Assembly: GCF_024298925.1 (NCBI RefSeq)
Contig: NZ_CP101283.1
Location: forward strand, 2,795,001-2,859,000
Reading direction: 5' to 3'
Length of the DNA stretch: 64,000 nt
Origin: Phenylobacterium sp. LH3H17
GTDB taxonomy: Bacteria; Pseudomonadota; Alphaproteobacteria; Caulobacterales; Caulobacteraceae
Shown here in pieces: positions 1 to 64,000 of the stretch (the stretch's first letter is position 1; each line of letters begins with the position of its first letter). Position numbers and translations under genes: made by a program. The notes under the pieces were generated by a model. The model was not told the origin of the DNA. It did no database searches and was given only the letters and a program-made list of their open reading frames with translations.

Positions 1-2
1 GC

Positions 3-872
3 GAGGAACAGAAGGCCCGCTTCCTTCCCGACATCGTCAGCGGCGCCAAACTCTGCTCCATCGCCGGGACGGAGCCAAACGCGGGATCCGACACCAGCGG
101 ATTCACCACCAGCGCTCAATTGATCGACGGCCAATGGAGGATCGACGGCGAGAAGGCGTTCATCACAAATCCCGGGACGGACATCAGCTCCTTCGCCCTT
201 GTCCTGGCGGTGACGGGTCAGCGCGACAGTGGCGCCAAGACCTTCACCCTCTTCCTCGTCCCCAATGGCGCGAGCGGCTACACCGTGGGCAAGGCGTATG
301 ACAAGCTGGGCTGGCGCTCGTCGGACACGCGACCCCTCTATTTCGACGGCTGTGAGATCGCGCCCTCCCTGGTGGTCGGCGAGGCGCACCAGGGCCGCCA
401 TATCCTCCATAAGGGTTACCAGCAGGCCCGACTGTTCCTGGCCGCTTCGTCGTTGGGCCTGGCGCAGGCCTGCCTTGACGAGTCGCTGGCCTACGCCAAG
501 CAACGGCGGGCCTTCGGCGTCACGCTCGGCGGCCTGCAGCTCGTGGCGCAGATGGTGGCCGAGATGGCGCTCAAGGTGGAAACGGCCCGCCTGCTCGTCT
601 ATCGCGCCGCCACGCTTTCGGACCAGGGCCAAGCCTCACTGAAGGACCTGGCGCTCGCCAAGTGGCACGCGACAGAAGTCGGCAACGAGGCCGCGAACCT
701 GGCCATTCAGGTGCATGGCGGTTGGGGGTTCATGCAGGACTGTCCCGTCTCCCGCTACCTGCGGGACAATCGAATTTGCACCATCGGCGACGGATCGAGC
801 CAGATCCAGCAGCTCATCGTCGCCCGAGAGCTGGGGCTGGAAGCCGCGTTCGGGCGTCGGCCCATCGCGTGA
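3..872 (+). CDS. Acyl-CoA dehydrogenase (5' truncated by window edge)
   Basis: Flavin enzyme that introduces the alpha,beta double bond into an acyl-CoA. The reading frame is open from base 3, so the N-terminal part lies outside the window; 289 residues are visible. The first visible residues contain the middle-domain motif GTEPNAGSD typical of the family. The C-terminal helical domain has the AYAKQRRAFG segment and the QVHGGWGFMQD motif, followed by RDNRICTIGDGSSQIQ, where the usual catalytic or substrate-contact region reads GDGSSQI. Its TGA overlaps the GTG of the enoyl-CoA hydratase by 4 bp, so the two are probably translated together. Chain-length specificity cannot be read from the sequence. 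Confidence 0.93.
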   Translation, partial: EEQKARFLPDIVSGAKLCSIAGTEPNAGSDTSGFTTSAQLIDGQWRIDGEKAFITNPGTDISSFALVLAVTGQRDSGAKTFTLFLVPNGASGYTVGKAYDKLGWRSSDTRPLYFDGCEIAPSLVVGEAHQGRHILHKGYQQARLFLAASSLGLAQACLDESLAYAKQRRAFGVTLGGLQLVAQMVAEMALKVETARLLVYRAATLSDQGQASLKDLALAKWHATEVGNEAANLAIQVHGGWGFMQDCPVSRYLRDNRICTIGDGSSQIQQLIVARELGLEAAFGRRPIA

Positions 873-1696
873 CAACTCCAGGCTCCTCGAGGGCGGTAGC
901 CTTCAGCTGGCCCGAGCCCCACATCGCCTTGGCGAAGCTGACGCGCGCCAGCGAGATGAACACCTTGACGCTGGAGCTTCTCGACGAGCTCGACAAGGCC
1001 GTGGACGAAGCCTTCCGCCATGGCGCGCGCGCCCTGATCATCACCGGGTCGGGCCGGGCGTTCTGTTGCGGGGCGCACCTGCGCTACTTCACTGACCCCG
1101 AGTCTCCGATCGGCGTTTCAAGCCTCTCGATCCGGGACAACTACCTCGCCCGCATCGCTAGGCTGTTCGACAAGCTCGAGACCATGCCCTTCCCGGTGAT
1201 CGCCGCAATCAATGGCTTCGCGCTCGGCGGGGGCTGCGAACTGGCCCTGTCATGCGACTTCCGGATCATGGCGTCTCAGGCGATCATCGGCCTGCCCGAG
1301 ACCCGCATTGGCGCAACGCCGGGCGCGGGCGGCGTTCAGAAGCTGCAGCGGTATGTGGGGCGGGGCAAGGCCCTGGAATGGATTCTTCTCGGCAGCCACC
1401 TTGGCGCAGAGGCGGCGGAGGACGCCGGGCTCCTCTTCGCCAGGACCGAGGCTGAAGACCTCATGCCCTGCGCATTGGCGCTTGCACGGCGCGTCGTGAG
1501 TCTCGCCCCCAACGCCCTGGCCCAGGCCAAGATGTCGCTTCATGTATCAGGCGACGTCGATCTGCGCACCGCGCGCCGCTATGGCCTGGAGGCCCTGTCG
1601 CTGCTGGTGGGTCAAGCCGAATGGCGAGAGGGCATGACCGCGTTCGCCGAGAAGCGCGCGCCTGACTTCTCGGGCCCCGGCGACTGGGGGCGCTGA
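869..1696 (+). CDS. Enoyl-CoA hydratase/isomerase family protein
   Basis: Crotonase-fold protein of 275 residues, expected to hydrate the enoyl-CoA made by the preceding dehydrogenase. The GTG start overlaps the upstream stop codon (GTGA), and the crotonase fold begins soon after it. Visible motifs are the first oxyanion-hole strand GRAFCCGAHLRYF and the second, AINGFALGGGCELALSCDFRI. The stretch IGLPETRIGATPGAGGVQKL carries the glutamate that acts as catalytic acid in hydratases of the family. Length is normal (about 260). It sits between an acyl-CoA dehydrogenase and a CoA-transferase/racemase-like gene with a 3-bp gap, which suggests one catabolic operon for a branched or aromatic acyl-CoA. 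The exact substrate is unknown. Confidence 0.92.
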   Translation: MTTPGSSRAVAFSWPEPHIALAKLTRASEMNTLTLELLDELDKAVDEAFRHGARALIITGSGRAFCCGAHLRYFTDPESPIGVSSLSIRDNYLARIARLFDKLETMPFPVIAAINGFALGGGCELALSCDFRIMASQAIIGLPETRIGATPGAGGVQKLQRYVGRGKALEWILLGSHLGAEAAEDAGLLFARTEAEDLMPCALALARRVVSLAPNALAQAKMSLHVSGDVDLRTARRYGLEALSLLVGQAEWREGMTAFAEKRAPDFSGPGDWGR

Positions 1697-1699
1697 GGA

Positions 1700-2932
1700 G
1701 TGTCCCCTCTCGACAGCTTCCTCGACGGCGTGCGCGTCATCGACTTGACCCGCCACCTGCCCGGCCCCCTTGCCACGCAGCTACTCAGCGACATGGGAGC
1801 CGAGGTCGTCAAGATCGAGCCCCCCGGCGGCGAGGAGATGAGGCAGATCGGGCCAGAGGGATCCAATGGGCGGTCCGTCTATTTCGACGCGGTCAACGCC
1901 GGCAAGATTGGCTTGCGGCTCGATCTTCGGGCTCCTGATGACCGCGCGACATTCCTGGAACTGGTGGAATGGGCCGACGTCCTGGTCCACTCCTTTCGAC
2001 CCGGCGTCATGGAGCGGCTGGACCTGGCCGACGCCATGCTCGCGGCGCGCAATCCCCGCCTCATCCGCTGCGCGATCACCGGCTACGGCGAGACCAGCCC
2101 CCTGCGCGCCGCGGCTGGGCATGACGCGAACTATCTCGCCTTGTCCGGCATACTGGACCGCAATGGTCAGGTGGGTCCCGCCTTTTTCGACCCACCGGTC
2201 GCCGACGTAACAGCCGGCCTCTTCGCCAATATCAGCATCCTGGGTGCGCTTCGTTCGCGCGACCGGACCGGGAGAGGTTTCCATCTGGACCTGTCGCTCG
2301 CCGACGCCGTGATGCCCCTGCAGGCCTTTCAGCTGACGGAGCTGGACCGGCTGGGGCACGTGCCCAAGCGTCAAGGAGAGCTTCTCAACGGGGGCGCCGC
2401 CTTCTACCAGATCTACGAGACCGCCGATCATCGTCACATGGTCGTGGGCGCTGTCGAACCCAAGTTCTGGGCGCGGTTCTGTCTGGCCGCCGGCCGGCCG
2501 GATTGGGTCGCTCGCCAGTCGGACCCGATGCCGCAAACGGACCTTCGGGCCGAGCTCGGCAGCTATTTCGGAGCCAAGACCCTGAGCGAGCTGCTGGCGA
2601 ACTTCGAAGCCATTGATTGTTGCGTCTCGCCGATACTCGACCTCCAGGAGGCGGTGGCCTCGGAGCATCACCGCACAAGAGGGCTGCTAAAGGTCGGCGA
2701 AGAGGGCCTGCAGGCCCTCTTTCCTGTCCTGGTGGACGAGATCGCCCCCTCCCCTCGCCCGTCGTTCCAGGAGGCCGACGGCGCCCGTCACATCCTGGAT
2801 GCGAGCTCGTCATGCCCGGCCCCGGATAGCCGACCGCGGCCGCCGCCAGAAGCAGGCTCGGCCGGCGAAGGGGATGGACACCGCCCGGGGGTCTTGCGGG
2901 CCGCAGCGCCGGCAGGCGACCGGCCCGCCTAG
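1700..2932 (+). CDS. CaiB/BaiF family protein, alpha-methylacyl-CoA racemase-like
   Basis: Family III CoA-transferase fold protein, 410 residues, GTG start 3 bp after the previous stop. The N-terminus has the family signature DGVRVIDLTRHLPGPLATQ. At residues 140-145 it reads GHDANY, which matches the GHDINY motif of alpha-methylacyl-CoA racemase, and D169 falls about where the second catalytic acid of that enzyme lies. I therefore favour a 2-methylacyl-CoA racemase over a CoA transferase. From about residue 366 the protein stops looking like the family and becomes a Pro/Ala/Gly/Arg-rich tail (PDSRPRPPPEAGSAGEGDGH). That suggests a late frameshift or a degraded 3' end. It would epimerise branched acyl-CoAs for the dehydrogenase upstream. 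Confidence 0.85.
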   Translation: MSPLDSFLDGVRVIDLTRHLPGPLATQLLSDMGAEVVKIEPPGGEEMRQIGPEGSNGRSVYFDAVNAGKIGLRLDLRAPDDRATFLELVEWADVLVHSFRPGVMERLDLADAMLAARNPRLIRCAITGYGETSPLRAAAGHDANYLALSGILDRNGQVGPAFFDPPVADVTAGLFANISILGALRSRDRTGRGFHLDLSLADAVMPLQAFQLTELDRLGHVPKRQGELLNGGAAFYQIYETADHRHMVVGAVEPKFWARFCLAAGRPDWVARQSDPMPQTDLRAELGSYFGAKTLSELLANFEAIDCCVSPILDLQEAVASEHHRTRGLLKVGEEGLQALFPVLVDEIAPSPRPSFQEADGARHILDASSSCPAPDSRPRPPPEAGSAGEGDGHRPGVLRAAAPAGDRPA

Positions 2933-3019
2933 AGCACTGTAGGATCGGGCATGGTCGCCGGCCCAGATCGCGATGCAGTTCAGGAATTCAGGTCGGCCAC
3001 AGGAGGACGGCGTCCGACC

Positions 3020-4078
3020 CTAGGGCGTCGATACGAAGTAATCATAGGCCAGGCGCGACACTTCGGCGATGGCGCGCTCCCTCGCCTCGCGCGGCTGGTC
3101 GCTCTTCTTGATGTAGGCGGCGATCACCAGCCGTCCACGGCCATTGGGAAGGGTCACGATCCCCACGGCGTTGACGCTTCCACCCATCGTCCCGGTCTTG
3201 TAGGCGACCCTGACGTCCTTCGGGAGCAGTCCAGGAATGCGCATCGGCCCGGTCTTGCAGCGCCCCATGATGTCGAGCAGCAGCTCCGTGCTTGGCGCCG
3301 ACAGGGCCAGACCGGTCGCGATCCTCGTGAGCAGGAGGGCCATGGCGTCGGGGGTCGAGGTGTCCCGCACGTCGTCGTCATAGGCAGGGTTTGGGTGAAT
3401 CGCCAGTTCCCAGAAATTGGGATTGCGCCGGGAGAGGTCTGCGATCGCCTGCTTGTAGGGACCGGGGCCAAGCCCGAAAAAGCCGCGCATGTGACCCAGG
3501 GTGTCGCGGTCCACCCGCTGATCCTCGATGTCCTGCGTCCTGAGCCAGGCCGTGACCGCGCCGGGACCGCCTGCCAGTTCCGTGAGCACGTCGGTGGCCG
3601 TGTTGTCGCTGTGAACCAGCATGAGCTCGATCAGGTTGGCCAGGGACATCGATAAGCCAGGGTGTGGAAAATTCGCGGCCAGCAGGCCTCCTGGGACCAC
3701 CTTGTCCGGTGCGACCAGAGTCATCTGCTCCAGGCTGAGCTCGCCTTTGTCGACCTTGGCCAGCAAGGCTCCGGCCAGTGCGATCTTGAACGTGCTCGCC
3801 ATCGGAAACCGCTCATCGCCCCGGATCGACATGTGACGGCCCGTTTCGATATGCACGATAGAAACGCCCATGACGCCATCTGCCAAGGCGGCCAGGCGGT
3901 TCAACTCGGTCAGGACGGCCTCCTGTCTCACGGCCTTGCCTTCCTTCGAGGGGCGGGTTGTGGCCTCAGCCGCCAGGGCCCCCGGACCCGCGACGCAGAC
4001 GGCAAGGCCGATACAGGCGGCCAACGCCAGTGTTCTGAAGCCCATCGCGCTCAGTCCCATTGTTACGAACCTTCGCAT
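3020..4078 (-). CDS. Class A beta-lactamase-family serine hydrolase, expanded omega loop
   Basis: Predicted exported hydrolase of 352 residues. The ATG at 4078 gives a signal peptide (MGFRTLALAACIGLAVCVAG, Ala-rich cleavage site). The active-site triad of class A enzymes is present: S95-T-F-K98, S157-D-N159 and K304-T-G306. The RDTSTP segment that follows the omega loop in class A enzymes is also there. The distance from SDN to the WE pair (W223-E224) that best matches Trp165-Glu166 is about 31 residues longer than in TEM-type enzymes, so the omega loop is enlarged or E166 is missing. An upstream in-frame start would overlap the preceding gene. It lies 10 bp downstream of the DUF35 gene. Antibiotic hydrolysis is possible but not proven. 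Confidence 0.85.
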   Translation of the reverse strand: MRRFVTMGLSAMGFRTLALAACIGLAVCVAGPGALAAEATTRPSKEGKAVRQEAVLTELNRLAALADGVMGVSIVHIETGRHMSIRGDERFPMASTFKIALAGALLAKVDKGELSLEQMTLVAPDKVVPGGLLAANFPHPGLSMSLANLIELMLVHSDNTATDVLTELAGGPGAVTAWLRTQDIEDQRVDRDTLGHMRGFFGLGPGPYKQAIADLSRRNPNFWELAIHPNPAYDDDVRDTSTPDAMALLLTRIATGLALSAPSTELLLDIMGRCKTGPMRIPGLLPKDVRVAYKTGTMGGSVNAVGIVTLPNGRGRLVIAAYIKKSDQPREARERAIAEVSRLAYDYFVSTP

Positions 4079-4088
4079 TAGCTCACGG

Positions 4089-4556
4089 TCAGGAAATCTC
4101 GTAGTGGAAGTCGGTGATACGGCCTTCGGGATCATCCCGGAAGCGCACGTCCACCCGCGCCCCGGGCTGGAGCTTGGCCGCGGCGGCCGGGACATCAGAC
4201 AGGTCAAGGCCGCGCACGAAATTCAGCAGGGCCGTGCTCGCCCCCTCAAGCCGCACATAGGCGATGGCGTAAGGTGGCGGCGGCAGGTGGTCGAAGGCGG
4301 CCGTCACGATGGTGGCCGCCTCGATGACCCCGCGATGACCAACCTCCACCCAGCTGTCGCAGCGCTCAAAACTGCTTTCGCAATAGGCGCGGGGCGGGAC
4401 ATAGGCGATCCCCGATTTGCTGCATCTTGAGGCCAGGATCTTCCGCTCGCGAAGCGCATTCAGGAACTGCGATGCGACAAGGCCCGCAGAATAGTTGTAG
4501 CGGACGTGCCATTCGCCCGGGATGATCACATCGGCCTGGGGGGTAAGCTGGTTCAT
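4089..4556 (-). CDS. DUF35 / Zn-ribbon and OB-fold acyl-CoA-associated protein
   Basis: Small accessory protein of 155 residues in the DUF35 family. Such proteins bind acyl-CoA through an OB fold and partner thiolase-fold enzymes (Ltp2/ChsH2 aldolase, BbsAB and archaeal thiolase/HMG-CoA synthase complexes are known cases). The N-terminal half has the rubredoxin-like knuckle, but only three cysteines are visible (C45, C59, C66). The position where the first CxxC would place its second Cys is Ser48, so metal binding may be weak or lost. The C-terminal half (from about residue 78) has the OB-fold pattern ending PGARVDVRFRDDPEGRITDF. It lies 22 bp downstream of two consecutive thiolase-fold genes, with which it likely forms a complex. 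Confidence 0.85.
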   Translation of the reverse strand: MNQLTPQADVIIPGEWHVRYNYSAGLVASQFLNALRERKILASRCSKSGIAYVPPRAYCESSFERCDSWVEVGHRGVIEAATIVTAAFDHLPPPPYAIAYVRLEGASTALLNFVRGLDLSDVPAAAAKLQPGARVDVRFRDDPEGRITDFHYEIS

Positions 4557-4578
4557 CAGAAATTCCTCGCAGGTTGGT

Positions 4579-5766
4579 TCAGGCGTCGTCCGAGAGGACG
4601 GTGCACGTGAAGAATTGAGTGGAGCCGCCGATGGCCGTGGCGAGGGCGCGATGGACCCCGCTCACCTGATTGTCCCCCGCTCGTCCCATGACCTGGGCCG
4701 CAGCCTCAATGAAGCGGACCAGCCCCGTGACCCCAATCGGGTTCGTGCAGAGCGTTCCGCCCGACGGATTGACCGCGACGCCTCCGCCTTGAAGATCCAG
4801 TCCCCCGGCGTCGCTGATCGCGGCCGCCCGGCCGGCGGCGCAGAAGCGCAGCGCCTCCAGCTGCGGAAACTGAAACGAACTGAAGGGATCGTAGAGCTCG
4901 ACGACCTGGATTTCCCGCCAGGGATCGATGACGCCCGCCTGTCGATAGGCGGCCTGGCCAGCCATCCAAAAGCCGTCATGATCGGCGAACTCGGTGTCGG
5001 ACCAGAGCCCGAGGCGATCGCCCATGAACACCGTGTGGGATATGGCGCTCCGGCCGGTGACGAAGGCGGGCCTGGCGCATTGCCGAGCGGCGATCTTCTT
5101 GTTGGTCATCACCACCGCCGCCGCGCCGGAAGAGCGCGGGCAGATGTCGAATTTCTTGAATGGCCATGCGATGCGCCGCGAGGTCATGACGTCCTCGATG
5201 GAGATCTCGCCCTTCAGATGCGCGTAGGCGTTGCCCACCGCGTTGCGACGCGCCCGGACCGCCACCCTGGCGAACTGTTCCTCGCTGACACCATATCTGG
5301 CCATGTACCGCTGGGCCGCCAGGGCCGTCATGGTGATGGTGTTCAGGGCGAAGTCCTGTTCGTAGAACGGATCCCAGATCAGATTGAGGATGTGCTGGGC
5401 GTCAGGGGTCTCGGCCACTCGATCGGCGCCCACCACGAGAACGGTGTCGTAGACACCCGAGCAGATGAAATCGCAGGCGGCCTGGGCGGCGGAGCCGCCC
5501 GTCGCGCCGCCCGTGTTGATGCGCATGAAGGGCTTGTCCGCGCCCCAGACATGAGCATTGGCCCACCTGTCGACGTCGTTGACGCCCATGAATTCGGTCG
5601 GCGCCATGGAGAAGACGATGGCGTCTATGTCGTCGGGGGTCATTCCCGCGTCATCCAACGCGATCTTGGCCGCTGCCTGAGCGAGCTCGACATAGGTCTT
5701 GTCGGCGTGGTGGATGCGGTAGGGTGTTTGCCCCACGCCGATGACAGCTGCGGTCTCGCGCGCCAT
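4579..5766 (-). CDS. Thiolase-fold protein lacking Cys/His catalytic residues (possible aldolase subunit)
   Basis: 395-residue protein of the SCP-2 thiolase superfamily, starting at MARETAAVIGVGQTP (ATG 5766, one base after the upstream stop codon). The N-terminal thiolase segment reads INTGGATGGSAAQAACDF, where true thiolases have a nucleophilic Cys just before the AxG; here it is Gly/Thr. The C-terminal NPSGGTLCTNPIGVTGLVRF motif has Asn where the catalytic His of the usual GHP motif is expected. Loss of the thiolase Cys is known in Ltp2-type retro-aldolases that work with DUF35 partners. With the neighbouring DUF35 and second thiolase-fold gene, an aldolase or structural subunit is more likely than a classical thiolase. 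Inference only. Confidence 0.85.
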   Translation of the reverse strand: MARETAAVIGVGQTPYRIHHADKTYVELAQAAAKIALDDAGMTPDDIDAIVFSMAPTEFMGVNDVDRWANAHVWGADKPFMRINTGGATGGSAAQAACDFICSGVYDTVLVVGADRVAETPDAQHILNLIWDPFYEQDFALNTITMTALAAQRYMARYGVSEEQFARVAVRARRNAVGNAYAHLKGEISIEDVMTSRRIAWPFKKFDICPRSSGAAAVVMTNKKIAARQCARPAFVTGRSAISHTVFMGDRLGLWSDTEFADHDGFWMAGQAAYRQAGVIDPWREIQVVELYDPFSSFQFPQLEALRFCAAGRAAAISDAGGLDLQGGGVAVNPSGGTLCTNPIGVTGLVRFIEAAAQVMGRAGDNQVSGVHRALATAIGGSTQFFTCTVLSDDA

Positions 5767-5767
5767 T

Positions 5768-6874
5768 CTAAACTCCCTCAAAGATGACGACCGCATGGCC
5801 TTGCTGGGCGAAGCCGTGGCATTCATGCGCCGCGGCGAAGCTGCCGGCCTGAAGGCGACCGCCGCGCGGAACAATCGCTTCGGCGGCGTTGATCAGGCCC
5901 ATGCAGAAGTAGGGATGCTGGGCGAAGCAGCCTCCCGAGCGCGAGATCGACTCAGGCGCCGCCGCCGGAAGAGCCCGGCGGAACGCCAGGTCGTGATAGG
6001 CCGTGGGAGCGTCGATCTCGATGGCGGCCAATTGACCGAGCTGCTCAAGCCCGGCGCGGCCAAGGGCCGCGGAAAAGGCGCCACGAAATCCGCTCAACCC
6101 CGAGAGGCGCTCGAACCCGAGTTCGTACCGCTCCATACGGCTTCCCACCCCCGCGATTCTCGCGAGCGGCCGCAAGGCGGGCCGGCGCCGGAGCCATTCT
6201 CCCGAAACCAGCACAAAGGCGGCCGCGCCATCGGTGAGAGGGGCGCAATGACCTTCCCGCAAGGGCGCGGCGAGGTAGGGCGTGCCGGCGATGATGTCGG
6301 CGTTGGTCAAGGGGGAAGGGACAGTCCCCGGATGGCCCACGGCGCGGGAACGCGCCGCCGCAGCGGCGGCGGCGACCTCGGCCTCAGAGAGGCCGAACGC
6401 CTTCGACACCGCCTGCGCGAAGAGACCGTCTGCGATAGTCATGTTGAGCCCCACGGGCCGAGTGAAGAACGGCTCACATCGCATCCTCATGACGTCTTCG
6501 ACCGGCGCCTCCGAGGTCTTGCTCCAGCTGACCACGATCCCGGGATCACTTGATCCGGCGGCGGCCCTGGCCGCGCCGAGAATGAGAGCGTCCAATCCAC
6601 CGTTGGCGCACTTGATCTCGTCGCGAAGGTGAGCGCCCGCGGGTGCGGCCAGCAGCATGCCGGATATGCTTCGACCATCGAGCTCGTCACACCCGGCGAT
6701 GGTGACGCCCTGAAGGTCCCGCCGCGCGATCTGGGCGCTGTCGAGAGCTGCCCGGGCGGTGTCGAACACCACCTCCTCCAGACGTTTTCCAGACAGCCTC
6801 ACTGCGGCCGGGTGGACCGCGTAACCAAGCACATAGACGTCCAAAGCCCGCCTCCCACTCGCCTCGATCAGCAC
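5768..6874 (-). CDS. Thiolase-fold protein with retained Cys and His
   Basis: 368-residue member of the thiolase superfamily with a GTG start. In contrast to its downstream neighbour it keeps a cysteine in the nucleophile segment (KCANGGLDALIL) and a His in SGGCFAQHPYFCMG. It also has a terminal ECHGFAQQGHAVVIF resembling the family's last glycine-rich strand. It is the first gene of the minus-strand set thiolase-like, thiolase-like, DUF35, beta-lactamase, with a 1-bp gap to the next gene. One degenerate and one intact subunit plus DUF35 suggests a hetero-oligomer that cleaves or forms a C-C bond in a CoA ester. It is transcribed divergently from the acyl-CoA dehydrogenase at 6962. Confidence 0.85.
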   Translation of the reverse strand: MLIEASGRRALDVYVLGYAVHPAAVRLSGKRLEEVVFDTARAALDSAQIARRDLQGVTIAGCDELDGRSISGMLLAAPAGAHLRDEIKCANGGLDALILGAARAAAGSSDPGIVVSWSKTSEAPVEDVMRMRCEPFFTRPVGLNMTIADGLFAQAVSKAFGLSEAEVAAAAAAARSRAVGHPGTVPSPLTNADIIAGTPYLAAPLREGHCAPLTDGAAAFVLVSGEWLRRRPALRPLARIAGVGSRMERYELGFERLSGLSGFRGAFSAALGRAGLEQLGQLAAIEIDAPTAYHDLAFRRALPAAAPESISRSGGCFAQHPYFCMGLINAAEAIVPRGGRLQAGSFAAAHECHGFAQQGHAVVIFEGV

Positions 6875-6877
6875 TTA

Positions 6878-6893
6878 CTTACTCATGAGTTAG
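6878..6893. promoter_or_regulatory. Palindromic operator candidate between divergent acyl-CoA genes
   Basis: The 87-bp gap between the GTG at 6874 (minus) and the ATG at 6962 (plus) holds the perfect palindrome ACTCATGAGT at 6881-6890. Two further flanking pairs extend it after one mismatch. TetR and FadR-type regulators of acyl-CoA genes commonly bind sites of this kind. No adjacent regulator gene is visible, so the binder is unknown. Confidence 0.45.
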
Positions 6894-6961
6894 ATAACTG
6901 TCTATGTGGTTTTTACAGCCCATGCTAACCGGATCGAAAACCCCTGAAGAGGCTCACACCC

Positions 6962-8704
6962 ATGACCTTCCGCGCCCCGGTCCGCGATCTCGCGCTCGCC
7001 CTACGGACCGCCGGTCACCCGGCCCTGGTCGGCCAGGCCTTCCCCGAGCTGGACGACGACACCGTCGCCGCGGTGTTGGAGGCCGCGGGGGCCTTCGTGG
7101 AAAGCGAGTTGGCGCCCCTGAACCGCAAGGGCGACCAGGTCGGCGCGCGCTTCGAGAACGGCGTGGTCAGCGCCGCGCCGGGCTTCGCCCAGGCCTACCA
7201 GGCCTTCGTGGCCGGCGGCTGGAACTCGCTGTCGGCCGATCCCGAGCACGGCGGCCAGGGCCTGACCAAGGCCATGGAGCTGGCCGTCTTCGAGATGGTC
7301 CACGCCTCCAACATGGCCTTCGGCCTCTGCCCCATGCTCACCCAGGCCGCCATCGAGGCCCTCGACCTGCACGGGACCGAGCGCCAGAAGCGGCTCGTCC
7401 TGCCCAAGCTGGTCTCCGGCGAATGGACCGGCACCATGAACCTGACCGAGCCCCAGGCCGGTTCGGACCTGGCCGCCGTCACCACCCGGGCCGAGCCCGA
7501 CGGCGAAGGCGGCTACCGCCTGCACGGTCAGAAGATCTTCATCACCTGGGGCGACCACGACGCCGCCGACAACATCTGCCACCTGGTGCTGGCCCGCCTG
7601 CCCGACGCCCCGCCCGGCGTGAAGGGCATCTCGCTCTTCCTGGCCACCAAGCGGCTGGTCGAGGACGACGGCAGCCTGGGGATCGCCAACGACCTGCGCG
7701 CCGGGTCGATCGAGCACAAGCTGGGCATCCACGGCTCCCCCACCTGCGTCATGCTGTTCGAGGGCGCCAAGGCCGAGCTGGTCGGCGAGGTGAACAACGG
7801 CATCGCCCATATGTTCGTGATGATGAACGCCGCGCGCCTGCAGGTCGGCGTCCAGGGCGTGGCCATCGCCGAGCGCGCCTTCCAGCAGGCCCTGGCCTTC
7901 AGCCAGGAGCGCCGCCAGGGCCGCGCGGCCTGGTCCGCTGACGGCTCGATCTACGGCCACCCCGACGTGCGCCGCACCCTGCTGCTGATGAAGGCCAAGA
8001 TCGAGGCCGCCCGCGCGATCTGCCTGACCACCGGAGTCTGCGCCGACCTGGCCCGGCTGGCGCCCAGCGAGGCCGAGCGGACCACCGCGCGCCAGCGCCA
8101 GGAGCTGCTGACCCCCATCGCCAAGGCCTGGTCAACCGACGTCGGGGTCGAGGTCGCCTCGCAGGGCGTGCAGGTCCACGGTGGCATGGGCTTCATCGAG
8201 GAGACCGGCGCGGCCCAGCACTATCGCGACGCCCGCATCGCCCCGATCTACGAAGGCACCAACGGCATCCAGGCCATCGACCTCGTGGGCCGCAAGATCC
8301 CGATGGAGGGCGGCGGTGTCATGGACGCCCTGTGCGCGGAGATGCACGCCACCGTCGCGGACCTGGCCGCAACGCCGGGCCTGGAGGCGGTCGGGGCGCG
8401 GCTCGACGCCGGGATCGCGGCCCTGGAGCGGGCCACCGACTGGCTGCTGCAGAACAAGGGCCCCAACGCGCTCACGGCGGCGACGCCCTACCTGAAGCTG
8501 GCCGGCGACGTGATCGGCGGCTGGATGCTGGCCCGCCAGGCGCTCGCCACGGCGGCCGGGTCCGACGACTGGTCGCGGAGCAAGTCCGCCCTCGCCCGCC
8601 TCTATGCCGGCCAGGTCCTGGCCCAGGCGCCCGGTTTGGCGGACGGGGTGATGGACGGCGCAGGCGACCTGGAAAGCGTCACCGCCCGGGCTCTCGGGGT
8701 TTAG
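6962..8704 (+). CDS. Acyl-CoA dehydrogenase, large DmdC/FadE5-like type
   Basis: 580-residue FAD enzyme, the longer class of acyl-CoA dehydrogenase with an additional C-terminal domain (3-methylmercaptopropionyl-CoA dehydrogenase DmdC and FadE5-like proteins are about 585-610). Motifs: N-terminal AFVESELAPLNRKGD, middle-domain NLTEPQAGSDL, GQKIFITWGDHD, then VQVHGGMGFIEETGAAQHYRDARI. APIYEGTNGIQAIDLVGRK contains the catalytic glutamate of this subfamily. The ATG follows an RBS-like GAAGAGG. It oxidises an acyl-CoA in beta-oxidation. Codon use is strongly biased to G/C in third positions, stronger than in neighbouring genes. It is single-gene, divergent from the thiolase-like set. Confidence 0.93.
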   Translation: MTFRAPVRDLALALRTAGHPALVGQAFPELDDDTVAAVLEAAGAFVESELAPLNRKGDQVGARFENGVVSAAPGFAQAYQAFVAGGWNSLSADPEHGGQGLTKAMELAVFEMVHASNMAFGLCPMLTQAAIEALDLHGTERQKRLVLPKLVSGEWTGTMNLTEPQAGSDLAAVTTRAEPDGEGGYRLHGQKIFITWGDHDAADNICHLVLARLPDAPPGVKGISLFLATKRLVEDDGSLGIANDLRAGSIEHKLGIHGSPTCVMLFEGAKAELVGEVNNGIAHMFVMMNAARLQVGVQGVAIAERAFQQALAFSQERRQGRAAWSADGSIYGHPDVRRTLLLMKAKIEAARAICLTTGVCADLARLAPSEAERTTARQRQELLTPIAKAWSTDVGVEVASQGVQVHGGMGFIEETGAAQHYRDARIAPIYEGTNGIQAIDLVGRKIPMEGGGVMDALCAEMHATVADLAATPGLEAVGARLDAGIAALERATDWLLQNKGPNALTAATPYLKLAGDVIGGWMLARQALATAAGSDDWSRSKSALARLYAGQVLAQAPGLADGVMDGAGDLESVTARALGV

Positions 8705-8870
8705 AGCTTGGCCCCGACGGCCTCAAGGGGCTGGCCGGGCCGTTGAACCCGATCCAATTACTCTGGCGTCCGAACGCAGAGAGGTTCGTGCCGACGCCCC
8801 CAATAGGATCGCCGAGCGTCGGGCGGCGTCATGTCGTTCACGCGGCGCGGCGGTCTTACAGTCGGCGCCG

Positions 8871-10409
8871 ATGACGGCGCCCTCATCCGGGCTTGACGCT
8901 ACGCCAACACGAGGGCCGTGCACCAAGATGACGATGGAAAGCGTGGATGGCGGGTCGCGGAACCAAGGGGCCCTCTTGGGTTACCCGCGCGGCGCGGTTC
9001 TCGTGGTCATGGTGGAGTTCTGGGAGCGCTTCAGCTTCTACAGCATGCTCTCGATCCTCGCCCTGTTCCTGACGGCGCCCCAGGTGCAGGGGGGGTTTGG
9101 GTGGAGCGCCGCGGCGGCCCTCAGGCTGGTCGGCATCTATACCGGGCTGATGTACGCCTTGCCGATCGTCGGAGGTCTCCTTGCCGACCGCTTCCTGGGC
9201 CATCGGCGGGCGATCGCCATCGGCGCGTCCCTGATGGTGGCAGGTCACTTCCTCATGGCGACGCCCGTGGTCATGCCTTTGCTGGTGGACGTCTTCACAG
9301 GCGCCGACACGACCACCGCCCTGCATCACCTCCAAGACCCCCTGGGCGGGTGGTCGCCGCCTGGCGCCCTTTCGGGCCGCGGAGAGGCCTTGAGCTATCT
9401 TCTGGTCAGCGGCGGGTTCTTTGTCGCCCTGGCCTGCCTGGTGGCGGGCAACGCCATGATGAAGTCGACGCTGGTCGTCGTTCTTGGCGACCTGTTTTCG
9501 CCGACCGACCCCCGGCGCGAGGGGGCTTACGCCTACTACTATCTGAGCATCAGCGTCGGGGCCCTCGTCGCCGGCCTGGCCTCGGGCTGGGTGGCCCAGC
9601 GATTTGGCTGGCACTACGGCTTCACGATGGCCGGAGGCGGCATGGCGGTGGCCCTGGGCCTCTACCTGAGGCTCGGAACACGGTGGCTTGGCCCGGCGAG
9701 ATCGCCGTCGACGCCGCAGGACCAACCCTCCCCGAGCCGTCACACCATCCGAGGTCGGGTCACGATCCTCGCGGCCCTCGCCGCCCTTCTGTGCATCTAC
9801 GAAATCGGGGCGTTCCAGTTATGGGGCGCTTGGTCCCTGTTCATCGAAGACGGGGTCGACCGGCGCATCGGAGACTTCACGATTCCGACCCCGTGGTATT
9901 CGGCGCTCAACGCCGCGACGGTCATACCGGTCACCCCCCTCCTCGCGACACTCTGGGTCTACCTTTCGGTTCGCCGAAGAGATCCCGACATCATCCAAAA
10001 ATACGCCCTGGGCCTCCTGCTCGGCGGCGCGTGCCTTGCGATGTTCGCCCTGGCGAGCGGCCAGGCGAGCGGTGGCGAGAAGGCCCACTGGGTCATTCCC
10101 GCGTTGGCCGTGATCATCACTTCGATCGGCGAAATCGTGGCCTGGACATCCACCTATGGGGCGGTGTACCGGCTAGCCCCCGCAAACCTCCGCTCCGTCA
10201 GCATGGGGGCCTTCTATGCCGCCACCATGGGACTGGGCGGCTTCCTGGCGGGGTGGCTGGGGCAGGCCACGGAGAGGATCGGCTACACCGCCTATTTCGA
10301 AGGTTTGGCCGCAGCGACACTGCTCGCCGCCGCCGCCGCCCTCGCGCTTCGACCAATCCTCGTTCGGTTGGCGGCAGCGGCCGGGGCGAGCCTCCGCGCG
10401 ACCTCCTGA
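8871..10409 (+). CDS. POT/PTR2 family proton-dependent oligopeptide transporter
   Basis: 512-residue integral membrane protein of the proton-coupled oligopeptide transporter family. The first helix has the family signature VEFWERFSFYSM (ExxERFxxY), which couples protons to peptide uptake. A second hallmark is GGLLADRFLGHRRAIAIGA between helices 2 and 3. About 12-14 hydrophobic segments follow, ending near residue 500. Start codons at 8871, 8928 and 8934 are all in frame; the cytosolic N-terminus before YPRGAVLVV is short in the family, so the later ATGs are possible. It would import di- and tripeptides for the peptidases and D-amino-acid enzymes that follow. MlrD, in microcystin-degrading sphingomonads, is also assigned to this family. 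Confidence 0.9.
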   Translation: MTAPSSGLDATPTRGPCTKMTMESVDGGSRNQGALLGYPRGAVLVVMVEFWERFSFYSMLSILALFLTAPQVQGGFGWSAAAALRLVGIYTGLMYALPIVGGLLADRFLGHRRAIAIGASLMVAGHFLMATPVVMPLLVDVFTGADTTTALHHLQDPLGGWSPPGALSGRGEALSYLLVSGGFFVALACLVAGNAMMKSTLVVVLGDLFSPTDPRREGAYAYYYLSISVGALVAGLASGWVAQRFGWHYGFTMAGGGMAVALGLYLRLGTRWLGPARSPSTPQDQPSPSRHTIRGRVTILAALAALLCIYEIGAFQLWGAWSLFIEDGVDRRIGDFTIPTPWYSALNAATVIPVTPLLATLWVYLSVRRRDPDIIQKYALGLLLGGACLAMFALASGQASGGEKAHWVIPALAVIITSIGEIVAWTSTYGAVYRLAPANLRSVSMGAFYAATMGLGGFLAGWLGQATERIGYTAYFEGLAAATLLAAAAALALRPILVRLAAAAGASLRATS

Positions 10410-10439
10410 TCCCGATCGAAGCCCAGAATCTAGCCGCCT

Positions 10440-10475
10440 CTCGTGGGGCGCCCGGCAAGGCGCCGGTGCCCCGCC
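10440..10475. terminator. Hairpin after the peptide transporter
   Basis: About 30 bp after the transporter stop the sequence forms a GC-only stem: GGCGCC, loop CGGCAA, GGCGCC, inside a larger imperfect GGGGC/GCCCC pairing. There is no T tract. The gap is shared with the convergent DeoR gene, so it could end both transcripts. Confidence 0.4.
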
Positions 10476-10542
10476 CTGTTGGAGCGCTTTCTCGCGCCGA
10501 CGGCCGGCTAACCCGACTGGCCGATCCTGACGGCGTTCGGGC

Positions 10543-11298
10543 TCAGCGGCTAGCGGACGGCGTGCGCCACTCGGCAGCCTGGAGATCCAGGTCACCCAAT
10601 TCGGTGATGACGCGGCGAAACGCCGACGCCCGGGCGAAATACATGGGTCGAACGCGCCCGATCTTGCTTGAATCGATCACGAGGAAGCTCTCCCGAGCAT
10701 TCTCGATCGCCTTCTGCTTGACCGGGACCTCATGCAGGTGCGCGCAACTCGCGCCTCGTTCGCGATCGACCCCCCCTGCCGAGAGAAAGGCCAGATCGAT
10801 TCCAAACTTCGACAGCGGCTCTCCGCCGTCGGCCGAAAACGACGCCGACCCGGAGTAGTAGAGGCCGCCCAGCAGCACCATCCGGACATCCGGCCGGGCC
10901 GCCAGTTGGGCCGCCACGTTGAGCGAATAGCAGACCACGGTAAGAGACATGTCCCGAGGAAGCATATGCGCCAGATGCACGAGGGTCGTGCCGCAATCGA
11001 TGAAGAGCGTCATGTCTGGCCTGATGAGGCTGATCGCGCGGCGGCAGGCCGACGCCTTCGCCTCTGCGAAACTATCTGCCTCTCGCTCGATCTGATAGAC
11101 GGACGGGCCCAACCGCCCGGCCGCCGGCACGATGTGACCTCCGAAATAGGCGAAGCGTTCCGGCATCGCCTCCACGTCGCGGCGGATGGTCATCTCCGAC
11201 ACCCCAGCCAGACTGGCAGCATCGCGCAGGCGCAGCACGCCCCGTTGATCGAGCGCCGCCGTCAGCGCCTCGACCCTCTCCTCTCTTCTCCGACTCAA
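10543..11298 (-). CDS. deoR: DeoR-type transcriptional regulator, close to E. coli DeoR
   Basis: 251-residue repressor of the DeoR family, starting at a TTG (no ATG or GTG in frame before the upstream stop). The N-terminal winged helix reads LRDAASLAGVSEMTIRRDVEAM. The C-terminal sugar-phosphate-binding domain has LFIDCGTT, VCYSLN, LAFLSAGGV, HEVPVKQKAI and VIDSSKIGRVRP. These stretches match E. coli DeoR, as I recall it, at nearly every conserved block, much better than they match GlpR or AgaR. In E. coli DeoR senses deoxyribose-5-phosphate. A deoxyribose operon with DeoR-like operators lies 24 kb away in this window (34.7 kb), which makes it the probable target. It is convergent with the peptide transporter. 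Confidence 0.85.
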   Translation of the reverse strand: MSRRREERVEALTAALDQRGVLRLRDAASLAGVSEMTIRRDVEAMPERFAYFGGHIVPAAGRLGPSVYQIEREADSFAEAKASACRRAISLIRPDMTLFIDCGTTLVHLAHMLPRDMSLTVVCYSLNVAAQLAARPDVRMVLLGGLYYSGSASFSADGGEPLSKFGIDLAFLSAGGVDRERGASCAHLHEVPVKQKAIENARESFLVIDSSKIGRVRPMYFARASAFRRVITELGDLDLQAAEWRTPSASR

Positions 11299-11591
11299 CG
11301 CCTGCAGCTCATGAAATCGCGGATGGCCCTTGTCTCACGTCCAATCCCCCCGCCAGATCCAGTCGGGTCATCCACTAGCAGACTCCATGGCCGTCAAACA
11401 GGTTGACCTCCTGTGGCCCCTGGCCGGGGTCTGCGAGCAGGAGCGCGCGCGCCTCGCGGCGCACGCGCCCTTCCGTCCGGCGAGCCTGACTCTTGGCGAC
11501 GACCGCCTCATGGACATTGGCAATCTCCAGAACTAAAATATGACTGTTCCATAGAGATAATGCACCACAATTGGCCCATTCGCGAGGTGAG

Positions 11592-12080
11592 ATGAAGGCG
11601 ACAGACGGGCTGGACCGCATGGATATGAAAATCCTGGCGCGCCTCGCCAAGGACGGCCGCATCAGCTGGCGCGACCTGGCTGACGAGGTCGGTCTCTCCC
11701 TGACCCCGGTGCTCCGCCGGGTGCGTCGGCTCGAGTCCGAGGGATATATCACCGGCTATGTGGCGCAGCTGGATGAGTCCCGGCTCGCCGGATCGATGAG
11801 CGTCTTCGTCTCGGTGACCCTCGAACGCCAGGTGAAGGACGCGCTCACCGCCTTCGAGGCGGAGGTCAGAAAATTGCCTCAGGTCATGAGTTGCTACCTG
11901 ATGACCGGCGGTGCGGACTATATGCTTCGGGTCGTCGTGCGGGACCTCGCTGAGTACCAAGCCCTTCTCCTGGAGGGGATCACCAACCTGCCCGGAGTGG
12001 CTCACATCCAGTCCAGCTTTGCGCTCCGGCCGGTGCTGGAACGCGGTCTCCTGCCCTCGGCGGCCCCGCTGGAAGCCTAG
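11592..12080 (+). CDS. Lrp/AsnC family transcriptional regulator
   Basis: 162-residue Lrp-type regulator. ATG 11592 follows GAGGTGAG; an in-frame TTG at 11571 is less likely. The N-terminal helix-turn-helix spans LDRMDMKILARLAKDGRISWRDLADEVGLSLTPVLRRVRRLE. The C-terminal RAM (amino-acid-binding) domain contains the typical VMSCYLMTGGADYMLRVVVRDLAEYQ and LPGVAHIQSSFALRPV. Such proteins form octameric rings that respond to an amino acid. Located between a peptide transporter and an MFS/peptidase/deacylase cluster, it may tune amino-acid or peptide uptake. The 290 bp upstream are AT-richer than average (around 11530-11570). Confidence 0.92.
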   Translation: MKATDGLDRMDMKILARLAKDGRISWRDLADEVGLSLTPVLRRVRRLESEGYITGYVAQLDESRLAGSMSVFVSVTLERQVKDALTAFEAEVRKLPQVMSCYLMTGGADYMLRVVVRDLAEYQALLLEGITNLPGVAHIQSSFALRPVLERGLLPSAAPLEA

Positions 12081-12166
12081 GCTTCAGGCCTGCCGCCGAA
12101 GGCGCCGTCATCAGATCTCCGGGCGGCAATGCTTCAGCTTTGCACCGCCTTGGCGGGGCTAAGACT

Positions 12167-13471
12167 TCACGCCGGGCAGGTCTCCAGTTCATCGTCCCCG
12201 GCGTGCTCGCGGAATCGTCTCGAGGCCAGCCAGTAGTGGAGGATGGACCACAGTGAGACGGCAAGCGTGACGACAAGCGCGTATCGCAGGGAGAAGCGCC
12301 CGAAGTGGGGCGCGAGGTAGTCGCTGAGGATGCCGACCGCCAAGGGTCCTGCGCCCATACCGATGAAGGCGCTGGCGAACATGATGATCGCCACCCCCAT
12401 CGCACGCATATTCGCCGGCACGACCGACTGGATGCTCGCCAAGCCGACGCCGGTCCCCAGGGCTGCGACCAGAGCCGCCAAAAATTTCGCGCCGATCGCG
12501 AAAGCGGCCACGGGATGCACGAAGGTGATGAAATAGAGGGGCAGCGACAGCCCGCTGGCCATGGCCGGGAGCCAGACCTCCCAACGACGATCACGCGCCA
12601 CGAGGCGAACCGAGATGATCCCGCCCAGCAGGATTCCCACCACGCCGCCCACCCCCGATGAGGCTCCAAGCCAGACGCCGACCTGGGCGATCGTGAGTTC
12701 ATGGACGCGAACGAAGAACGACGCGGTCCATTGGCCGAGGCCGTTGGCCACGAAGTTGCCGATTGAGACGGCGAGCAGGATGTGACGGTAGCTGCTTTGG
12801 CCCAGGAGTTGGCGGACATCGGTCCATAACTTCCCTGTCGCAGGCGGGGCGGTTTGCGCCAAATCCTTGTGACCGCGGCGCATCGGCTCGGCGACGGTCA
12901 ACCAGGCCAGGAGCCCGACCACGATGCCGGGCGCCCCGAGGACCGCGAAGACCCACCGCCAACCGAAGGTCTGCGCGACGATCCCGGCGGCCGCCAGCCC
13001 GAATGTGACGCCCACGACGCCGCCGGCCTGGAAGACGCTGATGGCGAAGGCGCGTTCCTTCGGTGGGAAATAGTCGGAGATCAGGGAGTGAGACGCCGGA
13101 ACGCAGCCCGCCTCACCGACGCCCACCCCGATCCTGGCCAAAAGCAGATGCCAGTAGGTGTGCGCCAGGCCGGACACCGCGGTCATCAGGCTCCAGAGCG
13201 TGATCGCGATGGAGAGTATTCGAACCCGGGAACTTCTGTCGGCCAGGCGCGCGATGGGAATGCCGAAGGACGCGTAGAAGACCGCAAAGGTGAACCCCGC
13301 CAGAAGTCCCACCTGGGTGTCGCTGATCTTGAGGTCGTTCTTGATCGGCTCGATCAGGACCGCAAGAACGCTGCGATCCATGTAGTTGAAGAAGCTGACG
13401 ATCGACAGGACGGCGAGCACATAGTAGCGCCGGCGGTGGATCACCGCAGGGTCCAGGAGGGGCGCGGTCAT
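12167..13471 (-). CDS. MFS transporter, spinster/hexuronate-like
   Basis: 434-residue, 12-helix major facilitator protein. Motifs: FFNYMDRSVLAVLIEPIKNDL in helix 1, LADRSSRVRILSIAI (MFS motif A) after helix 2, and GVGVGEAGCVPASHSLISDYFPPKERA in helices 4-5. This combination is common in the spinster-like and anion:cation symporter branches. ATG 13471 is chosen because the first helix begins soon after it; ATG 13525, overlapping the upstream gene end as TGACATG, is also in frame. It follows the MlrC-type and deacylase genes in the same direction, so it probably imports or exports their substrate or product. Confidence 0.88.
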   Translation of the reverse strand: MTAPLLDPAVIHRRRYYVLAVLSIVSFFNYMDRSVLAVLIEPIKNDLKISDTQVGLLAGFTFAVFYASFGIPIARLADRSSRVRILSIAITLWSLMTAVSGLAHTYWHLLLARIGVGVGEAGCVPASHSLISDYFPPKERAFAISVFQAGGVVGVTFGLAAAGIVAQTFGWRWVFAVLGAPGIVVGLLAWLTVAEPMRRGHKDLAQTAPPATGKLWTDVRQLLGQSSYRHILLAVSIGNFVANGLGQWTASFFVRVHELTIAQVGVWLGASSGVGGVVGILLGGIISVRLVARDRRWEVWLPAMASGLSLPLYFITFVHPVAAFAIGAKFLAALVAALGTGVGLASIQSVVPANMRAMGVAIIMFASAFIGMGAGPLAVGILSDYLAPHFGRFSLRYALVVTLAVSLWSILHYWLASRRFREHAGDDELETCPA

Positions 13472-13526
13472 GCCGAGGCCGCCTGGTCGAGGGTGAGGAT
13501 GATCGCCCAGCTGCGGACGAGCCATG

Positions 13527-14978
13527 TCACGAGCGCGGGTCCTCAAACTTGGGCCAGTAGGGGGAGATATTCTTCTTATACTTGATGTTTTCGAAGTCCG
13601 GCCGAAGTGTTCCGTCGCTCGTCACATAGATAATACGTTCTGAGAGCTGGGAAAACGACGCGAAGAAGTGCTGCGTCGACTTCGCAACGACAATATCCTT
13701 CGATTTTAGATCTATGCCGAACTCGTCATAGACCCGAGTCGTTAGGGTCTGGACGCGCTTCGAGATCAGGACGATGTCGATATTACCGACCGAGATCCAG
13801 GCCGAGTGGCCCACCGGCGACCTTCCTTGTCCAGCCTGGTCGTGGTCGCGGATGAGCCCCCTGACGGTCGCCTGGACGTCCACGGCGTCTCCGGAAGTCG
13901 CGCCGCACTTGCCACCGATCCGCAGGGGCAGCCGCGCGCCAAGGCCCGCGTCAAAGCAGATCTGAACGGCAATCGGATCCCAAACGCAGCCGAAGACCGC
14001 GCTGGCGGCGGTCTGGGCGAGAAGGGGTTTCAGAAGAAACGTGGAATCGCTGGGCGCGCCGCCTCCGGCATTGTCCGCGACATCGGCGAACACCACCGGC
14101 CGAACCGGCGAAGCAGCCGCGAGCTCCAAGGCCTCTTCGATCTCGACATAGCTGTCGCGCGCCTGGTTGCGAAGCTCCCAGATCTCCGCGCCCAGGACGG
14201 CCGCCAGATCCCTGGCTTGAGCGCGGTCTCCGTCCGTCACCACCAGGATGCGCGCGCCGCAATCGGGCACATCGAGCCAGGGATTGCCATGCACGAACGA
14301 CACCGACAGAACGCCGTCGACGCCCTCCAGCGCCGATATCCGGTCCACGAACCCTCGGGTCGGCTGCTGCGGCGTGCGCCACAGGCTGATCATCCGCGTC
14401 TCATGGACCTCGGAGACGGGCGAGACCTCTCCGCGCGCCGCCCGCAGGCACAGATTGTAGAGTTCGACGGCGCGCGGCGCGTGATCGATGTGCGGGTATT
14501 CCTTGAAGGTGATGATCGCCGTGGCGTTGTCGACCATCCTCGGGGTGAGGTGGGCGTGAAGATCGAGTTCAACGCCGATCTTCACGTCGGGACCCACCAG
14601 GGCCCTCAGCTTCTCAAGGGTGTCGCCCTCGCAGTCGTCATAGCCCTCCGCAGCCATTGCGCCGTGCATCAGCAGGAGGATGACGTCCAGGGGGCCGGCC
14701 GCCTTGACCTGTTCGAGCAGCCAATCTCGCAGCCCTTCATAGGCCGAACGCACCGTGTAGCCGCCCGGCTGGGCGATGGCCTGCAGACCTTCAATGAGTT
14801 CGTGCCCCTCGGCTTCGGCCAGCCGCCGCCACTCCCGAGGCGCGCGCAGCTGATTGCTGGGGTTCCTGAGCGTGCCGTCCTCGTACTCGAGAACCTCCTG
14901 CTGGAAACACTGGAGGCTGACCGGAAAGTTCGAGAAGCTGATCGTCTCGACGGCGAGGGAGCCAATGAAGATACGCAT
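13527..14978 (-). CDS. MlrC/microcystinase C-family metallopeptidase
   Basis: 483-residue protein of the M81/MlrC family, named after the zinc peptidase that finishes linear microcystin breakdown. Most members have unknown substrates. Visible family features: N-terminal RIFIGSLAVETISFSNFPV, the GVELDLHAHLT metal-ligand segment, KEYPHIDHAPRA, FADVADNAGGGAPSDSTFLL with Asp and Ser ligand or substrate contacts, and the C-terminal domain with the KSTQHFFASFSQL strand. Start ATG 14978. It lies between an N-acyl-D-amino-acid deacylase (upstream, 74 bp) and an MFS gene (downstream), so D-amino-acid-containing or otherwise protease-resistant peptides are plausible substrates. The family assignment is sure, the substrate is not. 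Confidence 0.9.
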   Translation of the reverse strand: MRIFIGSLAVETISFSNFPVSLQCFQQEVLEYEDGTLRNPSNQLRAPREWRRLAEAEGHELIEGLQAIAQPGGYTVRSAYEGLRDWLLEQVKAAGPLDVILLLMHGAMAAEGYDDCEGDTLEKLRALVGPDVKIGVELDLHAHLTPRMVDNATAIITFKEYPHIDHAPRAVELYNLCLRAARGEVSPVSEVHETRMISLWRTPQQPTRGFVDRISALEGVDGVLSVSFVHGNPWLDVPDCGARILVVTDGDRAQARDLAAVLGAEIWELRNQARDSYVEIEEALELAAASPVRPVVFADVADNAGGGAPSDSTFLLKPLLAQTAASAVFGCVWDPIAVQICFDAGLGARLPLRIGGKCGATSGDAVDVQATVRGLIRDHDQAGQGRSPVGHSAWISVGNIDIVLISKRVQTLTTRVYDEFGIDLKSKDIVVAKSTQHFFASFSQLSERIIYVTSDGTLRPDFENIKYKKNISPYWPKFEDPRS

Positions 14979-15052
14979 TCGGCAAGGCTTTCATGAGTGG
15001 AATTGCGCCGGCTCGCCTCGCGGTCGAGCCCACGATCAGGTAGGCTCGAAAT

Positions 15053-16663
15053 TCAATCGACCGGGGCCGCGCCGGGCGGACGCCGCCGGCTTCCCGGTCC
15101 CCGGAGCGCAATCCCCGGCGTCGCCGCCGTGGGTCTGCCGTCCGAAACCACCGCCTGCCCGTTCACCAGGACATGCTCGATCCCGACGGCCGCGGCGGTT
15201 GGGCTCTCCCAGCTGGCGCAGTCGTCGATCTTGTCGAGATCGAAGACAACGATGTCGGCGTAGAGCCCGGCCTTGATGAGGCCTCTGTCGTCGAGGCCCA
15301 TGCGCATGGCCGGCCAGCTGGTCATTTTCCGAACCGCCTCCGGGAGCGAGAGGACCTGACGTCGGCGCACATATTCGGCGATGATTCGCGGGAAGGTTCC
15401 GTAGCTGCGCGGGTGTGGGAGGCCAAGCCCATCCGTCCCACCCAGAACCGCCGCGGCGGCCGCATCGCTGCCGATGCTGGTCCATGGGAAGCGGAGCGCA
15501 GAGACCACATCGCTTTCATCCATCATGAAGTATAGCGCCAGGGCCCGGTTCGGCTGGGCCGCGAGCACGATGTCCCAGGCCACATCTGCGGGGTGCTGTC
15601 GGAGCTCCCGCGCGATCGTCGATAGGCTCCGGAAGCGGAAGCGGTCGTATTCGGGGTTGTAGGCATTGGCCAGGACGACATTGTCCCACCCACCGCTGGC
15701 CTCGACGAAGTTCGACCAGTCGTCGGTGGCCCCGGCTTCGACCGCGAGCTTGAGCTCATCGCGAACGGCGGGCGACCGCAGGCGCTCGAGCGCCGTCTGC
15801 TTGCCGTCGGCAAAGAGCCATGTGGGCGCGGTCACCTCCAGGCCCGTCGCCGCGGCCACGTACGGATACATGTTCGCCGCGATGCTCACGCCCCGCGCGC
15901 GGGCCGCCTCGATCACCCGGCCGACCTCGGCGATGAGCGTTCCTGCCCCGGGCCGATAGGCCGCCTTCAGATGGAAGATCTCCACCTGGACGCCGGCGCG
16001 TTCACCGATGGTGATCGCTTCCTCGATCGCCCCCACCAGGCCCTGCGCCTCGTCTCGCACGTGACTGGCATAGATGCCGCCATAGGCGCCCGCGGCCCTC
16101 GCCAGCTCCACGAGTTCGTCAGTGTCCTGGAAGGCCGCCGGCGCATAGACAAGGGCCGTGGTGATCCCGAAGCACCCCTGTTGCATCGCCGTGGCGATGA
16201 TCTCGCACATCCGCGCCATCTCATCGGCGGAGGGACGGCCGGAACCATCGCCCATGACCTCACGCCGGGCATGGGTGGCGCTGAAATAGGTCCCGAAATT
16301 GACGGCGACGCCGCGCCGCTCCAAGCCGTCCAGAAAGTCGGAAACCTGCGGCGCGGGCACTGGCGTGCCGAGCTCACCGGCGATGACCGTCGTGACGCCC
16401 ATGGCGGTCTTGTTGGGCGCCAGTCCGTGCTCCATGAGAATCTTGCCCGACTGGTCCATCATGTCGATGAAGCCGGGCGCGACATAGAGCCCGGTGGCGT
16501 CGATCTCCCGGATTCCCACCGCCTCGATCCGGCCGACCTTGGCGATGCGGCCGTCCTGGATGGCGATGTCGGCGGCGACCCAGGGATTTCCCGCGCCGTC
16601 CAAGACCCGCCCGTTGCGGATGACTTGGTCATAGGCCGCCACAGCCCCAGATGCGCCAGCCAT
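15053..16663 (-). CDS. N-acyl-D-amino-acid deacylase-family amidohydrolase, altered HxH
   Basis: 536-residue amidohydrolase of the D-aminoacylase family. ATG 16663 has a good ribosome site (GGGGGGAG). The family frame is complete: N-terminal beta-domain YDQVIRNGRVLDGAGNPW, GVTTVIAGELGTP, HVRDEAQGLVGAIEEA, EIFHLKAAY (Lys/His metal region), ANMYPYVAAATGLE, and a C-terminal SWPAMRMGLDDRGLIKAGLYADIVVFD. However, the canonical PGFIDxHxH metal site reads PGFIDMMDQSG (M69, Q71 in place of the two histidines). A mononuclear or metal-poor variant is likely. It is the first gene of a deacylase, MlrC, MFS set. Expected chemistry: hydrolysis of N-acylated D-residues, if active. Confidence 0.85.
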   Translation of the reverse strand: MAGASGAVAAYDQVIRNGRVLDGAGNPWVAADIAIQDGRIAKVGRIEAVGIREIDATGLYVAPGFIDMMDQSGKILMEHGLAPNKTAMGVTTVIAGELGTPVPAPQVSDFLDGLERRGVAVNFGTYFSATHARREVMGDGSGRPSADEMARMCEIIATAMQQGCFGITTALVYAPAAFQDTDELVELARAAGAYGGIYASHVRDEAQGLVGAIEEAITIGERAGVQVEIFHLKAAYRPGAGTLIAEVGRVIEAARARGVSIAANMYPYVAAATGLEVTAPTWLFADGKQTALERLRSPAVRDELKLAVEAGATDDWSNFVEASGGWDNVVLANAYNPEYDRFRFRSLSTIARELRQHPADVAWDIVLAAQPNRALALYFMMDESDVVSALRFPWTSIGSDAAAAAVLGGTDGLGLPHPRSYGTFPRIIAEYVRRRQVLSLPEAVRKMTSWPAMRMGLDDRGLIKAGLYADIVVFDLDKIDDCASWESPTAAAVGIEHVLVNGQAVVSDGRPTAATPGIALRGPGSRRRPPGAAPVD

Positions 16664-16733
16664 GAAACGCCACTCCCCCCGCGCCAGACCCCGGCCGGAC
16701 GCCGCGGGTCTCAATCTCGCGCATTCAGAACGC

Positions 16734-16763
16734 AAGTTTCTAATACGGCACAGATATCTCACA
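16734..16763. promoter_or_regulatory. 30-bp shared element, copy 1 (upstream of deacylase operon)
   Basis: One of three ungapped 30-bp matches in the window (others at 21997 and 27066). Invariant blocks at fixed spacing are AAGTTTC, an AT two bases later, CACA at positions 16-19 and TCTCA at positions 24-28. It lies 71 bp upstream of the deacylase ATG and reads on the strand opposite to the gene. Likely an operator or composite promoter for one regulator. Confidence 0.6.
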
Positions 16764-16854
16764 AACGCCGCTGCCGACAGCGGAAGCGGTTGTCCGATCG
16801 TCTTTCAGGGTTGTCGGAACGTCAGGTGGGGCGGCGCCCGAGGTGCGCGGCGAC

Positions 16855-16879
16855 GGCAGCCCCCCGGTCGGGGGCCGCC
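16855..16879 (-). terminator. Terminator hairpin after the XRE-cupin gene
   Basis: 31 bp past the XRE stop codon a stem of GCCCCC/GGGGGC with a 5-base loop is extended by GGC/GCC after one A-C mismatch. There is no T-run, as is usual in GC-rich genomes. It would separate the regulator transcript from the deacylase promoter. Confidence 0.5.
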
Positions 16880-16909
16880 CCTGACACCGAGGCGGTGACG
16901 CCGGCGGCG

Positions 16910-17554
16910 TTAGGCCGGCTCGGTCGCGGCGCGCAACCTGGGGGCGGGGGGTAGCGCCTCCAGAATGTCCTCGGAGGACGACGAGCAGACCGCGATGGCC
17001 CGGGCGTCGCCATCCCCGACAGAGAGGTAGGCATGCTTCATGCCGCTGTCGATATAGATGCCGTCACCAGCCTCGAGGCGCACCGGTGAATAGAATTCGG
17101 TCACGACCTCGATGGCGCCCTCAAGAACAACGATGAATTCCTCACCGCTATGGGTCACGAGATCCCCGAATTCCTCCATTGTTCTCGCGTGCATGCGACA
17201 CATGATCGGCTGCATGCGCTTCTTGGCCAGATCTGTGAACATGTAGACATGGTCATAGTTCTTGGTCTCAACATTGGCGCCCTCGCCGCGCCAGAACATG
17301 CTCCGGCGCCCCATCCCGGATCCTGGCCCCCCCTGTTGGGAGGCGCCAAACAGTTCGGCGATATCGACGCGAAGGCCCTCGCTGATTTGCAGCAGCTTGT
17401 CATAGGTGAGCGACATCTGCCCGTTCTCGACCTTTGACAGGGTCGAGCGCGCGATGCCCGTCTGACGCGCCACTTCTTCGAGCGTCAGCCCGCGCCCCTT
17501 GCGGATTGACCGCAGGCATTGCCCGAGCCTGCCCTTGTCATCGCCATTGGCCAT
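16910..17554 (-). CDS. XRE-family regulator with C-terminal cupin sensor
   Basis: 214-residue regulator. The N-terminal helix-turn-helix (residues about 9-65) reads LRSIRKGRGLTLEEVARQTGIARSTLSKVENG, typical XRE. The C-terminal cupin_2 domain (about 115-195) has HSGEEFIVVLEGAIEV and LEAGDGIYIDSGMKHAY, the small-ligand-sensing beta-barrel seen in PuuR- and SutR-like regulators of amino-acid and polyamine genes. ATG 17554 follows GAGGGATTG. It sits between the deacylase operon and the DAO oxidase, all on the minus strand. A degenerate copy of the local 30-bp element lies in its own promoter (17614-17643), so it is my first candidate for the factor that binds that element. Confidence 0.9.
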   Translation of the reverse strand: MANGDDKGRLGQCLRSIRKGRGLTLEEVARQTGIARSTLSKVENGQMSLTYDKLLQISEGLRVDIAELFGASQQGGPGSGMGRRSMFWRGEGANVETKNYDHVYMFTDLAKKRMQPIMCRMHARTMEEFGDLVTHSGEEFIVVLEGAIEVVTEFYSPVRLEAGDGIYIDSGMKHAYLSVGDGDARAIAVCSSSSEDILEALPPAPRLRAATEPA

Positions 17555-17613
17555 CAATCCCTCACTTCAACCCTTGTCCCGCCACGCCGGCATCCGCTCG
17601 CCTCAGAACGTTT

Positions 17614-17643
17614 CGAAGAATTCTTGTAGCGGATAGGAACATT
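17614..17643. promoter_or_regulatory. Degenerate 30-bp element and AAGAATTCTT palindrome upstream of XRE gene
   Basis: In the opposite orientation, this stretch matches about 14 of the 22 defined positions of the element at 16734, 21997 and 27066. It also contains a perfect 10-bp palindrome AAGAATTCTT at 17616-17625. Location 60 bp upstream of the XRE start fits autoregulation. It is a weak match and could be chance. Confidence 0.35.
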
Positions 17644-17676
17644 TGTCCAGGGTTGGACCGCCCCATACACCGGGGC

Positions 17677-18798
17677 TCACGCTATCGCGCGCGCCAGCCG
17701 GTCAGGGGACATCGCCGTGACGAGGTCCGACGCCTTCGCCTTGGAAGGCGGCCGTCGGAGGATGAGGTCAGACGCCAGGGACGCAATGGCGGGGGCCGTC
17801 TGGACGCCGTAGCCCCCCTGCCCCGCGAGCCAAAAGAGGCCGTCGCATCGCGAGTCAAAGCCAACCACAGGGGTCCGGTCGGGAGCAAAGGTGCGTAACC
17901 CCGCCCAACGGTGTCGGACGTTGCGGACCGGCGTGCCTGTGGCGCATTCGAACAGATGGGCCGCCAACGCCACGTCGTACTCGTCGGGCTGCGCGTCGCA
18001 GGGGGAAGATGGCGTCTCGTCGGCCGGGGACACCATGATCATCCCGGCTTCGGGCTTGAAGTAGAAGGCCTCGCCGGCATCCATCGTCAGCGGCAGGTCG
18101 GCGAGGTTCAGGCCTTCGGGCGCGTCCACCAGGATTGCGGTCCGACGGTGGGGAACCAGGCCCAGCGGCGGCAGGCCCGCCAGTCGAGAAACCTCATCGG
18201 CCCAGGCGCCGGCCGCGTTGACCAGCAAGGGCGCCTCAATGGCGAACTGTCCGCACTCCACATGCCAGGTCGTGCCGCGACGTGTCGCCTGTTGCACCCG
18301 GGCGCTGTAGAGCGTCTGGCCGCCGCGCGCCTTCAGGAGGCGAAGGTAGCCCTGCGTGAGGGCGTCCACGTCGACATCCAGGCATCCCTCATCGATGGCG
18401 CCGTCACCCAGATAGTCCGGCCCCAGGATCGGCACCCTGCGCCGCACCTCCTGGGAATCCGCGCGTCGCAGCGTCGGAACGTCGCGCAGCAACGCTTCCA
18501 GACCAGCGGCCTCCTCGGGCTTCGCCACGAACACCCAGGGCCTCGGCCTGGTCAGCGGGACTTCTGCGAACCCCGCGGGCGGCGACAGGAAGAAGTCCAT
18601 CGACAGATCGGTAAGCGCGCGGATCGTCGCATTTCCATAGCCCCGGCCAATCGAGGCCGCAGACCGTCCGGTCGCGTGATAGCTGCTGGCCGCCTCGGCC
18701 TCCACGAGGATGACCGATCCCTGATCGGCGAGCTTGGACGCGATCGAGGCCCCCGCAATGCCAGCTCCAATCACGATCACGTCGCACGTAAGTGTCAC
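17677..18798 (-). CDS. FAD-dependent oxidoreductase (DAO/glycine oxidase family)
   Basis: 373-residue flavoprotein. The N-terminal FAD fingerprint CDVIVIGAGIAGASIASKLADQ is complete; further family blocks are HATGRSAASIGRGYGN, LVNAAGAWADEVSRLAGLPPLGLVPHRRTAI and WLAGQGGYGVQTAPAIASLAS at the C-terminus. It oxidises an amine such as a D-amino acid, glycine or a secondary amine. The neighbours (D-aminoacyl deacylase, XRE-cupin) favour D-amino acids. GTG 18798 is preferred to the TTG at 18804 because an AAGGAA ribosome site is spaced correctly for it. The partner, O2 or a quinone, cannot be told from sequence. 123 bp separate it from the XRE start. Confidence 0.88.
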   Translation of the reverse strand: MTLTCDVIVIGAGIAGASIASKLADQGSVILVEAEAASSYHATGRSAASIGRGYGNATIRALTDLSMDFFLSPPAGFAEVPLTRPRPWVFVAKPEEAAGLEALLRDVPTLRRADSQEVRRRVPILGPDYLGDGAIDEGCLDVDVDALTQGYLRLLKARGGQTLYSARVQQATRRGTTWHVECGQFAIEAPLLVNAAGAWADEVSRLAGLPPLGLVPHRRTAILVDAPEGLNLADLPLTMDAGEAFYFKPEAGMIMVSPADETPSSPCDAQPDEYDVALAAHLFECATGTPVRNVRHRWAGLRTFAPDRTPVVGFDSRCDGLFWLAGQGGYGVQTAPAIASLASDLILRRPPSKAKASDLVTAMSPDRLARAIA

Positions 18799-18929
18799 GC
18801 GCAATTCCTTTCCATTTCAAGATGTCTGGGCGACCCAGGCCGGCGGCCGTGGGTCCTGGTCGCGCCGCGGCCCGGGCCACAGTCGCCGGTGTCACCCCTG
18901 GCGGGGCGCGCGCACCGGACTTGCGCCCC

Positions 18930-18951
18930 CACCGGCCGCCGCCGGCCGGTG
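18930..18951 (-). terminator. Terminator hairpin after serine hydrolase gene
   Basis: A perfect 8-bp stem CACCGGCC/GGCCGGTG with a 6-base loop begins 9 bases after the serine hydrolase stop codon. There is no T tract. It separates that transcript from the DAO gene downstream. Confidence 0.6.
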
Positions 18952-18959
18952 AGTTCCGG

Positions 18960-20930
18960 TCATCCGAAGCGCGGTCCGAACAGGTTCCAGTAGTGCAGCT
19001 GCCAGGTCAGTGCGGCCAAGGAGACCAGGCAGGTCAGAAAGATCGGATCGATGAGCAGCCTTCGTCGGGCCAACGCGGCCACTGCAAGCGACGCCGCGCC
19101 AAGACACGCCGCCAGCACCGGCGCCCAGACCAGTAGGCGAAGCGAGGGCGGGACCCGGTAGGCCAGGGTCGCTCCTTCAGGTCCCATCAGCACGGCCGCG
19201 CTGGCCAGGAGGAACAGCAGGTCGATCGCTGCGGCGGTCAGAAGTCCGTAATAGGCCAGACTCTGGACCGGCGTAGGCTGCGGCCGGCGCCTTGCAAGAA
19301 TGCAGGCCATGGCCAGGCTCGCGACGGCGCCCAGCACCGCGAACACAAACAGCCAAGTGTGGAAGGCGCTGGTCTCGTACCACTGCAGTTTGTACAGGGC
19401 CATGACCGGATTGCCGCGATAGATCCAGACGCGAGAACCGTCGGCGCCGCGCTTGGCGACAAGCGGTTCACCGCTGGTTTCCTGCAGATAGTGGTCGGCG
19501 GCGACCTGGGTGTAGCGCTTGGATCCTGAAGCGTCCGTCACGACCAAGGCGCCGGCGGGCGCGCTCACCCGGATGTCCTTGCCGTACATGAAGGCCTTGA
19601 GGAGCGTGCGTTCCGAGTGCCAGTCGGTCCGATAGGCGCCGGCGATCTCCGCGCCGCGGCCGGCGCCACGCGGATTTCCCGCTTGCTGGGGAGGTTGCGC
19701 CGGAGCCGCGAAGTAGCGACTGACAATGGCGTTGATCAGGGCTTCGGCCGGCGCGGAGCCCTCGGCGGAGTTGTAGGAGACGAAGACGCCAAACCGCTCG
19801 TCTGGCAACAGCGCCAGCTGCGACTTGAACGCGCTCGTCTGGCCCTTGTGGGTCAGCAGCGTCCGACCGGCCATTCGGGTCTCGTAGAAGCCGAGCGCCA
19901 TCCCGGGCACCCGCGGATCGTGGGCGAAGCTCCGCCGATGCATCTGCTCCACGGTCGTCGGGCTCAGGACGGGCGCCCCGCCATTAAGCTGGGCGATCAG
20001 GAACTTCGCCATGTCCACGGCGGTGGTCGTCATGGAGCCGGCGGGCGCGGCGTTGTGGATGTACTCGTAAGGCGCCTCAACGAGCCGGCCGCCACGGTAG
20101 TAATAGCCCTTGGCCGCGTCGGGACCGAGTGGGCCGGGCGGAGGTTCCAGGAACGTGCTTCGATCCATGCCGAGCGGGTTCAGAACCCGTTCGGCTACAT
20201 AGCGCTCGTAGGGAACGCCGCTCAACTCCTGGACAATGTAACCGGCAAGCGCCGTCCCGTAGTTCGAGTACGACGCTGTCTCACCGGGGGGCCGGATTCT
20301 GGAGGGCACATGCGACCTGAGCATGACCTCGAGCGATGTGAACTCCTCCGGGGAGAGCACGATCAGGACCGCGGGGCCCGAGTCGTCGAAGCCGGCCGAG
20401 TGCGTCATCAGCGCCCGCATGGTGATCGGCCGCCGATAGGTGTCCGGAATCTTGAACGTCTTGAGGTACTGGTTCACGTCGGCGTCGAGGTCGATCTTGC
20501 CCTCGGCGACCAGCTGCATGACCGACGTCCAGGTGATCAGTTTCGACACCGATCCCGGTCGAAACCCGCTGCGATAGGGATCGGCCGGAACCTTGCGCGC
20601 GACATCAGCGTAGCCGTAGCCCTTGGCGAGAACGATCTGGTCGCCGCGGACGACCGTTATCACCATGCCCGCGAGGTGGTTCTGCCGGAACTGCTGGGCG
20701 ACGACGCCATCGACGAAGGCTTCGAGGTCCTGCTCCGACCAGGCCGTCGCGCCGCCCGACGCGCCGGATGCGGCGGCAGGCTGCGCCGCCGTGCTGGCCG
20801 GATGCGCGGCGAGCAACAGCAGGGCCGCCAGCAGCGTCCTGGTCAAGCCTAGGGGGAAGGACCTCAGCGCCGCCATCCGCGCGCGCCAGGGCAGAAGGAG
20901 GGCTTCAAGGCGCTGAATTCGCGCAGTCAT
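18960..20930 (-). CDS. Beta-lactamase-fold serine hydrolase with C-terminal membrane helices
   Basis: 656-residue hydrolase of the class C beta-lactamase/D-aminopeptidase (S12) family. An N-terminal hydrophobic signal (residues 30-48) precedes the catalytic domain. S127-V-S-K130 is the SxxK nucleophile motif, YSNYG the second (YxN), and HKG in LLTHKGQTSAF the third. After residue about 520 come four predicted transmembrane helices (HTWLFVFAVLGAVASLAMACI, AAAIDLLFLLASAAVLM and two more), so the enzyme is anchored with the active site probably periplasmic. Its ATG overlaps the AraC gene stop (ATGA). MlrB, D-aminopeptidases and D,D-carboxypeptidases share the fold, fitting D-residue peptides. 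The exact substrate is unknown. Confidence 0.88.
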   Translation of the reverse strand: MTARIQRLEALLLPWRARMAALRSFPLGLTRTLLAALLLLAAHPASTAAQPAAASGASGGATAWSEQDLEAFVDGVVAQQFRQNHLAGMVITVVRGDQIVLAKGYGYADVARKVPADPYRSGFRPGSVSKLITWTSVMQLVAEGKIDLDADVNQYLKTFKIPDTYRRPITMRALMTHSAGFDDSGPAVLIVLSPEEFTSLEVMLRSHVPSRIRPPGETASYSNYGTALAGYIVQELSGVPYERYVAERVLNPLGMDRSTFLEPPPGPLGPDAAKGYYYRGGRLVEAPYEYIHNAAPAGSMTTTAVDMAKFLIAQLNGGAPVLSPTTVEQMHRRSFAHDPRVPGMALGFYETRMAGRTLLTHKGQTSAFKSQLALLPDERFGVFVSYNSAEGSAPAEALINAIVSRYFAAPAQPPQQAGNPRGAGRGAEIAGAYRTDWHSERTLLKAFMYGKDIRVSAPAGALVVTDASGSKRYTQVAADHYLQETSGEPLVAKRGADGSRVWIYRGNPVMALYKLQWYETSAFHTWLFVFAVLGAVASLAMACILARRRPQPTPVQSLAYYGLLTAAAIDLLFLLASAAVLMGPEGATLAYRVPPSLRLLVWAPVLAACLGAASLAVAALARRRLLIDPIFLTCLVSLAALTWQLHYWNLFGPRFG

Positions 20931-21883
20931 TGCGGCTGAGCCTGTATTGTTCGGCATGCCCTGGGGCTGACGCCGAAGCGGGATCGGAAACTCTTCGAGA
21001 AGCTCGCGACGCTCTCGTATCCGACGTCGTTGGAGATCTGCAGGATGCTGGTGTCGGAATTGACGATCAGTCGCCGGGCGAGATCGAGCCTCTCGTCGCG
21101 GAAATACTCGTAGACGCCCCGGCCGTAGAGATGCTTGAACGTCGAGGCGAGCTTGCTGCGGTTCAGACCGACGCGGCGCGCAAGGCGGTCCAGCGACGGG
21201 ATCGCCGAGAGATCTTCCAGCATCAAGGCTCGCGCACGCTCAGCCTTGCATAGGTCCGCTTGACGAAATCCCATTGTGGCCGTCGGCGCGCCGGCTGGGA
21301 CGAGCTCGGACAAGGCCAGACAGAGAAGCTCGATCGCCTTGCAGGCGATATAGGCGTGGCGCAGTTCCCGCGCCACCGGCGCGGCGATGATCTCGTCCAC
21401 CACCACGCGCATCTTCGAACTGAATCTGAGGATCGAATGCTCGCCTCCCTGGATCCGTCCTTCACCGCCCGGGACCGCGGCGCAGGTCAGATGCCCGAGG
21501 CTCTCAACGGGGATGGAAACCTCAACGAGGGTGACGGCGTCGGAGGGGGGGTGCTCAGGCCAGGATTTAGCCGTCGAAACGTAGAGGCGGCAGTCCGGGG
21601 CCACGAGCGGCTCCGCGGCGTCCGGCGCCCAGGCCGCGTTCCCTTCCACGAGGCAGGTGAGGACCAGGCTCGCGCATTCGGGAGCCGCGTTCGGCGCGGC
21701 GGCGAGGGGCGCGGACGATGCGCAGACAAGCACGTGGCCGCCGATGGGAAGCGGGATGCGCTCGGCCGACACTTTTCGCCGATTCTGCGACAGGCCGCGG
21801 CCAGGCTTCGTCACCATCTCGGACGTGGAGCCGTCCTCCCGCGCACTAGCCATTCGAGCGCCCCGCCTGGCTGGTGACGGCAT
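20927..21883 (-). CDS. AraC-family transcriptional regulator
   Basis: 318-residue regulator with a C-terminal AraC double helix-turn-helix: IPSLDRLARRVGLNRSKLASTFKHLYG, then SNDVGYESVASFSKSFRSRFGVSPRACR. The N-terminal 200 residues show no family I recognise by eye and presumably sense an effector; VCASSAPLAAAP and a cysteine-rich stretch (CASLVLTCLVEG) lie there. ATG 21883 is used; ATG 21853 is also in frame. It overlaps the serine hydrolase start by 4 bp, so regulator and enzyme form one operon, headed by a copy of the shared 30-bp element at 21997. Confidence 0.9.
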   Translation of the reverse strand: MPSPARRGARMASAREDGSTSEMVTKPGRGLSQNRRKVSAERIPLPIGGHVLVCASSAPLAAAPNAAPECASLVLTCLVEGNAAWAPDAAEPLVAPDCRLYVSTAKSWPEHPPSDAVTLVEVSIPVESLGHLTCAAVPGGEGRIQGGEHSILRFSSKMRVVVDEIIAAPVARELRHAYIACKAIELLCLALSELVPAGAPTATMGFRQADLCKAERARALMLEDLSAIPSLDRLARRVGLNRSKLASTFKHLYGRGVYEYFRDERLDLARRLIVNSDTSILQISNDVGYESVASFSKSFRSRFGVSPRACRTIQAQPQ

Positions 21884-21996
21884 CCCATGAGCCGGCGCGG
21901 GCCCTGGCAGGAGGAAGAACGCCCCGATCCCCGGCCCTGGCGTGCTCCGCGGGATGCTCCAGGTCCGATTGGCAATTCACCGCCCATCCCTCACGA

Positions 21997-22026
21997 AAGT
22001 TTCCTATAGGGCACATCATTCTCATA
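21997..22026. promoter_or_regulatory. 30-bp shared element, copy 2 (upstream of AraC/serine hydrolase operon)
   Basis: Ungapped match to the elements at 16734 and 27066 (AAGTTTC, CACA and TCTCA blocks at identical offsets). It lies 114 bp upstream of the AraC-family start in the same relative orientation as the other two copies. Confidence 0.6.
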
Positions 22027-22158
22027 ATTTGCGACGAGCGGCCAGAGGCCGCGGTTGTCGGGTCGTCTCTCTGACTTTGCCAAACGTGCCACGGCGGCTT
22101 CGGCCAAGCTCACGACCTCGCGTTCGCAGGCCGGAGAGCGCCGCGCGCTCGGGCCCAT

Positions 22159-23757
22159 TCATCCCTTCGAGGATTGTCCCAAATCGCCTGGACCGGTGTC
22201 CCCCGCCTGCTCTCTTGGCCCGCCGTAGTCGTCTCGCAACTCGCGCTTGAGCACCTTGCCGATATGGCTGCGGGGCAGCCCGTTCAGCAGGATGAGGTCA
22301 GCCAGGCGCTGGGTCTTGCCCAGCTTGGCGTTGGTCCAGGCCTTGAGCTCCTCGGCCGTGACCGTCGCATCGGGCTTCAGGGCCACGAAGGCCACCGGGG
22401 TCTCGCCCCACCTGTCCGACGCCACCCCTACAACCGCGCTCTCCAGGACCTCCGGATGCTGGCTGATCTCGGTCTCAAGGTCGGAGGGATAGATGTTGAA
22501 CCCGCCCGAGATGATCATGTCCTTCTTGCGATCCATGAGGGTCAGGAAGCCGTCGGCGTCGAAAACGCCCACGTCGCCCGTGCGGATGAAGCGCAGGCCC
22601 TCGGGGCTCCACCACTCGGCTTCGGAGGTCTTGCCCGGCTGGTTGTGGTAGCCGACCATCATGGCGCCCGAGCGGCCCACCACCTCGCCGATCTCGCCCT
22701 GCGGCACTTGCTTGAGATCCTCGTCGATCAGCCGGATGTCGTGCCCCGGCAGCGGACGGCCGACGGTGTGCAGCTTGTCGGGATGCTCGTGGGCCACCAG
22801 GCCGCAGGAACCGCCGCCCTCGGTCATGCCGTAGAATTCGATCAGCCCGCCCGGCCAGCGCATCAGAACCTCGGCCTTCAGGGCCTCGGCGAAGGGCGCG
22901 CTGGTCGAGAACTTCATCACGTAACTGGAGAGATCATAGCCGCCGAAGTCGGGCCGTTGCATCAGGCGGCGGTACTGAACCGGCACCAGCATCGCGTGGG
23001 TGACGCGGTGCGTCTCCGACAGCTTCAGGACCTGCTCGGCGTCGAACCTTGGCATCAGCACCGCCGTGCCGCCGTTGGCGAGGGTCGGCAAGAGGGAAAC
23101 CAGCGTGGTGTTCGAATAGAGCGGAGTGGAGATGAGGGTGACGGCGTCGCCGCTGTAGAACCGGCTCTTCAACTGCGCCCAGCGCAGTTCCTGTGGTTGG
23201 ACAATACCCTTGGGCGTCCCCGTCGTGCCGGAGGAATAGATGATGTTGAAGGCGTCGCCTGGCGCTGGCCGAACATCCTGAGGCGTCGCACCCGGCGCTG
23301 CAATCCAGTCCATGAACGCCAATCCGGCGGCCGAGCCGTCCAGCGACACCCTCGTGGGGGTCAACGCCTGAGCGGTGCGCCCCATGGCGATGGCTGTCGC
23401 GGCGTCGAGGAAGAGCACCTTCGCGTCGCAGTCGGCCAGCATGCCCGCCAGGCTTTCCCCCGTCGATGAGGGGGACAGGGGGGCCACGACGGCGCCGGCC
23501 CTGAGCGCGCCGAGGAAGGCCGCGACATATTCCAGGCTCGCGGCCGCGCAAATCGCCACGGTCTGGCCAGGCTGTACGCCCGACGTCTGGAGGGTGCTCG
23601 CCGCCCGGTCCATGAGATCGCACAGATTGCGGTAGTCGAGGCGCTGCTCGCCGAGAACCACCGCCGTCTTGTCGGGAGCGGTGCGCGCCCTATGGGCCAC
23701 CACCTCGGCGAGCGTCCCGAAGTCTTCGCTCAGGGGATCTTTGGGTGAAGCCGGCAT
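22159..23757 (-). CDS. Class I adenylate-forming acyl-CoA synthetase
   Basis: 532-residue AMP-binding enzyme that activates a carboxylic acid to its CoA thioester. Motifs: P-loop IIYSSGTTGTPKG, the aromatic/adenine motif FYGMTEGGG, TGDVGVFDADGFLTLMDRKKDMIISGGFNIYPSD (hinge and A8), and the C-terminal catalytic lysine in SHIGKVLKREL. ATG 23757 is preferred over the TTG at 23787. A Ser/Lys/Gly tail follows the last motif. Substrate is unpredictable; short-, medium-chain and aromatic acids are all found for relatives. It is 208 bp downstream of the TonB receptor stop and separated from it by a strong hairpin. Confidence 0.92.
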   Translation of the reverse strand: MPASPKDPLSEDFGTLAEVVAHRARTAPDKTAVVLGEQRLDYRNLCDLMDRAASTLQTSGVQPGQTVAICAAASLEYVAAFLGALRAGAVVAPLSPSSTGESLAGMLADCDAKVLFLDAATAIAMGRTAQALTPTRVSLDGSAAGLAFMDWIAAPGATPQDVRPAPGDAFNIIYSSGTTGTPKGIVQPQELRWAQLKSRFYSGDAVTLISTPLYSNTTLVSLLPTLANGGTAVLMPRFDAEQVLKLSETHRVTHAMLVPVQYRRLMQRPDFGGYDLSSYVMKFSTSAPFAEALKAEVLMRWPGGLIEFYGMTEGGGSCGLVAHEHPDKLHTVGRPLPGHDIRLIDEDLKQVPQGEIGEVVGRSGAMMVGYHNQPGKTSEAEWWSPEGLRFIRTGDVGVFDADGFLTLMDRKKDMIISGGFNIYPSDLETEISQHPEVLESAVVGVASDRWGETPVAFVALKPDATVTAEELKAWTNAKLGKTQRLADLILLNGLPRSHIGKVLKRELRDDYGGPREQAGDTGPGDLGQSSKG

Positions 23758-23881
23758 GGAAGGTCCGTGGGATTCCGGGACTGGCAAGAGATTCGGATAT
23801 TCGCTGCAGGTCCCGCCCGAACCGGATAATGCGCCGCCCAGTCGAACGGGCCGGCCGCAAGGGACCTCGGAAGATCAAGCC

Positions 23882-23913
23882 GCGCACCCGTCACGAAGCC
23901 ATGACGGGTGCGC
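23882..23913 (-). terminator. Strong hairpin between TonB receptor and acyl-CoA synthetase
   Basis: Perfect 12-bp inverted repeat (arm GCGCACCCGTCA, 8-base loop) 53 bp after the TonB receptor stop. There is no T tract. It is the most stable hairpin I noticed in the intergenic DNA and probably terminates the receptor transcript. Confidence 0.7.
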
Positions 23914-23965
23914 CGTTGAGTGGAACAGACCTCGGCGGGTCAGGGAGCCGCCGAGGGCGGTCGGA

Positions 23966-26761
23966 TCAGTACTTGAAGCGCACGCCCATCGAGAAGTAAC
24001 GGCCCATGACATCGTAGAGCACCGGATTGGTCGCGATCGGCGCGAAGAAGGAGCTCGCCACGATCGGAGGATCTTCATCCAAGAGGTTGTCCACCGCGCC
24101 GTAGACGGTCAGCCGACGACCATCCTCGCCGGCGATCAGATCGTAAGATGCCGACAGATCGAGGTAGGTCTTGCTCTCGATCGTGTTGTCGTTCAGGTCG
24201 ATTGGCTTGTAGGTGGAGTCGTAGACCCCGCTGGAAATATAACGGCCCTGAAGAGCCACGGCGAACGGCCCCACCGTGTAGTTGGCGTTCGCGCTCCATT
24301 TCCACTCCGGCGTCCCAAGCGTGCCGGCCGAAAGATTGCCCGCCCGATTCACCGAGGTGGTGCCGTCGTTGAAGATCAGCTCGGAGATGTGCGAGCCATA
24401 AAGGCCCAGGTCGAGCTTTCCGGGCAGGGTTTCGCTGATCTGCGACAGTGGAAGGGAATAGGCCACTTCCAGGTCGACGCCCTTTGTCGAACGCGCCGCC
24501 AGATTATAGTTCGTGCGGACGATCGAGGTGAGGTTCCCCCCGCCGTCGCGGTTGAGGAAGCTGCAGAGTTCCGCATTCCCGGCGACGCAGCGATTGATGG
24601 TGTCCTGAATGCCCAGCAGCGAGATCGCCCCGGTAAGCTGGATGTCGAAATAGTCGACGGAAACCCGCAGGCCCTCGAGCCAATTGGGCTCGTAGACGAA
24701 GCCAGCGGTGAAGGTCTCGCCCTCCTCCGGCTGCAGGGCGAGGTTGCCCTTCTGGATCTGCTGGATGGTCACCGAGGCGTTCTTGACCGGGTCGAAGATG
24801 GTCGCGAACGTCATCGCCGCCGGGTTGAACAGTTCGTTGAGATTGGGCGCGCGGATGTCTCGCGACAGGGTCGCCCGGAGCCTCAGTTCGTCGGTGACGA
24901 CGTGGTTCAAACCCACCTTCCAGGTGGTGACCGAACCGCTGGTGCTGTAGTCGGTCAGGCGTGCGGCGAGGTTGAGGTCGAGCTTCTGAATCAGGGGCAT
25001 GTCGACGGCAAGCGGGATCACCGCTTCGCCGTAGACCTCCTTGATCTCCCGGGAGCCGTTGATGGCCTTGAAGTTGCCGGTCAGGTAGGCGTTGGCGTTC
25101 GACAGGGGATCGACCTCGCTGTCGACCTTTTCACGGCGAATCTCCACCCCGGCGGCGACCGCCACGGGCCCGGCCCAGAGCTCGAACGGGCTGCCCTGAA
25201 CATTGAAGGCCCCAACCTGCTGGGTCAGGTGGTAGTCCACCTTCGCCGCGCCCAGCACGTAGGCCAGGGCCGGCGAACCCTGGGCCGCCCCGGGACCGAA
25301 GAGATTGATCGGAACGCATCCGTTGGTCGGCGCGGTCAGCGTCGAACGGCAGACGATCTGGCCATTGGCGACGTTGACGACCGCGTCTCGGGCAAGCGCA
25401 AGACGGGCCACGATGGGATTATTGTAGAGATCGACACCGTTCAGCGTCCGCCCGTATTCAAAGTAGCCGTCCCAGGTCCAGCCGTGTCCGAAGTCACCGT
25501 TGGCGCCGACCATGATCCGGTGGGATTCGGCCACGTTGCGCGACGAGATCGGACCGAAGTCGGAGTGTATCCGGCCCATGAGGAAGCTGGTGAGGCCATT
25601 GGCCGCCATGGCCGCGCGGGTGGCGGCGGGCAGGTACGCGTTGTCGTTGAAGATGCGGGTCGACCCGAAGTCCCAGGCGTCCAGCACCGGGTTGTCGCTC
25701 TGGCTCCGGCCGTAGGCGGCTTCCAGGAAGATCTGCGTCTTGTCGGTCACATCGAAGCTGACCCGTCCGAACGCGCTTTGCCGATCATTGGGTTGATAGA
25801 TCGACACGTCCTGGCCCAGATTGATGCCGTCGCCGCCGATCTGGAACGTCGAGGTGACGGCCCCGAAGGCGTAGGGCATCGGCGCGCCGCCGGGCCCGAA
25901 CTGGGTCCCGCGCAACGGCCCGGCGGAGATCAGTCCGCCCTGCGTGGCCGTCGAGAGGTTCACGTTCGACGCGATCAGTTGACGGGGCTGGCCGTTGCCC
26001 GGGGCATAGGCCGGATTGGCGATGAACTGCCACTTGGGCTTGGCCCAGCGCCGGGAAGATTGATCCAGCACCCCCTGGTTCTCGAAAACCTCGCCGGCCA
26101 GCAGGAAGTGGCCCCGGCCATCGGCGAACGCGCCGCCATAGCCCAGGGCCACCTTGTACTCCTCCCCGTCGTTCTGAGCAGACCGCCCGAACTGGACCTG
26201 GCCTTGCAGACCCTCCAGCTTGGACTTGAGGATGAAGTTCGTCACGCCGGCCACGGCGTCAGAGCCCCATGCCGCCGAGGCGCCGCCCGTGACGACCTCG
26301 ACCCGCTCGATGAGCGCCGAGGGCAGCAGGTTGACGTCGACGAGGTTGGTGTCGGTTGTGGGAACGAGCCGTCGACCATCCAACAGGACAAGGGTGCGAT
26401 TGGGGCCAAGGCCCCGAAGATCCAGGAAGTTGGCGCCGGCGCTGACGGCGTTCAGCGTATTGGTCGTCTGGGTGCGGCTCGGTTGGAACGCCGGCATCGT
26501 ATTGAGCACGTCAGCGATCGTCGTCTCAGCCGAGGACGCGATCAGCTCGGGACTGAGAACGGTGGTCGGGGTGGGCGCACTGAACCCGTCCTGTTTGACG
26601 CGGCTCGCGGTCACGATCAGCTCGTCGATCGTGTCCGCTGACCTCGCATCGGTTTGCGCATGAGCCGCGCCGGTCGCCAGGATGATGGCCAGCGTGCTGG
26701 CGGCGCCCAGGTGCAGGCCGCGAGACCGCGACAGTCCGTTTCGCATGTTCGATGTCTTCAT
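23966..26761 (-). CDS. TonB-dependent outer-membrane receptor
   Basis: 931-residue receptor that imports a large solute across the outer membrane using TonB energy. An N-terminal signal peptide (LHLGAASTLAIILATGAAHAQ) is followed by the TonB-box-like DELIVTASR. The plug domain has DVLNTMPAF, LDLRGLGPNRTLVLLDGRRL and RVEVVTGGASAAWGSDAVAGVTNFILK. The beta-barrel ends with the aromatic strand MGRYFSMGVRFKY, as required for outer-membrane insertion. The 9-residue repeat of short strands fits 22 strands. Alphaproteobacterial receptors of this length often take up peptides or oligosaccharides. A copy of the 30-bp element lies 305 bp upstream. Confidence 0.95.
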   Translation of the reverse strand: MKTSNMRNGLSRSRGLHLGAASTLAIILATGAAHAQTDARSADTIDELIVTASRVKQDGFSAPTPTTVLSPELIASSAETTIADVLNTMPAFQPSRTQTTNTLNAVSAGANFLDLRGLGPNRTLVLLDGRRLVPTTDTNLVDVNLLPSALIERVEVVTGGASAAWGSDAVAGVTNFILKSKLEGLQGQVQFGRSAQNDGEEYKVALGYGGAFADGRGHFLLAGEVFENQGVLDQSSRRWAKPKWQFIANPAYAPGNGQPRQLIASNVNLSTATQGGLISAGPLRGTQFGPGGAPMPYAFGAVTSTFQIGGDGINLGQDVSIYQPNDRQSAFGRVSFDVTDKTQIFLEAAYGRSQSDNPVLDAWDFGSTRIFNDNAYLPAATRAAMAANGLTSFLMGRIHSDFGPISSRNVAESHRIMVGANGDFGHGWTWDGYFEYGRTLNGVDLYNNPIVARLALARDAVVNVANGQIVCRSTLTAPTNGCVPINLFGPGAAQGSPALAYVLGAAKVDYHLTQQVGAFNVQGSPFELWAGPVAVAAGVEIRREKVDSEVDPLSNANAYLTGNFKAINGSREIKEVYGEAVIPLAVDMPLIQKLDLNLAARLTDYSTSGSVTTWKVGLNHVVTDELRLRATLSRDIRAPNLNELFNPAAMTFATIFDPVKNASVTIQQIQKGNLALQPEEGETFTAGFVYEPNWLEGLRVSVDYFDIQLTGAISLLGIQDTINRCVAGNAELCSFLNRDGGGNLTSIVRTNYNLAARSTKGVDLEVAYSLPLSQISETLPGKLDLGLYGSHISELIFNDGTTSVNRAGNLSAGTLGTPEWKWSANANYTVGPFAVALQGRYISSGVYDSTYKPIDLNDNTIESKTYLDLSASYDLIAGEDGRRLTVYGAVDNLLDEDPPIVASSFFAPIATNPVLYDVMGRYFSMGVRFKY

Positions 26762-27537
26762 TATTTCCTCCTCTTGTCCCCAATCGTCGGCCCCGGATCA
26801 GCTCCCCTTCCCCGGCGCGATGAACTCTCGGCGGGGCCGACCCCGAGCGCGGCTAGGCGTTCGCCTCACGCCTCGCCGGGCTCCGCCCCGCCGCAAAAAT
26901 GAAAATCCGCCCCTCTCCAGGTCGCCGACGCAGCCCGTGCGCGCCGACGAATGGCGGATCGCCACTGCTCCCTCGCCCCCCGACGCCTCTTGGCCGACGA
27001 AGCACCAGGTCCGAGCCGCGGCCCGATCTGGCGCCGTGCGCTCATCCGGCGCGCGGGGTTCACGGAAGTTTCGTATCCGACACACACGTCTCACATTCGA
27101 CGGGGCGTGACCAGCTTCTGCAATTGTCCAATCGTCACTCAATCTTGGCGGACCGTGATGATTGTTAGCTATATGGACGTGTTGTTTCGTGATGCGTGGC
27201 CCCTCTCCGTGCTGAACTATAAATCTGCATGAGAGTTCGTACCGATAGACGTCGCCATTCGCGCGACTCTATTGAGTCTTAATTTGACTAAATCGCCGGT
27301 TGTGCGCCAACTTTCGACTTCATGCGCCGCATTACGCGCAAACTCACCTAGGAATATCCGGATTACAGGATCGGGATGGCGACAGCCTCGACCCCTGATG
27401 GGCGCCCGGCGACGCCGGCCGCCCATCATTGGACGTGCATATTGAAACCTCGCGCCCGATCCATCACATTTGGCCAAGACCTGAGGGTTTCACGGCCGCG
27501 TCGCCAGCGCGGGGCCGGCCAGCGGAAAGCCCGCCCC
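26762..27537. other. 776-bp intergenic region before the TonB receptor
   Basis: There is no convincing gene. The half next to the receptor is GC-rich, the half near 27100-27320 is AT-richer (for example TTGTTAGCTATATGG) and probably promoter DNA. It contains the third copy of the 30-bp element. The long 5' distance to the receptor ATG leaves room for a leader. Confidence 0.5.
27066..27095. promoter_or_regulatory. 30-bp shared element, copy 3 (upstream of TonB receptor)
   Basis: Ungapped match to the elements at 16734 and 21997, same orientation relative to the downstream minus-strand gene. It lies about 305 bp upstream of the receptor start. Confidence 0.55.
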
Positions 27538-30141
27538 CTATGTCGGACTAAGCTCGCTCTCGGGCAGGACGATCCGGTCCACGGGGATCGCGCCCGACAC
27601 GACCTCGAGGCGAGGGAGCTGGCCTTCCCGCAAGTCCACGACGCCATATCCGCTGGCGGTGCTGAGGAAGACGCGGCGCGAGCCGCTAACCTTGCGATCG
27701 ACAATGAGCGTTCGGGCTACGGCGTCGTACCTCACCCCCGAATAGGCCTGAAGGAGCGTCCAGGAGGCCAGGGCGCGCGAGTAGAAGTGACCGCACTCAT
27801 ACTCATTGAAGGGATTGCGCTTGGTGCCGTCGTAACGCCCGCGCAGGGCCGCCACGATCTTCTCGGCTTCAGCTTCCCGTCCCAACATGGCGAGGTGGGC
27901 GGCCACCTGGTACTCGATGCCGGTCCACACCTCGTTGGAGTAGATAAACGGCAGGGTCGGCTTGCCCCCCCTCGGCCAGGTGCACAGCAGCAGACCGCCA
28001 TCCTCGCCCTGGGCGTAGCCGGCCCGCTGGGGGTTCTGGTGGTCGATCAGGCTCGGGCGGAAGTTGTGGTTCACCACGGCCTGAAGGTGATCGCTGACGC
28101 GATCAGGATCCATGACGGGGCCAAGGCCGCACGCACGGGCCATCCAGTCCCCGATCACGCCGTCGGCGAGGCAGCCGGCGCCGTACTGGTATTTGGGGCC
28201 TTCGGATTCGAGGAGGACATCGGCCTCCGGTGAATAGGCGGCGCCGAGCGCAATGCGCACCATGTCGCGCGGCGAACCGCGTCGGGCCTGACGCCACTCG
28301 ATCGTCTGCTGATAATAGTTTCCATTGAACAATTCATGGTCGAGGACGGAGGTGGCCTTGGCGGTGAGACCGCGATAGGTCGCGACGTCTTCCCCGAGCG
28401 CTTCGCCCATGGCCACCGCGGCCGTCAAGGCGGCGACATAGAAGCTCATGGTCAGGCTTTCGGGGCCCCAGAACTCGATGTCATAGGTGACATGGTGGGG
28501 CTCGCTCATGCGTCCCTGACCGTCGGGATCCCAGGCGGAGATGCAATAGTCCAGGCTCGCTCGGATGCGGGGCCAGAAGTCCCGCAGCCACTCGGTGTCG
28601 CCGCAGATCCGCCAATCGCGATGGGCCTTCAGGATTCCCCCCAGTTGCCCGTCGGCCGCCGCCAGGAAGTCATGCACGGCCGGTCGGACAGGAAGCGAGA
28701 TGCGGTACATCTGATGACCGATGTCGTTCTGGCCCTCTCCGAACTCGCTCTGACGCAGGCTGCGCTCAAGCGTCGGGAAGAGGTGAGCGATGGCGTGGGC
28801 GTAGTTCCAAACGTGGGTACAGGATCCGAAACAGGATCCTCGATCATCCCGGCACCCCTCCCACGCCCAGAGCCGGCCATCGAATTGGCGCAGCACCGTC
28901 GGCGACTTGAGGATCGACAGATTTGCCGAGACCGCCTCGAGAATCGGCGCCGGCAGGCTGGAGTCATGGAAGCTGTCGGCGAAACGCCAGCTGTCGGCCC
29001 TCAGTTGGGCGTAGTTCGAGGTGAAATGATCCGCCACCGCGGCGACATCGGGGAAGCGCGAAGCATACCAGGGCCGATAGCAGTCCAGGACCGTGTCATA
29101 TGGCGCCTGTTTCCGCTCCGTCATCATGTGCTCGGACATGCCGCCGCGAAGTCCAGGTTCGATTCCGTCGCCCAGCGCCCCACAGGCGGGCGGGATCGAC
29201 GGATCAGGATCGGCGCCGAACCTCAGCGTGGAGAACGGAGCGTGCCAGGCGATCTGGACCTCGACGCGTCCGACCTTGCCGGGCGCGATCGACATTGGGC
29301 AAAAGAGGCTACCGCCAGGCGACGGAAGGCCGCCGTCGTCATAGTCTGAGGTGTCGATCACCTCGCCCGAGGAGGCGTCGCGCCAGGTGATCGTGGGGGT
29401 GTCGTACCACCCCCCGCGGAACCATCGGGGGTTCACGCCCACCTTTTCCGCCGAGGCGGTGATCCGACAGCTTCCCGTCCGTTCAGGCCGTTCGGATCCC
29501 CCCTCCTCCCATAGCGTGAAGCCGTTGTCGCAACGCGAAACGCCATGGGCGGTGCGACGCAGGCCCTGATAGATTTCATGAACCGGCGTGCTGGCCGGCT
29601 GGGCCATGATGTTGACGGCGTTGAAAGAGAAGACCACCTCCAGCGTCTCGTCGCTCTCGTTCAGGAACTCATACTCGAGTGCGGCGACGGGCATTCCCGA
29701 GCGATCGGCGTCGGGGGGCGTAAAGGGGCTCCAGGCGACGAGGCGGGCGCGCAGGGGGTGACCAGGTTCGGAAAGGTCCAGCCGGCAATAGGGGAACTTC
29801 GACCGCGCCTCGACCGCGGCGAACCTCGGCAATCCGGCCGTCGGCCCGGCGTGGCCCAGCCCGCCCAGGGCCGCTCCGTAGATCCGGTGCTTTGGAAGCG
29901 GCCCCTCCACGAGACGGGCAAGTTCCGGACGCCCCTTCACCGCCACGGCGGCGTAGACGAGAGGCTCGTGGAAGCGTTCCATCTGATGGCGCAGCGACAG
30001 GTGCGAGAGAGATCCGCGAGCCTCTACGCAGACCATACCCGCTCCAATCCCGCCCAGCGGGAACGCCCAATGGTCGAGATGTTCGGCCGTCCACGGCCCA
30101 AGATGGCGGCCCTGCCATTCGACGTCGGAACTGAAGGTCAT
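27538..30141 (-). CDS. GH116 family glycosidase (GBA2/beta-glucosidase 2-like)
   Basis: 867-residue cytoplasmic glycoside hydrolase of family 116, the family of non-lysosomal glucosylceramidase and microbial beta-glucosidases. The N-terminal beta-sandwich domain begins HWAFPLGGIGAGMVCVEARG, a family hallmark. The (alpha/alpha)6 catalytic barrel contains CTHVWNYAHAIAHLFPTLERSLR and HHVTYDIEFWGPESLTMSFY, the latter matching the TYD acid/base region. The C-terminus has NEVWTGIEYQVAAHL. There is no signal peptide. ATG 30141 has a GGAGAGATC site; longer in-frame extensions would overlap the kinase gene. It is the last gene of the deoC, ALDH, kinase operon (56-bp gap), so its product sugar is probably fed to that kinase. 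Confidence 0.88.
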   Translation of the reverse strand: MTFSSDVEWQGRHLGPWTAEHLDHWAFPLGGIGAGMVCVEARGSLSHLSLRHQMERFHEPLVYAAVAVKGRPELARLVEGPLPKHRIYGAALGGLGHAGPTAGLPRFAAVEARSKFPYCRLDLSEPGHPLRARLVAWSPFTPPDADRSGMPVAALEYEFLNESDETLEVVFSFNAVNIMAQPASTPVHEIYQGLRRTAHGVSRCDNGFTLWEEGGSERPERTGSCRITASAEKVGVNPRWFRGGWYDTPTITWRDASSGEVIDTSDYDDGGLPSPGGSLFCPMSIAPGKVGRVEVQIAWHAPFSTLRFGADPDPSIPPACGALGDGIEPGLRGGMSEHMMTERKQAPYDTVLDCYRPWYASRFPDVAAVADHFTSNYAQLRADSWRFADSFHDSSLPAPILEAVSANLSILKSPTVLRQFDGRLWAWEGCRDDRGSCFGSCTHVWNYAHAIAHLFPTLERSLRQSEFGEGQNDIGHQMYRISLPVRPAVHDFLAAADGQLGGILKAHRDWRICGDTEWLRDFWPRIRASLDYCISAWDPDGQGRMSEPHHVTYDIEFWGPESLTMSFYVAALTAAVAMGEALGEDVATYRGLTAKATSVLDHELFNGNYYQQTIEWRQARRGSPRDMVRIALGAAYSPEADVLLESEGPKYQYGAGCLADGVIGDWMARACGLGPVMDPDRVSDHLQAVVNHNFRPSLIDHQNPQRAGYAQGEDGGLLLCTWPRGGKPTLPFIYSNEVWTGIEYQVAAHLAMLGREAEAEKIVAALRGRYDGTKRNPFNEYECGHFYSRALASWTLLQAYSGVRYDAVARTLIVDRKVSGSRRVFLSTASGYGVVDLREGQLPRLEVVSGAIPVDRIVLPESELSPT

Positions 30142-30197
30142 GTTGATCTCTCCGCTTGGGGTGTCGGACCAGCCTTCCGGCCTCGCCCGGTGGCCGG

Positions 30198-31178
30198 TTA
30201 GGTGCTGGTCGGGCTGGAGGCGGTGAGGAGCGCCTCGACCTCTCGCAGGGCTGGCATGGCGGGGGCGGTTCCGAGGCGGGTGACGGCGATGCCCGCAGCG
30301 GCGCAACCGAAGCGGGTCGATGCCAGCGGATCGCATCCCAGTGATAGCGCCGCGGCGAATCCGCCGATGAAGGCGTCGCCGGCCCCTGTCGTGTCCACGA
30401 CGGGTCCCGCATCAACCGCGCCCACGTGAATTGAACGGGTCGGACCGTGAAGCAGGGCGCCGCGCGCGCCCAAGGTGATCAGGGCGGTCCCGACGCCCAG
30501 CTCCAACAGCCGGTCGCCCGCCATCCTCGCGGACTCGATCGAATCTGGAACGACGCCCGTCAGGGCCTCAAGTTCGGGTTCGTTGGGGACAAGATAGTCG
30601 CAGAGGCGGCAGACCTCCGGCGAGAGCGGCTTCGCCGGCGCTGGATTGAGGATTGTGATCACCCCCGCCTCCCGCGCGATCTGCATCGCCCTGGCGGCGG
30701 CCTCCAGGGGCTGCTCCAGCTGGGTGACGAACACCCTGCTGTTTGCGATGACGCCGGCCGCGGCCTCGATGTCCGCCGTGGTGATGCCTCCGCCGGCCCC
30801 CGGATGGACGATGATCGAATTCTGCCGGGTCAACGGATCGACCAGAATGAAGGCCGCGCCGGTCGCCGCTTCGACGGTCTGGGTCGCGCTGGCGTCCACG
30901 CCGCAGGCGGCCCAGGTACGGGACGCCATTTCGCCGAATGCGTCAGCGCCGATCCTGGAAATCAGGCTCACCCTGGCGCCGAGTCGCGCTGCGGCGACCG
31001 CCTGGTTCGACCCCTTGCCGCCCGGTCCGACCGCAAATCCCGATGCCTCAATTGTCTCGCCAACCTTAGGCATTCGCGCGGAGGTAAAGCAAAGGTCAGC
31101 GACAAATATCCCCAACACTGAGACACGACCGAGCTTATTCACGCTCGATTTCTCGTCCAATGAGTCTTTATGCTCCAT
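30198..31178 (-). CDS. PfkB-family sugar kinase (ribokinase-like, possible deoxyribokinase)
   Basis: 326-residue ribokinase-family kinase. Signatures: N-terminal GPGGKGSNQAVAAARLGARVSLISRIG (PfkB signature 1) and VVDTTGAGDAFIGGFAAAL (signature 2, with the catalytic Asp in GAGDAF). The middle carries NPAPAKPL and PNEPELEALTG. ATG 31178 with GGTGGA upstream is preferred over TTG 31214. It phosphorylates a pentose at C5. With deoC and an aldehyde dehydrogenase in the same operon, the likely substrate is 2-deoxyribose, which deoxyribokinases of this family convert to the DeoC substrate. Ribose cannot be excluded. Confidence 0.9.
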   Translation of the reverse strand: MEHKDSLDEKSSVNKLGRVSVLGIFVADLCFTSARMPKVGETIEASGFAVGPGGKGSNQAVAAARLGARVSLISRIGADAFGEMASRTWAACGVDASATQTVEAATGAAFILVDPLTRQNSIIVHPGAGGGITTADIEAAAGVIANSRVFVTQLEQPLEAAARAMQIAREAGVITILNPAPAKPLSPEVCRLCDYLVPNEPELEALTGVVPDSIESARMAGDRLLELGVGTALITLGARGALLHGPTRSIHVGAVDAGPVVDTTGAGDAFIGGFAAALSLGCDPLASTRFGCAAAGIAVTRLGTAPAMPALREVEALLTASSPTST

Positions 31179-31226
31179 GCCGATTTCCACCCAATGCCGC
31201 TTTATTATCCTCAAACACAGCCGATG

Positions 31227-33614
31227 CTATCCGCTGCCATATGGAATCCAGATATTCTTTACCTGCACTGCGTGACGAAGGAAGTGTCGCCCCTCGGCGG
31301 CGGCCGCTGACAGCCAATCGGTCTGCAGCCCATCATCGACCAAGGTCCGCTTCAGGTTGCCTGTTGAGAGCCGCTCGACCTCGGAGGCCATGGCCTTCGA
31401 GCCGAACGCCCACAGACCATCGACATCGTTGTGCCGGGCCAGCGTGCGGGCCAGGTCTTCGGGGTCGCCCGTCACGATATTGACGACGCCCGGGGGAACG
31501 TCAGAGGTCTCGAGGATCTGGTAGAAATCCGTGGCCACCAGCGGTGCGCGGGCGCTGGGCGCCACCACGACGCGGTTTCCCATGCTGATGAGCGGCGCGA
31601 CCAGGCTGATAAGCGCGAGCAACGGCGCCTCGTCGGGACATACCACCCCGACCACACCGATCGGCTCGTTTATCGCGAGCGCAACGCCTCTTAGCGGTGG
31701 GACATGCACGGCCCCCTCGAACTTGTCGGCCCATGCGCCATAGGCGAAGAGCCTGGCGACAGCGGCGTTCACCTCCGCCCCGGCCTTTGCGGGAGACACC
31801 CCGGTCAGCGTCTCGATTCGACTGGCGAATTCGGCCGTCCGGACCGACAGGTTCTCGGCAAGATAGTAGAGCACCTGACTGCGCTGGTGGGCGCTCGCGC
31901 TGGCCCAGGCCCCAGCCCCCCTGGCCGCCGCCACGGCGTCGCGGATGTCCTTGCGATTGCCCACGCCGACTTCGCCGACGAGCCGACCCTTGGCCGACAG
32001 GACCGCGCGCGAGTACCCGGAGTCCGTCCGGGTCTGCTTGCCGCCGATGTAGTTCTTGGCGGTGCGATCGATGGCTCCCGCACTCTGCGGGGCCGCCCCC
32101 GCCTCGGCGCGGACATGCGGGGTTTCGCGCCGCTTAGCACGTCCGGACCACGCAACCGGCTTGAGGTACTCGAAGGCTCCCTCGCGACCGCCCTCCCGAC
32201 CAAACCCCGATTCCCGCACCCCGCCGAAGCCCACGCTCGCGTCGAAGAGGTTCGCGGCATTGACCCAGACGACCCCGGCCTGGACCCTGGCCGCGACGTC
32301 GAGGGCCAGCCCAATGGACTCGCTCCAGATGCTGGCGGCGAGCCCAAACCGGGTGTTGTTGGCGAGCATCACCGCCTCGTCGGGCGTACGAAATGTCGTC
32401 GCGACCAGCACCGGGCCGAAGATCTCCTCCTGCGCCACGGTCGAGGCCGGTTGGACGCCGGTGAGGAGGGTCGGCGGATAGAACAGACCCCCGACCGACG
32501 CGCCCATCTCGGCCTGGTGGCACACCGCGCCCTCTGCCACGCCGGTCGCCACGAGACGCTCGATCCGCCTCAGCTGTCCCGCGTCGATCACCGGGCCCAT
32601 ATCGATGGTCTTGTCCAGGGAGGGTCCGACGCGGAGCGTCGCCATCCGGCGCTTCAGGCGTTCCAGGAACGCCTCTGCGACGCCCTCCTGCACCAATAGC
32701 CGCGAACCCGCACAGCAAACCTGACCCTGATTTAGCCAGATCGCGTCCACAACACCCTCGATGGCGCTGTCCAGGTCCGCGTCCTCGAAGACGATGAAGG
32801 GGGATTTTCCGCCAAGCTCCAGGGTGAGAGACTTGCCCGCCCCCGCTGTTGTCTGTCGGATCAGGCGGCCGACCTCGGTCGAGCCCGTGAAGGCGATCTT
32901 GGCGACATCAGGATGGTCGACCAGCAGACCGCCGGTCGTCCCCTCGCCGGTGACCACGTTGAGGACGCCGGGCGGCAGGCCGGCCTGGCGCGCGAGCTCG
33001 GCGAAGAGCAAGGCGGTGAGAGGCGTCGCCTCGGCCGGCTTGAGCACGACGGCGTTCCCAAGCGCGATCGCCGGAGCGACCTTCCAGGCCAGCATGAGGA
33101 ACGGGAAGTTCCAGGGTACGATCTGCCCGATCACTCCCAGGGGCGCATATCCGGAGAACTCGCTGTCCTGAAGCTGGGCCCAGCCCGCGTGGTGGTAGAA
33201 GTGACGAACCGCAAGGGGGATATCGAGGTCGCGGGCCTCGCGGATCGGCTTGCCGTTGTCGAGCGCTTCGATCACCGCGATCAGGCGCGCGTGCCGCTGG
33301 ATGGTGCGGGCCAGCGCGTACATATGGCGCGCACGCGCGTGTCCGGACAGCCTGGCCCAGCCGGCCTGCGCGCGGAGCGCCGCGGCGACCGCGGCTTCAA
33401 CATCCTCAAGCCCGCCCTGGGCGACGCTCGCGAGCACCTTGCCGGTGGCCGGCTCGAAGGTCTCGAAGTACCCGCCGCCCGTCGGGGCGAAGGGTTCACC
33501 ACCGATGAAGTGATCGAAACGGCCGCCGCGGGCGCTCAACCAGGCCCGCGCCTCGGTGTCGGATTCAAAGCTTGGTTCGTATGACATTGCGTCGAAATAA
33601 TTGGCGACATCCAT
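31227..33614 (-). CDS. ALDH16-type aldehyde dehydrogenase (active domain plus inactive C-terminal domain)
   Basis: 795-residue NAD-dependent aldehyde dehydrogenase with two ALDH folds, the layout of the ALDH16 family. The N-terminal domain (about 40-510) is complete: PWNFPFLMLAWK, FTGSTEVGR, LELGGKSP with the general base E266, and NQGQVCCAGSR with the nucleophile C300. The C-terminal domain (about 520-795) begins KNYIGGKQTRTDSGYSRAV and keeps the Rossmann-like half, but ends without a Cys-containing catalytic half. ATG 33614 lies 5 bp downstream of deoC. It would oxidise the acetaldehyde released by DeoC. A separate pair of ALDH genes next to deoC occurs elsewhere; a fusion is less usual. 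Confidence 0.9.
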   Translation of the reverse strand: MDVANYFDAMSYEPSFESDTEARAWLSARGGRFDHFIGGEPFAPTGGGYFETFEPATGKVLASVAQGGLEDVEAAVAAALRAQAGWARLSGHARARHMYALARTIQRHARLIAVIEALDNGKPIREARDLDIPLAVRHFYHHAGWAQLQDSEFSGYAPLGVIGQIVPWNFPFLMLAWKVAPAIALGNAVVLKPAEATPLTALLFAELARQAGLPPGVLNVVTGEGTTGGLLVDHPDVAKIAFTGSTEVGRLIRQTTAGAGKSLTLELGGKSPFIVFEDADLDSAIEGVVDAIWLNQGQVCCAGSRLLVQEGVAEAFLERLKRRMATLRVGPSLDKTIDMGPVIDAGQLRRIERLVATGVAEGAVCHQAEMGASVGGLFYPPTLLTGVQPASTVAQEEIFGPVLVATTFRTPDEAVMLANNTRFGLAASIWSESIGLALDVAARVQAGVVWVNAANLFDASVGFGGVRESGFGREGGREGAFEYLKPVAWSGRAKRRETPHVRAEAGAAPQSAGAIDRTAKNYIGGKQTRTDSGYSRAVLSAKGRLVGEVGVGNRKDIRDAVAAARGAGAWASASAHQRSQVLYYLAENLSVRTAEFASRIETLTGVSPAKAGAEVNAAVARLFAYGAWADKFEGAVHVPPLRGVALAINEPIGVVGVVCPDEAPLLALISLVAPLISMGNRVVVAPSARAPLVATDFYQILETSDVPPGVVNIVTGDPEDLARTLARHNDVDGLWAFGSKAMASEVERLSTGNLKRTLVDDGLQTDWLSAAAAEGRHFLRHAVQVKNIWIPYGSG

Positions 33615-33618
33615 CGGT

Positions 33619-34653
33619 CTATCCCACCGGATGCCGGTGATAGGCGGAGTATTGGCCCGTGACGTGGTGCTCCAGCTGGCGCTCGATATCCGCGAGAAGG
33701 GTGGACGCGCCAATCCTGAAGAGATCGGGTTCCAGCCAGTCCCGTCCGAGTTCTTCCCGGACGATCGTCTGATGCTGGAGAAGGCCTTTGGTCGTCGAAA
33801 TGCCCCCGGCGGCCTTGTATCCGACCCGGTACCCGGTTCTGATCCAGTGCTCTCGGATCGCCCGAAGCATCACCAGACTCACCTGCGGCGTGGCGTTGAC
33901 CGCTTCCTTCCCGGTCGAAGTCTTGATGAAATCAGCTCCCGCCATCATGCAGACGTGGGAGGCCCGGGCGACATTCCTCAACGTCTGTAGGTCGCCCGTG
34001 GCGATGATCGCCTTGAGATGCGCGCCCCGGCTGGCGGCGCGAAAGTCGCGCACTTCGTCATATAGCGCCGCCCAGTGGCCCGTCAGAACGTGCTCGCGCG
34101 TGATGACGATGTCGATTTCGCGAGCGCCGTCCGCGACGGACGCCTCGATCTCGCGCAACTTGAGCTCATGGGGCGAAAGGCCGGCCGGAAAGCCGGTCGA
34201 GACTGCGGCGACGGGGATGCCGCTTCCCCGAAGGGCGTCCACCGCCGTTGGGACGAACCGGTGATAGACGCAGACCGCCCCCGCCGCGATCTGGCGGCCC
34301 TCCATGCCGAGCGCGCCCAGAATGTCGGGCCGGACAGGGAACCGGGCCTTCGCGCAGAGGCGTCGAACGCGCTCGGGCGTGTCGTCGCCCGACAAGGTCG
34401 TCAGGTCCAGACAGGTCACGGCCTTGAGAAGCCATGCGGCTTGGGCGTGGTGTTTCAGCGCCCGGCGTCCTGGGAGGCTCTGAACGCGACGCTCAACCGC
34501 CGACCAGTTGACCCGGACTCGCTCCAGCACGCCCAGATCGAGACCGGTCGGCACGTTCCGATCCGGACGTTCCTGGTCGTTGCCGACGGGAGCACATGCA
34601 GACCCTCCCCGTGGGATCGCCTCCCCGTCCAGCGCCCTCGCCTGGTTGATCAC
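33619..34653 (-). CDS. deoC: Deoxyribose-phosphate aldolase
   Basis: 344-residue class I aldolase that splits 2-deoxyribose-5-phosphate into glyceraldehyde-3-phosphate and acetaldehyde. The TIM barrel shows CLDLTTLSGDDTPERVRRLC, the ADFIKTSTGK motif with one active-site lysine and GYKAAGGISTTK with the other. EIDIVITREHVLTGHW is also typical. GTG 34653 follows GGGAGGGGG. The length fits the longer DeoC type of animals and actinobacteria rather than the 259-residue E. coli enzyme. It is the first gene of the deoC, ALDH16, kinase, GH116 operon and is preceded by two DeoR-like operators. Confidence 0.93.
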   Translation of the reverse strand: MINQARALDGEAIPRGGSACAPVGNDQERPDRNVPTGLDLGVLERVRVNWSAVERRVQSLPGRRALKHHAQAAWLLKAVTCLDLTTLSGDDTPERVRRLCAKARFPVRPDILGALGMEGRQIAAGAVCVYHRFVPTAVDALRGSGIPVAAVSTGFPAGLSPHELKLREIEASVADGAREIDIVITREHVLTGHWAALYDEVRDFRAASRGAHLKAIIATGDLQTLRNVARASHVCMMAGADFIKTSTGKEAVNATPQVSLVMLRAIREHWIRTGYRVGYKAAGGISTTKGLLQHQTIVREELGRDWLEPDLFRIGASTLLADIERQLEHHVTGQYSAYHRHPVG

Positions 34654-34707
34654 ATGCCCCCCTCCCGACAGCTGCTCTCGTGGTGACGGGAACCGACTGA
34701 CCAGGAA

Positions 34708-34723
34708 TGTTATATACCTAACA
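34708..34723. promoter_or_regulatory. DeoR-type operator, proximal site
   Basis: The 16-bp sequence is TGTTA, six bases (TATACC), TAACA. The E. coli DeoR operator is TGTTAGAATTCTAACA, with the same half-sites and spacing. The symmetry extends to ATGTTA/TAACAT. It lies 54 bp upstream of the deoC start, where it would overlap the promoter. Confidence 0.75.
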
Positions 34724-34873
34724 TCTATCGACACTTTTCTTACATGCCAGGGTTGGCGTCAACCCCGTATCCCGACTCCAACGGCCGCGGAATCGACCCC
34801 AAATCCCGCCAGATAGGCTCTGCGGCGAGAAAACAGGCCGATCCTTCGCGCGGTCAGGGCCCTCGGCAGAGGT

Positions 34874-34889
34874 GTAAAGTATGTAACAT
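34874..34889. promoter_or_regulatory. DeoR-type operator, distal site
   Basis: TGTAA, six bases, TAACA: the same 16-bp pattern with one half-site mismatch (TGTAA for TGTTA). It is 166 bp upstream of the proximal site. E. coli DeoR also uses remote operators and DNA looping, so a two-site arrangement is plausible. Confidence 0.55.
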
Positions 34890-35485
34890 AACTGCGAGAC
34901 GAGCCGACGATCGAGGCGGCCGGCGAGCCCGAACCCGTGTTCCTCGTTGGCCGCGACCATTGAAGTGCGCGATCGGGTGACGGGGATGGGCCACGGCAAG
35001 CGCACTGCGGTTCATCGATGACCTGGGGACGACCTGGGAGAGCGGCGAGGACCGCCCGCGGCTTCAGCCCTGGCGAGCCGGTTCGCATGCGACCCCAAAG
35101 GGATCCAGGTCCCGGACCCTGAGGATCACAAGCCGGCCTGCCGGAGAAATCTGACCGTCGAGGCAGCCCACAGGCGACACCTTCTGCCCGACGTAGAGGC
35201 GCGGCGATCAACAGGAGCAACCACGGCCTCGGGCGCCCCACTCCCTGACTTGGCGCCGCTCGCGCCACAGGAAGCGTGGTCGAGGCGGAGGCTACCCTTG
35301 CGACACCCCCAACGGGCCGCTGCTTTCACGCTTCGAGGTCCCGGACGTCGAAGTTTGGCCAAGTTCGCGGCGTTCTGGCGGCGTCGCCTTGATCCAGAAC
35401 ACGTCGGCCTGCCTTCGCCCCCGGGGGCGCCATGGATCGCTCTACGCGCACCTGCCCCTTCGGCGCGTCCGCGCGCGCGACAGCA

Positions 35486-37102
35486 TCACCGCCGGCTTTG
35501 AACACCCGCAGCCTCGGCGCCCGACATTGGCTGCCTGGCTTGGTTCTGGAGGGCCGTCCTGTCGACCTTGCCGATGGGGAGCAGCGGCAGATCGCGCTTG
35601 ATGACGAAGCGTTTGGGGACCTTGTAGTTGGCGAGCCGTTCCCGACACCAGGCCTCGAGATCCTCGGGCTTCAGGTCGGCGCCTGTCCGCGGGACCACAT
35701 AGGCGACGCCGATCTCTTGCCAGGTGGCGTCCGGGATCGATACGACGGCCGCGAGCGCCACGGCCGCGTGGCTCTCGATCGCGACCTCCACTTCCCGGGG
35801 ATAGACGTTGTACCCACCCGACTTGAACATCTCAGTCAACCGTCCGACGATCCTGTAGCGGCCGTCGGGACGCCTGACACCGAGATCGCCGGTGCGGAAG
35901 AATCCGTCAGGGGTGAAGGCCGCGACCGTCGCGGCCGGGTTTTGCCAGTAGCCGAGCAGGTTGTATTTGGAGCGCGCCTGAATCTCACCCTCCTGGCCGT
36001 CAGCGACCGGGCGACCCGCGTCGTCGGCGAGGCGGACTTCCACACCTGGAAAAGGCTCGCCCACCGTCTCGCTGAGAAGCCCCAGGTCGCAGGTAGGCTC
36101 CAAGACCGTGATCGCGCTCGTCGTTTCGGTCATGCCGTAGTTCGTGGCCAGCCGTGGGGTGATCCCCGCGAGCCGCCGGATCATCTCCTCGGGCATGGCC
36201 GCGCCCTCCCAGATGATGATCTCCACGTGGGACAGGTCGTAACGCCCAAAGGTTGGAACCTGCATCTGGAGGGAGAAGACGCTCGGAACCGACGCCCAGA
36301 CCGTAATCTTTTCACGTTCAATCAGCTCAAGGCTGCTCTGGGCGTCGAAGTGCTCCATGAAATGGAGTTCGCCGCCGCCAGCCAGCGTGGGCATCGAAAT
36401 GTCGACGATCGATCCAACGTGATTGATCGGAAGGAAATTGAGGGATCGATAGGTCGCGACAGGCCAGATGCGGTTCTGCTCGACACTGAAGGACGAGATG
36501 CCCTCGTGATGTAGGAGCGCGCCCTTGGGTTTGCCGGTGGAGCCGGACGTATAGACAATCAGGCAGGGATCTCTCCCACCGCAGGCCAACCTTGCGCCGG
36601 CAAGGGTCGCGTCCGGAACATCCTCGCCCTCCAACAGGAAGCTCGCGAGGCTCACCGCGCCCGGCGCTGTAGGGTCGCCGTCGAACACGACCACCCGCTC
36701 CAGTCCCGCCGTCGCAGCGAGCGCGGCGATCTCTTCGCCATAGGCCCGGTCGCCGATGGTCGTGCGGCTCAGGAGGACCTTGGGCTTCGCATCCGAAACC
36801 GCGTGGCGCAACTCCTCGAGGCGGTACTTGGGATTGAGGCCAAGCCAGATGCCGCCAATGGACGCGGTGGCGAGGAAAGCGACGATGAACTGGGGATGGG
36901 GGGTCTGCAGCGTGGCGACGCGATCACCCTTGGCGACCCCCGCGTTCAACAGAGACCGGGCAAGCCTGTCAACCTGCTCGGCCAGATCCGAATAGGTCAG
37001 GCGATCTCCGCCGAGGACGAGAGCGACCGCCGAAGGGGTTCGGCCGGCGATCCAGTCGATATAGTCACTGACACGCGGAAGGACGGGCGGGGACAGACTC
37101 AC
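35486..37102 (-). CDS. Class I adenylate-forming ligase (acyl-CoA synthetase)
   Basis: 538-residue AMP-binding ligase. Motifs: P-loop LIVYTSGSTGKPKGALLHHEG, NYGMTETTSAI, RTGDLGVRRPDGRYRIVGRLTEMFKSGGYNVYPREVE and the C-terminal lysine in LLPIGKVDRTALQ. The GTG at 37102 overlaps the stop of the transporter gene (GTGA), and the protein begins in family register shortly after. It activates a carboxylic acid to a CoA ester; substrate class cannot be assigned. It is the third gene of the MaoC, transporter, ligase operon controlled by the TetR operator at 38922. Confidence 0.92.
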   Translation of the reverse strand: MSLSPPVLPRVSDYIDWIAGRTPSAVALVLGGDRLTYSDLAEQVDRLARSLLNAGVAKGDRVATLQTPHPQFIVAFLATASIGGIWLGLNPKYRLEELRHAVSDAKPKVLLSRTTIGDRAYGEEIAALAATAGLERVVVFDGDPTAPGAVSLASFLLEGEDVPDATLAGARLACGGRDPCLIVYTSGSTGKPKGALLHHEGISSFSVEQNRIWPVATYRSLNFLPINHVGSIVDISMPTLAGGGELHFMEHFDAQSSLELIEREKITVWASVPSVFSLQMQVPTFGRYDLSHVEIIIWEGAAMPEEMIRRLAGITPRLATNYGMTETTSAITVLEPTCDLGLLSETVGEPFPGVEVRLADDAGRPVADGQEGEIQARSKYNLLGYWQNPAATVAAFTPDGFFRTGDLGVRRPDGRYRIVGRLTEMFKSGGYNVYPREVEVAIESHAAVALAAVVSIPDATWQEIGVAYVVPRTGADLKPEDLEAWCRERLANYKVPKRFVIKRDLPLLPIGKVDRTALQNQARQPMSGAEAAGVQSRR

Positions 37103-38394
37103 GTTGCGGGCTCCAAGGCGCGGCGTGACAGGCCAGCCGAACGAAGGTTGTGGAGAGAGACCAGGCACAGAGCGCCTGGCGCGACGGTGAGGAAGATCAC
37201 CACCGCGACGGTCATGTGACCTCCTGCCGAGGCCAGAGCCAGGCCGGTCAGGGCCGGGCCAAATGCAAGGCCGAGCTTCTCCCCAGAGGTCCAGACCCCC
37301 GTGAAGGTGGCCTCGGCCTGAGCGCCGGCATCTCCGTGGATCAGGTGCGCCACCAGCGTGAACGGCAGCACTTGGAGGCCGCCGAAGGGCAAGCCGATGA
37401 GGGCGAACGCCACCAGCTCGCCCCCCCAGGGAGCTCCGGCGAGCGCCCCGACGCCCAGCAGTGCGGTCACCAGACCGAAGGCGAGCGTCGCGCCCACATA
37501 GGCTCTGGCCTCTCCGATGCGGCGGGCGAGCGCCGTCCAGAACGGCACCGAGACGATCGTGGCGAGCAACATCGCTCCCATGGCCAGGCCGGTGTCCCCC
37601 TCTGGCCGGGAGAAAATGGCGACAACCAGATATGGCGCAGCCGACGTCACAAGACCCACGGCGGTGAGCTGGAGCACATAGGCCGCCAGCAGATTGCGGA
37701 AACGGCTGTTCTGCAGCGCCGCCTTCATCTGCGCCGTCAGGCCAGGACGCCGCACCGAGACGGAAGGCCGCTCCCTTGGCTGATCACGTCCAGCCATCAT
37801 CAGGAAGGGCGGCGCCATCGCCAGCCCACATGCCGCGGCTATGACCAGCGCCATGACGGCGTAGCCCGCCCGTCCGCCTCCACCGGCCTCCACGATCAGA
37901 GGCGCGGCGCTTGCGCCGGCCAGCACGCCCACCATGGCCACAACGATCCGCCAGGCGACGAGCCTGGCTCGGCTGGCCTCGTCCTCTCCGATCTCCGCGG
38001 GTATCGCGATGTAGGGCACGGCGAAGATCGAGTAGAGCGCGGCCAAGGCGAAATAGCAGCACCCCACCCATGCGACCTCCCCCCATCCTGGCAACACCGG
38101 CGGGGTGAAGAGGGCGACGAAGGCCACCACGACGCCGATAGCGCCCACGGCCAGGAATGGCCGCCGGCGGCCCAGGGGCGAAACGCTGCCGTCGGACCAG
38201 GATCCGACCAGAGGATCCCAGAAGATCGCCCAGGCCTTGGGAATGAAGACAATCGCCGCGGCCCATCCGGGCGGGATCTTGAGCGTCTCCGTACAGAAGT
38301 AGAGGAGGAGCACCGTAGGGACCGTGGAAAACACGCCCGTGCCGAACGAGCCGGACGCATAGGCGGCCGAAGCGGCGGCTCCGATCGCTTTCAC
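37099..38394 (-). CDS. MFS_2/GPH-type cation symporter
   Basis: 431-residue, 12-helix transporter of the glycoside-pentoside-hexuronide:cation symporter branch. Recognisable segments are WAIFWDPLVGSWSDGSVSPLGRRRPFLAVGA (helices 2-3) and FAVPYIAIPAEIGEDEASRARLVAWR. The charged loop after helix 2 and the RxRF/R-rich loop after helix 6 fit. GTG 38394 overlaps the stop of the MaoC gene (GTGA), so the two are coupled. Beyond sugars, members of this clade in Alphaproteobacteria also sit in steroid or aromatic operons. It imports the inner-membrane substrate of the ligase operon. Confidence 0.9.
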   Translation of the reverse strand: MKAIGAAASAAYASGSFGTGVFSTVPTVLLLYFCTETLKIPPGWAAAIVFIPKAWAIFWDPLVGSWSDGSVSPLGRRRPFLAVGAIGVVVAFVALFTPPVLPGWGEVAWVGCCYFALAALYSIFAVPYIAIPAEIGEDEASRARLVAWRIVVAMVGVLAGASAAPLIVEAGGGGRAGYAVMALVIAAACGLAMAPPFLMMAGRDQPRERPSVSVRRPGLTAQMKAALQNSRFRNLLAAYVLQLTAVGLVTSAAPYLVVAIFSRPEGDTGLAMGAMLLATIVSVPFWTALARRIGEARAYVGATLAFGLVTALLGVGALAGAPWGGELVAFALIGLPFGGLQVLPFTLVAHLIHGDAGAQAEATFTGVWTSGEKLGLAFGPALTGLALASAGGHMTVAVVIFLTVAPGALCLVSLHNLRSAGLSRRALEPAT

Positions 38395-38903
38395 GACCTG
38401 GCCTCGGCCCCGGCGACGGGCTCCGGAGGCATCCAGATTGAGAGCCAGTCAGCCACAAGCGCCGGGCGGTCGCCGCCCTCGATCTCGATGGTGCATCCGA
38501 ACGTCGTGATCCAGCGCTCCTTGTCGTCCTGCCGCCGGCTGAGCGTGGTGAAGCGGCCTCGGATGCGGGCGCCCGCCGGCACGGGAGAGACCAGTCTGAG
38601 GCGATCGAACCCATAGTTGAGATAATGCCCCATGGTCGATGGATCGCGATGGGAACTGGTGTGCATGGCGTCGAAAAGCAGATGGGTCAGCAGGGACACG
38701 GTGAGGAACCCGAAGGCGATAGCGCCTCCATAGGGACCGTTGGCGGCCGCCCAGTGCGGATCGATGTGCATCGGGTCGGGGTCGCGGGTCACCGCCCCAA
38801 ACGCATCGATCATCTCCTGGGTGACCACGAGCCAATCCGAAGTCCCGATATCGTCCCCCGCCTCGAGGGAGGAGAGCACATCCTGCGTGACGGCCTCAGT
38901 CAT
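38391..38903 (-). CDS. MaoC-like (R)-specific hydratase
   Basis: 170-residue hot-dog-fold hydratase. The hydratase motif is DPDPMHIDPHWAAANGPYGGAIAFGFLTVSLL, with the catalytic Asp/His of the D-x-H loop. A second half with YLNYGFDRLRLVSPVPAGARI matches the family's substrate face. It hydrates 2-enoyl-CoAs. I prefer ATG 38903 over 38921: the TetR operator and its probable promoter end within 5 bp of the earlier ATG, while GGAGAG precedes the later one. It heads the operon MaoC, transporter, ligase. Confidence 0.88.
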   Translation of the reverse strand: MTEAVTQDVLSSLEAGDDIGTSDWLVVTQEMIDAFGAVTRDPDPMHIDPHWAAANGPYGGAIAFGFLTVSLLTHLLFDAMHTSSHRDPSTMGHYLNYGFDRLRLVSPVPAGARIRGRFTTLSRRQDDKERWITTFGCTIEIEGGDRPALVADWLSIWMPPEPVAGAEARS

Positions 38904-38921
38904 CCGATCTAGTCTCTCCAT

Positions 38922-38947
38922 TCTATGATCTTGAGCCCAACCTCAAC
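38922..38947. promoter_or_regulatory. TetR-type operator A (MaoC operon / tetR divergent region)
   Basis: 26-bp site with core ATGATCTTGAGCCCAACC followed by TCA. It shares the layout of operators B (43921) and C (47544): TGAT, TTGAGC, then CTCA at identical spacing. A tandem 16-bp repeat, TTGAGCCTGACCTCAA, follows at 38948-38963. The two copies lie between the MaoC operon (minus) and the tetR gene (plus), so both promoters may be repressed. Confidence 0.75.
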
Positions 38948-39002
38948 TTGAGCCTGACCTCAATTTTTGGGTTGCGTCAAGAACGATCGTCAGAGGGACC
39001 TC

Positions 39003-39767
39003 GTGAGCGCACTCGAACCGTCATTCGTCGAACATCTGAAGCATCAGTTCGCCACGGCGCCGCCCGCCAAGCGCGGACTTCGGACGCGCCAGCGGCTGGT
39101 GATCGCTGCCGCCCAGGTCCTGGAGCAGAAGGGCTATCACGCCCTCAGGGTGACCGATGTGTCCGACGCGGCCGGCGTCGCAGAGGCTTCGTTCTACGTC
39201 TACTTCCGCGACAAGAAGGACATAACGATCCAGGTGCTCACCTTGCTGCTGGACGAGTATTTCGGCGTGGAATCACAGGACGCGGAACACGCCTCGGTCT
39301 TCGGCAAGATCCAATTGGCCAACCGGGGATGGATCGCCATGTGCCGCGCGAACGCTGGCCTCATGCGCTGCATTCTGCAGGTGGGCGATGACATTCCGGA
39401 GTTCTATCGACTCGCTCAGAGGGCCAATCGCACCTGGTACGAGCGGGTGGCGCAGAGCGTCAGCCGCCATAGGCCCGAGCAGGGAATCAATCCGGCGGCA
39501 CTTCACCTGGCCTATATGCTCGGCGCGATGGCTGATGAGATCGTACGCAAGCTCATCATCTATCCCGACCCGGACTACCTCGCCCTGCTCGAACAGACGG
39601 GTATGAACGACGAGGCGGTCGCAGACGCCATGAGCCTGGTGTGGATGCATGTCCTTTACCCGGGCGTCCCGATCGGAGAGGCGTCGCTCCACGACGCGGC
39701 CGTCGAGCTGGCCCACACCGCGCTCCCCCGACTGTTGTTGACGCGAGAGGCGGCCGCCGGCGGCTGA
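39003..39767 (+). CDS. TetR-family transcriptional regulator
   Basis: 254-residue TetR repressor. The N-terminal helix-turn-helix is RTRQRLVIAAAQVLEQKGYHALRVTDVSDAAGVAEASFYVYFRDKKDITIQVL. The ligand domain is about 190 residues and carries CRANAGLMRCILQVGDD and YMLGAMADEIVRKLI. GTG 39003 with AGAGG 7 bases upstream is chosen over the TTG at 38967, which lies within operator DNA. It is divergent from the MaoC operon, with two tandem operator copies between. The same sequence occurs before the TonB receptor and the fused oxidoreductase, so this protein probably controls 35.5-49.2 kb. The effector would be a CoA ester or an aromatic or lipophilic compound. Confidence 0.9.
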   Translation: MSALEPSFVEHLKHQFATAPPAKRGLRTRQRLVIAAAQVLEQKGYHALRVTDVSDAAGVAEASFYVYFRDKKDITIQVLTLLLDEYFGVESQDAEHASVFGKIQLANRGWIAMCRANAGLMRCILQVGDDIPEFYRLAQRANRTWYERVAQSVSRHRPEQGINPAALHLAYMLGAMADEIVRKLIIYPDPDYLALLEQTGMNDEAVADAMSLVWMHVLYPGVPIGEASLHDAAVELAHTALPRLLLTREAAAGG

Positions 39768-39890
39768 GGCCTGCGGCGTGTCCCTGACGGCCCGCCCTAC
39801 TGCTGACGCCGTCCAGGTCGGTCCACGCCACCCCGTATCGAGGACAGGCCGGCGCGGGCCGTCATGATACCGGAATGGGTCCAGTCCCAG

Positions 39891-41717
39891 TCAGTCGCGC
39901 CAGGGTCGCGTGGTCAGGGCCAGTCCGCTGCCCTCGCCGCCCCCGAACCTCAAGGTGAACCGCTCCGCGCCGGCCTTGGGATAACGGCGGAAGGTGTCGG
40001 CGTCGGCGCCGGCGATGGCGAGCCGCAACCGGTGCCCCTTCCTGACGAGGGCCGCGACCGGGAACATCGCGAACTCCACGACCGCTGTTTCCCCAGGGTT
40101 CATGGGCTGTGCGTCGGCCCGAGCGTAACTGTGGGGGGCGGGCCCCTGATCATATGGGAGGCTGGCGGGGTCCGCGGGCCGCCGGTGGACGGCGCGGATC
40201 TGGCCCTCGGTCAGGTAGCTTACACGCCCCTCCGGAGAGACGTCCTCCAGGTAGGCGAAGAACACGGGATCGTCGGTCTCGGTGGCCACGCTCAGGCGCA
40301 CCACCGGCGTTCCGGCCACCTCGACGTCCGCGGTCATGGGCTTGGTGTCGAACACGATGAGCTTGTGGTCCTCGGCCCTCCGATCGGCGTAGGCCGGCGG
40401 GGTCCCGAACTGTGTCGACCAACGGGTCTGCTTTCCGGTCGTGGCGGTGAAGTCGACCTCCCGCGAGACCGATCCGACCGCGGCGGCGCCTTCATGGAGC
40501 GCGCCATCGGCGCCAAGGGCCAGGAATTGGGGGGCGACGCCCTCGGGCGGCCACGCGGTCGTCTGCTTGAACCGTCCGGCGCCCATTACGTAGTAGTTGA
40601 TCTTCCGCTCGACCTTCACGCCGGCTCGGAGTCGCTCGGCAAACTCGAGGTTGATCTTGAACTGCTCCTCTGGAGAGGGCGTTGGCTCGACCGCACCGGG
40701 CCGCAGGGGATCAGCTCCCTTGCGATGGGTGTGGTCGTTGGCGGTGATCCAAACCTCCATGGAGACCTCGGGCGCGCTGCGGAAGCGGGCCAGGGCCGCC
40801 TCGGCCGTTCCGCCGTCGACCCAGGACCCCCAGTACTGGACCGGTTTGCGCTGGAGTCGGATATCGTCGATGGCCGAGGCCGGCGAGAGGTCGAAGAGCG
40901 CAAATCCGTTGCGCCCCTTATCGTCGCGGAACTCGGCCTGGTAATAGTCCTCCGGACCCCAGTGGAGACGGCCAGCAATCGCTTGACGCAATAAGCGGAA
41001 GTCCACGTCGCCGTCGACCGGCTGAAGCGTCGGAAACAGCTTGGGGCAATCTTCGAGCCGCACGGCGCAATCCAGTGTCTTGCCCTCACCGTCCCTGCCC
41101 AGGTCGATATTGCGAGCCTCCCGGCCCCATCCGTTCAGCATGAAGTCGTTCGACACCCCGCCCGGCATGAACAGGTGCAGGTAGACGTCGAAGTCCGTCT
41201 CGCGCGCTATCGCCCCCAGCAGCGGGGTGGGGCGGCTGGTGGCCCAGTCGGCCGTATCGGCCATGTAGGAGACGCCGGCGGCGATCACCTGGCCGTTCGA
41301 CCACGGCAGCAGACGCAGGTGATCGACGAGCTCGTCCATGTCACGGACCTCGTCGGGCCCGATCTCGGTGTTCCTCGCGCCGAACGAGGCCGTGGAGCCG
41401 CGAGTGTCTACCACCGCCACGACGTAACCCGCCTCGCGCCAGCGCTGATAGTCCCGCGCCTGCGAGTAGGCGAAATGGATGGCGCGACCGTAGCGGGTCT
41501 GGATGAGGATCGCAGGCGCCTTCGCGCCAGGGACCTGTCCGCCAGGATAGTACAGACTGACCGCCAGGCGCACGCCATCGCGCATGGGCAGGTAGTAGGA
41601 ACTGTCACTCCAGCCGAACGGGCGCTCGGGCGGGGCGGCCTCGCAGCCTCCCCCCGCCAGCGCGCCGAGCAAGGCCGCCGCGGCCATGGCCGCGATCCTG
41701 GCGGATCCGACACTCAC
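39891..41717 (-). CDS. CocE/NonD-family alpha/beta hydrolase (S15-like)
   Basis: 608-residue hydrolase of the X-Pro dipeptidyl-peptidase/cocaine-esterase family. An N-terminal Ala/Leu signal segment (IAAMAAAALLGALAGGGCE) suggests export. The catalytic domain has AVVDTRGSTASFG and GVSYMADT with nucleophile S150 in the GxSY motif; the Asp/His partners are expected at about 360-410. The C-terminal jelly-roll domain (from about 420) has AAVGSVSREVDFT and ends GGGEGSGLALTTRP. GTG 41717 lies 1 bp after the TonB receptor stop; ATG 41687 is possible. It would hydrolyse an ester or peptide delivered by the receptor in the same operon. Confidence 0.87.
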   Translation of the reverse strand: MSVGSARIAAMAAAALLGALAGGGCEAAPPERPFGWSDSSYYLPMRDGVRLAVSLYYPGGQVPGAKAPAILIQTRYGRAIHFAYSQARDYQRWREAGYVVAVVDTRGSTASFGARNTEIGPDEVRDMDELVDHLRLLPWSNGQVIAAGVSYMADTADWATSRPTPLLGAIARETDFDVYLHLFMPGGVSNDFMLNGWGREARNIDLGRDGEGKTLDCAVRLEDCPKLFPTLQPVDGDVDFRLLRQAIAGRLHWGPEDYYQAEFRDDKGRNGFALFDLSPASAIDDIRLQRKPVQYWGSWVDGGTAEAALARFRSAPEVSMEVWITANDHTHRKGADPLRPGAVEPTPSPEEQFKINLEFAERLRAGVKVERKINYYVMGAGRFKQTTAWPPEGVAPQFLALGADGALHEGAAAVGSVSREVDFTATTGKQTRWSTQFGTPPAYADRRAEDHKLIVFDTKPMTADVEVAGTPVVRLSVATETDDPVFFAYLEDVSPEGRVSYLTEGQIRAVHRRPADPASLPYDQGPAPHSYARADAQPMNPGETAVVEFAMFPVAALVRKGHRLRLAIAGADADTFRRYPKAGAERFTLRFGGGEGSGLALTTRPWRD

Positions 41718-41718
41718 C

Positions 41719-43905
41719 TCAGTAGCTCAGCTTCAACTCGAGCCCGAATGTCCTCGGCTCGTTGAGCGCGATGAACTTCTGGGCGACGAAGCCGAGTCCC
41801 GAGAGGTCGAAGAGCCGCTGCTTCACCACCTCATCAGCGAGGTTCTTGCCCCAGAGGGATAGGCGGATCCGGCCATCCGGGTCCTGCCAGCTGATCCGAG
41901 CGTCGACGAGACCATAGGGTTTCACCTTACCGTCCTGTTGATTGTCGGGCGTGAGGTACGAGGTTCCTCGGCCGATGTACTCTCCATAGAAAGTCAGCTC
42001 CCCATAGCGAGTCTCCAAGCGGTATTCCGCGTTGAGGTCGAACGTATAGCTCGGCGACTGGGGGATGCGGCGGAGCGGCTGGCCGGAGGGAAGGACGCCC
42101 TCGTCGTACTCAGCCTCTTGGATAGCGAGGCTCGCCCCGAGCGTCCACGGCGGTGCGGGTCGCGCCTGCACCTCCAGCTCCAGGCCCTGGCTGTGAGCCG
42201 CACCGGCGTTCAGGATGACCGGGTCGAAGATCGGCGTCGCGGGATTGTCCGCCGTGATCTGGATATCCGTCCACTCCATGCGGTAGAGGGCGGCGTTCAG
42301 GGTCACCCGACGATCGAGCAACTCAGATTTCAGGCCCGCCTCGTAGTTCCAGAGCCGCTCGGGATTGAAGGAGATTCCGTTTGCGTCGCCCAAGGCGTCG
42401 TTGAATCCTCCACTCTTGAAGCCCTTGCTCGCCGTCGCATAGGCGAGGACCGCCGGGGTGAAGCGATAGCGAAGGTTGAAGCTGGGCGTCACCTCGGACC
42501 AGCTGTCAGCGGCCGTGATGGCCGCGTCGCCGCCCAGGAGATCGATTGGGTCGGTCTGGATATAGTCGATGGACTTCTTATCGCGGGTGTAGCGGGCCCC
42601 AGCGGTCACATCCACACGATCATTGATCTTCCAGGTGCCGCTGGCGAAGGCGGCAAGACTCCGGGTGGCGAGCTTGCCGTTCGAGCCGACCTGCAATCCG
42701 GCCAGGGAGGGGGCTCCGAGCAGATTTGCCAGGCCTCCCCCGATCTCCACGAAGCTGAGATTTCTCGAGCTCTGTCGGAAATAGTAGAGCCCCGAGATCC
42801 AATTCACCGAGCCTGTGCTGAACTCCGCCCGCAATTCGTCGGACCATCTCCAGACGCTTTCGGGATCGCCGTCATAGAGGATGCTGAGGGGCGAGCGGTC
42901 AGTATCGGCGCGCGAAAAGTAGTCGTGGCGCCGGTAGGAGATGATGTTGGTGAGCCGCACGCCGGCGAGGCTGGTGTGGAAGTTGACCGCCGCCCCACCG
43001 CTCTTGAGGCGCTCCTCGTTCTGCTGATCTCCCTGGATCCGATAGTCGTACGGGTGGGTGTTTAGCGGCAGGCCGGAGGCGATGAGAAGTTGTGGCAGCA
43101 GGGCCGTGTCGTCGTAGCTCAGCGTCTCGTAGCCGATGGTTTCCTGATCCACCTTTCGGTAGTCGGCGGTGATCAGGAGCTCGGTGCGCTCGCCCATGTC
43201 GAAGAGGAGTTGGCCTCGGCTCGACCAGTTGTCGACCGAGTTCACACGACGGCCGAGGGTGGTGTTGAGCGTGGTTCCGTCGCGTTGCTCACGGGCCACG
43301 GAGAACTTCGCAAATAGGCGATCAGCCAGGATGGGTCCGCTGATCGACGCTCCCGCGCGGCGATAGTCGTGGTTCCCGGCCGCGAGCGTTCCCGAAGCCT
43401 TGAACGAGGCGGAAGGACGTTCGGTGGCGATGTTGATCACGCCGCCGAGCGTGTTCCGGCCGAAAAGCGTCCCCTGCGGGCCCCGCAGCACCTCCACTCG
43501 GGCGATGTCGTAAAGGTCGAGGTTCGCTCCAGCACCCTGCCCTACGAAGACCTCATCGACATAGTAGCCTACCGCCGGGTCGGAGCCGGCCGAGCCGGCG
43601 CTGCCGATGATGCCCCGCAGCGAGGTCGGCGAGAGCTTCAGGTCGCCGAAGTCGCCGTAGAGCATGCCCGGGGTCCGCAGCGCCACATCGCCGATGTCCT
43701 GGATGCCCTGCCGCTCGATGGCCGCGGCGGTGAAGGCGGTGACGGAGACCGGCGTCTCCTGGAGCCGCTCCTCGCGCCGCTGGGCGGTGACGATCACTTC
43801 TTCCAGCGCCACGCCGCTCTTGTCGTCAACGGTTTGGGCCGAGGCCGAACCGGCGCTCAGCAGCGCCGCTACGGCCGCCGCCCCCAGGTACACGCTCCGC
43901 GTCAT
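41719..43905 (-). CDS. TonB-dependent outer-membrane receptor
   Basis: 728-residue receptor. The signal peptide ends AGSASAQ; then comes the TonB-box-like VALEEVIVTAQRREE. The plug domain shows TPVSVTAFTAAAIE, VEVLRGPQGTLFGRNTLGGVINIAT (the family hallmark) and YVDEVFVGQG. The barrel ends with the aromatic EPRTFGLELKLSY. The ATG follows GGGAGGG. This type (FecA/catecholate-like barrel) is abundant in Sphingomonadales and Caulobacterales and often imports plant aromatics or peptides. It is translated just before CocE with a 1-bp gap and is headed by operator B, so it belongs to the TetR regulon. Confidence 0.95.
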   Translation of the reverse strand: MTRSVYLGAAAVAALLSAGSASAQTVDDKSGVALEEVIVTAQRREERLQETPVSVTAFTAAAIERQGIQDIGDVALRTPGMLYGDFGDLKLSPTSLRGIIGSAGSAGSDPAVGYYVDEVFVGQGAGANLDLYDIARVEVLRGPQGTLFGRNTLGGVINIATERPSASFKASGTLAAGNHDYRRAGASISGPILADRLFAKFSVAREQRDGTTLNTTLGRRVNSVDNWSSRGQLLFDMGERTELLITADYRKVDQETIGYETLSYDDTALLPQLLIASGLPLNTHPYDYRIQGDQQNEERLKSGGAAVNFHTSLAGVRLTNIISYRRHDYFSRADTDRSPLSILYDGDPESVWRWSDELRAEFSTGSVNWISGLYYFRQSSRNLSFVEIGGGLANLLGAPSLAGLQVGSNGKLATRSLAAFASGTWKINDRVDVTAGARYTRDKKSIDYIQTDPIDLLGGDAAITAADSWSEVTPSFNLRYRFTPAVLAYATASKGFKSGGFNDALGDANGISFNPERLWNYEAGLKSELLDRRVTLNAALYRMEWTDIQITADNPATPIFDPVILNAGAAHSQGLELEVQARPAPPWTLGASLAIQEAEYDEGVLPSGQPLRRIPQSPSYTFDLNAEYRLETRYGELTFYGEYIGRGTSYLTPDNQQDGKVKPYGLVDARISWQDPDGRIRLSLWGKNLADEVVKQRLFDLSGLGFVAQKFIALNEPRTFGLELKLSY

Positions 43906-43920
43906 CTAATCCCTCCCGAT

Positions 43921-43946
43921 ATTATGATATTGAGCTCAATCTCATC
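43921..43946. promoter_or_regulatory. TetR-type operator B (TonB receptor/CocE operon)
   Basis: Same internal spacing as operators A and C: ATGATATTGAGCTCAATC, then TCA. The inner TTGAGCTCAA is a perfect palindrome. A further TTGAGG lies 4 bases beyond it. The site is 16 bp upstream of the receptor ATG. Confidence 0.75.
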
Positions 43947-46900
43947 TTTGAGGTTGGTTGCGCGGCTTGTCAAGAACACGGTGAATCTGCCGTTTCGATG
44001 CGGGCGAGGCGTGAGGCGCCACGGCCACGTTCCCGGGCTGTGGAGCTATGGCGGCCGGTTCCGCGGCCTCCCCCCTCAGCCGCGCCAGGGCGACGTCCCG
44101 TCGCCGCAACGCCCCGACCAGGCGCTCGGCCTTGACGTGTCCAAACCCCCGGATGAGGTCAGGATAGCAGGCGACCTCCAGGACCAGGTCGCGGGTTCCT
44201 GGATTGAGCAATTCCAGGGCGGCCTCCACGGACGCCCGGTACTGGCCGACGAGCCGCCGCTCGAGGCGTCGCTCGGCCAACCCGCCGAAGGGATCGAACG
44301 GCGTGCCCCGCAGGCCCTTGAACTTCGCCAGCAGCCTGAAGACGGGCATCACCCATCCGCCCAACGTCACTTTCAGCGGCAGCCCAGAGGCGCGGTCGCG
44401 CGGTGCGAAGAGGGGCGGCGAAAGATGGAAGCTGAGTTTCAGCTCCCCCTCGAACTCGGCGCGGAGGCGGGTGGAGAAGCTCGGATCGGCCAAGAGTCGG
44501 GCGACCTCGTATTCGTCCTTATAGGCCATGAGCTTGGCCAACCCGCGGGCGACCGCTTCGGTGATCGCCTCGCCACCGGGGTCACGCGCCGTCACCAAGG
44601 AACCTACGCGCCGGACAAAGACCTCGTAGTCCGCGGCGTATCGATCGTGCTGATAGGCGGTCAGGCGCTTGGCGCGATCGGCGATGAGGGCCTCAAGGCC
44701 GGCTGGTTCGCGTTCGGCCGGCGGTGCGCGAAGCCCGGCGATCCTTGTCGGGTCGAGCACCGCCAGTCGCCCCGTGCGGAACGCCGAGAGATTCATGTCC
44801 ACCGCCGCGGCGTTGAGCCTCACGGCGGCCTCAATGGACGCCGCTTTCAGGGGGATGGCGCCCAGCTGATAGGCGAAGCCTACCATGAACATGTTGGCCG
44901 CCAGGCTGTCGCCGAAGAGGTCGGCGGCCGTCCCGGCGGCGTCGACGCGATGGACTCGCGATCCTTCCCCCACCGCGCAGGCGACGGCGCTCTCCAGGGT
45001 CTGACCATCGAGCACGAAATCCGGGTCGAGCTGGAAGGCCGCGGTCGGCGTCAGACGCGTGTTCACCACCGCAATCGCCGTACCTGGGCGCAAGGTGGCC
45101 AGGGCCTCGCGATGTGCGCCCGCCACAAGGTCGCAGGCCAGGAGAAGGTCTGTCTCGCCGTCCCCAAGTCGCGCCGGCCCCAGGAACATGCCTGGGAGCC
45201 CGATGCGCAGGTGGCTGTGGACCGCTCCACCCTTCTGGGCAAGTCCGGTCATGTTGTAGGTCGAGGCGATCTTGCCCTCCAGGTGCGCCGCCATGGCGAG
45301 CACCGATCCCACCGTGATGACGCCGCTGCCGCCGATGCCCGTGACGAGGATGGCGCAGCGGTCGCCCGCGGGGACGCGTCCGGGTTCGGGAAGGCGCGCG
45401 GGATCGACCGCCGCAAGGCGAGGCGCCCGGGCCCTGGGGCGCCCGCCGGTGACGCTCACGAAGGAGGGGCAGAAACCGTCGGCGCAACTGTAGTCCTGGT
45501 TGCAGCCTGACTGGTCGATCTCCCGCTTTCGCCCCAGGGCCGTGGGGATGGGGCGCAGGCTCACGCAGTTCGAGACAGCCGAACAGTCGCCGCAGTTTTC
45601 GCAAACGGCCTCGTTGATGAACAGCCGGCGCGGGGCCTGCGACTCGAGCCCCCGCTTTCGGCGTCGCCGCTTCTCGGTCGCGCAGACCTGGCTGAAGATC
45701 ACCACGGTGACGCCGGGCGTCACGCGCAAGGCCTGCTGCACGGCTTCGAGGTCGGCCCGCGGCCGGAGGTCCACGCCGGCCGGGATCGCGCGGCGATCCA
45801 GGCTCGCCATGTCGTCGCTCAGCACCACGCAGCGGCGGGCCCCTTCGGCCAGCACCTGGCGGGCGATGTCGGCGACGGAGAGGCCGCCTTCGACGGCCTG
45901 GCCGCCGGTCATGGCGACCGCGTCATTGAACAGAATCTTATAGGTGAGGTTGACCCCGGCGTTGACGGCGGCGCGAACAGCCAGCAGGCCGGAGTGCGAG
46001 TAGGTCCCATCACCGAGGTTCTGGAAGATATGCGGCCGCTTCGAGAAGCGCGAGGCGCCGATCCAATTGGCGCCCTCCCCGCCCATCTGGACGGCGGGAA
46101 GCGTCTGGCGGTTCATCCAGATCGCCATCCCGTGACATCCGATTCCGCTAAGCGCGAGGCTGCCCTCGGGCACCTTGGTCGAGCGATTGTGGGGGCAGCC
46201 TGAGCAGAAGTAGGGAAGCCGCGCTGGCAACAGCGCGCTCGATCCCGTGGCTGCGGCCGGTGCGCGTGCGGCCGCCCGCGCTGTGTCGGCGTCGAGACAT
46301 CCCAGGCCGGCCAGTCGGGCGAGGAGGACTTCGGCGATCTGGGCGGGGTCGAGTTGCTCGTCGGCCGGCAAGAGGGGCGCGCCGGTCTCGTCGAACTTTC
46401 CGACCAGGCGGGGGGGATTGGCGGTGTTGATCAGGGCGGCTGCCGCCTGAACCTCGAGGAAGGCCCGCTTCTCCTCGACGACCAGCACCTCACGGCAACC
46501 GTGCGCGGCCGCCCGCAGCCCCTCCGCCTCCAGGGGCCAGATCATCCCCACCTTGTAGACGCGCAGGCCGAGCTTCGCGGCGCGCGCCTCATCGACGCCG
46601 AGCCTGGCCAGCGCCTGCATGACGTCCACATAGGCCTTACCGGCCGTGACGACGCAGAGCGCGGCCTCGGCGCTGTCGACGGCCAGGCGATCTAACCGGT
46701 TGGCCCTGGCGAAGGCCTTGGCCAACGGCAGCTTGTGGCGGGTGATCAACACCTCATCGCGCTGCGGCCCGAAGACGCCCCGGAAGTGCACCCCTTCGGC
46801 CGGCATGTCGGACATGACTGGCGCCGTCACGGTGATCCTCGCGGCGTCGAGATCCACCGTGCCCGCGCACTCCGCGGTCTCATTCACGAGTTTCAGACCC

Positions 46901-47502
46901 ACCCAAAGCCCCGAGGCCCGCGAGAGGGCCCACCCCAGCTGGCCGAAGGTCAGGATCTCCTCGACGGACGCCGGATACAGGACCGGGATCGAGCAGGTCG
47001 ACAGGGCAGGCTCGCTCTGGTGCGCCACGGTGGATGACTTGCCGGGATGGTCGTCGCCAAAGACGACCAGGACGCCGCCATTGGGCGAAACACCGGCCAT
47101 GTTGCCGTGCTTGAGGGCGTCACAGGACCGGTCCACGCCCGGCCCCTTGGCGTACCAGAGGGCGAAGACCCCATCCACAGTCGGGTCGAACTGAGAGATC
47201 TGCTGGGTCCCGAGGACCGCGGTGACGGCCAGGTCCTCATTCAGACCGGGGTCCACCACCACATCTGGCAGGAGGCCGACCGCCTTGATGCGGAGAAGTT
47301 CCGCGTCCAGCCCGCCGAGGGGCGATCCGCGGTAGCCGCTCACATAGCCGGCGGTCCGCAAGCCCGCCCGGCGATCTTCCTCCCCCCGAAGCATCAGCAA
47401 CCGGCCGAGCGCCTGGACCCCGCTCATGAGCACGCGCCCCGCGCGTTGTTCATAGGGATCGCTCAGGCTGACCTGGTTCATGGCCGCGTCGCTGGTCAGC
47501 AC
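43942..47502 (-). CDS. Fused 2-oxoacid (indolepyruvate-type):ferredoxin oxidoreductase, paralogue 1
   Basis: 1186-residue single-chain 2-oxoacid:ferredoxin oxidoreductase, the three-domain form that oxidises aryl- or branched 2-oxoacids to acyl-CoA. The N-terminal part holds the alpha/pyrimidine domain (GYRGSPLGGLDAELL, HGNMAGVSPNGGVLVVFGDDHPGKSSTV). The TPP core includes FCSGCPHNRSTKVPEGS and IGCHGMAIWM. Fe-S clusters are suggested by CENCGDCSAVSNC and CNQDYSCADGFCPSF. The C-terminal gamma domain begins AILVTGIGGSGVITVGSV. GTG 47502 follows GGAGGG with correct spacing; ATG 47481 is the alternative. It is headed by operator C. Ferredoxin partner not seen in the window. Confidence 0.92.
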   Translation of the reverse strand: MLTSDAAMNQVSLSDPYEQRAGRVLMSGVQALGRLLMLRGEEDRRAGLRTAGYVSGYRGSPLGGLDAELLRIKAVGLLPDVVVDPGLNEDLAVTAVLGTQQISQFDPTVDGVFALWYAKGPGVDRSCDALKHGNMAGVSPNGGVLVVFGDDHPGKSSTVAHQSEPALSTCSIPVLYPASVEEILTFGQLGWALSRASGLWVGLKLVNETAECAGTVDLDAARITVTAPVMSDMPAEGVHFRGVFGPQRDEVLITRHKLPLAKAFARANRLDRLAVDSAEAALCVVTAGKAYVDVMQALARLGVDEARAAKLGLRVYKVGMIWPLEAEGLRAAAHGCREVLVVEEKRAFLEVQAAAALINTANPPRLVGKFDETGAPLLPADEQLDPAQIAEVLLARLAGLGCLDADTARAAARAPAAATGSSALLPARLPYFCSGCPHNRSTKVPEGSLALSGIGCHGMAIWMNRQTLPAVQMGGEGANWIGASRFSKRPHIFQNLGDGTYSHSGLLAVRAAVNAGVNLTYKILFNDAVAMTGGQAVEGGLSVADIARQVLAEGARRCVVLSDDMASLDRRAIPAGVDLRPRADLEAVQQALRVTPGVTVVIFSQVCATEKRRRRKRGLESQAPRRLFINEAVCENCGDCSAVSNCVSLRPIPTALGRKREIDQSGCNQDYSCADGFCPSFVSVTGGRPRARAPRLAAVDPARLPEPGRVPAGDRCAILVTGIGGSGVITVGSVLAMAAHLEGKIASTYNMTGLAQKGGAVHSHLRIGLPGMFLGPARLGDGETDLLLACDLVAGAHREALATLRPGTAIAVVNTRLTPTAAFQLDPDFVLDGQTLESAVACAVGEGSRVHRVDAAGTAADLFGDSLAANMFMVGFAYQLGAIPLKAASIEAAVRLNAAAVDMNLSAFRTGRLAVLDPTRIAGLRAPPAEREPAGLEALIADRAKRLTAYQHDRYAADYEVFVRRVGSLVTARDPGGEAITEAVARGLAKLMAYKDEYEVARLLADPSFSTRLRAEFEGELKLSFHLSPPLFAPRDRASGLPLKVTLGGWVMPVFRLLAKFKGLRGTPFDPFGGLAERRLERRLVGQYRASVEAALELLNPGTRDLVLEVACYPDLIRGFGHVKAERLVGALRRRDVALARLRGEAAEPAAIAPQPGNVAVAPHASPASKRQIHRVLDKPRNQPQR

Positions 47503-47543
47503 ACCATTCCCTCCGAATCGAACTTCCCCGCCATGGGAACATT

Positions 47544-47569
47544 ATATTGATATTGAGCTCACACTCAGT
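47544..47569. promoter_or_regulatory. TetR-type operator C (oxidoreductase / M20 divergent region)
   Basis: Matches A and B: TTGATATTGAGCTCACAC then TCA, at identical spacing. A second dyad ACTCAG, seven bases, CTGAGT spans 47563-47581. The site lies between the oxidoreductase (GTG 47502, minus) and the M20 gene (GTG 47629, plus), so it may control both. Confidence 0.7.
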
Positions 47570-47628
47570 TTTAGTCTGAGTCAAGGCGACGGCGGTTTGC
47601 GCCAACTATCAATGGGAAGGTTTGCGAA

Positions 47629-49158
47629 GTGAGCATTGATCTCGATCTGCGGGGTATACGGCGGCGGGGGCTGCTGCAGGGCGCCCTCGCCGGCTCGGCG
47701 CTGCTGGGCGGGCGCGGACGGGCCTGGGCGGCGACGCCGGACCTCAAACCGGTCCATGATCAGGTCCTGCTCCACACCGATGAGTCGATCCGCCGGCTGC
47801 AGACCTGGATCCGGCAACCCTCTATCGCGGCCCAGAGCATCGGCATCGAGGCGGGTTGCGCATTGACCATCGAGCTGCTGCGGGAGGCGGGCTTCCAGTC
47901 GGTGACCCGGCATGAGACCAGCGGCCATCCGGGCATCTTCGCCACCTTGGACGCGGGCGCCCCGCGCACGGTCGGCATCTACTTCATGTACGACGTGAAA
48001 CAGGTGGACGCCCGCGAGTGGACGTCGCCGCCCTTTGAGGCGGTGATCGTCGACAAGCCTGGTCTGGGCAAGGCCGTGGTGGGTCGTGGCGCGCTCGACA
48101 TGAAGGGCCCCCAGGCGACCTTCCTGGCGGCGGTTCACGCCATCCGCAGCGCGGGACATCGGATGCCCGTCAATCTCGTGCTGGTGGCGGAGGGCGAGGA
48201 GGAAATCGGGTCCCCCAATCTTGCCCAGCTTGTACGCCGCCCTGAGGTGCTCGCGGGCCTCGGGCGGTGCGGCGAGGTCTGGATGCCGTTCGCCTCGCAG
48301 GACCAGGAGGGCGCCGTCGAGATCGATCTCGGGGCAAAGGGGATCATCGAGCTCGAGCTCGTGGTCTCGGGCGAGCGGTGGGGTCGTGGGCCTCGGGCGG
48401 ATGTCTTCTCGGGCCTGCAGGCCGCCATCGACAGTCCCGCCTGGCGGCTGGTGCAGGCGCTCAGCACCCTCGTGTCCCCGGACGGCGCCGATCCGGCCAT
48501 CGATGGTCTGTTTGAGGACGTCCGTCCGCTGTCTCCGCGACAGCGGGCGATGATCGCCGCCGCCGCCGATCGGCAGGACGAAGACCTGCTCAAGGCGCAA
48601 TTCGGAGTCCGACACTGGATCCACGATCTTCCGTTCCAGGAGGCCCTGGAGCGGTTGGCGTCGGCGCCCACTGTCAACATCGAAGGCCTGGTGGCGGGCT
48701 ACACCGGCCCGGGCGGCAAAACGATCCTTCCGGCGCGAGCCGTGGCCAAGATGGATCTGCGGCTGGTGCCCGACATGACCGCGAGCGGGACCTTGGCCAA
48801 GGTGAAGGCGCACCTCGCCAGGCGCGGCTATGCCGACATCGAGGTCAATATGACCGGCGGATACGATCCTACCGAGACAGCAGAGAGCGCGTTGCTCATC
48901 CGGGCCGCACAGGCGGTCTATCAGCGCCGCGGCCTCACCCCACACTTGCAGCCAAGGAGCGCGGGGTCCTGGCCGGGTTGCATTTTCACGGGCCCGCCGC
49001 TGAACAAGCCCGCCGGCCATTTTGGGCTCGGCCATGGAGGCGGACCGCACGCGGCTGACGAGTTCTATCTGCTGGAGAGCACGAAGCCGAGGATCGCGGG
49101 CATGGCGGAGGCGACCTCGGCCTATGTGGAATTCCTCTATCAGCTTGCGGCGGGCTGA
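47629..49158 (+). CDS. Exported M20-family metallopeptidase with altered first Zn ligand
   Basis: 509-residue M20 (ArgE/DapE/CPG2) family protein. It begins at GTG 47629 with GGAAGG 8 bases upstream. IRRRGLLQGALAGSALLGG gives a twin-arginine-like signal, so export is expected. The M20 fold is clear: GRGALDMKGPQ with the bridging Asp157, LVAEGEEEIGSPN with the catalytic Glu pair, and GLGHGGGPHAADEFY with the last His ligand. The first zinc motif, normally YGHYDV, is YFMYDV with M120 in place of His, so one metal site may be altered or the enzyme is a divergent one. It is divergent from the oxidoreductase gene under operator C. Confidence 0.88.
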   Translation: MSIDLDLRGIRRRGLLQGALAGSALLGGRGRAWAATPDLKPVHDQVLLHTDESIRRLQTWIRQPSIAAQSIGIEAGCALTIELLREAGFQSVTRHETSGHPGIFATLDAGAPRTVGIYFMYDVKQVDAREWTSPPFEAVIVDKPGLGKAVVGRGALDMKGPQATFLAAVHAIRSAGHRMPVNLVLVAEGEEEIGSPNLAQLVRRPEVLAGLGRCGEVWMPFASQDQEGAVEIDLGAKGIIELELVVSGERWGRGPRADVFSGLQAAIDSPAWRLVQALSTLVSPDGADPAIDGLFEDVRPLSPRQRAMIAAAADRQDEDLLKAQFGVRHWIHDLPFQEALERLASAPTVNIEGLVAGYTGPGGKTILPARAVAKMDLRLVPDMTASGTLAKVKAHLARRGYADIEVNMTGGYDPTETAESALLIRAAQAVYQRRGLTPHLQPRSAGSWPGCIFTGPPLNKPAGHFGLGHGGGPHAADEFYLLESTKPRIAGMAEATSAYVEFLYQLAAG

Positions 49159-49246
49159 ATACCGACGAAGTGCCATAATCGCGTATGATCTGCTCGTGAC
49201 CCACCTGGCGCGCCGCAGCCAGCCTCAGGGCTGGTCTAGCGCCATG

Positions 49247-51241
49247 TCAGGCCGAGACTGCCGCGCCGGCCAGTCCCGCGGCGCCGGCGATTTCGACCAC
49301 CATCGAGATCAGCGCACTGGCGTCGAGGGGCTTGGTCAGGAACGCGTCGGCGCCGGCTGCCGTGGCGGCGGCCCTGTGCTCGTCGAGCGCATTGGCGGTA
49401 ACCACACAGATCCAGGTGCGGGATCGGCCTGTCGCCGCTTCCCGTTCCCGTATCCTCCTGATCGCGGTAAGGCCGTCCATAACAGGCATCTGCATGTCCA
49501 TGAGCACGAGGTCGAAACCCGCCGTCTCAGCGGCCTCGACCGCTTCGTGCCCGTTTTCCACGCAGGTCAGGTCCACCGGAATGGCGTCCAAGATGAACTG
49601 AACGGCCAGCCGATTTATCGGGTGGTCCTCCGCGAGGAGGATCTTCAGCGGCTGCATTGGGGGCGGGGGCGTCGGGCGGCGCAGCGGGGCCGCGGCAGCG
49701 GCGTTTGAAGCCTTCCGGAGTGGAAGCTCGAACATGAAGGTCGCGCCGCGCGCGGGAGCGGCTGTCGCCGAAATCGTCCCCCCCATGAGTGCGACCAGGG
49801 CTTTTGAGATCGCCAATCCAAGGCCAGTGCCTCCAAACTGACGCGTTATCGATCCGTCCGCCTGCTCAAACCTCTCGAACAGGGTCTCCGCGAGCTCGGG
49901 GGGAAATCCGATCCCCGTGTCCTCCACGACAAACCGCACCCGGCACGTATCGGGCTCTGCATGGACCTGGCTGACCGACAACCGGATCTCGCCTTCCTCC
50001 GTGAACTTCACGGCGTTGCTCAGGAGGTTCGACAGGACCTGGCGGATTCTGAGATCATCCCCGAGGAAATGATCGCGGACCTCGTCGGCGATGCTCATCC
50101 GAAATCCGATCGCCTTCTTCGCCGCGCTCGCGCGGAACAGGGCGAAGGTGCTGCAGATCACGGCGTTCAGATCGAAGGGTTCAGCGCGGAGCGACATGCG
50201 TCCGGCATCGGCCTTGGCCAGGTCCAGGATGTCGCTGAGCAACCCCTCCAGCGCCCGTCCCGACGTCTCGATGAGGTGGACCATTTCCCATTGCTTCGCG
50301 CTGAGCTCGGTACGCGCCAATGCGCCCGCCACGCCGAGGACACCGTTCAGCGGGGTGCGGATCTCGTGACTCATGTTCGCCAGGAACGAAGACTTGGCGT
50401 GGACCGCCTGTTCGGCAGCTTCGCGGGCCTCGATCAACCTGCGTTCGGTGGCCTTCCGCTCTGAAAGGTCCCTGATGATGGTGGTGAAGGCGAAGCCGTC
50501 TAGGGTCTCCAGCTTGGCCAGAGAGGCCTCCGCGGGAAACTCTTCGCCATTCTTGCGCAGGCCCAGGATCTCGGCCCGCTCGTGCATGCGCAAACTGCGG
50601 CACGGACGGGCGGCAAAGCCCTCGACATGACCTTGATGGTTCCGGCGCAGCCGCGGAGGGATCAGCCGATCCACATTCAGGCCGATCACCTCCTCGGCCA
50701 AGTAGCCGAACATCGATTCCGCGCCGGCCGAGAACGCCAGGATGCGCGCGGCAGGATCGGTGACCACGATCGCCTCGGGGGAGATCCTCAGCATGCTGGA
50801 CAACATCTCCTGGCTGCGGCGGGAGGCGGCCTCGGCGGCGCGCAGCCCGGTCACGTCCTGGACCGCGCCCAGCATCGCCACCGGCTCGCCATCCGTCCCC
50901 CGCCGCACGACCCCTTGCTCGCGGACCGTTCGCACCGTCCCGTCGAGACGTACGATGCGGTGTTCCAGGTCGTAGTGTTCCCGCCCCTCCACCGCCCTTT
51001 GCACGGCGCGCTTCACGTCCTCCCGGTCATCGGGATGAATCCGCTCGAGGAAGGCCGGATACGACGGGATGAAAGCATTCGGCTTCAGGCCGAAGATGCG
51101 GAAAATCTGCCGCGACCAGACGATATTGCCTGTGGCGATGTCCCACTCCCAGCTGCCGGTGTCGGAGAGCCGCTGCGCTCGGTCGAAGTGCTCTGCCATC
51201 CAGGCGGAGGCCGCCTGGCTGCCGTCATGGGGTGCGTTCAT
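49247..51241 (-). CDS. PAS-PAS hybrid sensor histidine kinase
   Basis: 664-residue hybrid kinase without membrane helices. Domains in order: PAS (about 25-132, with GSWEWDIATGNIVWSRQIFRIFGL), PAS (about 145-262), HisKA with the phospho-accepting H292 in SHEIRTPLNG, HATPase with NLLSNAVKF, DTGIGFPPEL and GGTGLGLAIS, and a receiver domain from about 530 with D in LVLMDMQMPVMDG. Its ATG overlaps the stop of the protoglobin gene (ATGA), so the two are co-translated. A soluble heme or redox input through that globin, rather than the PAS domains alone, is likely. It may phosphorylate the LuxR-type protein encoded divergently. Confidence 0.93.
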   Translation of the reverse strand: MNAPHDGSQAASAWMAEHFDRAQRLSDTGSWEWDIATGNIVWSRQIFRIFGLKPNAFIPSYPAFLERIHPDDREDVKRAVQRAVEGREHYDLEHRIVRLDGTVRTVREQGVVRRGTDGEPVAMLGAVQDVTGLRAAEAASRRSQEMLSSMLRISPEAIVVTDPAARILAFSAGAESMFGYLAEEVIGLNVDRLIPPRLRRNHQGHVEGFAARPCRSLRMHERAEILGLRKNGEEFPAEASLAKLETLDGFAFTTIIRDLSERKATERRLIEAREAAEQAVHAKSSFLANMSHEIRTPLNGVLGVAGALARTELSAKQWEMVHLIETSGRALEGLLSDILDLAKADAGRMSLRAEPFDLNAVICSTFALFRASAAKKAIGFRMSIADEVRDHFLGDDLRIRQVLSNLLSNAVKFTEEGEIRLSVSQVHAEPDTCRVRFVVEDTGIGFPPELAETLFERFEQADGSITRQFGGTGLGLAISKALVALMGGTISATAAPARGATFMFELPLRKASNAAAAAPLRRPTPPPPMQPLKILLAEDHPINRLAVQFILDAIPVDLTCVENGHEAVEAAETAGFDLVLMDMQMPVMDGLTAIRRIREREAATGRSRTWICVVTANALDEHRAAATAAGADAFLTKPLDASALISMVVEIAGAAGLAGAAVSA

Positions 51242-51639
51242 GCTCCCAACCCCTGCCGTGGGCCCGGCCCGGCTTGGACCGCGCCCAACAGCGCCTCAAG
51301 GACCAGCGGGTAGCCGCCGATTTCCCAGCGCGGCTTTAGGCCAATGCGGGCATGGATTTCTCCAACCTTGGTGACAGCACGCACATATTCCTCATCGAAC
51401 CGGCCGGTGGAAGTGACGCTCCAGTGGGCCAGCTGCCGGCTTTGGGGGCTGACGATGTGGGCTTGGCTCGCAAAGACCTTCCGGGTCTCAGGGCAGGCCT
51501 GGAGGTGGGCGTAGAAGGCGTCTGGCGCGGCGGGAAGCTCCCCCATGATGACACCCTCGGCCCTCTGGAGGTCGGCCTGGGCCGCGGCGTCCACCTTCAT
51601 GAAGCTTAAGCGATCGTGAAGGGGGTTGCTCTGGGCCAT
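51238..51639 (-). CDS. Stand-alone protoglobin (globin-coupled sensor domain)
   Basis: 133-residue protein of the protoglobin/globin-sensor family, which binds heme and senses O2, NO or CO. Visible family features are FYAHLQACPETRKVF, RQLAHW and VGEIHARIGLKPRWEIGGY with the proximal heme ligand H96. ATG 51639 follows AGGAGG and is the clear start. It has no output domain of its own; its gene overlaps the start of the hybrid kinase by 4 bp, a split version of a globin-coupled sensor kinase. The upstream 289 bp is AT-rich and shares elements with the chemoreceptor promoter region at 63.3 kb. Confidence 0.9.
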   Translation of the reverse strand: MAQSNPLHDRLSFMKVDAAAQADLQRAEGVIMGELPAAPDAFYAHLQACPETRKVFASQAHIVSPQSRQLAHWSVTSTGRFDEEYVRAVTKVGEIHARIGLKPRWEIGGYPLVLEALLGAVQAGPGPRQGLGA

Positions 51640-51752
51640 TGGGGCCTCCTCAGTTACCTCACCCCATGGCATCGACACACCCTTAATAGAACAATAAGCA
51701 TACTCTATATTTCATGCACTACATTCAATTCAATATACAAAACGATATGATC

Positions 51753-51770
51753 CTATATCTAAGGATATAT
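51753..51770. promoter_or_regulatory. Shared upstream block (globin/kinase locus)
   Basis: The 18-bp CTATATCTAAGGATATAT matches the 18-bp CTATACATAAGGATATAT at 63331 in 16 positions. A second matching block, CTTGACTGGACACTC, follows at 51816-51830; its counterpart lies at 63416-63430. The block order and direction are the same at both loci. Confidence 0.5.
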
Positions 51771-51928
51771 TCAACCATAGATATGCCTTTGATGACTCCT
51801 ACGGTAGAATAATTACTTGACTGGACACTCACTGCGTTCCGATTCTATGGTTTATTCGGCTAGAATGTTGTCCAGCCGTCTCTAATTTTTGCGGGATGCC
51901 GAATTGTGATTGAGAGTCCTCGGCCGTT

Positions 51929-52657
51929 GTGGTTCGAACCCGGCATGCCGGCAGCTCAGAAGTGACCGAAGCCCCCTTCAGCAGCATTCGCACGCTGGAT
52001 CCCTCCGCCGCCTCGACGCCGTCGGTTGCCATGCAGAGCGCGCCGTTGATCGTGGAGGAGAAGCCCATCTGTCGGATGGCGCTCACCCAGATCCTGGGCG
52101 AGTGCACGCAGACCGTTCCCCCTCGTTTCGCCGCCTCGATCGATGGGGCGCTCCATCAGGTGGCCGCCTATAGGCCCGGATTTCTGCTCGTTGATCTCTT
52201 CACCATCAACTATGAGTTCAACGATCTTCGCCGCCTTCTGGCGCAATCGCCTTGGGTCGCGGCGATCGCCGTCGACGACCGGGTAAATCCGACCTTCGCG
52301 CGTCTCGCGAGGGACGCCGGCGCGAGGGGATATGCCTCCAAGGATTTCGCGCTGCCGCGCTTCCGCTCCGCGTTGCGCGCCGTCATAGAAGGCGGCGCCT
52401 ATTTCCCGGCCGACATCCTTCCTGACCGGCCCCGGCCTAGGACGATACGCACAGCCGCTGGCCTGTCGGACCGGCAGTTGGAGGTGCTGAAGCAGATGGC
52501 GGTCGGAAAGACCAACCGCGAGATCGCCGAAACCCTCGGGATCACGCCCGGGACGGTTAAGCTGCACACGCACCAGATCCTGAAGCTCACGGGCGCCCGC
52601 AACCGGACGGAGGCCGCGCTGATCGCCGGCCGCTTCCTCGCCCCCGCCCGGCAGTAA
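51929..52657 (+). CDS. LuxR/NarL-type response regulator
   Basis: 242-residue regulator with an N-terminal receiver-like domain and a C-terminal LuxR helix-turn-helix (LSDRQLEVLKQMAVGKTNREIAETLGITPGTVKLHTHQILKL). The receiver begins PLIVEEKPICRMALTQIL, where the acidic pair is E-E, and the phospho-acceptor Asp is in PGFLLVDLF. A lysine of the conserved loop follows in GYASKDF. Start codon is uncertain: GTG 51929, GTG 51962 and ATG 52031 are in frame. The gene is divergent from the globin/kinase operon, so it is a candidate for the output partner of that kinase. Confidence 0.88.
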   Translation: MVRTRHAGSSEVTEAPFSSIRTLDPSAASTPSVAMQSAPLIVEEKPICRMALTQILGECTQTVPPRFAASIDGALHQVAAYRPGFLLVDLFTINYEFNDLRRLLAQSPWVAAIAVDDRVNPTFARLARDAGARGYASKDFALPRFRSALRAVIEGGAYFPADILPDRPRPRTIRTAAGLSDRQLEVLKQMAVGKTNREIAETLGITPGTVKLHTHQILKLTGARNRTEAALIAGRFLAPARQ

Positions 52658-53485
52658 GGTCCATTTGGCGAAGCTCCGGGCCGCCCCGAGGGGCCGGCGC
52701 GATATCCCCGCCGCTGTCGCCATCTCGGGCGCCGGCCGCAGGATAGACCGGACCACGCCGCGCGGCGGCCGAATATCGCCCCGCAATACGGACGACGCGG
52801 CGGGCACGTAGCCAACTGCTCGCCGCGCGGGAGAGCCCAAGACGCAGACCCCCCCGCCCCTCCCGGCTGGCCCCGTCGAGGCCCCGCCGGAATCACCGCT
52901 CATGGGCTCGGCGGCGCCTGACCGCGCGCCGGCTTGCTCCCAAGGCCACAGGGAGCCGCCCTGCGGCCGCAAGGGTCAGAGCCTGGGCGGGAACGACCTC
53001 GTCGGCCGGGTATTCGCCGGGCGCACCGCCCGGCCGACCGCACCGCCAGTTGGTGCGAGCCCGCGGCGGACCGCGACCTGTTCCACGTCGACGCCCGCAT
53101 TGGGGTGCGGACGGCCTGGACCGGGCCGTGAAGGCGGCCGCGCTCAAACCCGTCGAGCTGGTTTCGCTCCGGCGTTCACTTGGGGCTCGCAGGCCCGCGT
53201 GAGGGCGAAGGGAGGATGCGGCCTCTCCGGCGGCCGGTCCCGGGCCAGGTAAGGAGTCAGAGGGACGTCGGCCAAATCTCACCTGATGATGAGCCGGCCG
53301 CCAGGGCCGTAGGACTGCTGCGATAGACACGCTCGAGCCCGACGGAGTCATCCAGAGTCTGTTTACACCATCTGACACCTCTTCACTGGTTCAAACGGAC
53401 CGTTCCATTGCGAATCAGAAGCTCAAATTGGCGAGAAACGCTTCGGCGGTGCGCATAGGGTTGCAGCGCAGCACCGAGGAAAATC
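52658..53485. other. 828-bp intergenic region upstream of the second oxidoreductase
   Basis: GC-rich to about 53300, then AT-richer next to the gene. Open frames here lack a start and a family pattern, so I find no gene. No obvious operator repeat. Confidence 0.45.
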
Positions 53486-56400
53486 ATGCCGGCCATCGAC
53501 CTCCAATTCAGCCTGGACGACGTCTATTCGCGCGAGACGGGCCGGCTCTACATGAGCGGCATACAGGCCCTGGTGCGACTGCCCATGATGCAGAGGCGGC
53601 TCGACCGGGCGCGCGGACTGAACACCGCAGGCCTGATCTCCGGCTATCGCGGCTCCCCGCTTGGCGCCTATGACCAACACCTCTGGCGCGCGGCGCCAGC
53701 CTTGAAGGCCCACGATGTCATCTTCCAGCCCGGCCTGAACGAGGATCTTGCCGCCACGGCGCTCTGGGGGGCTCAGATGCACGCTGCCTATGGTCCCACG
53801 AGGCCCGACGGCGTGTTCGGACTCTGGTACGGTAAAGGGCCGGGCGTCGATCGCAGCGGCGATGTCTTTCGGAACGCCAATATCCTGGGGACCTCCAGCC
53901 TGGGCGGGGTTCTGGCCCTCGCCGGCGACGACCATGCCGCTCAGTCCTCGATGTTCCCGCATCAGACCGACGGCATCTTCCAGTCTGTGATGATGCCCGT
54001 GCTTCAGCCGGCTTCGGTCAGCGAGATCCTGACCCTTGGCTTGGCCGGGATAGCGCTGTCGCGCTTCGCTGGCGTCTGGGTGGCGATGAAGACCATCGCC
54101 GAGGTCGTCGAGAGTGCTGGCTCATTCGCTGCGCCGAACCCCCTGCCGAACTTCGTGACCCCCAAGGACTTCCTGGTTCCGCCGCACGGTCTGAACTGGG
54201 ATCCTAAGGTCGCTTGGCCCACCGCGCGCGCCGAACTTGAGCGGCGCCTGGTGCAGGAGCGGCTGCCCGCCGCGCTCGCCTGGGTCCGGGCCAACGCGCT
54301 GGAAGGTGTGGTCCAGGACGCTCCCCGCCGGCGGTTCGTTCTTGTGACGGTGGGCAAGGCCCACCAGGACGTCATGGAAGCCTTGAACCTGCTTGGCTTG
54401 GATCGCTTCCGCGCCGAGGCCCTCGGACTCTGCATCTACAAGGTGGCGATGAGTTGGCCGCTGGAAACCGAGCGCCTCAAGATCCTCGCCGGCGAGGCCG
54501 AGGTGATGCTCGTGGTGGAGGAAAAGCGGGGCTATGTGGAGGACCAGCTCAAGTCCGCGCTTTTCCATCTGCCGGCGGGCCAGCGGCCGCAGGTGCTGGG
54601 CAAGCGTACCTCCGAGGGGGCGCCGCTCCTACCGGAGACCCTCGAATTCAGTCCGCTGATCGTGGCCCGGGCGCTGGCCCGCGTGCTGGGAGAGGCCGCC
54701 CATCCCGTCCTGCCTCGGCTCGAGGCATTGGAAGCCAGGGCAGCGAGCGCTGACCGGCGCGGTCTCGTCGAGCGCAAGCCATTCTTCTGCGCAGGCTGCC
54801 CGCACAACACCTCGACCCGGACGCCTGAGGGATCGCTCGCAGGCGGCGGCATCGGCTGCCACGTGATGGCGCTGTCCGAACCGAAGCTCAAGACTTCGAC
54901 CTTCAGCCAGATGGGCGGCGAGGGCGTTCAGTGGGTAGGCGCCGCCCCTTTCGTGGACAATCCGCACATTTTCCAGAACCTCGGCGACGGGACCTATCAG
55001 CACTCCGGCATACTTGCGATACGCGCAGCCGTGGCTGCGGCGACGAATATCACCTTCAAGATCCTCTATAACGATGCGGTGGCCATGACCGGAGGTCAAA
55101 CCGCCGAGGGGTCCATGGACCCGGTTCGCTTGACCCGCCAGCTCGCGGCCGAAGGGGTCGGAACCCTGGCTTTGGTATCGGACGATCCCGACAAGTGGCG
55201 GCGCGCTTCAGGTCTGGCTGTCGGCGCGCAGATCGCCCATCGCGACGAGCTTGACGCCATTCAGCGTCGGCTTCGCGAAACGCCGGGCGTCAGCGCCATC
55301 GTCTACGAACAGACGTGCGCCTCGGAATTGCGCCGCCGCCGCAAGCGCGGCGTCGCCCCAGATCCAAACCGGCGACTGATGATCAATCAACGCGTCTGCG
55401 AGGGCTGCGGCGATTGTCAGGCCCAGTCCAACTGCATCGCGGTAGAGCCGGCCGAAACGGCCTTCGGGACGAAGCGCAGGATCAATCAGAGCTCCTGCAA
55501 CAAGGACTTCTCATGCGTGAAGGGATTCTGCCCCAGCTTCGTGGAGGTGGAGGGCGCGGTGCTGCGCAAGCCCGACCCTCGACGGATCGCGGTCCTGGAG
55601 GAGACGCTGTTTGCCGCCCTGCCGCTCCCGACGCGGCCGGCGGTTAGCGGCGACTTCAACGTCTTCGTGGCCGGTGTCGGCGGAAGCGGCGTCCTGACCC
55701 TGGGCGCCCTCATCGGGGCGGCCGGCCACGTGGAAGGCCTGGCGACCAGCACTCTCGATTTCACCGGGCTGGCCCAAAAGAACGGTGCTGTCACGAGCCA
55801 GGTGCGACTGGCGCCCGCCGGCCACGCCCTGCATGCCGCTCGCATCGGCCCAGGCTCGGCCGACCTTCTGCTTGCGGCCGACCTGGTCGTGGCCGTCTCC
55901 GCTGAGGCCCTGGCACGTCTGTCGGCCGATCGAACCAGGGTGGCGCTAAACCTGGACACCCCCCCAACCGCGGACGCTGTCTCCAATCCCGACGCACACG
56001 CCCCGATCGAGCTCATGACCCGCACGCTGGAAAATCAGGGCCGAGAGGTCGCGCGACTGCACGCCACGCGCCTGGCCGAAGCCGTCTTCGGCGACGCGAC
56101 CACCGCCAACACCCTGCTCGTCGGCTTCGCGTGGCAGAACGGCTGGCTCCCCATCTCGGAGGCGGCCCTGCTGCGCGCCATCGAGATCAACGGTGTCGCG
56201 GTGGAGGCCAACAAGAGGGCCTTCGCCTGGGGTCGCCTCGCCGCCCATGACCCCGCCGCCGCAGAGTCCGCCGCAGGTCTGCGGGTCGAACCTCCTGCCG
56301 TCGAGACCGTGCAAGAGCTCGTCGCGCGCCTGACCCGCGATCTTGAGGCCTACCAGGACCGCCGCTACGCAACCCGGTTCGAGGCTCTGCTTGCCGAGGT

Positions 56401-56962
56401 CATCGGCGCCGACCACGCCAACGGCGGGGATGGGGCCCTCAGTCGCGTCGTCGCGCGCCATGCCTATCGGCTGATGGCCTACAAGGACGAGTACGAAATT
56501 GCCCGCCTCTACTGCGAGCCCGCTTTCGGGGCGAGCCTCGCGGAAGAATTCGCGGGCCAGCGGAAGCTGGGCCTCTGGCTTGCCCCGCCTCTCTTCTCGT
56601 CCGTCGATCCGGCCACCGGCCGACCGAGGAAGCGGAAGTTCGGTCCTTGGATATGGCCTGCCCTCCGGCTACTGGCGAAGTGCAAGTCCCTTCGCGGCAC
56701 CTGGCTCGACCCCTTTGGACGCTCAGCCGAGCGGCGGACCGAACGGAACCTCATCGACGCCTACGAGACCGACATCCGGCGGCTTTGCGGCGAGGTTGAA
56801 TCGGACTGCTACGATCACGCTATGGCTGTCGCAGGATGGCCAGTGGAGATCCGCGGCTTTGGACCGGTGAAGGACGAGGGCATACAAAGGGCGCAGGCGT
56901 CACGTCGACGGCTTTGGGAGGCGTTCGCGAAGCGCTCCAATCTTGCGGTGGAGGCAGCCTAG
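53486..56962 (+). CDS. Fused 2-oxoacid (indolepyruvate-type):ferredoxin oxidoreductase, paralogue 2
   Basis: 1158-residue paralogue of the gene at 43942-47502, on the opposite strand. It has the same domain order: GYRGSPLGAYDQHLW, the HQTDGIFQSV segment, FCAGCPHNTSTRTPEGS, IGCHVMALS, CEGCGDCQAQSNC, CNKDFSCVKGFCPSF and the gamma domain starting VAGVGGSGVLTLG. The C-terminal extension (LRLLAKCKSLRGTWLDPFG and the RGFGPVK strand) also matches paralogue 1, so the two are full-length relatives rather than fragments. ATG 53486 with GAGGAAA. It has no operator of the TetR set and stands alone, so it probably has another inducer and another 2-oxoacid preference. Confidence 0.93.
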   Translation: MPAIDLQFSLDDVYSRETGRLYMSGIQALVRLPMMQRRLDRARGLNTAGLISGYRGSPLGAYDQHLWRAAPALKAHDVIFQPGLNEDLAATALWGAQMHAAYGPTRPDGVFGLWYGKGPGVDRSGDVFRNANILGTSSLGGVLALAGDDHAAQSSMFPHQTDGIFQSVMMPVLQPASVSEILTLGLAGIALSRFAGVWVAMKTIAEVVESAGSFAAPNPLPNFVTPKDFLVPPHGLNWDPKVAWPTARAELERRLVQERLPAALAWVRANALEGVVQDAPRRRFVLVTVGKAHQDVMEALNLLGLDRFRAEALGLCIYKVAMSWPLETERLKILAGEAEVMLVVEEKRGYVEDQLKSALFHLPAGQRPQVLGKRTSEGAPLLPETLEFSPLIVARALARVLGEAAHPVLPRLEALEARAASADRRGLVERKPFFCAGCPHNTSTRTPEGSLAGGGIGCHVMALSEPKLKTSTFSQMGGEGVQWVGAAPFVDNPHIFQNLGDGTYQHSGILAIRAAVAAATNITFKILYNDAVAMTGGQTAEGSMDPVRLTRQLAAEGVGTLALVSDDPDKWRRASGLAVGAQIAHRDELDAIQRRLRETPGVSAIVYEQTCASELRRRRKRGVAPDPNRRLMINQRVCEGCGDCQAQSNCIAVEPAETAFGTKRRINQSSCNKDFSCVKGFCPSFVEVEGAVLRKPDPRRIAVLEETLFAALPLPTRPAVSGDFNVFVAGVGGSGVLTLGALIGAAGHVEGLATSTLDFTGLAQKNGAVTSQVRLAPAGHALHAARIGPGSADLLLAADLVVAVSAEALARLSADRTRVALNLDTPPTADAVSNPDAHAPIELMTRTLENQGREVARLHATRLAEAVFGDATTANTLLVGFAWQNGWLPISEAALLRAIEINGVAVEANKRAFAWGRLAAHDPAAAESAAGLRVEPPAVETVQELVARLTRDLEAYQDRRYATRFEALLAEVIGADHANGGDGALSRVVARHAYRLMAYKDEYEIARLYCEPAFGASLAEEFAGQRKLGLWLAPPLFSSVDPATGRPRKRKFGPWIWPALRLLAKCKSLRGTWLDPFGRSAERRTERNLIDAYETDIRRLCGEVESDCYDHAMAVAGWPVEIRGFGPVKDEGIQRAQASRRRLWEAFAKRSNLAVEAA

Positions 56963-57405
56963 ATCTCGACGCGGCGCAAGGTGTTCGCGCGCCGCGCGCC
57001 CTTCCAAGGGGCGGCGGCCTCCCCACCGCCCCGCCGCGCCCTCGCCAAGGTCCTGGGCGAGCCCCCTTCGGGTCCTCCCATGCGCAACATCCCCCGGCGG
57101 ACGCCAAACCCAGGGGGTGGCGCCCGGCCCGAGGCGAGCCGCGGCCCGCCTGGCACACTGCGCCTCCGTTCGCCGACCTTGCATCGCCTGGTCCAGGCTC
57201 CAACCGGTCCGCCGCCGGGCCGAGACGATGAAGGTGCGCGGCCTGCGATCGGGCGGGCGCATGGGCCGGCTCCGGCCAAAGTCAGACCTCCGGTGATTCC
57301 CGCCGGATCTCGCACCGGGCGCCTGTCCAAGGTCTCAGCGAGTACTCCGCGTCACCGAACGCCTTGCGATGGTCGCCGCTGCGCGGCCGCCCATGGCGGT
57401 CGCGT
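56963..57405. other. 443-bp non-coding region after the second oxidoreductase
   Basis: Very GC-rich, with Pro/Arg/Gly-rich open frames on both strands. No start signal or family pattern is convincing. No gene called. Confidence 0.4.
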
Positions 57406-57705
57406 TCAAGCCGGCCCGTCGACCACCCGCGCCTCAGGATAGCCGGCCGCCAGATCGGCGTGCTCGGCCTCGCGGGTCGCACGCGCGACATTCAGGCGCC
57501 TGTAGATCCGCCCGCCCGGCTCCTCTGCGGCCGTCTCGATGCGCGAAAGGTCGGTGGTCACGCCAACCACCAGGATTTCGACTGAGGTTGGCAGGGCCAC
57601 CGCCACCACGAAGTTGCCGGCGACAGGCGGATGGCCTCCGCCGTCGGGCCAGAGGCGAAACCGGTATGGGCCCCCGGAGGCGCCGGTCAGGTCGATGAAA
57701 TCCAT
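57406..57705 (-). CDS. Hypothetical protein, 99 aa
   Basis: Small protein starting MDFIDLTGASGGPYRFRLWPDGGGH (ATG 57705; GTG 57714 is an alternative). It has a plausible amino-acid mix, a hydrophobic middle FVVAVALPTSVEILVVGVT and a charged C-terminal helix RATREAEHADLAAGYPE. I do not recognise a family. It looks like a small soluble protein rather than a chance frame because its composition is less arginine-rich than the surrounding shadows. Downstream neighbours are not linked to it. Confidence 0.5.
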   Translation of the reverse strand: MDFIDLTGASGGPYRFRLWPDGGGHPPVAGNFVVAVALPTSVEILVVGVTTDLSRIETAAEEPGGRIYRRLNVARATREAEHADLAAGYPEARVVDGPA

Positions 57706-57994
57706 GAGAAACACTCGTGAACAAGGCGAACGAGGGGGAGGCCTGAGGGAACGCCACCTGGCCTATGTTGTCACCGCCGGCTGCGGGTTTTGACATGTCG
57801 CATTTTGACCGCACGCCGTCCGCCCTCCGACTGTCCAGCGACAGTCTGATCAAGACCTGTCCGATCCGGTAGCCCGTCCGTCTCATGGCCTGGCGCCCCG
57901 TTTGGCCGGCATGCCGTCGGACCAGTGCGCCCGAAGGGGTTCGTGACTCGGACGGCGCGGGTGGCGGCCGAGAAAGTCGACCCAGCCGCCAGTT

Positions 57995-60475
57995 CTAGAG
58001 AACTGCTTGCATGGCCGCGAGCAGTCCGGCCGGGTCGATGGGCTTGGGGACCGCGCCGTCCATGCCGACCTCTCGGTACGCCTGCTGCTGGTGGGTCATG
58101 ACATTGGCGGTCAAGGCCAGGATCGGTGTCGGCGCCCCGGTCCGCCCAACCTCCTCCTGACGAATGAGGCGCGTGGCCGTCATGCCGTCCATGACGGGCA
58201 TCTGTACATCCATCAGGATCAAGTCCCACTCACCAGTCCGCCAGGCTTCCACGGCCTCCTTGCCGTCGTTCACCACCACCGGTGCGACGCCCGCCTGCGC
58301 AAGGATGGCCTGGATGACAATCTGGTTCACGGGGTTGTCTTCGGCGACGAGGACGCGAAGGTCGCTCGCCGACTCCAACTCGACCTCCCGCGGGCCGTCG
58401 CCCGGCAGGACAGATGTCCTCTCACCTTCCAAGCGGGCCAGGGGCAATCGGACGGTGAAAGTAGACCCAACACCTTCCTCGCTTTCGAGGGTGATCTCGC
58501 CTCCCATCAGTCGCGCGAGTTCCTGGGAGATCGCCAAGCCAAGCCCGGTACCGCCGAACTTTCGGGTAATCGAAGGGTCGGCTTGGGTGAATTTCTGGAA
58601 GAGTTCGCCGATCTTCGCCGCTGAAATGCCGATCCCCGTGTCGCGAACCGTCAGCCGCAGCTGTCCGTCGGCGTAGGAGACATCAAGCTTGATCTGGCCG
58701 TCGTCGGTGAACTTCAGGGCGTTGGAACAGAGATTGTTCACGATCTGACGGATCCGCGTCGGGTCACCGCCAAACCGCCCTTCCGCCTCCGGTTCGACCA
58801 CGCATGAGACCGCCACGTCCTTCTCCGCGGCCAGCACCGTGAGACTGGTCTGCGCCGCCCGGACAATCTCGGCGAGATCCACCTCGCCCTCTTCAAGGGT
58901 CAGCCTGCCGGCCTCGATCTTGGAGATGTCCAAAAGGTCGTCGAGCAGGCTAAGCAGTATCCCCCCCGATTGCAGGATGATCTGAACCTGCCCTTGCTGC
59001 CGTTCGCTCAGCGCTTCCTTGGACAGCACCATGCCCATTCCCAGGATCCCATTCAGGGGTGTTCTGATTTCGTGGCTCATCGCGGCCAGGAAGCTGGACT
59101 TGGCCTCATTGGCCGCCCGCGCGGCGTCACGGGCGCTGATCAGATCAAGCTCCGCAAGCTTGCGATGGGTAATTTCCTGGAGGGCGCCGATCAAGCGAAC
59201 CGGCTTACCTGCCGCATCCCGCTTTAGCGAAGCGGCGGAACGCACCCAGACTTCTTTCCCGTCCTCGCGGTGGATTCGGCACTCGATATTGTAGGGACTG
59301 CCGCCCATTTCGTGGACTTCCCAGGCCGCGATCGCCGCTTCACGATCAAGCGGATGGATCAGGGCGAAGGGATCGCGCGCAAAGGCCTCATAGGTCTGGC
59401 CCTGGCCGAGGAAGGAGTCGGCGGCGCCTAGCTTGGTCAAGGTGCGTTGAGCATAGTCCACCTCATAGACGTGGAGATCGGCGATCTCCACGGCGACGTG
59501 CAGGCTCTGCTCTGCGCGTTCTGATCGTTCCAGAGCGGCTCGGATATCCGCGAACGCCGCAGCCTCCACGACCAGCCTCTGTTCCCGCCCGGTCGCCTCG
59601 AACGCGCACTCCATCTCCTTGAGTCTGGCTTCGAGGTGCTGGTGAAACTGGGCAGACTGGGCCTCTAGCCTGAGCCTCTCGATCCCGTCCTTGCGAAACA
59701 CCTCCGCGGCCCTGGCGATGTCGCCGATTTCATCGGCTCTGTCAGCACCCGTGACCTCGACATCGAACCGGCCCTTCGCCAGTTGGCGCAGGACGTCGTT
59801 TAATCGTCTCAAGGGGCGGGTGATACTTTGGGTCGTCAACCATCCGGCCACTCCGGCAAGCACCACGAGCGCCGCGAGGCTCACGCCGACCTGGACCTCG
59901 ACCCTTTGCATCTGGCGGCGTGTGGTCTGCAGGTCCGAGGACAAGAGTGCGCCTTGCCCTCCGGCAAGGCCGGCGTCGCCGGAGTTCCCCACCAGCAGGA
60001 TCTGCGACCGCCGGAAAAGGGGAAGAACCTCGGCCTTGAAGACCTTCTCCACCGCGGCGGTATTCCCGCTGTCGGCGGCCTCAAACGTGGCGGCTTGCGC
60101 CGCCTTGAGCTTGGGCAGGATAGCCGTCAGTTCGCGCCAGTCCGTCCTGCTCTCAGCGCTGGCAAGCCCAGGCGCCAGCCCTTCCATCGTTGCGCTGAGC
60201 TGGTCGATACGATGCCACTGCTGGGCCCACTCCCGGCGCATCGATGGATCGCGGGTTATGATGTAGCCGCGCAGCGCATTGGCGGAAGACACGGTTGCGC
60301 TGGACAGTCTCAGGGCCGCCAACGCCGTAGGCGCTCGGAGCTCGTCGCCGAGACTCACACGACGAACCGAGTCATGGACGAGCGGCAACACTCCGCCCAC
60401 CGCCACCACCATCAGGAGGACTATCGCGCAGAATCCCAGGGCCAGTCGACCGCCTGTCCGTAGATTCAGCGGCAT
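57995..60475 (-). CDS. Hybrid histidine kinase with periplasmic four-helix sensor, HAMP and PAS
   Basis: 826-residue membrane hybrid kinase. Transmembrane helix 1 at about 12-33, a periplasmic four-helix-bundle sensor to about 195, transmembrane helix 2 at about 198-218, and HAMP ([21 protein letters not shown]). A PAS fold follows at about 320-440 with the ending HRKLAELDL. Then HisKA (SHEIRTPLNGILG), HATPase (NLCSNALKF, GGTGLGLAIS) and a receiver (WDLILMDVQMPVMDG). The first 260 residues are paralogous to the neighbouring chemoreceptor. It is downstream of the chemoreceptor and cheW, same strand, after a 250-bp gap. Confidence 0.93.
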   Translation of the reverse strand: MPLNLRTGGRLALGFCAIVLLMVVAVGGVLPLVHDSVRRVSLGDELRAPTALAALRLSSATVSSANALRGYIITRDPSMRREWAQQWHRIDQLSATMEGLAPGLASAESRTDWRELTAILPKLKAAQAATFEAADSGNTAAVEKVFKAEVLPLFRRSQILLVGNSGDAGLAGGQGALLSSDLQTTRRQMQRVEVQVGVSLAALVVLAGVAGWLTTQSITRPLRRLNDVLRQLAKGRFDVEVTGADRADEIGDIARAAEVFRKDGIERLRLEAQSAQFHQHLEARLKEMECAFEATGREQRLVVEAAAFADIRAALERSERAEQSLHVAVEIADLHVYEVDYAQRTLTKLGAADSFLGQGQTYEAFARDPFALIHPLDREAAIAAWEVHEMGGSPYNIECRIHREDGKEVWVRSAASLKRDAAGKPVRLIGALQEITHRKLAELDLISARDAARAANEAKSSFLAAMSHEIRTPLNGILGMGMVLSKEALSERQQGQVQIILQSGGILLSLLDDLLDISKIEAGRLTLEEGEVDLAEIVRAAQTSLTVLAAEKDVAVSCVVEPEAEGRFGGDPTRIRQIVNNLCSNALKFTDDGQIKLDVSYADGQLRLTVRDTGIGISAAKIGELFQKFTQADPSITRKFGGTGLGLAISQELARLMGGEITLESEEGVGSTFTVRLPLARLEGERTSVLPGDGPREVELESASDLRVLVAEDNPVNQIVIQAILAQAGVAPVVVNDGKEAVEAWRTGEWDLILMDVQMPVMDGMTATRLIRQEEVGRTGAPTPILALTANVMTHQQQAYREVGMDGAVPKPIDPAGLLAAMQAVL

Positions 60476-60725
60476 GACTTGGCTCTCCGGCTCGCCTGAA
60501 GTGCGCCTTGGGATGTAGGCGGGTCTGCCGCCATCATCACAGGCAAGGCCGTGACCCCCAGTCTTTGTCGCGCCCAGGCCAGGCTAGGCCTGCCCGAGGC
60601 ACGATGCATTGAGCCTTGCTCGCGCGCCGGTTGATGTTTCTCAATCACCCCCTCAGGGTGTCGAAACTTTCTCCGGTTTGCCCCGCAACGGAGCCTCGCC
60701 GCTCGCCGGGTTTTGCGCTGCCCTG

Positions 60726-61244
60726 TCACCCGATCGTCAGAACAAGGTCGTCAGGGACTGTCGCCCCCGACGCGCCCTGGGGTCGGGTCGACGCGACCCC
60801 GCCGGAAGGCAGTATCTTGTCGAGACTGATCAGAGTGACGATCCCCGCCTCCGTCGTCATGACCGCCCGCACGAAATCACGTACGATCTCGGCGCCGACG
60901 TCGGGCGCCTCCTGCAGCATGTCGGCCGTGAGCAGCAGAATGTCGCAAACGGCGTCGACGAGGAGGCCCATTTGGCGGCCGGCGACCTCTGCGACCACCA
61001 CCACCGAGGATCTGTCCGACATCGTCGGCGCCAGGCCGAGGCGGGCGCCTAGGTCCACGACCGGCAGGATGGCGCCGCGCAGGTTGATCATGCCGCGGAC
61101 GTAGGGTGGCGCGTTCGGCAGCGGCGTCGAAGGCGCCCAGCCCCGAATCTCTCGCACCGACATGATGTCGATGGCGAATTGCTGATCGCCGATCCGGACC
61201 GTGATCAGCTCCGCCCCGGCGGCGGGAAGGTCTGTGGCCACCAT
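60726..61244 (-). CDS. cheW: CheW chemotaxis coupling protein
   Basis: 172-residue CheW that links a chemoreceptor to the CheA kinase. The two SH3-like subdomains are visible: ELITVRIGDQQFAIDIMSVREIRGW with NAPPYVRGMINLRGAILPVVDL, and VVVVAEVAGRQMGLLVDAVCDIL. The conserved Arg/Gly turn MINLRG is intact. ATG 61244 lies 2 bp after the receptor stop (61247), so cheW and receptor form a unit. A C-terminal GVASTRPQGASGATVPDD tail is Caulobacter-like. No CheA, CheR or CheB is in the window. Confidence 0.93.
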   Translation of the reverse strand: MVATDLPAAGAELITVRIGDQQFAIDIMSVREIRGWAPSTPLPNAPPYVRGMINLRGAILPVVDLGARLGLAPTMSDRSSVVVVAEVAGRQMGLLVDAVCDILLLTADMLQEAPDVGAEIVRDFVRAVMTTEAGIVTLISLDKILPSGGVASTRPQGASGATVPDDLVLTIG

Positions 61245-61246
61245 GG

Positions 61247-63199
61247 TCAGAAATCCTCCCAGCGCTCACTGGAGGGCGCTGCGCCAAGGCCGGCGGCCAC
61301 CTTCTGGCGCAGGACCCGAGCTGGCGACGGACGGGCCGCCGTGGCGTCGGACACCAACCTGGGCCCGCCGCCTCGACCCAGGGCGCCCTGGGTGGCTCCA
61401 CCGCCGACCCGGAATCTGGCGATGAGTTGGACCAGCTCAGCCGTCTCGGCCTTCATGGAGTGTGTGGCGGCCGTCGCCTCCTCGACCATGGCGGCGTTCT
61501 GCTGCACCACTTGATCCATCTGGTTGACCGCCACATTCACCTGGGTGAGTCCGGTGGCTTGCTCCTGCGCGGAGGCCGTGATGGTTGCGATCACCGAGTC
61601 GATTTCCGCGACCTTGGAGACGATGGACTGCAGCGCCTTGCCGGTCTCACCCACCAGGCTGACGCCCTGACCGACCTGTTGCGAGGAGGCCGAGATCAAG
61701 GTCTTGATCTCCTTGGCGGCTTCGGCCGAGCGCTGGGCCAGCGCCCGGACCTCCGAGGCGACGACGGCGAAGCCGCGGCCGGCGTCCCCGGCCCGAGCGG
61801 CTTCGACCCCGGCGTTAAGGGCCAGCAAGTTGGTCTGAAAGGCGATCTCGTCGATCACCCCGATGATCTGGCTGATCTGACGCGAGGAGTCCTCGATCTC
61901 CCCCATGGCGTGGACCGCTTGCTCGACCACCTCGCCTGAGCGCAGAGCTTCGGTCTTGGCCGCCGCCACGGTCGTGCTCGCGTGGTGCGCCCCCTCCGCG
62001 GTCGTTTTCACGGTTGCGGTGATTTGGTCGAGGGCGGCCGCAGCCTCTTCAAGTCCCGCGGCTTGCTGTTCGGTACGCCGCGACAGGTCATCGGAGGCCT
62101 GGGCCATCTCGTCGGAACTGGCGCCGATGCTGGACGTGGTGGCGGCGACGGCGGCGACGGTCTCTTCCAGGCTGGAGATCGCCACGTTGAAGTCTCGTTT
62201 CAGGTCGGCGTACTCCGCCGCCACGTCATCCGTGAGTCTCGCGGTGAGGTCGCCCTGCGCCAGGGCCGACAGCTGTCGCGCCATGGCCTGGACGACCTGC
62301 CGTTGCTGCTCTCCGGCGGCCTCGAAGGCGGCTTCGGTTTCCCTCAGCTTGGTGTCGAGATTGTTCTGGAATTCCTTTGCTTCCAACTCCAACGCGGCGC
62401 GGGCGAGACCGTTTTCGCGGAACACCTCCGCGGCTCTCGCGATATCACCTATCTCGTCGCCACGGTCGACGCCGGTGACCCGGAGGTCGAAATTCCCCTC
62501 GGCCATTTGACGCAGGAGCTGGTTGAGACGAGTCAGAGGGCTGACGATGCTGCGCGTGGTGATCCAGCCGGCGACGCCCGCGACCAGCACCAATCCGGCC
62601 AGTCCGACGAAAACCGCCAGTCGAGTCCGCTCCATCCCAACCCGCGCACCTTTGAGCTCAGAAGAGAGCAGCGCGCTCTGTCTGCCCGCCAGACCTGAGT
62701 CGCCGTCCTCGCCAACCAGCTGGGTCTGGACACCTAGGAACAGCGGTAGGACCTGGGTCCTCAGCGCCTCCGCAGACGCGGCCTGGTCGCCGGCTTCGGC
62801 GATTTCAAAGACCGAAGCCTGCGCCGCGCGCAACTTCGGCAGGGCTTCCGAGACCGCGCGCCATGCCTGCTGATTCTCGGCGCTGGTGAAGCGCGGCGAC
62901 AGCCGCGACATGACGCCGGCGTTCCTGTCGATGAGCTCCCATTGTTGCTCCCATTGCTGGCGCATTTGAGGCTCACGGGTGATGATGTAGCCCCGCAGCG
63001 CGTTCGCGCTGGCGACCGTCTCGATCGACAGCTTCAGGCTCGTCGTGGCCACCGGCACGCGAAGTTCATCTCCCGTGGCGACGGCGCGAAGCGCGTTTTG
63101 AATGAGCGGGGCCGCAACCACCACCACCAGAAGCATCACTGCCGCAATGGTCGAAAAGCCTGCCGCCAGCCGCCCACCCGTGCGCAAGTTCAAAGCCAT
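61247..63199 (-). CDS. Methyl-accepting chemotaxis protein
   Basis: 650-residue chemoreceptor. Transmembrane helix 1 (about 10-32), four-helix-bundle periplasmic domain to about 195, transmembrane helix 2, HAMP ([21 protein letters not shown]), a helical linker, then the signalling domain. The hairpin tip reads [49 protein letters not shown], the family hallmark. The final five residues are RWEDF, which fit the CheR/CheB-tethering pentapeptide pattern xWxxF of high-abundance receptors. ATG 63199. It is cotranscribed with cheW. Its first 260 residues resemble those of the neighbouring hybrid kinase. Confidence 0.95.
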
Positions 63200-63585
63200 A
63201 CGCCCATTCCCCTCTTGACCCTGAAGACAGATTGAGGATCGGGATATAAAATAGCGTTAATTTTGACTTCGATGACCTAAATTACAATGATATTTGAAAC
63301 AACCACTCCAACCTATACATGCCGCTTGCTCTATACATAAGGATATATATCTTTTGTTATACTGAAGGCATTCGACCTTTCGACCATGACCGGTAAGATC
63401 CCATTCAAAGGGCGTCTTGGCTGGACATTCAGGTCCAACAATCTGGCGTCCCAAAGTCGCACTGGGCTTGAGCGCCCTGCGGCGCCCCAATATCCCCGGC
63501 CTGACTGGCGACGTGTCTTCGTATGGCGTCAGCAGGCTCCAATGCGTGCTGAGCGCCATGAAGACCGAAGCCTGGCGTAACTCTC
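63200..63585. other. 386-bp AT-rich region upstream of the chemoreceptor
   Basis: AT-rich stretch (about 63240-63370) that contains the shared blocks CTATACATAAGGATATAT (63331-63348) and CTTGGCTGGACATTC (63416-63430), like the region upstream of the protoglobin. It probably holds the chemoreceptor promoter on the minus strand. Confidence 0.5.
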
Positions 63586-63918
63586 ATGCTCCCTTTTACG
63601 TCACGCAGGCGCGCGGGAGCCGTTCCGATCGCCGCCGCCGAGATCCACCAGGCCCCCTTCCGCGTGACGGCGATCGACGCCCGCTTGGCAGGAAGCTGGA
63701 TCGTGCTGCGCAGCTGCAGCACGGCGGCTACGGGCGCGATCGCGGACAGTCGCTGGAGATGGACGCGCTCAGGCGATGCGCGCGACATGACGCTGGCCGA
63801 CTTGGCCGCCCGTGCTCGCTCCAAGGCGGCCGTTGGGGCGCCGGGGTCGACGAGCCCGATGATCCGCGCGACCCATCAGCTCCGAAGGCCGTTGCTGACC
63901 CGCGGCGGCGAAGCCTGA
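63586..63918 (+). CDS. Possible small protein, 110 aa, unknown
   Basis: Open frame starting ATG 63586 with residues FRVTAIDARLAGSWIVLRSC and a helix DMTLADLAARARSKAA. It is divergent from the chemoreceptor at the same relative place as the LuxR gene is to the globin operon. I recognise no family, overlapping frames are equally long, and codon evidence is weak, so this could be a shadow. No function can be given. Confidence 0.25.
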   Translation: MLPFTSRRRAGAVPIAAAEIHQAPFRVTAIDARLAGSWIVLRSCSTAATGAIADSRWRWTRSGDARDMTLADLAARARSKAAVGAPGSTSPMIRATHQLRRPLLTRGGEA

Positions 63919-64000
63919 TCGCGCGAGCCGCCGGGCCATGACGTTGTTCCTGACCCTTTCACGCGCCATGGAGCGAACGCGACGCTCAAGATCGGGTGCG

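Follow-up and report, generated by a model that had tools for sequence, protein, structure and literature searches.

Caenibius tardaugens belongs to the order Sphingomonadales. The edc oestrogen cluster of this species, as set out in two reports, comprises the TetR repressor EdcR, a TonB receptor, MaoC hydratases, a P450 and a fused indolepyruvate:ferredoxin-oxidoreductase-family enzyme (IOR; PMC8700777, PMC7793797). The locus described here lies in a 64,000-nucleotide stretch of Phenylobacterium sp. LH3H17 DNA that was analysed as a whole (the window), and it resembles edc as portrayed there in that a palindrome is placed at the putative -10 box of several promoters in one catabolic cluster with a TonB receptor, MaoC and a fused IOR (PMC8700777, PMC7793797). 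It differs in its operator, since the one proposed for EdcR there, TnnCnnTACnAnTnGTAnnGnnA, does not contain TTGAG-N6-CTCAA on inspection by eye, and in its enzymes: edc is described there with a P450 and a ring dioxygenase, whereas the present system carries hydrolases of families S15, M81, S58 and S12.

A second likeness is to the mlr microcystin cluster, as M81 MlrC-like and S12 hydrolases occur both in the window and in its relatives. We take the S12 hydrolase to have an MlrB-like fold. The window M81 peptidase aligns with microcystinase C (7ylq) over its full length at E = 3e-86. Inspected by eye, it preserves the MlrC zinc ligands E39, D167, H169 and H191, but the catalytic/binding residue E70 of MlrC (PMC9982164) aligns, counted by eye, with a glutamine; microcystin itself is a less probable substrate because E70 is not kept. 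Parts of the DgcN–DgcA D-glutamate route (NCBIfam names) are found in related loci: DgcA scores above the cut-off in the type-1 locus L112 (417.5 versus 400), and in the type-2 locus L113 DgcN falls just below it (456 versus 480) and DgcA below it (328 versus 400), while the window's genome has no DgcN match. Among solved structures, the DNA-binding domain of FadR, a fatty-acid-type TetR repressor (3whb), is one of the nearest to the window TetR, but the likeness stops after the DNA-binding part. A literature search, with most subscription journals outside its scope, found no account of this TetR operator or cluster.

Gene content of the cluster

The initial annotation had read the region as MaoC–transporter–ligase, TonB receptor–CocE and fused-oxidoreductase units with a divergent M20 gene and a TetR gene beside the first upstream site. 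Domain and homologue matches bear out the gene assignments, and tandem operators A1 and A2 do adjoin tetR at 38967 (Table 1). The TetR gene starts at TTG as listed or perhaps at GTG 39003, which by eye lies behind a better ribosome site. The N-terminal helix-turn-helix scores 45.6 bits against TetR_N (cut-off 24), no Pfam family covers the ligand domain and a single-sequence structure model has a mean pLDDT of 42. Matches of the ligase to steroid and fatty acyl-CoA synthetases fall below the cut-off.

Table 1. Operators, TTGAC boxes and genes in the window
Feature	Position	Strand	Basis
Operator A1, TTGAGCCCAACCTCAA	38931..38946	.	Pattern and core scans
Operator A2, TTGAGCCTGACCTCAA, tandem copy of A1	38948..38963	.	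Core scan
Operator B, TTGAGCTCAATCTCAT, across the oxidoreductase gene stop codon	43930..43945	.	Pattern and core scans
Operator C, TTGAGCTCACACTCAG	47553..47568	.	Pattern scan
TTGAC (-35-like) box, MaoC operon; starts 17 bp before A2	38976..38980	-	
TTGAC box, TonB receptor–CocE operon; starts 28 bp before B	43969..43973	-	
TTGAC box, oxidoreductase gene; starts 16 bp before C	47580..47584	-	
TetR-family regulator	38967..39767	+	Pfam TetR_N 6e-12; orthologues
MaoC-like hydratase (start perhaps 38903)	38391..38921	-	Domain match
MFS_2 (GPH-type) transporter	37099..38394	-	Domain and homologue matches
AMP-forming acyl-CoA ligase	35486..37168	-	Domain and homologue matches
TonB-dependent receptor (TBDR)	41719..43905	-	Domain match
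S15 CocE/NonD hydrolase	39891..41717	-	Domain and homologue matches
Fused IOR (start perhaps 47481)	43942..47502	-	Domain and homologue matches
M20 peptidase, divergent from site C	47629..49158	+	Domain match
M81 (microcystinase-C-like) peptidase; neighbouring cluster	13527..14978	-	No operator; regulon member in relatives
S12 beta-lactamase-fold hydrolase; neighbouring cluster	18960..20957	-	No operator

Operator motif and its specificity

The motif that had been noticed upstream of the three operons was captured as the 21-bp pattern WTGATMTTGAGCYYAMNCTCA, which is present with no mismatches at site A (38925–38945), site B (43924–43944) and site C (47547–47567). The pattern was derived from these same sites, so that their matching is by construction and the informative part is the absence of others. 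With up to three mismatches allowed, the window gives four matches where 0.04 would be expected; the fourth is site B read on the opposite strand, and none of 100 shuffles gives four. Over the whole genome (4,270,790 bases in two contigs; 4.27 Mb) the same threshold returns six matches and a control pattern none; besides the four of the window, the six comprise two weak three-mismatch places, both inside predicted genes. The search thus yields few matches, not dozens of unrelated sites. An identity of at least 17 of the 21 bases had been claimed for all sites; this holds for A–B and B–C (18 each) but not for A–C (16).

A 16-bp palindrome, WTGAG-N6-CTCAW, forms the core of the motif and reads TTGAG-N6-CTCAA in A1 and A2, TTGAG-N6-CTCAT in B and TTGAG-N6-CTCAG in C, the last being one mismatch away. 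Alone, this core occurs at 11 places in the genome (reversed control, one), of which three are A1, A2 and B; seven of the eight places outside the cluster are in predicted genes and one is undecided. A shared promoter element, or plain chance, would account for repeats that sit at the expected -10 region, but would hardly leave the genome without another close match outside predicted genes, produce so many more matches in the window than expected, or conserve the operators at these genes in further families of the order; we regard this explanation as very improbable.

Position of the operators relative to TTGAC boxes

Site A consists of two tandem copies with a 17-bp step between the MaoC and tetR genes, site B spans the end of the oxidoreductase gene upstream of the TonB receptor and site C separates the oxidoreductase and M20 genes. 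No TTGAC was found within 60 bp before the sites in the tetR or M20 direction; the boxes are on the minus strand only, and all three sites therefore fit the leftward genes. Site C accordingly fits the oxidoreductase gene. Membership of the M20 gene in the regulon is not supported, as an M20 match (1e-15) is also absent from all 28 related loci described below. Where 1.1 promoters and 3.4 terminator-like sites would be expected, an E. coli-type sigma-70 consensus scan returned none of the former and two of the latter.

We compared TTGAC distances at 21 operator sites placed beforehand from the related loci, leaving out L119, L039, L040 and the L118 TBDR site, where the motif has drifted. TTGAC starts 16–17 bp upstream of all 12 MaoC/IOR operators examined and 28–36 bp upstream of eight of the nine TBDR operators, the ninth having it at 13 bp. 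The TTGAC box would be a -35 element; at 16–17 bp from it the operator lies on the presumed -10/start region, the position of a repressor. Some TetR-family proteins are activators, and the present regulator could bind the operator to activate instead, but its location downstream of TTGAC at all 21 sites makes this quite unlikely.

Distribution of the regulator and related loci

Among 198 other family genomes, two hold close relatives of the window TetR, each in two copies (46–55% identity). The 38 other congeners in this sample have none (best E = 1e-15), which marks the regulator as an accessory trait. At 1e-30, and with the window's own genome included, TetR matches are present in 22 of 398 sampled genomes of the order, ten of 385 in the class sample and two of 398 in the phylum sample. 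We collected 28 related loci, each spanning at most 20 kb about such a TetR gene, and designated as type 1 those with a TetR of at least 40% identity, MaoC, the transporter and either the ligase or the TonB receptor. Eleven loci qualify (L037, L039, L107–L112, L118, L119 and L123). Partial loci hold CocE (L040), MaoC (L120, L121, L125) or MaoC, ligase and transporter with a TetR of 33% identity (L126). Among the 22 TetR-positive genomes of the order, 11 (own included) have type 1 and four more have only type 2 (see below).

More distant TetRs are found in L104–L106 (same class, other orders), L120–L122 and L124–L126; no clear operator was seen among the best-scoring places of these loci, nor by eye in the upstream regions of L120–L122 and L126, and all were left out of the operator, shared-word, TTGAC and type-2 counts. 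Two other sets were set aside: a TetR paralogue of 36% identity around genome position 3424000, which has no neighbour among the five top-scoring places of its 20-kb locus, and 26 loci from a contig search with TetR alone, which come from Clostridia and kin and match in the DNA-binding domain only. In L123 (G1073) the TetR and CocE matches are in two pieces with interrupted frames, through decay or assembly error.

Conservation of the operator in type-1 loci

A matrix built from the four window sites only was applied to 150-bp upstream regions, each compared with 200 dinucleotide shuffles; TBDR matches below 40% identity were dropped before counting, and L039 was therefore left out of the shared-word comparison. 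At p <= 0.05 the matrix detects the operator before MaoC in eight of 11 loci (Fisher 1e-8), TBDR in four of ten (1e-5), MFS in five of 11 (in several cases the gene is divergent from MaoC), TetR in four of 11 and IOR in one of two, in contrast to CocE, an operon-internal gene (one of nine). Near-copies among the loci (L109–L111, L108/L123 and L113/L115) mean that these counts overstate independence. Ligase regions, meant as internal, reach the threshold in four of nine loci (one via a shared divergent region), and the matrix alone is thus not fully specific; in L039 its matches differ from the word picked by eye.

A matrix-free comparison was made of the best 18-mer shared by the MaoC and TBDR upstream regions. 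This word beats all 25 shuffles in six of ten loci, is weak in L111, L108 and L123 (equalled by one, two and three of 25 shuffles, respectively) and is within chance in L118 (22 of 25 as good). For the control pair MaoC–CocE at least six shuffles equal the best word in eight of nine loci, with L118 the exception (one of 25); for TBDR–ligase at least 16 do so in all loci but L107 (none), where one site is common to the ligase and the oxidoreductase. The sites of L107 lie before TBDR (4809), in the MaoC/TetR gap (9595) and in the ligase/oxidoreductase gap (13355); these are the window's three units again.

These results bear on whether the motif belongs to some other regulator, such as the AraC-type protein encoded at 20927, with the TetR gene a bystander. 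An AraC gene does lie in the neighbouring cluster and another adjoins the cluster in L110. Against this, motif and TetR orthologue co-occur in related loci, two tandem copies stand directly at tetR and, in L038, a TetR gene outside the cluster carries a strong copy. A 16-bp palindrome also suits a TetR dimer. Assignment to another regulator is therefore unlikely, and we consider the TetR encoded at 38967 to be, with good probability, the local repressor that acts on the 16-bp palindrome at three promoters of catabolic genes.

In L119, L039 and L040 the operator has drifted to CTGAYRTCAG-like words, apparently along with the TetR sequence, which offers a chance to study operator–repressor co-evolution.

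Type-2 loci and peptidase islands

The TetRs of six further loci (L103 and L113–L117; type 2) form one clade with a support of 100/100. Around the L113 TetR are S12, S58, M81, DgcN-/DgcA-like, SDR and PhyH genes, TonB receptors and a TRAP transporter, most of which are matched in the other five loci. With the same window-site matrix and 100 shuffles each, p <= 0.05 was reached upstream of S58 in six of six loci, M81 in five of six (one shared divergent region), the first TBDR in five of five (the sixth query, L117, matched the other receptor), the second TBDR in four of six and one S12 gene (S12a) in three of five (the L117 query matched another S12). None reached it for DgcN (zero of six), DgcA (zero of five) or SDR, PhyH, the second S12 gene (S12b) and DctM (zero of six each). 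L118 has both modules by one TetR, and M55 too.

Two genomes, G1132 and G1073, carry operators at three places about 24 kb to the left of their type-1 TetR: one ends 2 bp short of the M81 ATG, one precedes a ligase with 60% identity to that of the window, and one separates a TonB receptor from S12. S58, M55, a P450 and arginase-family and mandelate-racemase-family genes are further members of the G1132 island. A pattern made from the G1073 sites occurs at nine, eight and one distinct places in G1073, G1132 and G1041 (control one, zero and zero), of which five, four and one, respectively, are within islands. In relatives, then, the operator also stands upstream of M81 (microcystinase-C-like), S58, S12 and TonB-receptor genes, and the islands in addition hold M55, DgcN/DgcA or arginase-family genes. 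In L145 (G1073) the M81 frame is broken near 5700, through decay or assembly error.

The M81/S12 cluster of the window

An M81/S12/DAO cluster lies 12–27 kb to the left of tetR in the window, and the genome-wide motif scans place no operator at it. Its genes (11571–26761) encode AsnC, MFS, M81, an amidohydrolase, HTH-cupin, a DAO-type oxidase, S12, AraC, an acyl-CoA ligase and a TonB receptor, and it has the appearance of another unit for D-peptide catabolism, lacking the TetR operator. M81 is found about 24 kb from TetR in the same arrangement in the window's genome (G000), G1132 and G1073, with the window protein only 34–35% identical to the other two. Across the order, 34 of 398 genomes have M81: 11 of 22 with the TetR versus 23 of 376 without it (Fisher 1e-7, two order samples being treated as the same and relatedness ignored). 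Among the TetR-positive genomes with type 1 only, M81 is present in four of eight (p = 0.001).

The genome has two M81 genes, the other lying 18 kb to the left of the window. In this left flank (L130; G000 C1:2775001-2795000) the second M81 is 55% identical to that of the window, a further fused IOR (47%) occupies 15060–18500 and the best matrix score is 14.7, at 19410.

Proposed regulon and substrate

The case for one TetR operator shared by three transcription units in a local catabolic regulon is strong. The initial proposal of a single regulon for uptake, hydrolysis and CoA activation of one substrate class stands as regards motif specificity and conservation with TetR; M20 membership finds no support, and the reading of the substrate is altered by M81, S58 and S12 in relatives. 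As we envisage it, TetR would bind WTGAG-N6-CTCAW over the -10/start region of the three promoters and silence the MaoC–MFS–acyl-CoA ligase unit (probably with tetR itself, from the same region), the TonB receptor–CocE hydrolase unit and the fused 2-oxoacid oxidoreductase, until the substrate or its CoA thioester, bound to the C-terminal domain, caused release. The TonB receptor would import the compound through the outer membrane, S15 (in relatives also M81, S58, S12 and M55) would cut it and the MFS transporter would carry it inward; the ligase would then activate the acyl part with CoA, MaoC would hydrate it and the fused oxidoreductase would convert 2-oxo acids from amino acids to acyl-CoA.

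The presence of M81, S58 and S12 under the operator in relatives changes the likely substrate, which may be a D-amino-acid-containing, acylated peptide-like natural product, a weaker suggestion drawn from gene neighbours in relatives. A steroid or aromatic substrate has in its favour the TetR repressor, TonB receptor, MaoC hydratases and fused IOR shared with edc, whose descriptions also include a P450 such as that of the G1132 island (PMC8700777, PMC7793797), as well as the below-cut-off likeness of the window ligase to steroid and fatty acyl-CoA synthetases. However, the window cluster has an S15 hydrolase and no ring dioxygenase among its genes, M81, S58 and S12 genes of relatives stand behind the operator in islands that also carry M55, DgcN/DgcA or arginase-family genes, and the EdcR operator, in the form quoted above, differs; this substrate is accordingly rather unlikely. 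Returning to the peptide-like substrate, we tentatively suggest that a TetR subfamily of one order, with one conserved operator, might direct the modular mineralisation of D-amino-acid-containing, acylated non-ribosomal peptides (cyanopeptide-like): after uptake through the outer membrane, M81, S58, S12 and M55 would cleave D-/iso-peptide bonds, D-Glu and guanidino residues would be processed, and the rest would undergo beta-oxidation and 2-oxoacid oxidation. The window strain would have its acyl/2-oxoacid module under the operator and the adjoining M81 module under other control.

Local TetR regulons are of a familiar kind, but a clear operator, a fixed TTGAC distance and conservation in several families of the order give a direct handle on this catabolic programme; the operator could serve to find the genes of the pathway and as the basis of a sensor to reveal its substrate. 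Should the peptide reading be true, it would point to environmental bacteria and enzymes that dismantle D-amino-acid peptides such as cyanopeptides.

Other genes of the window

A second fused indolepyruvate-oxidoreductase gene, without the operator, is located at 53486–56962. At 27538–34734, genes for a GH116 glycosidase, a PfkB kinase, an aldehyde dehydrogenase and DeoC stand in a row and form a separate sugar-catabolic unit.
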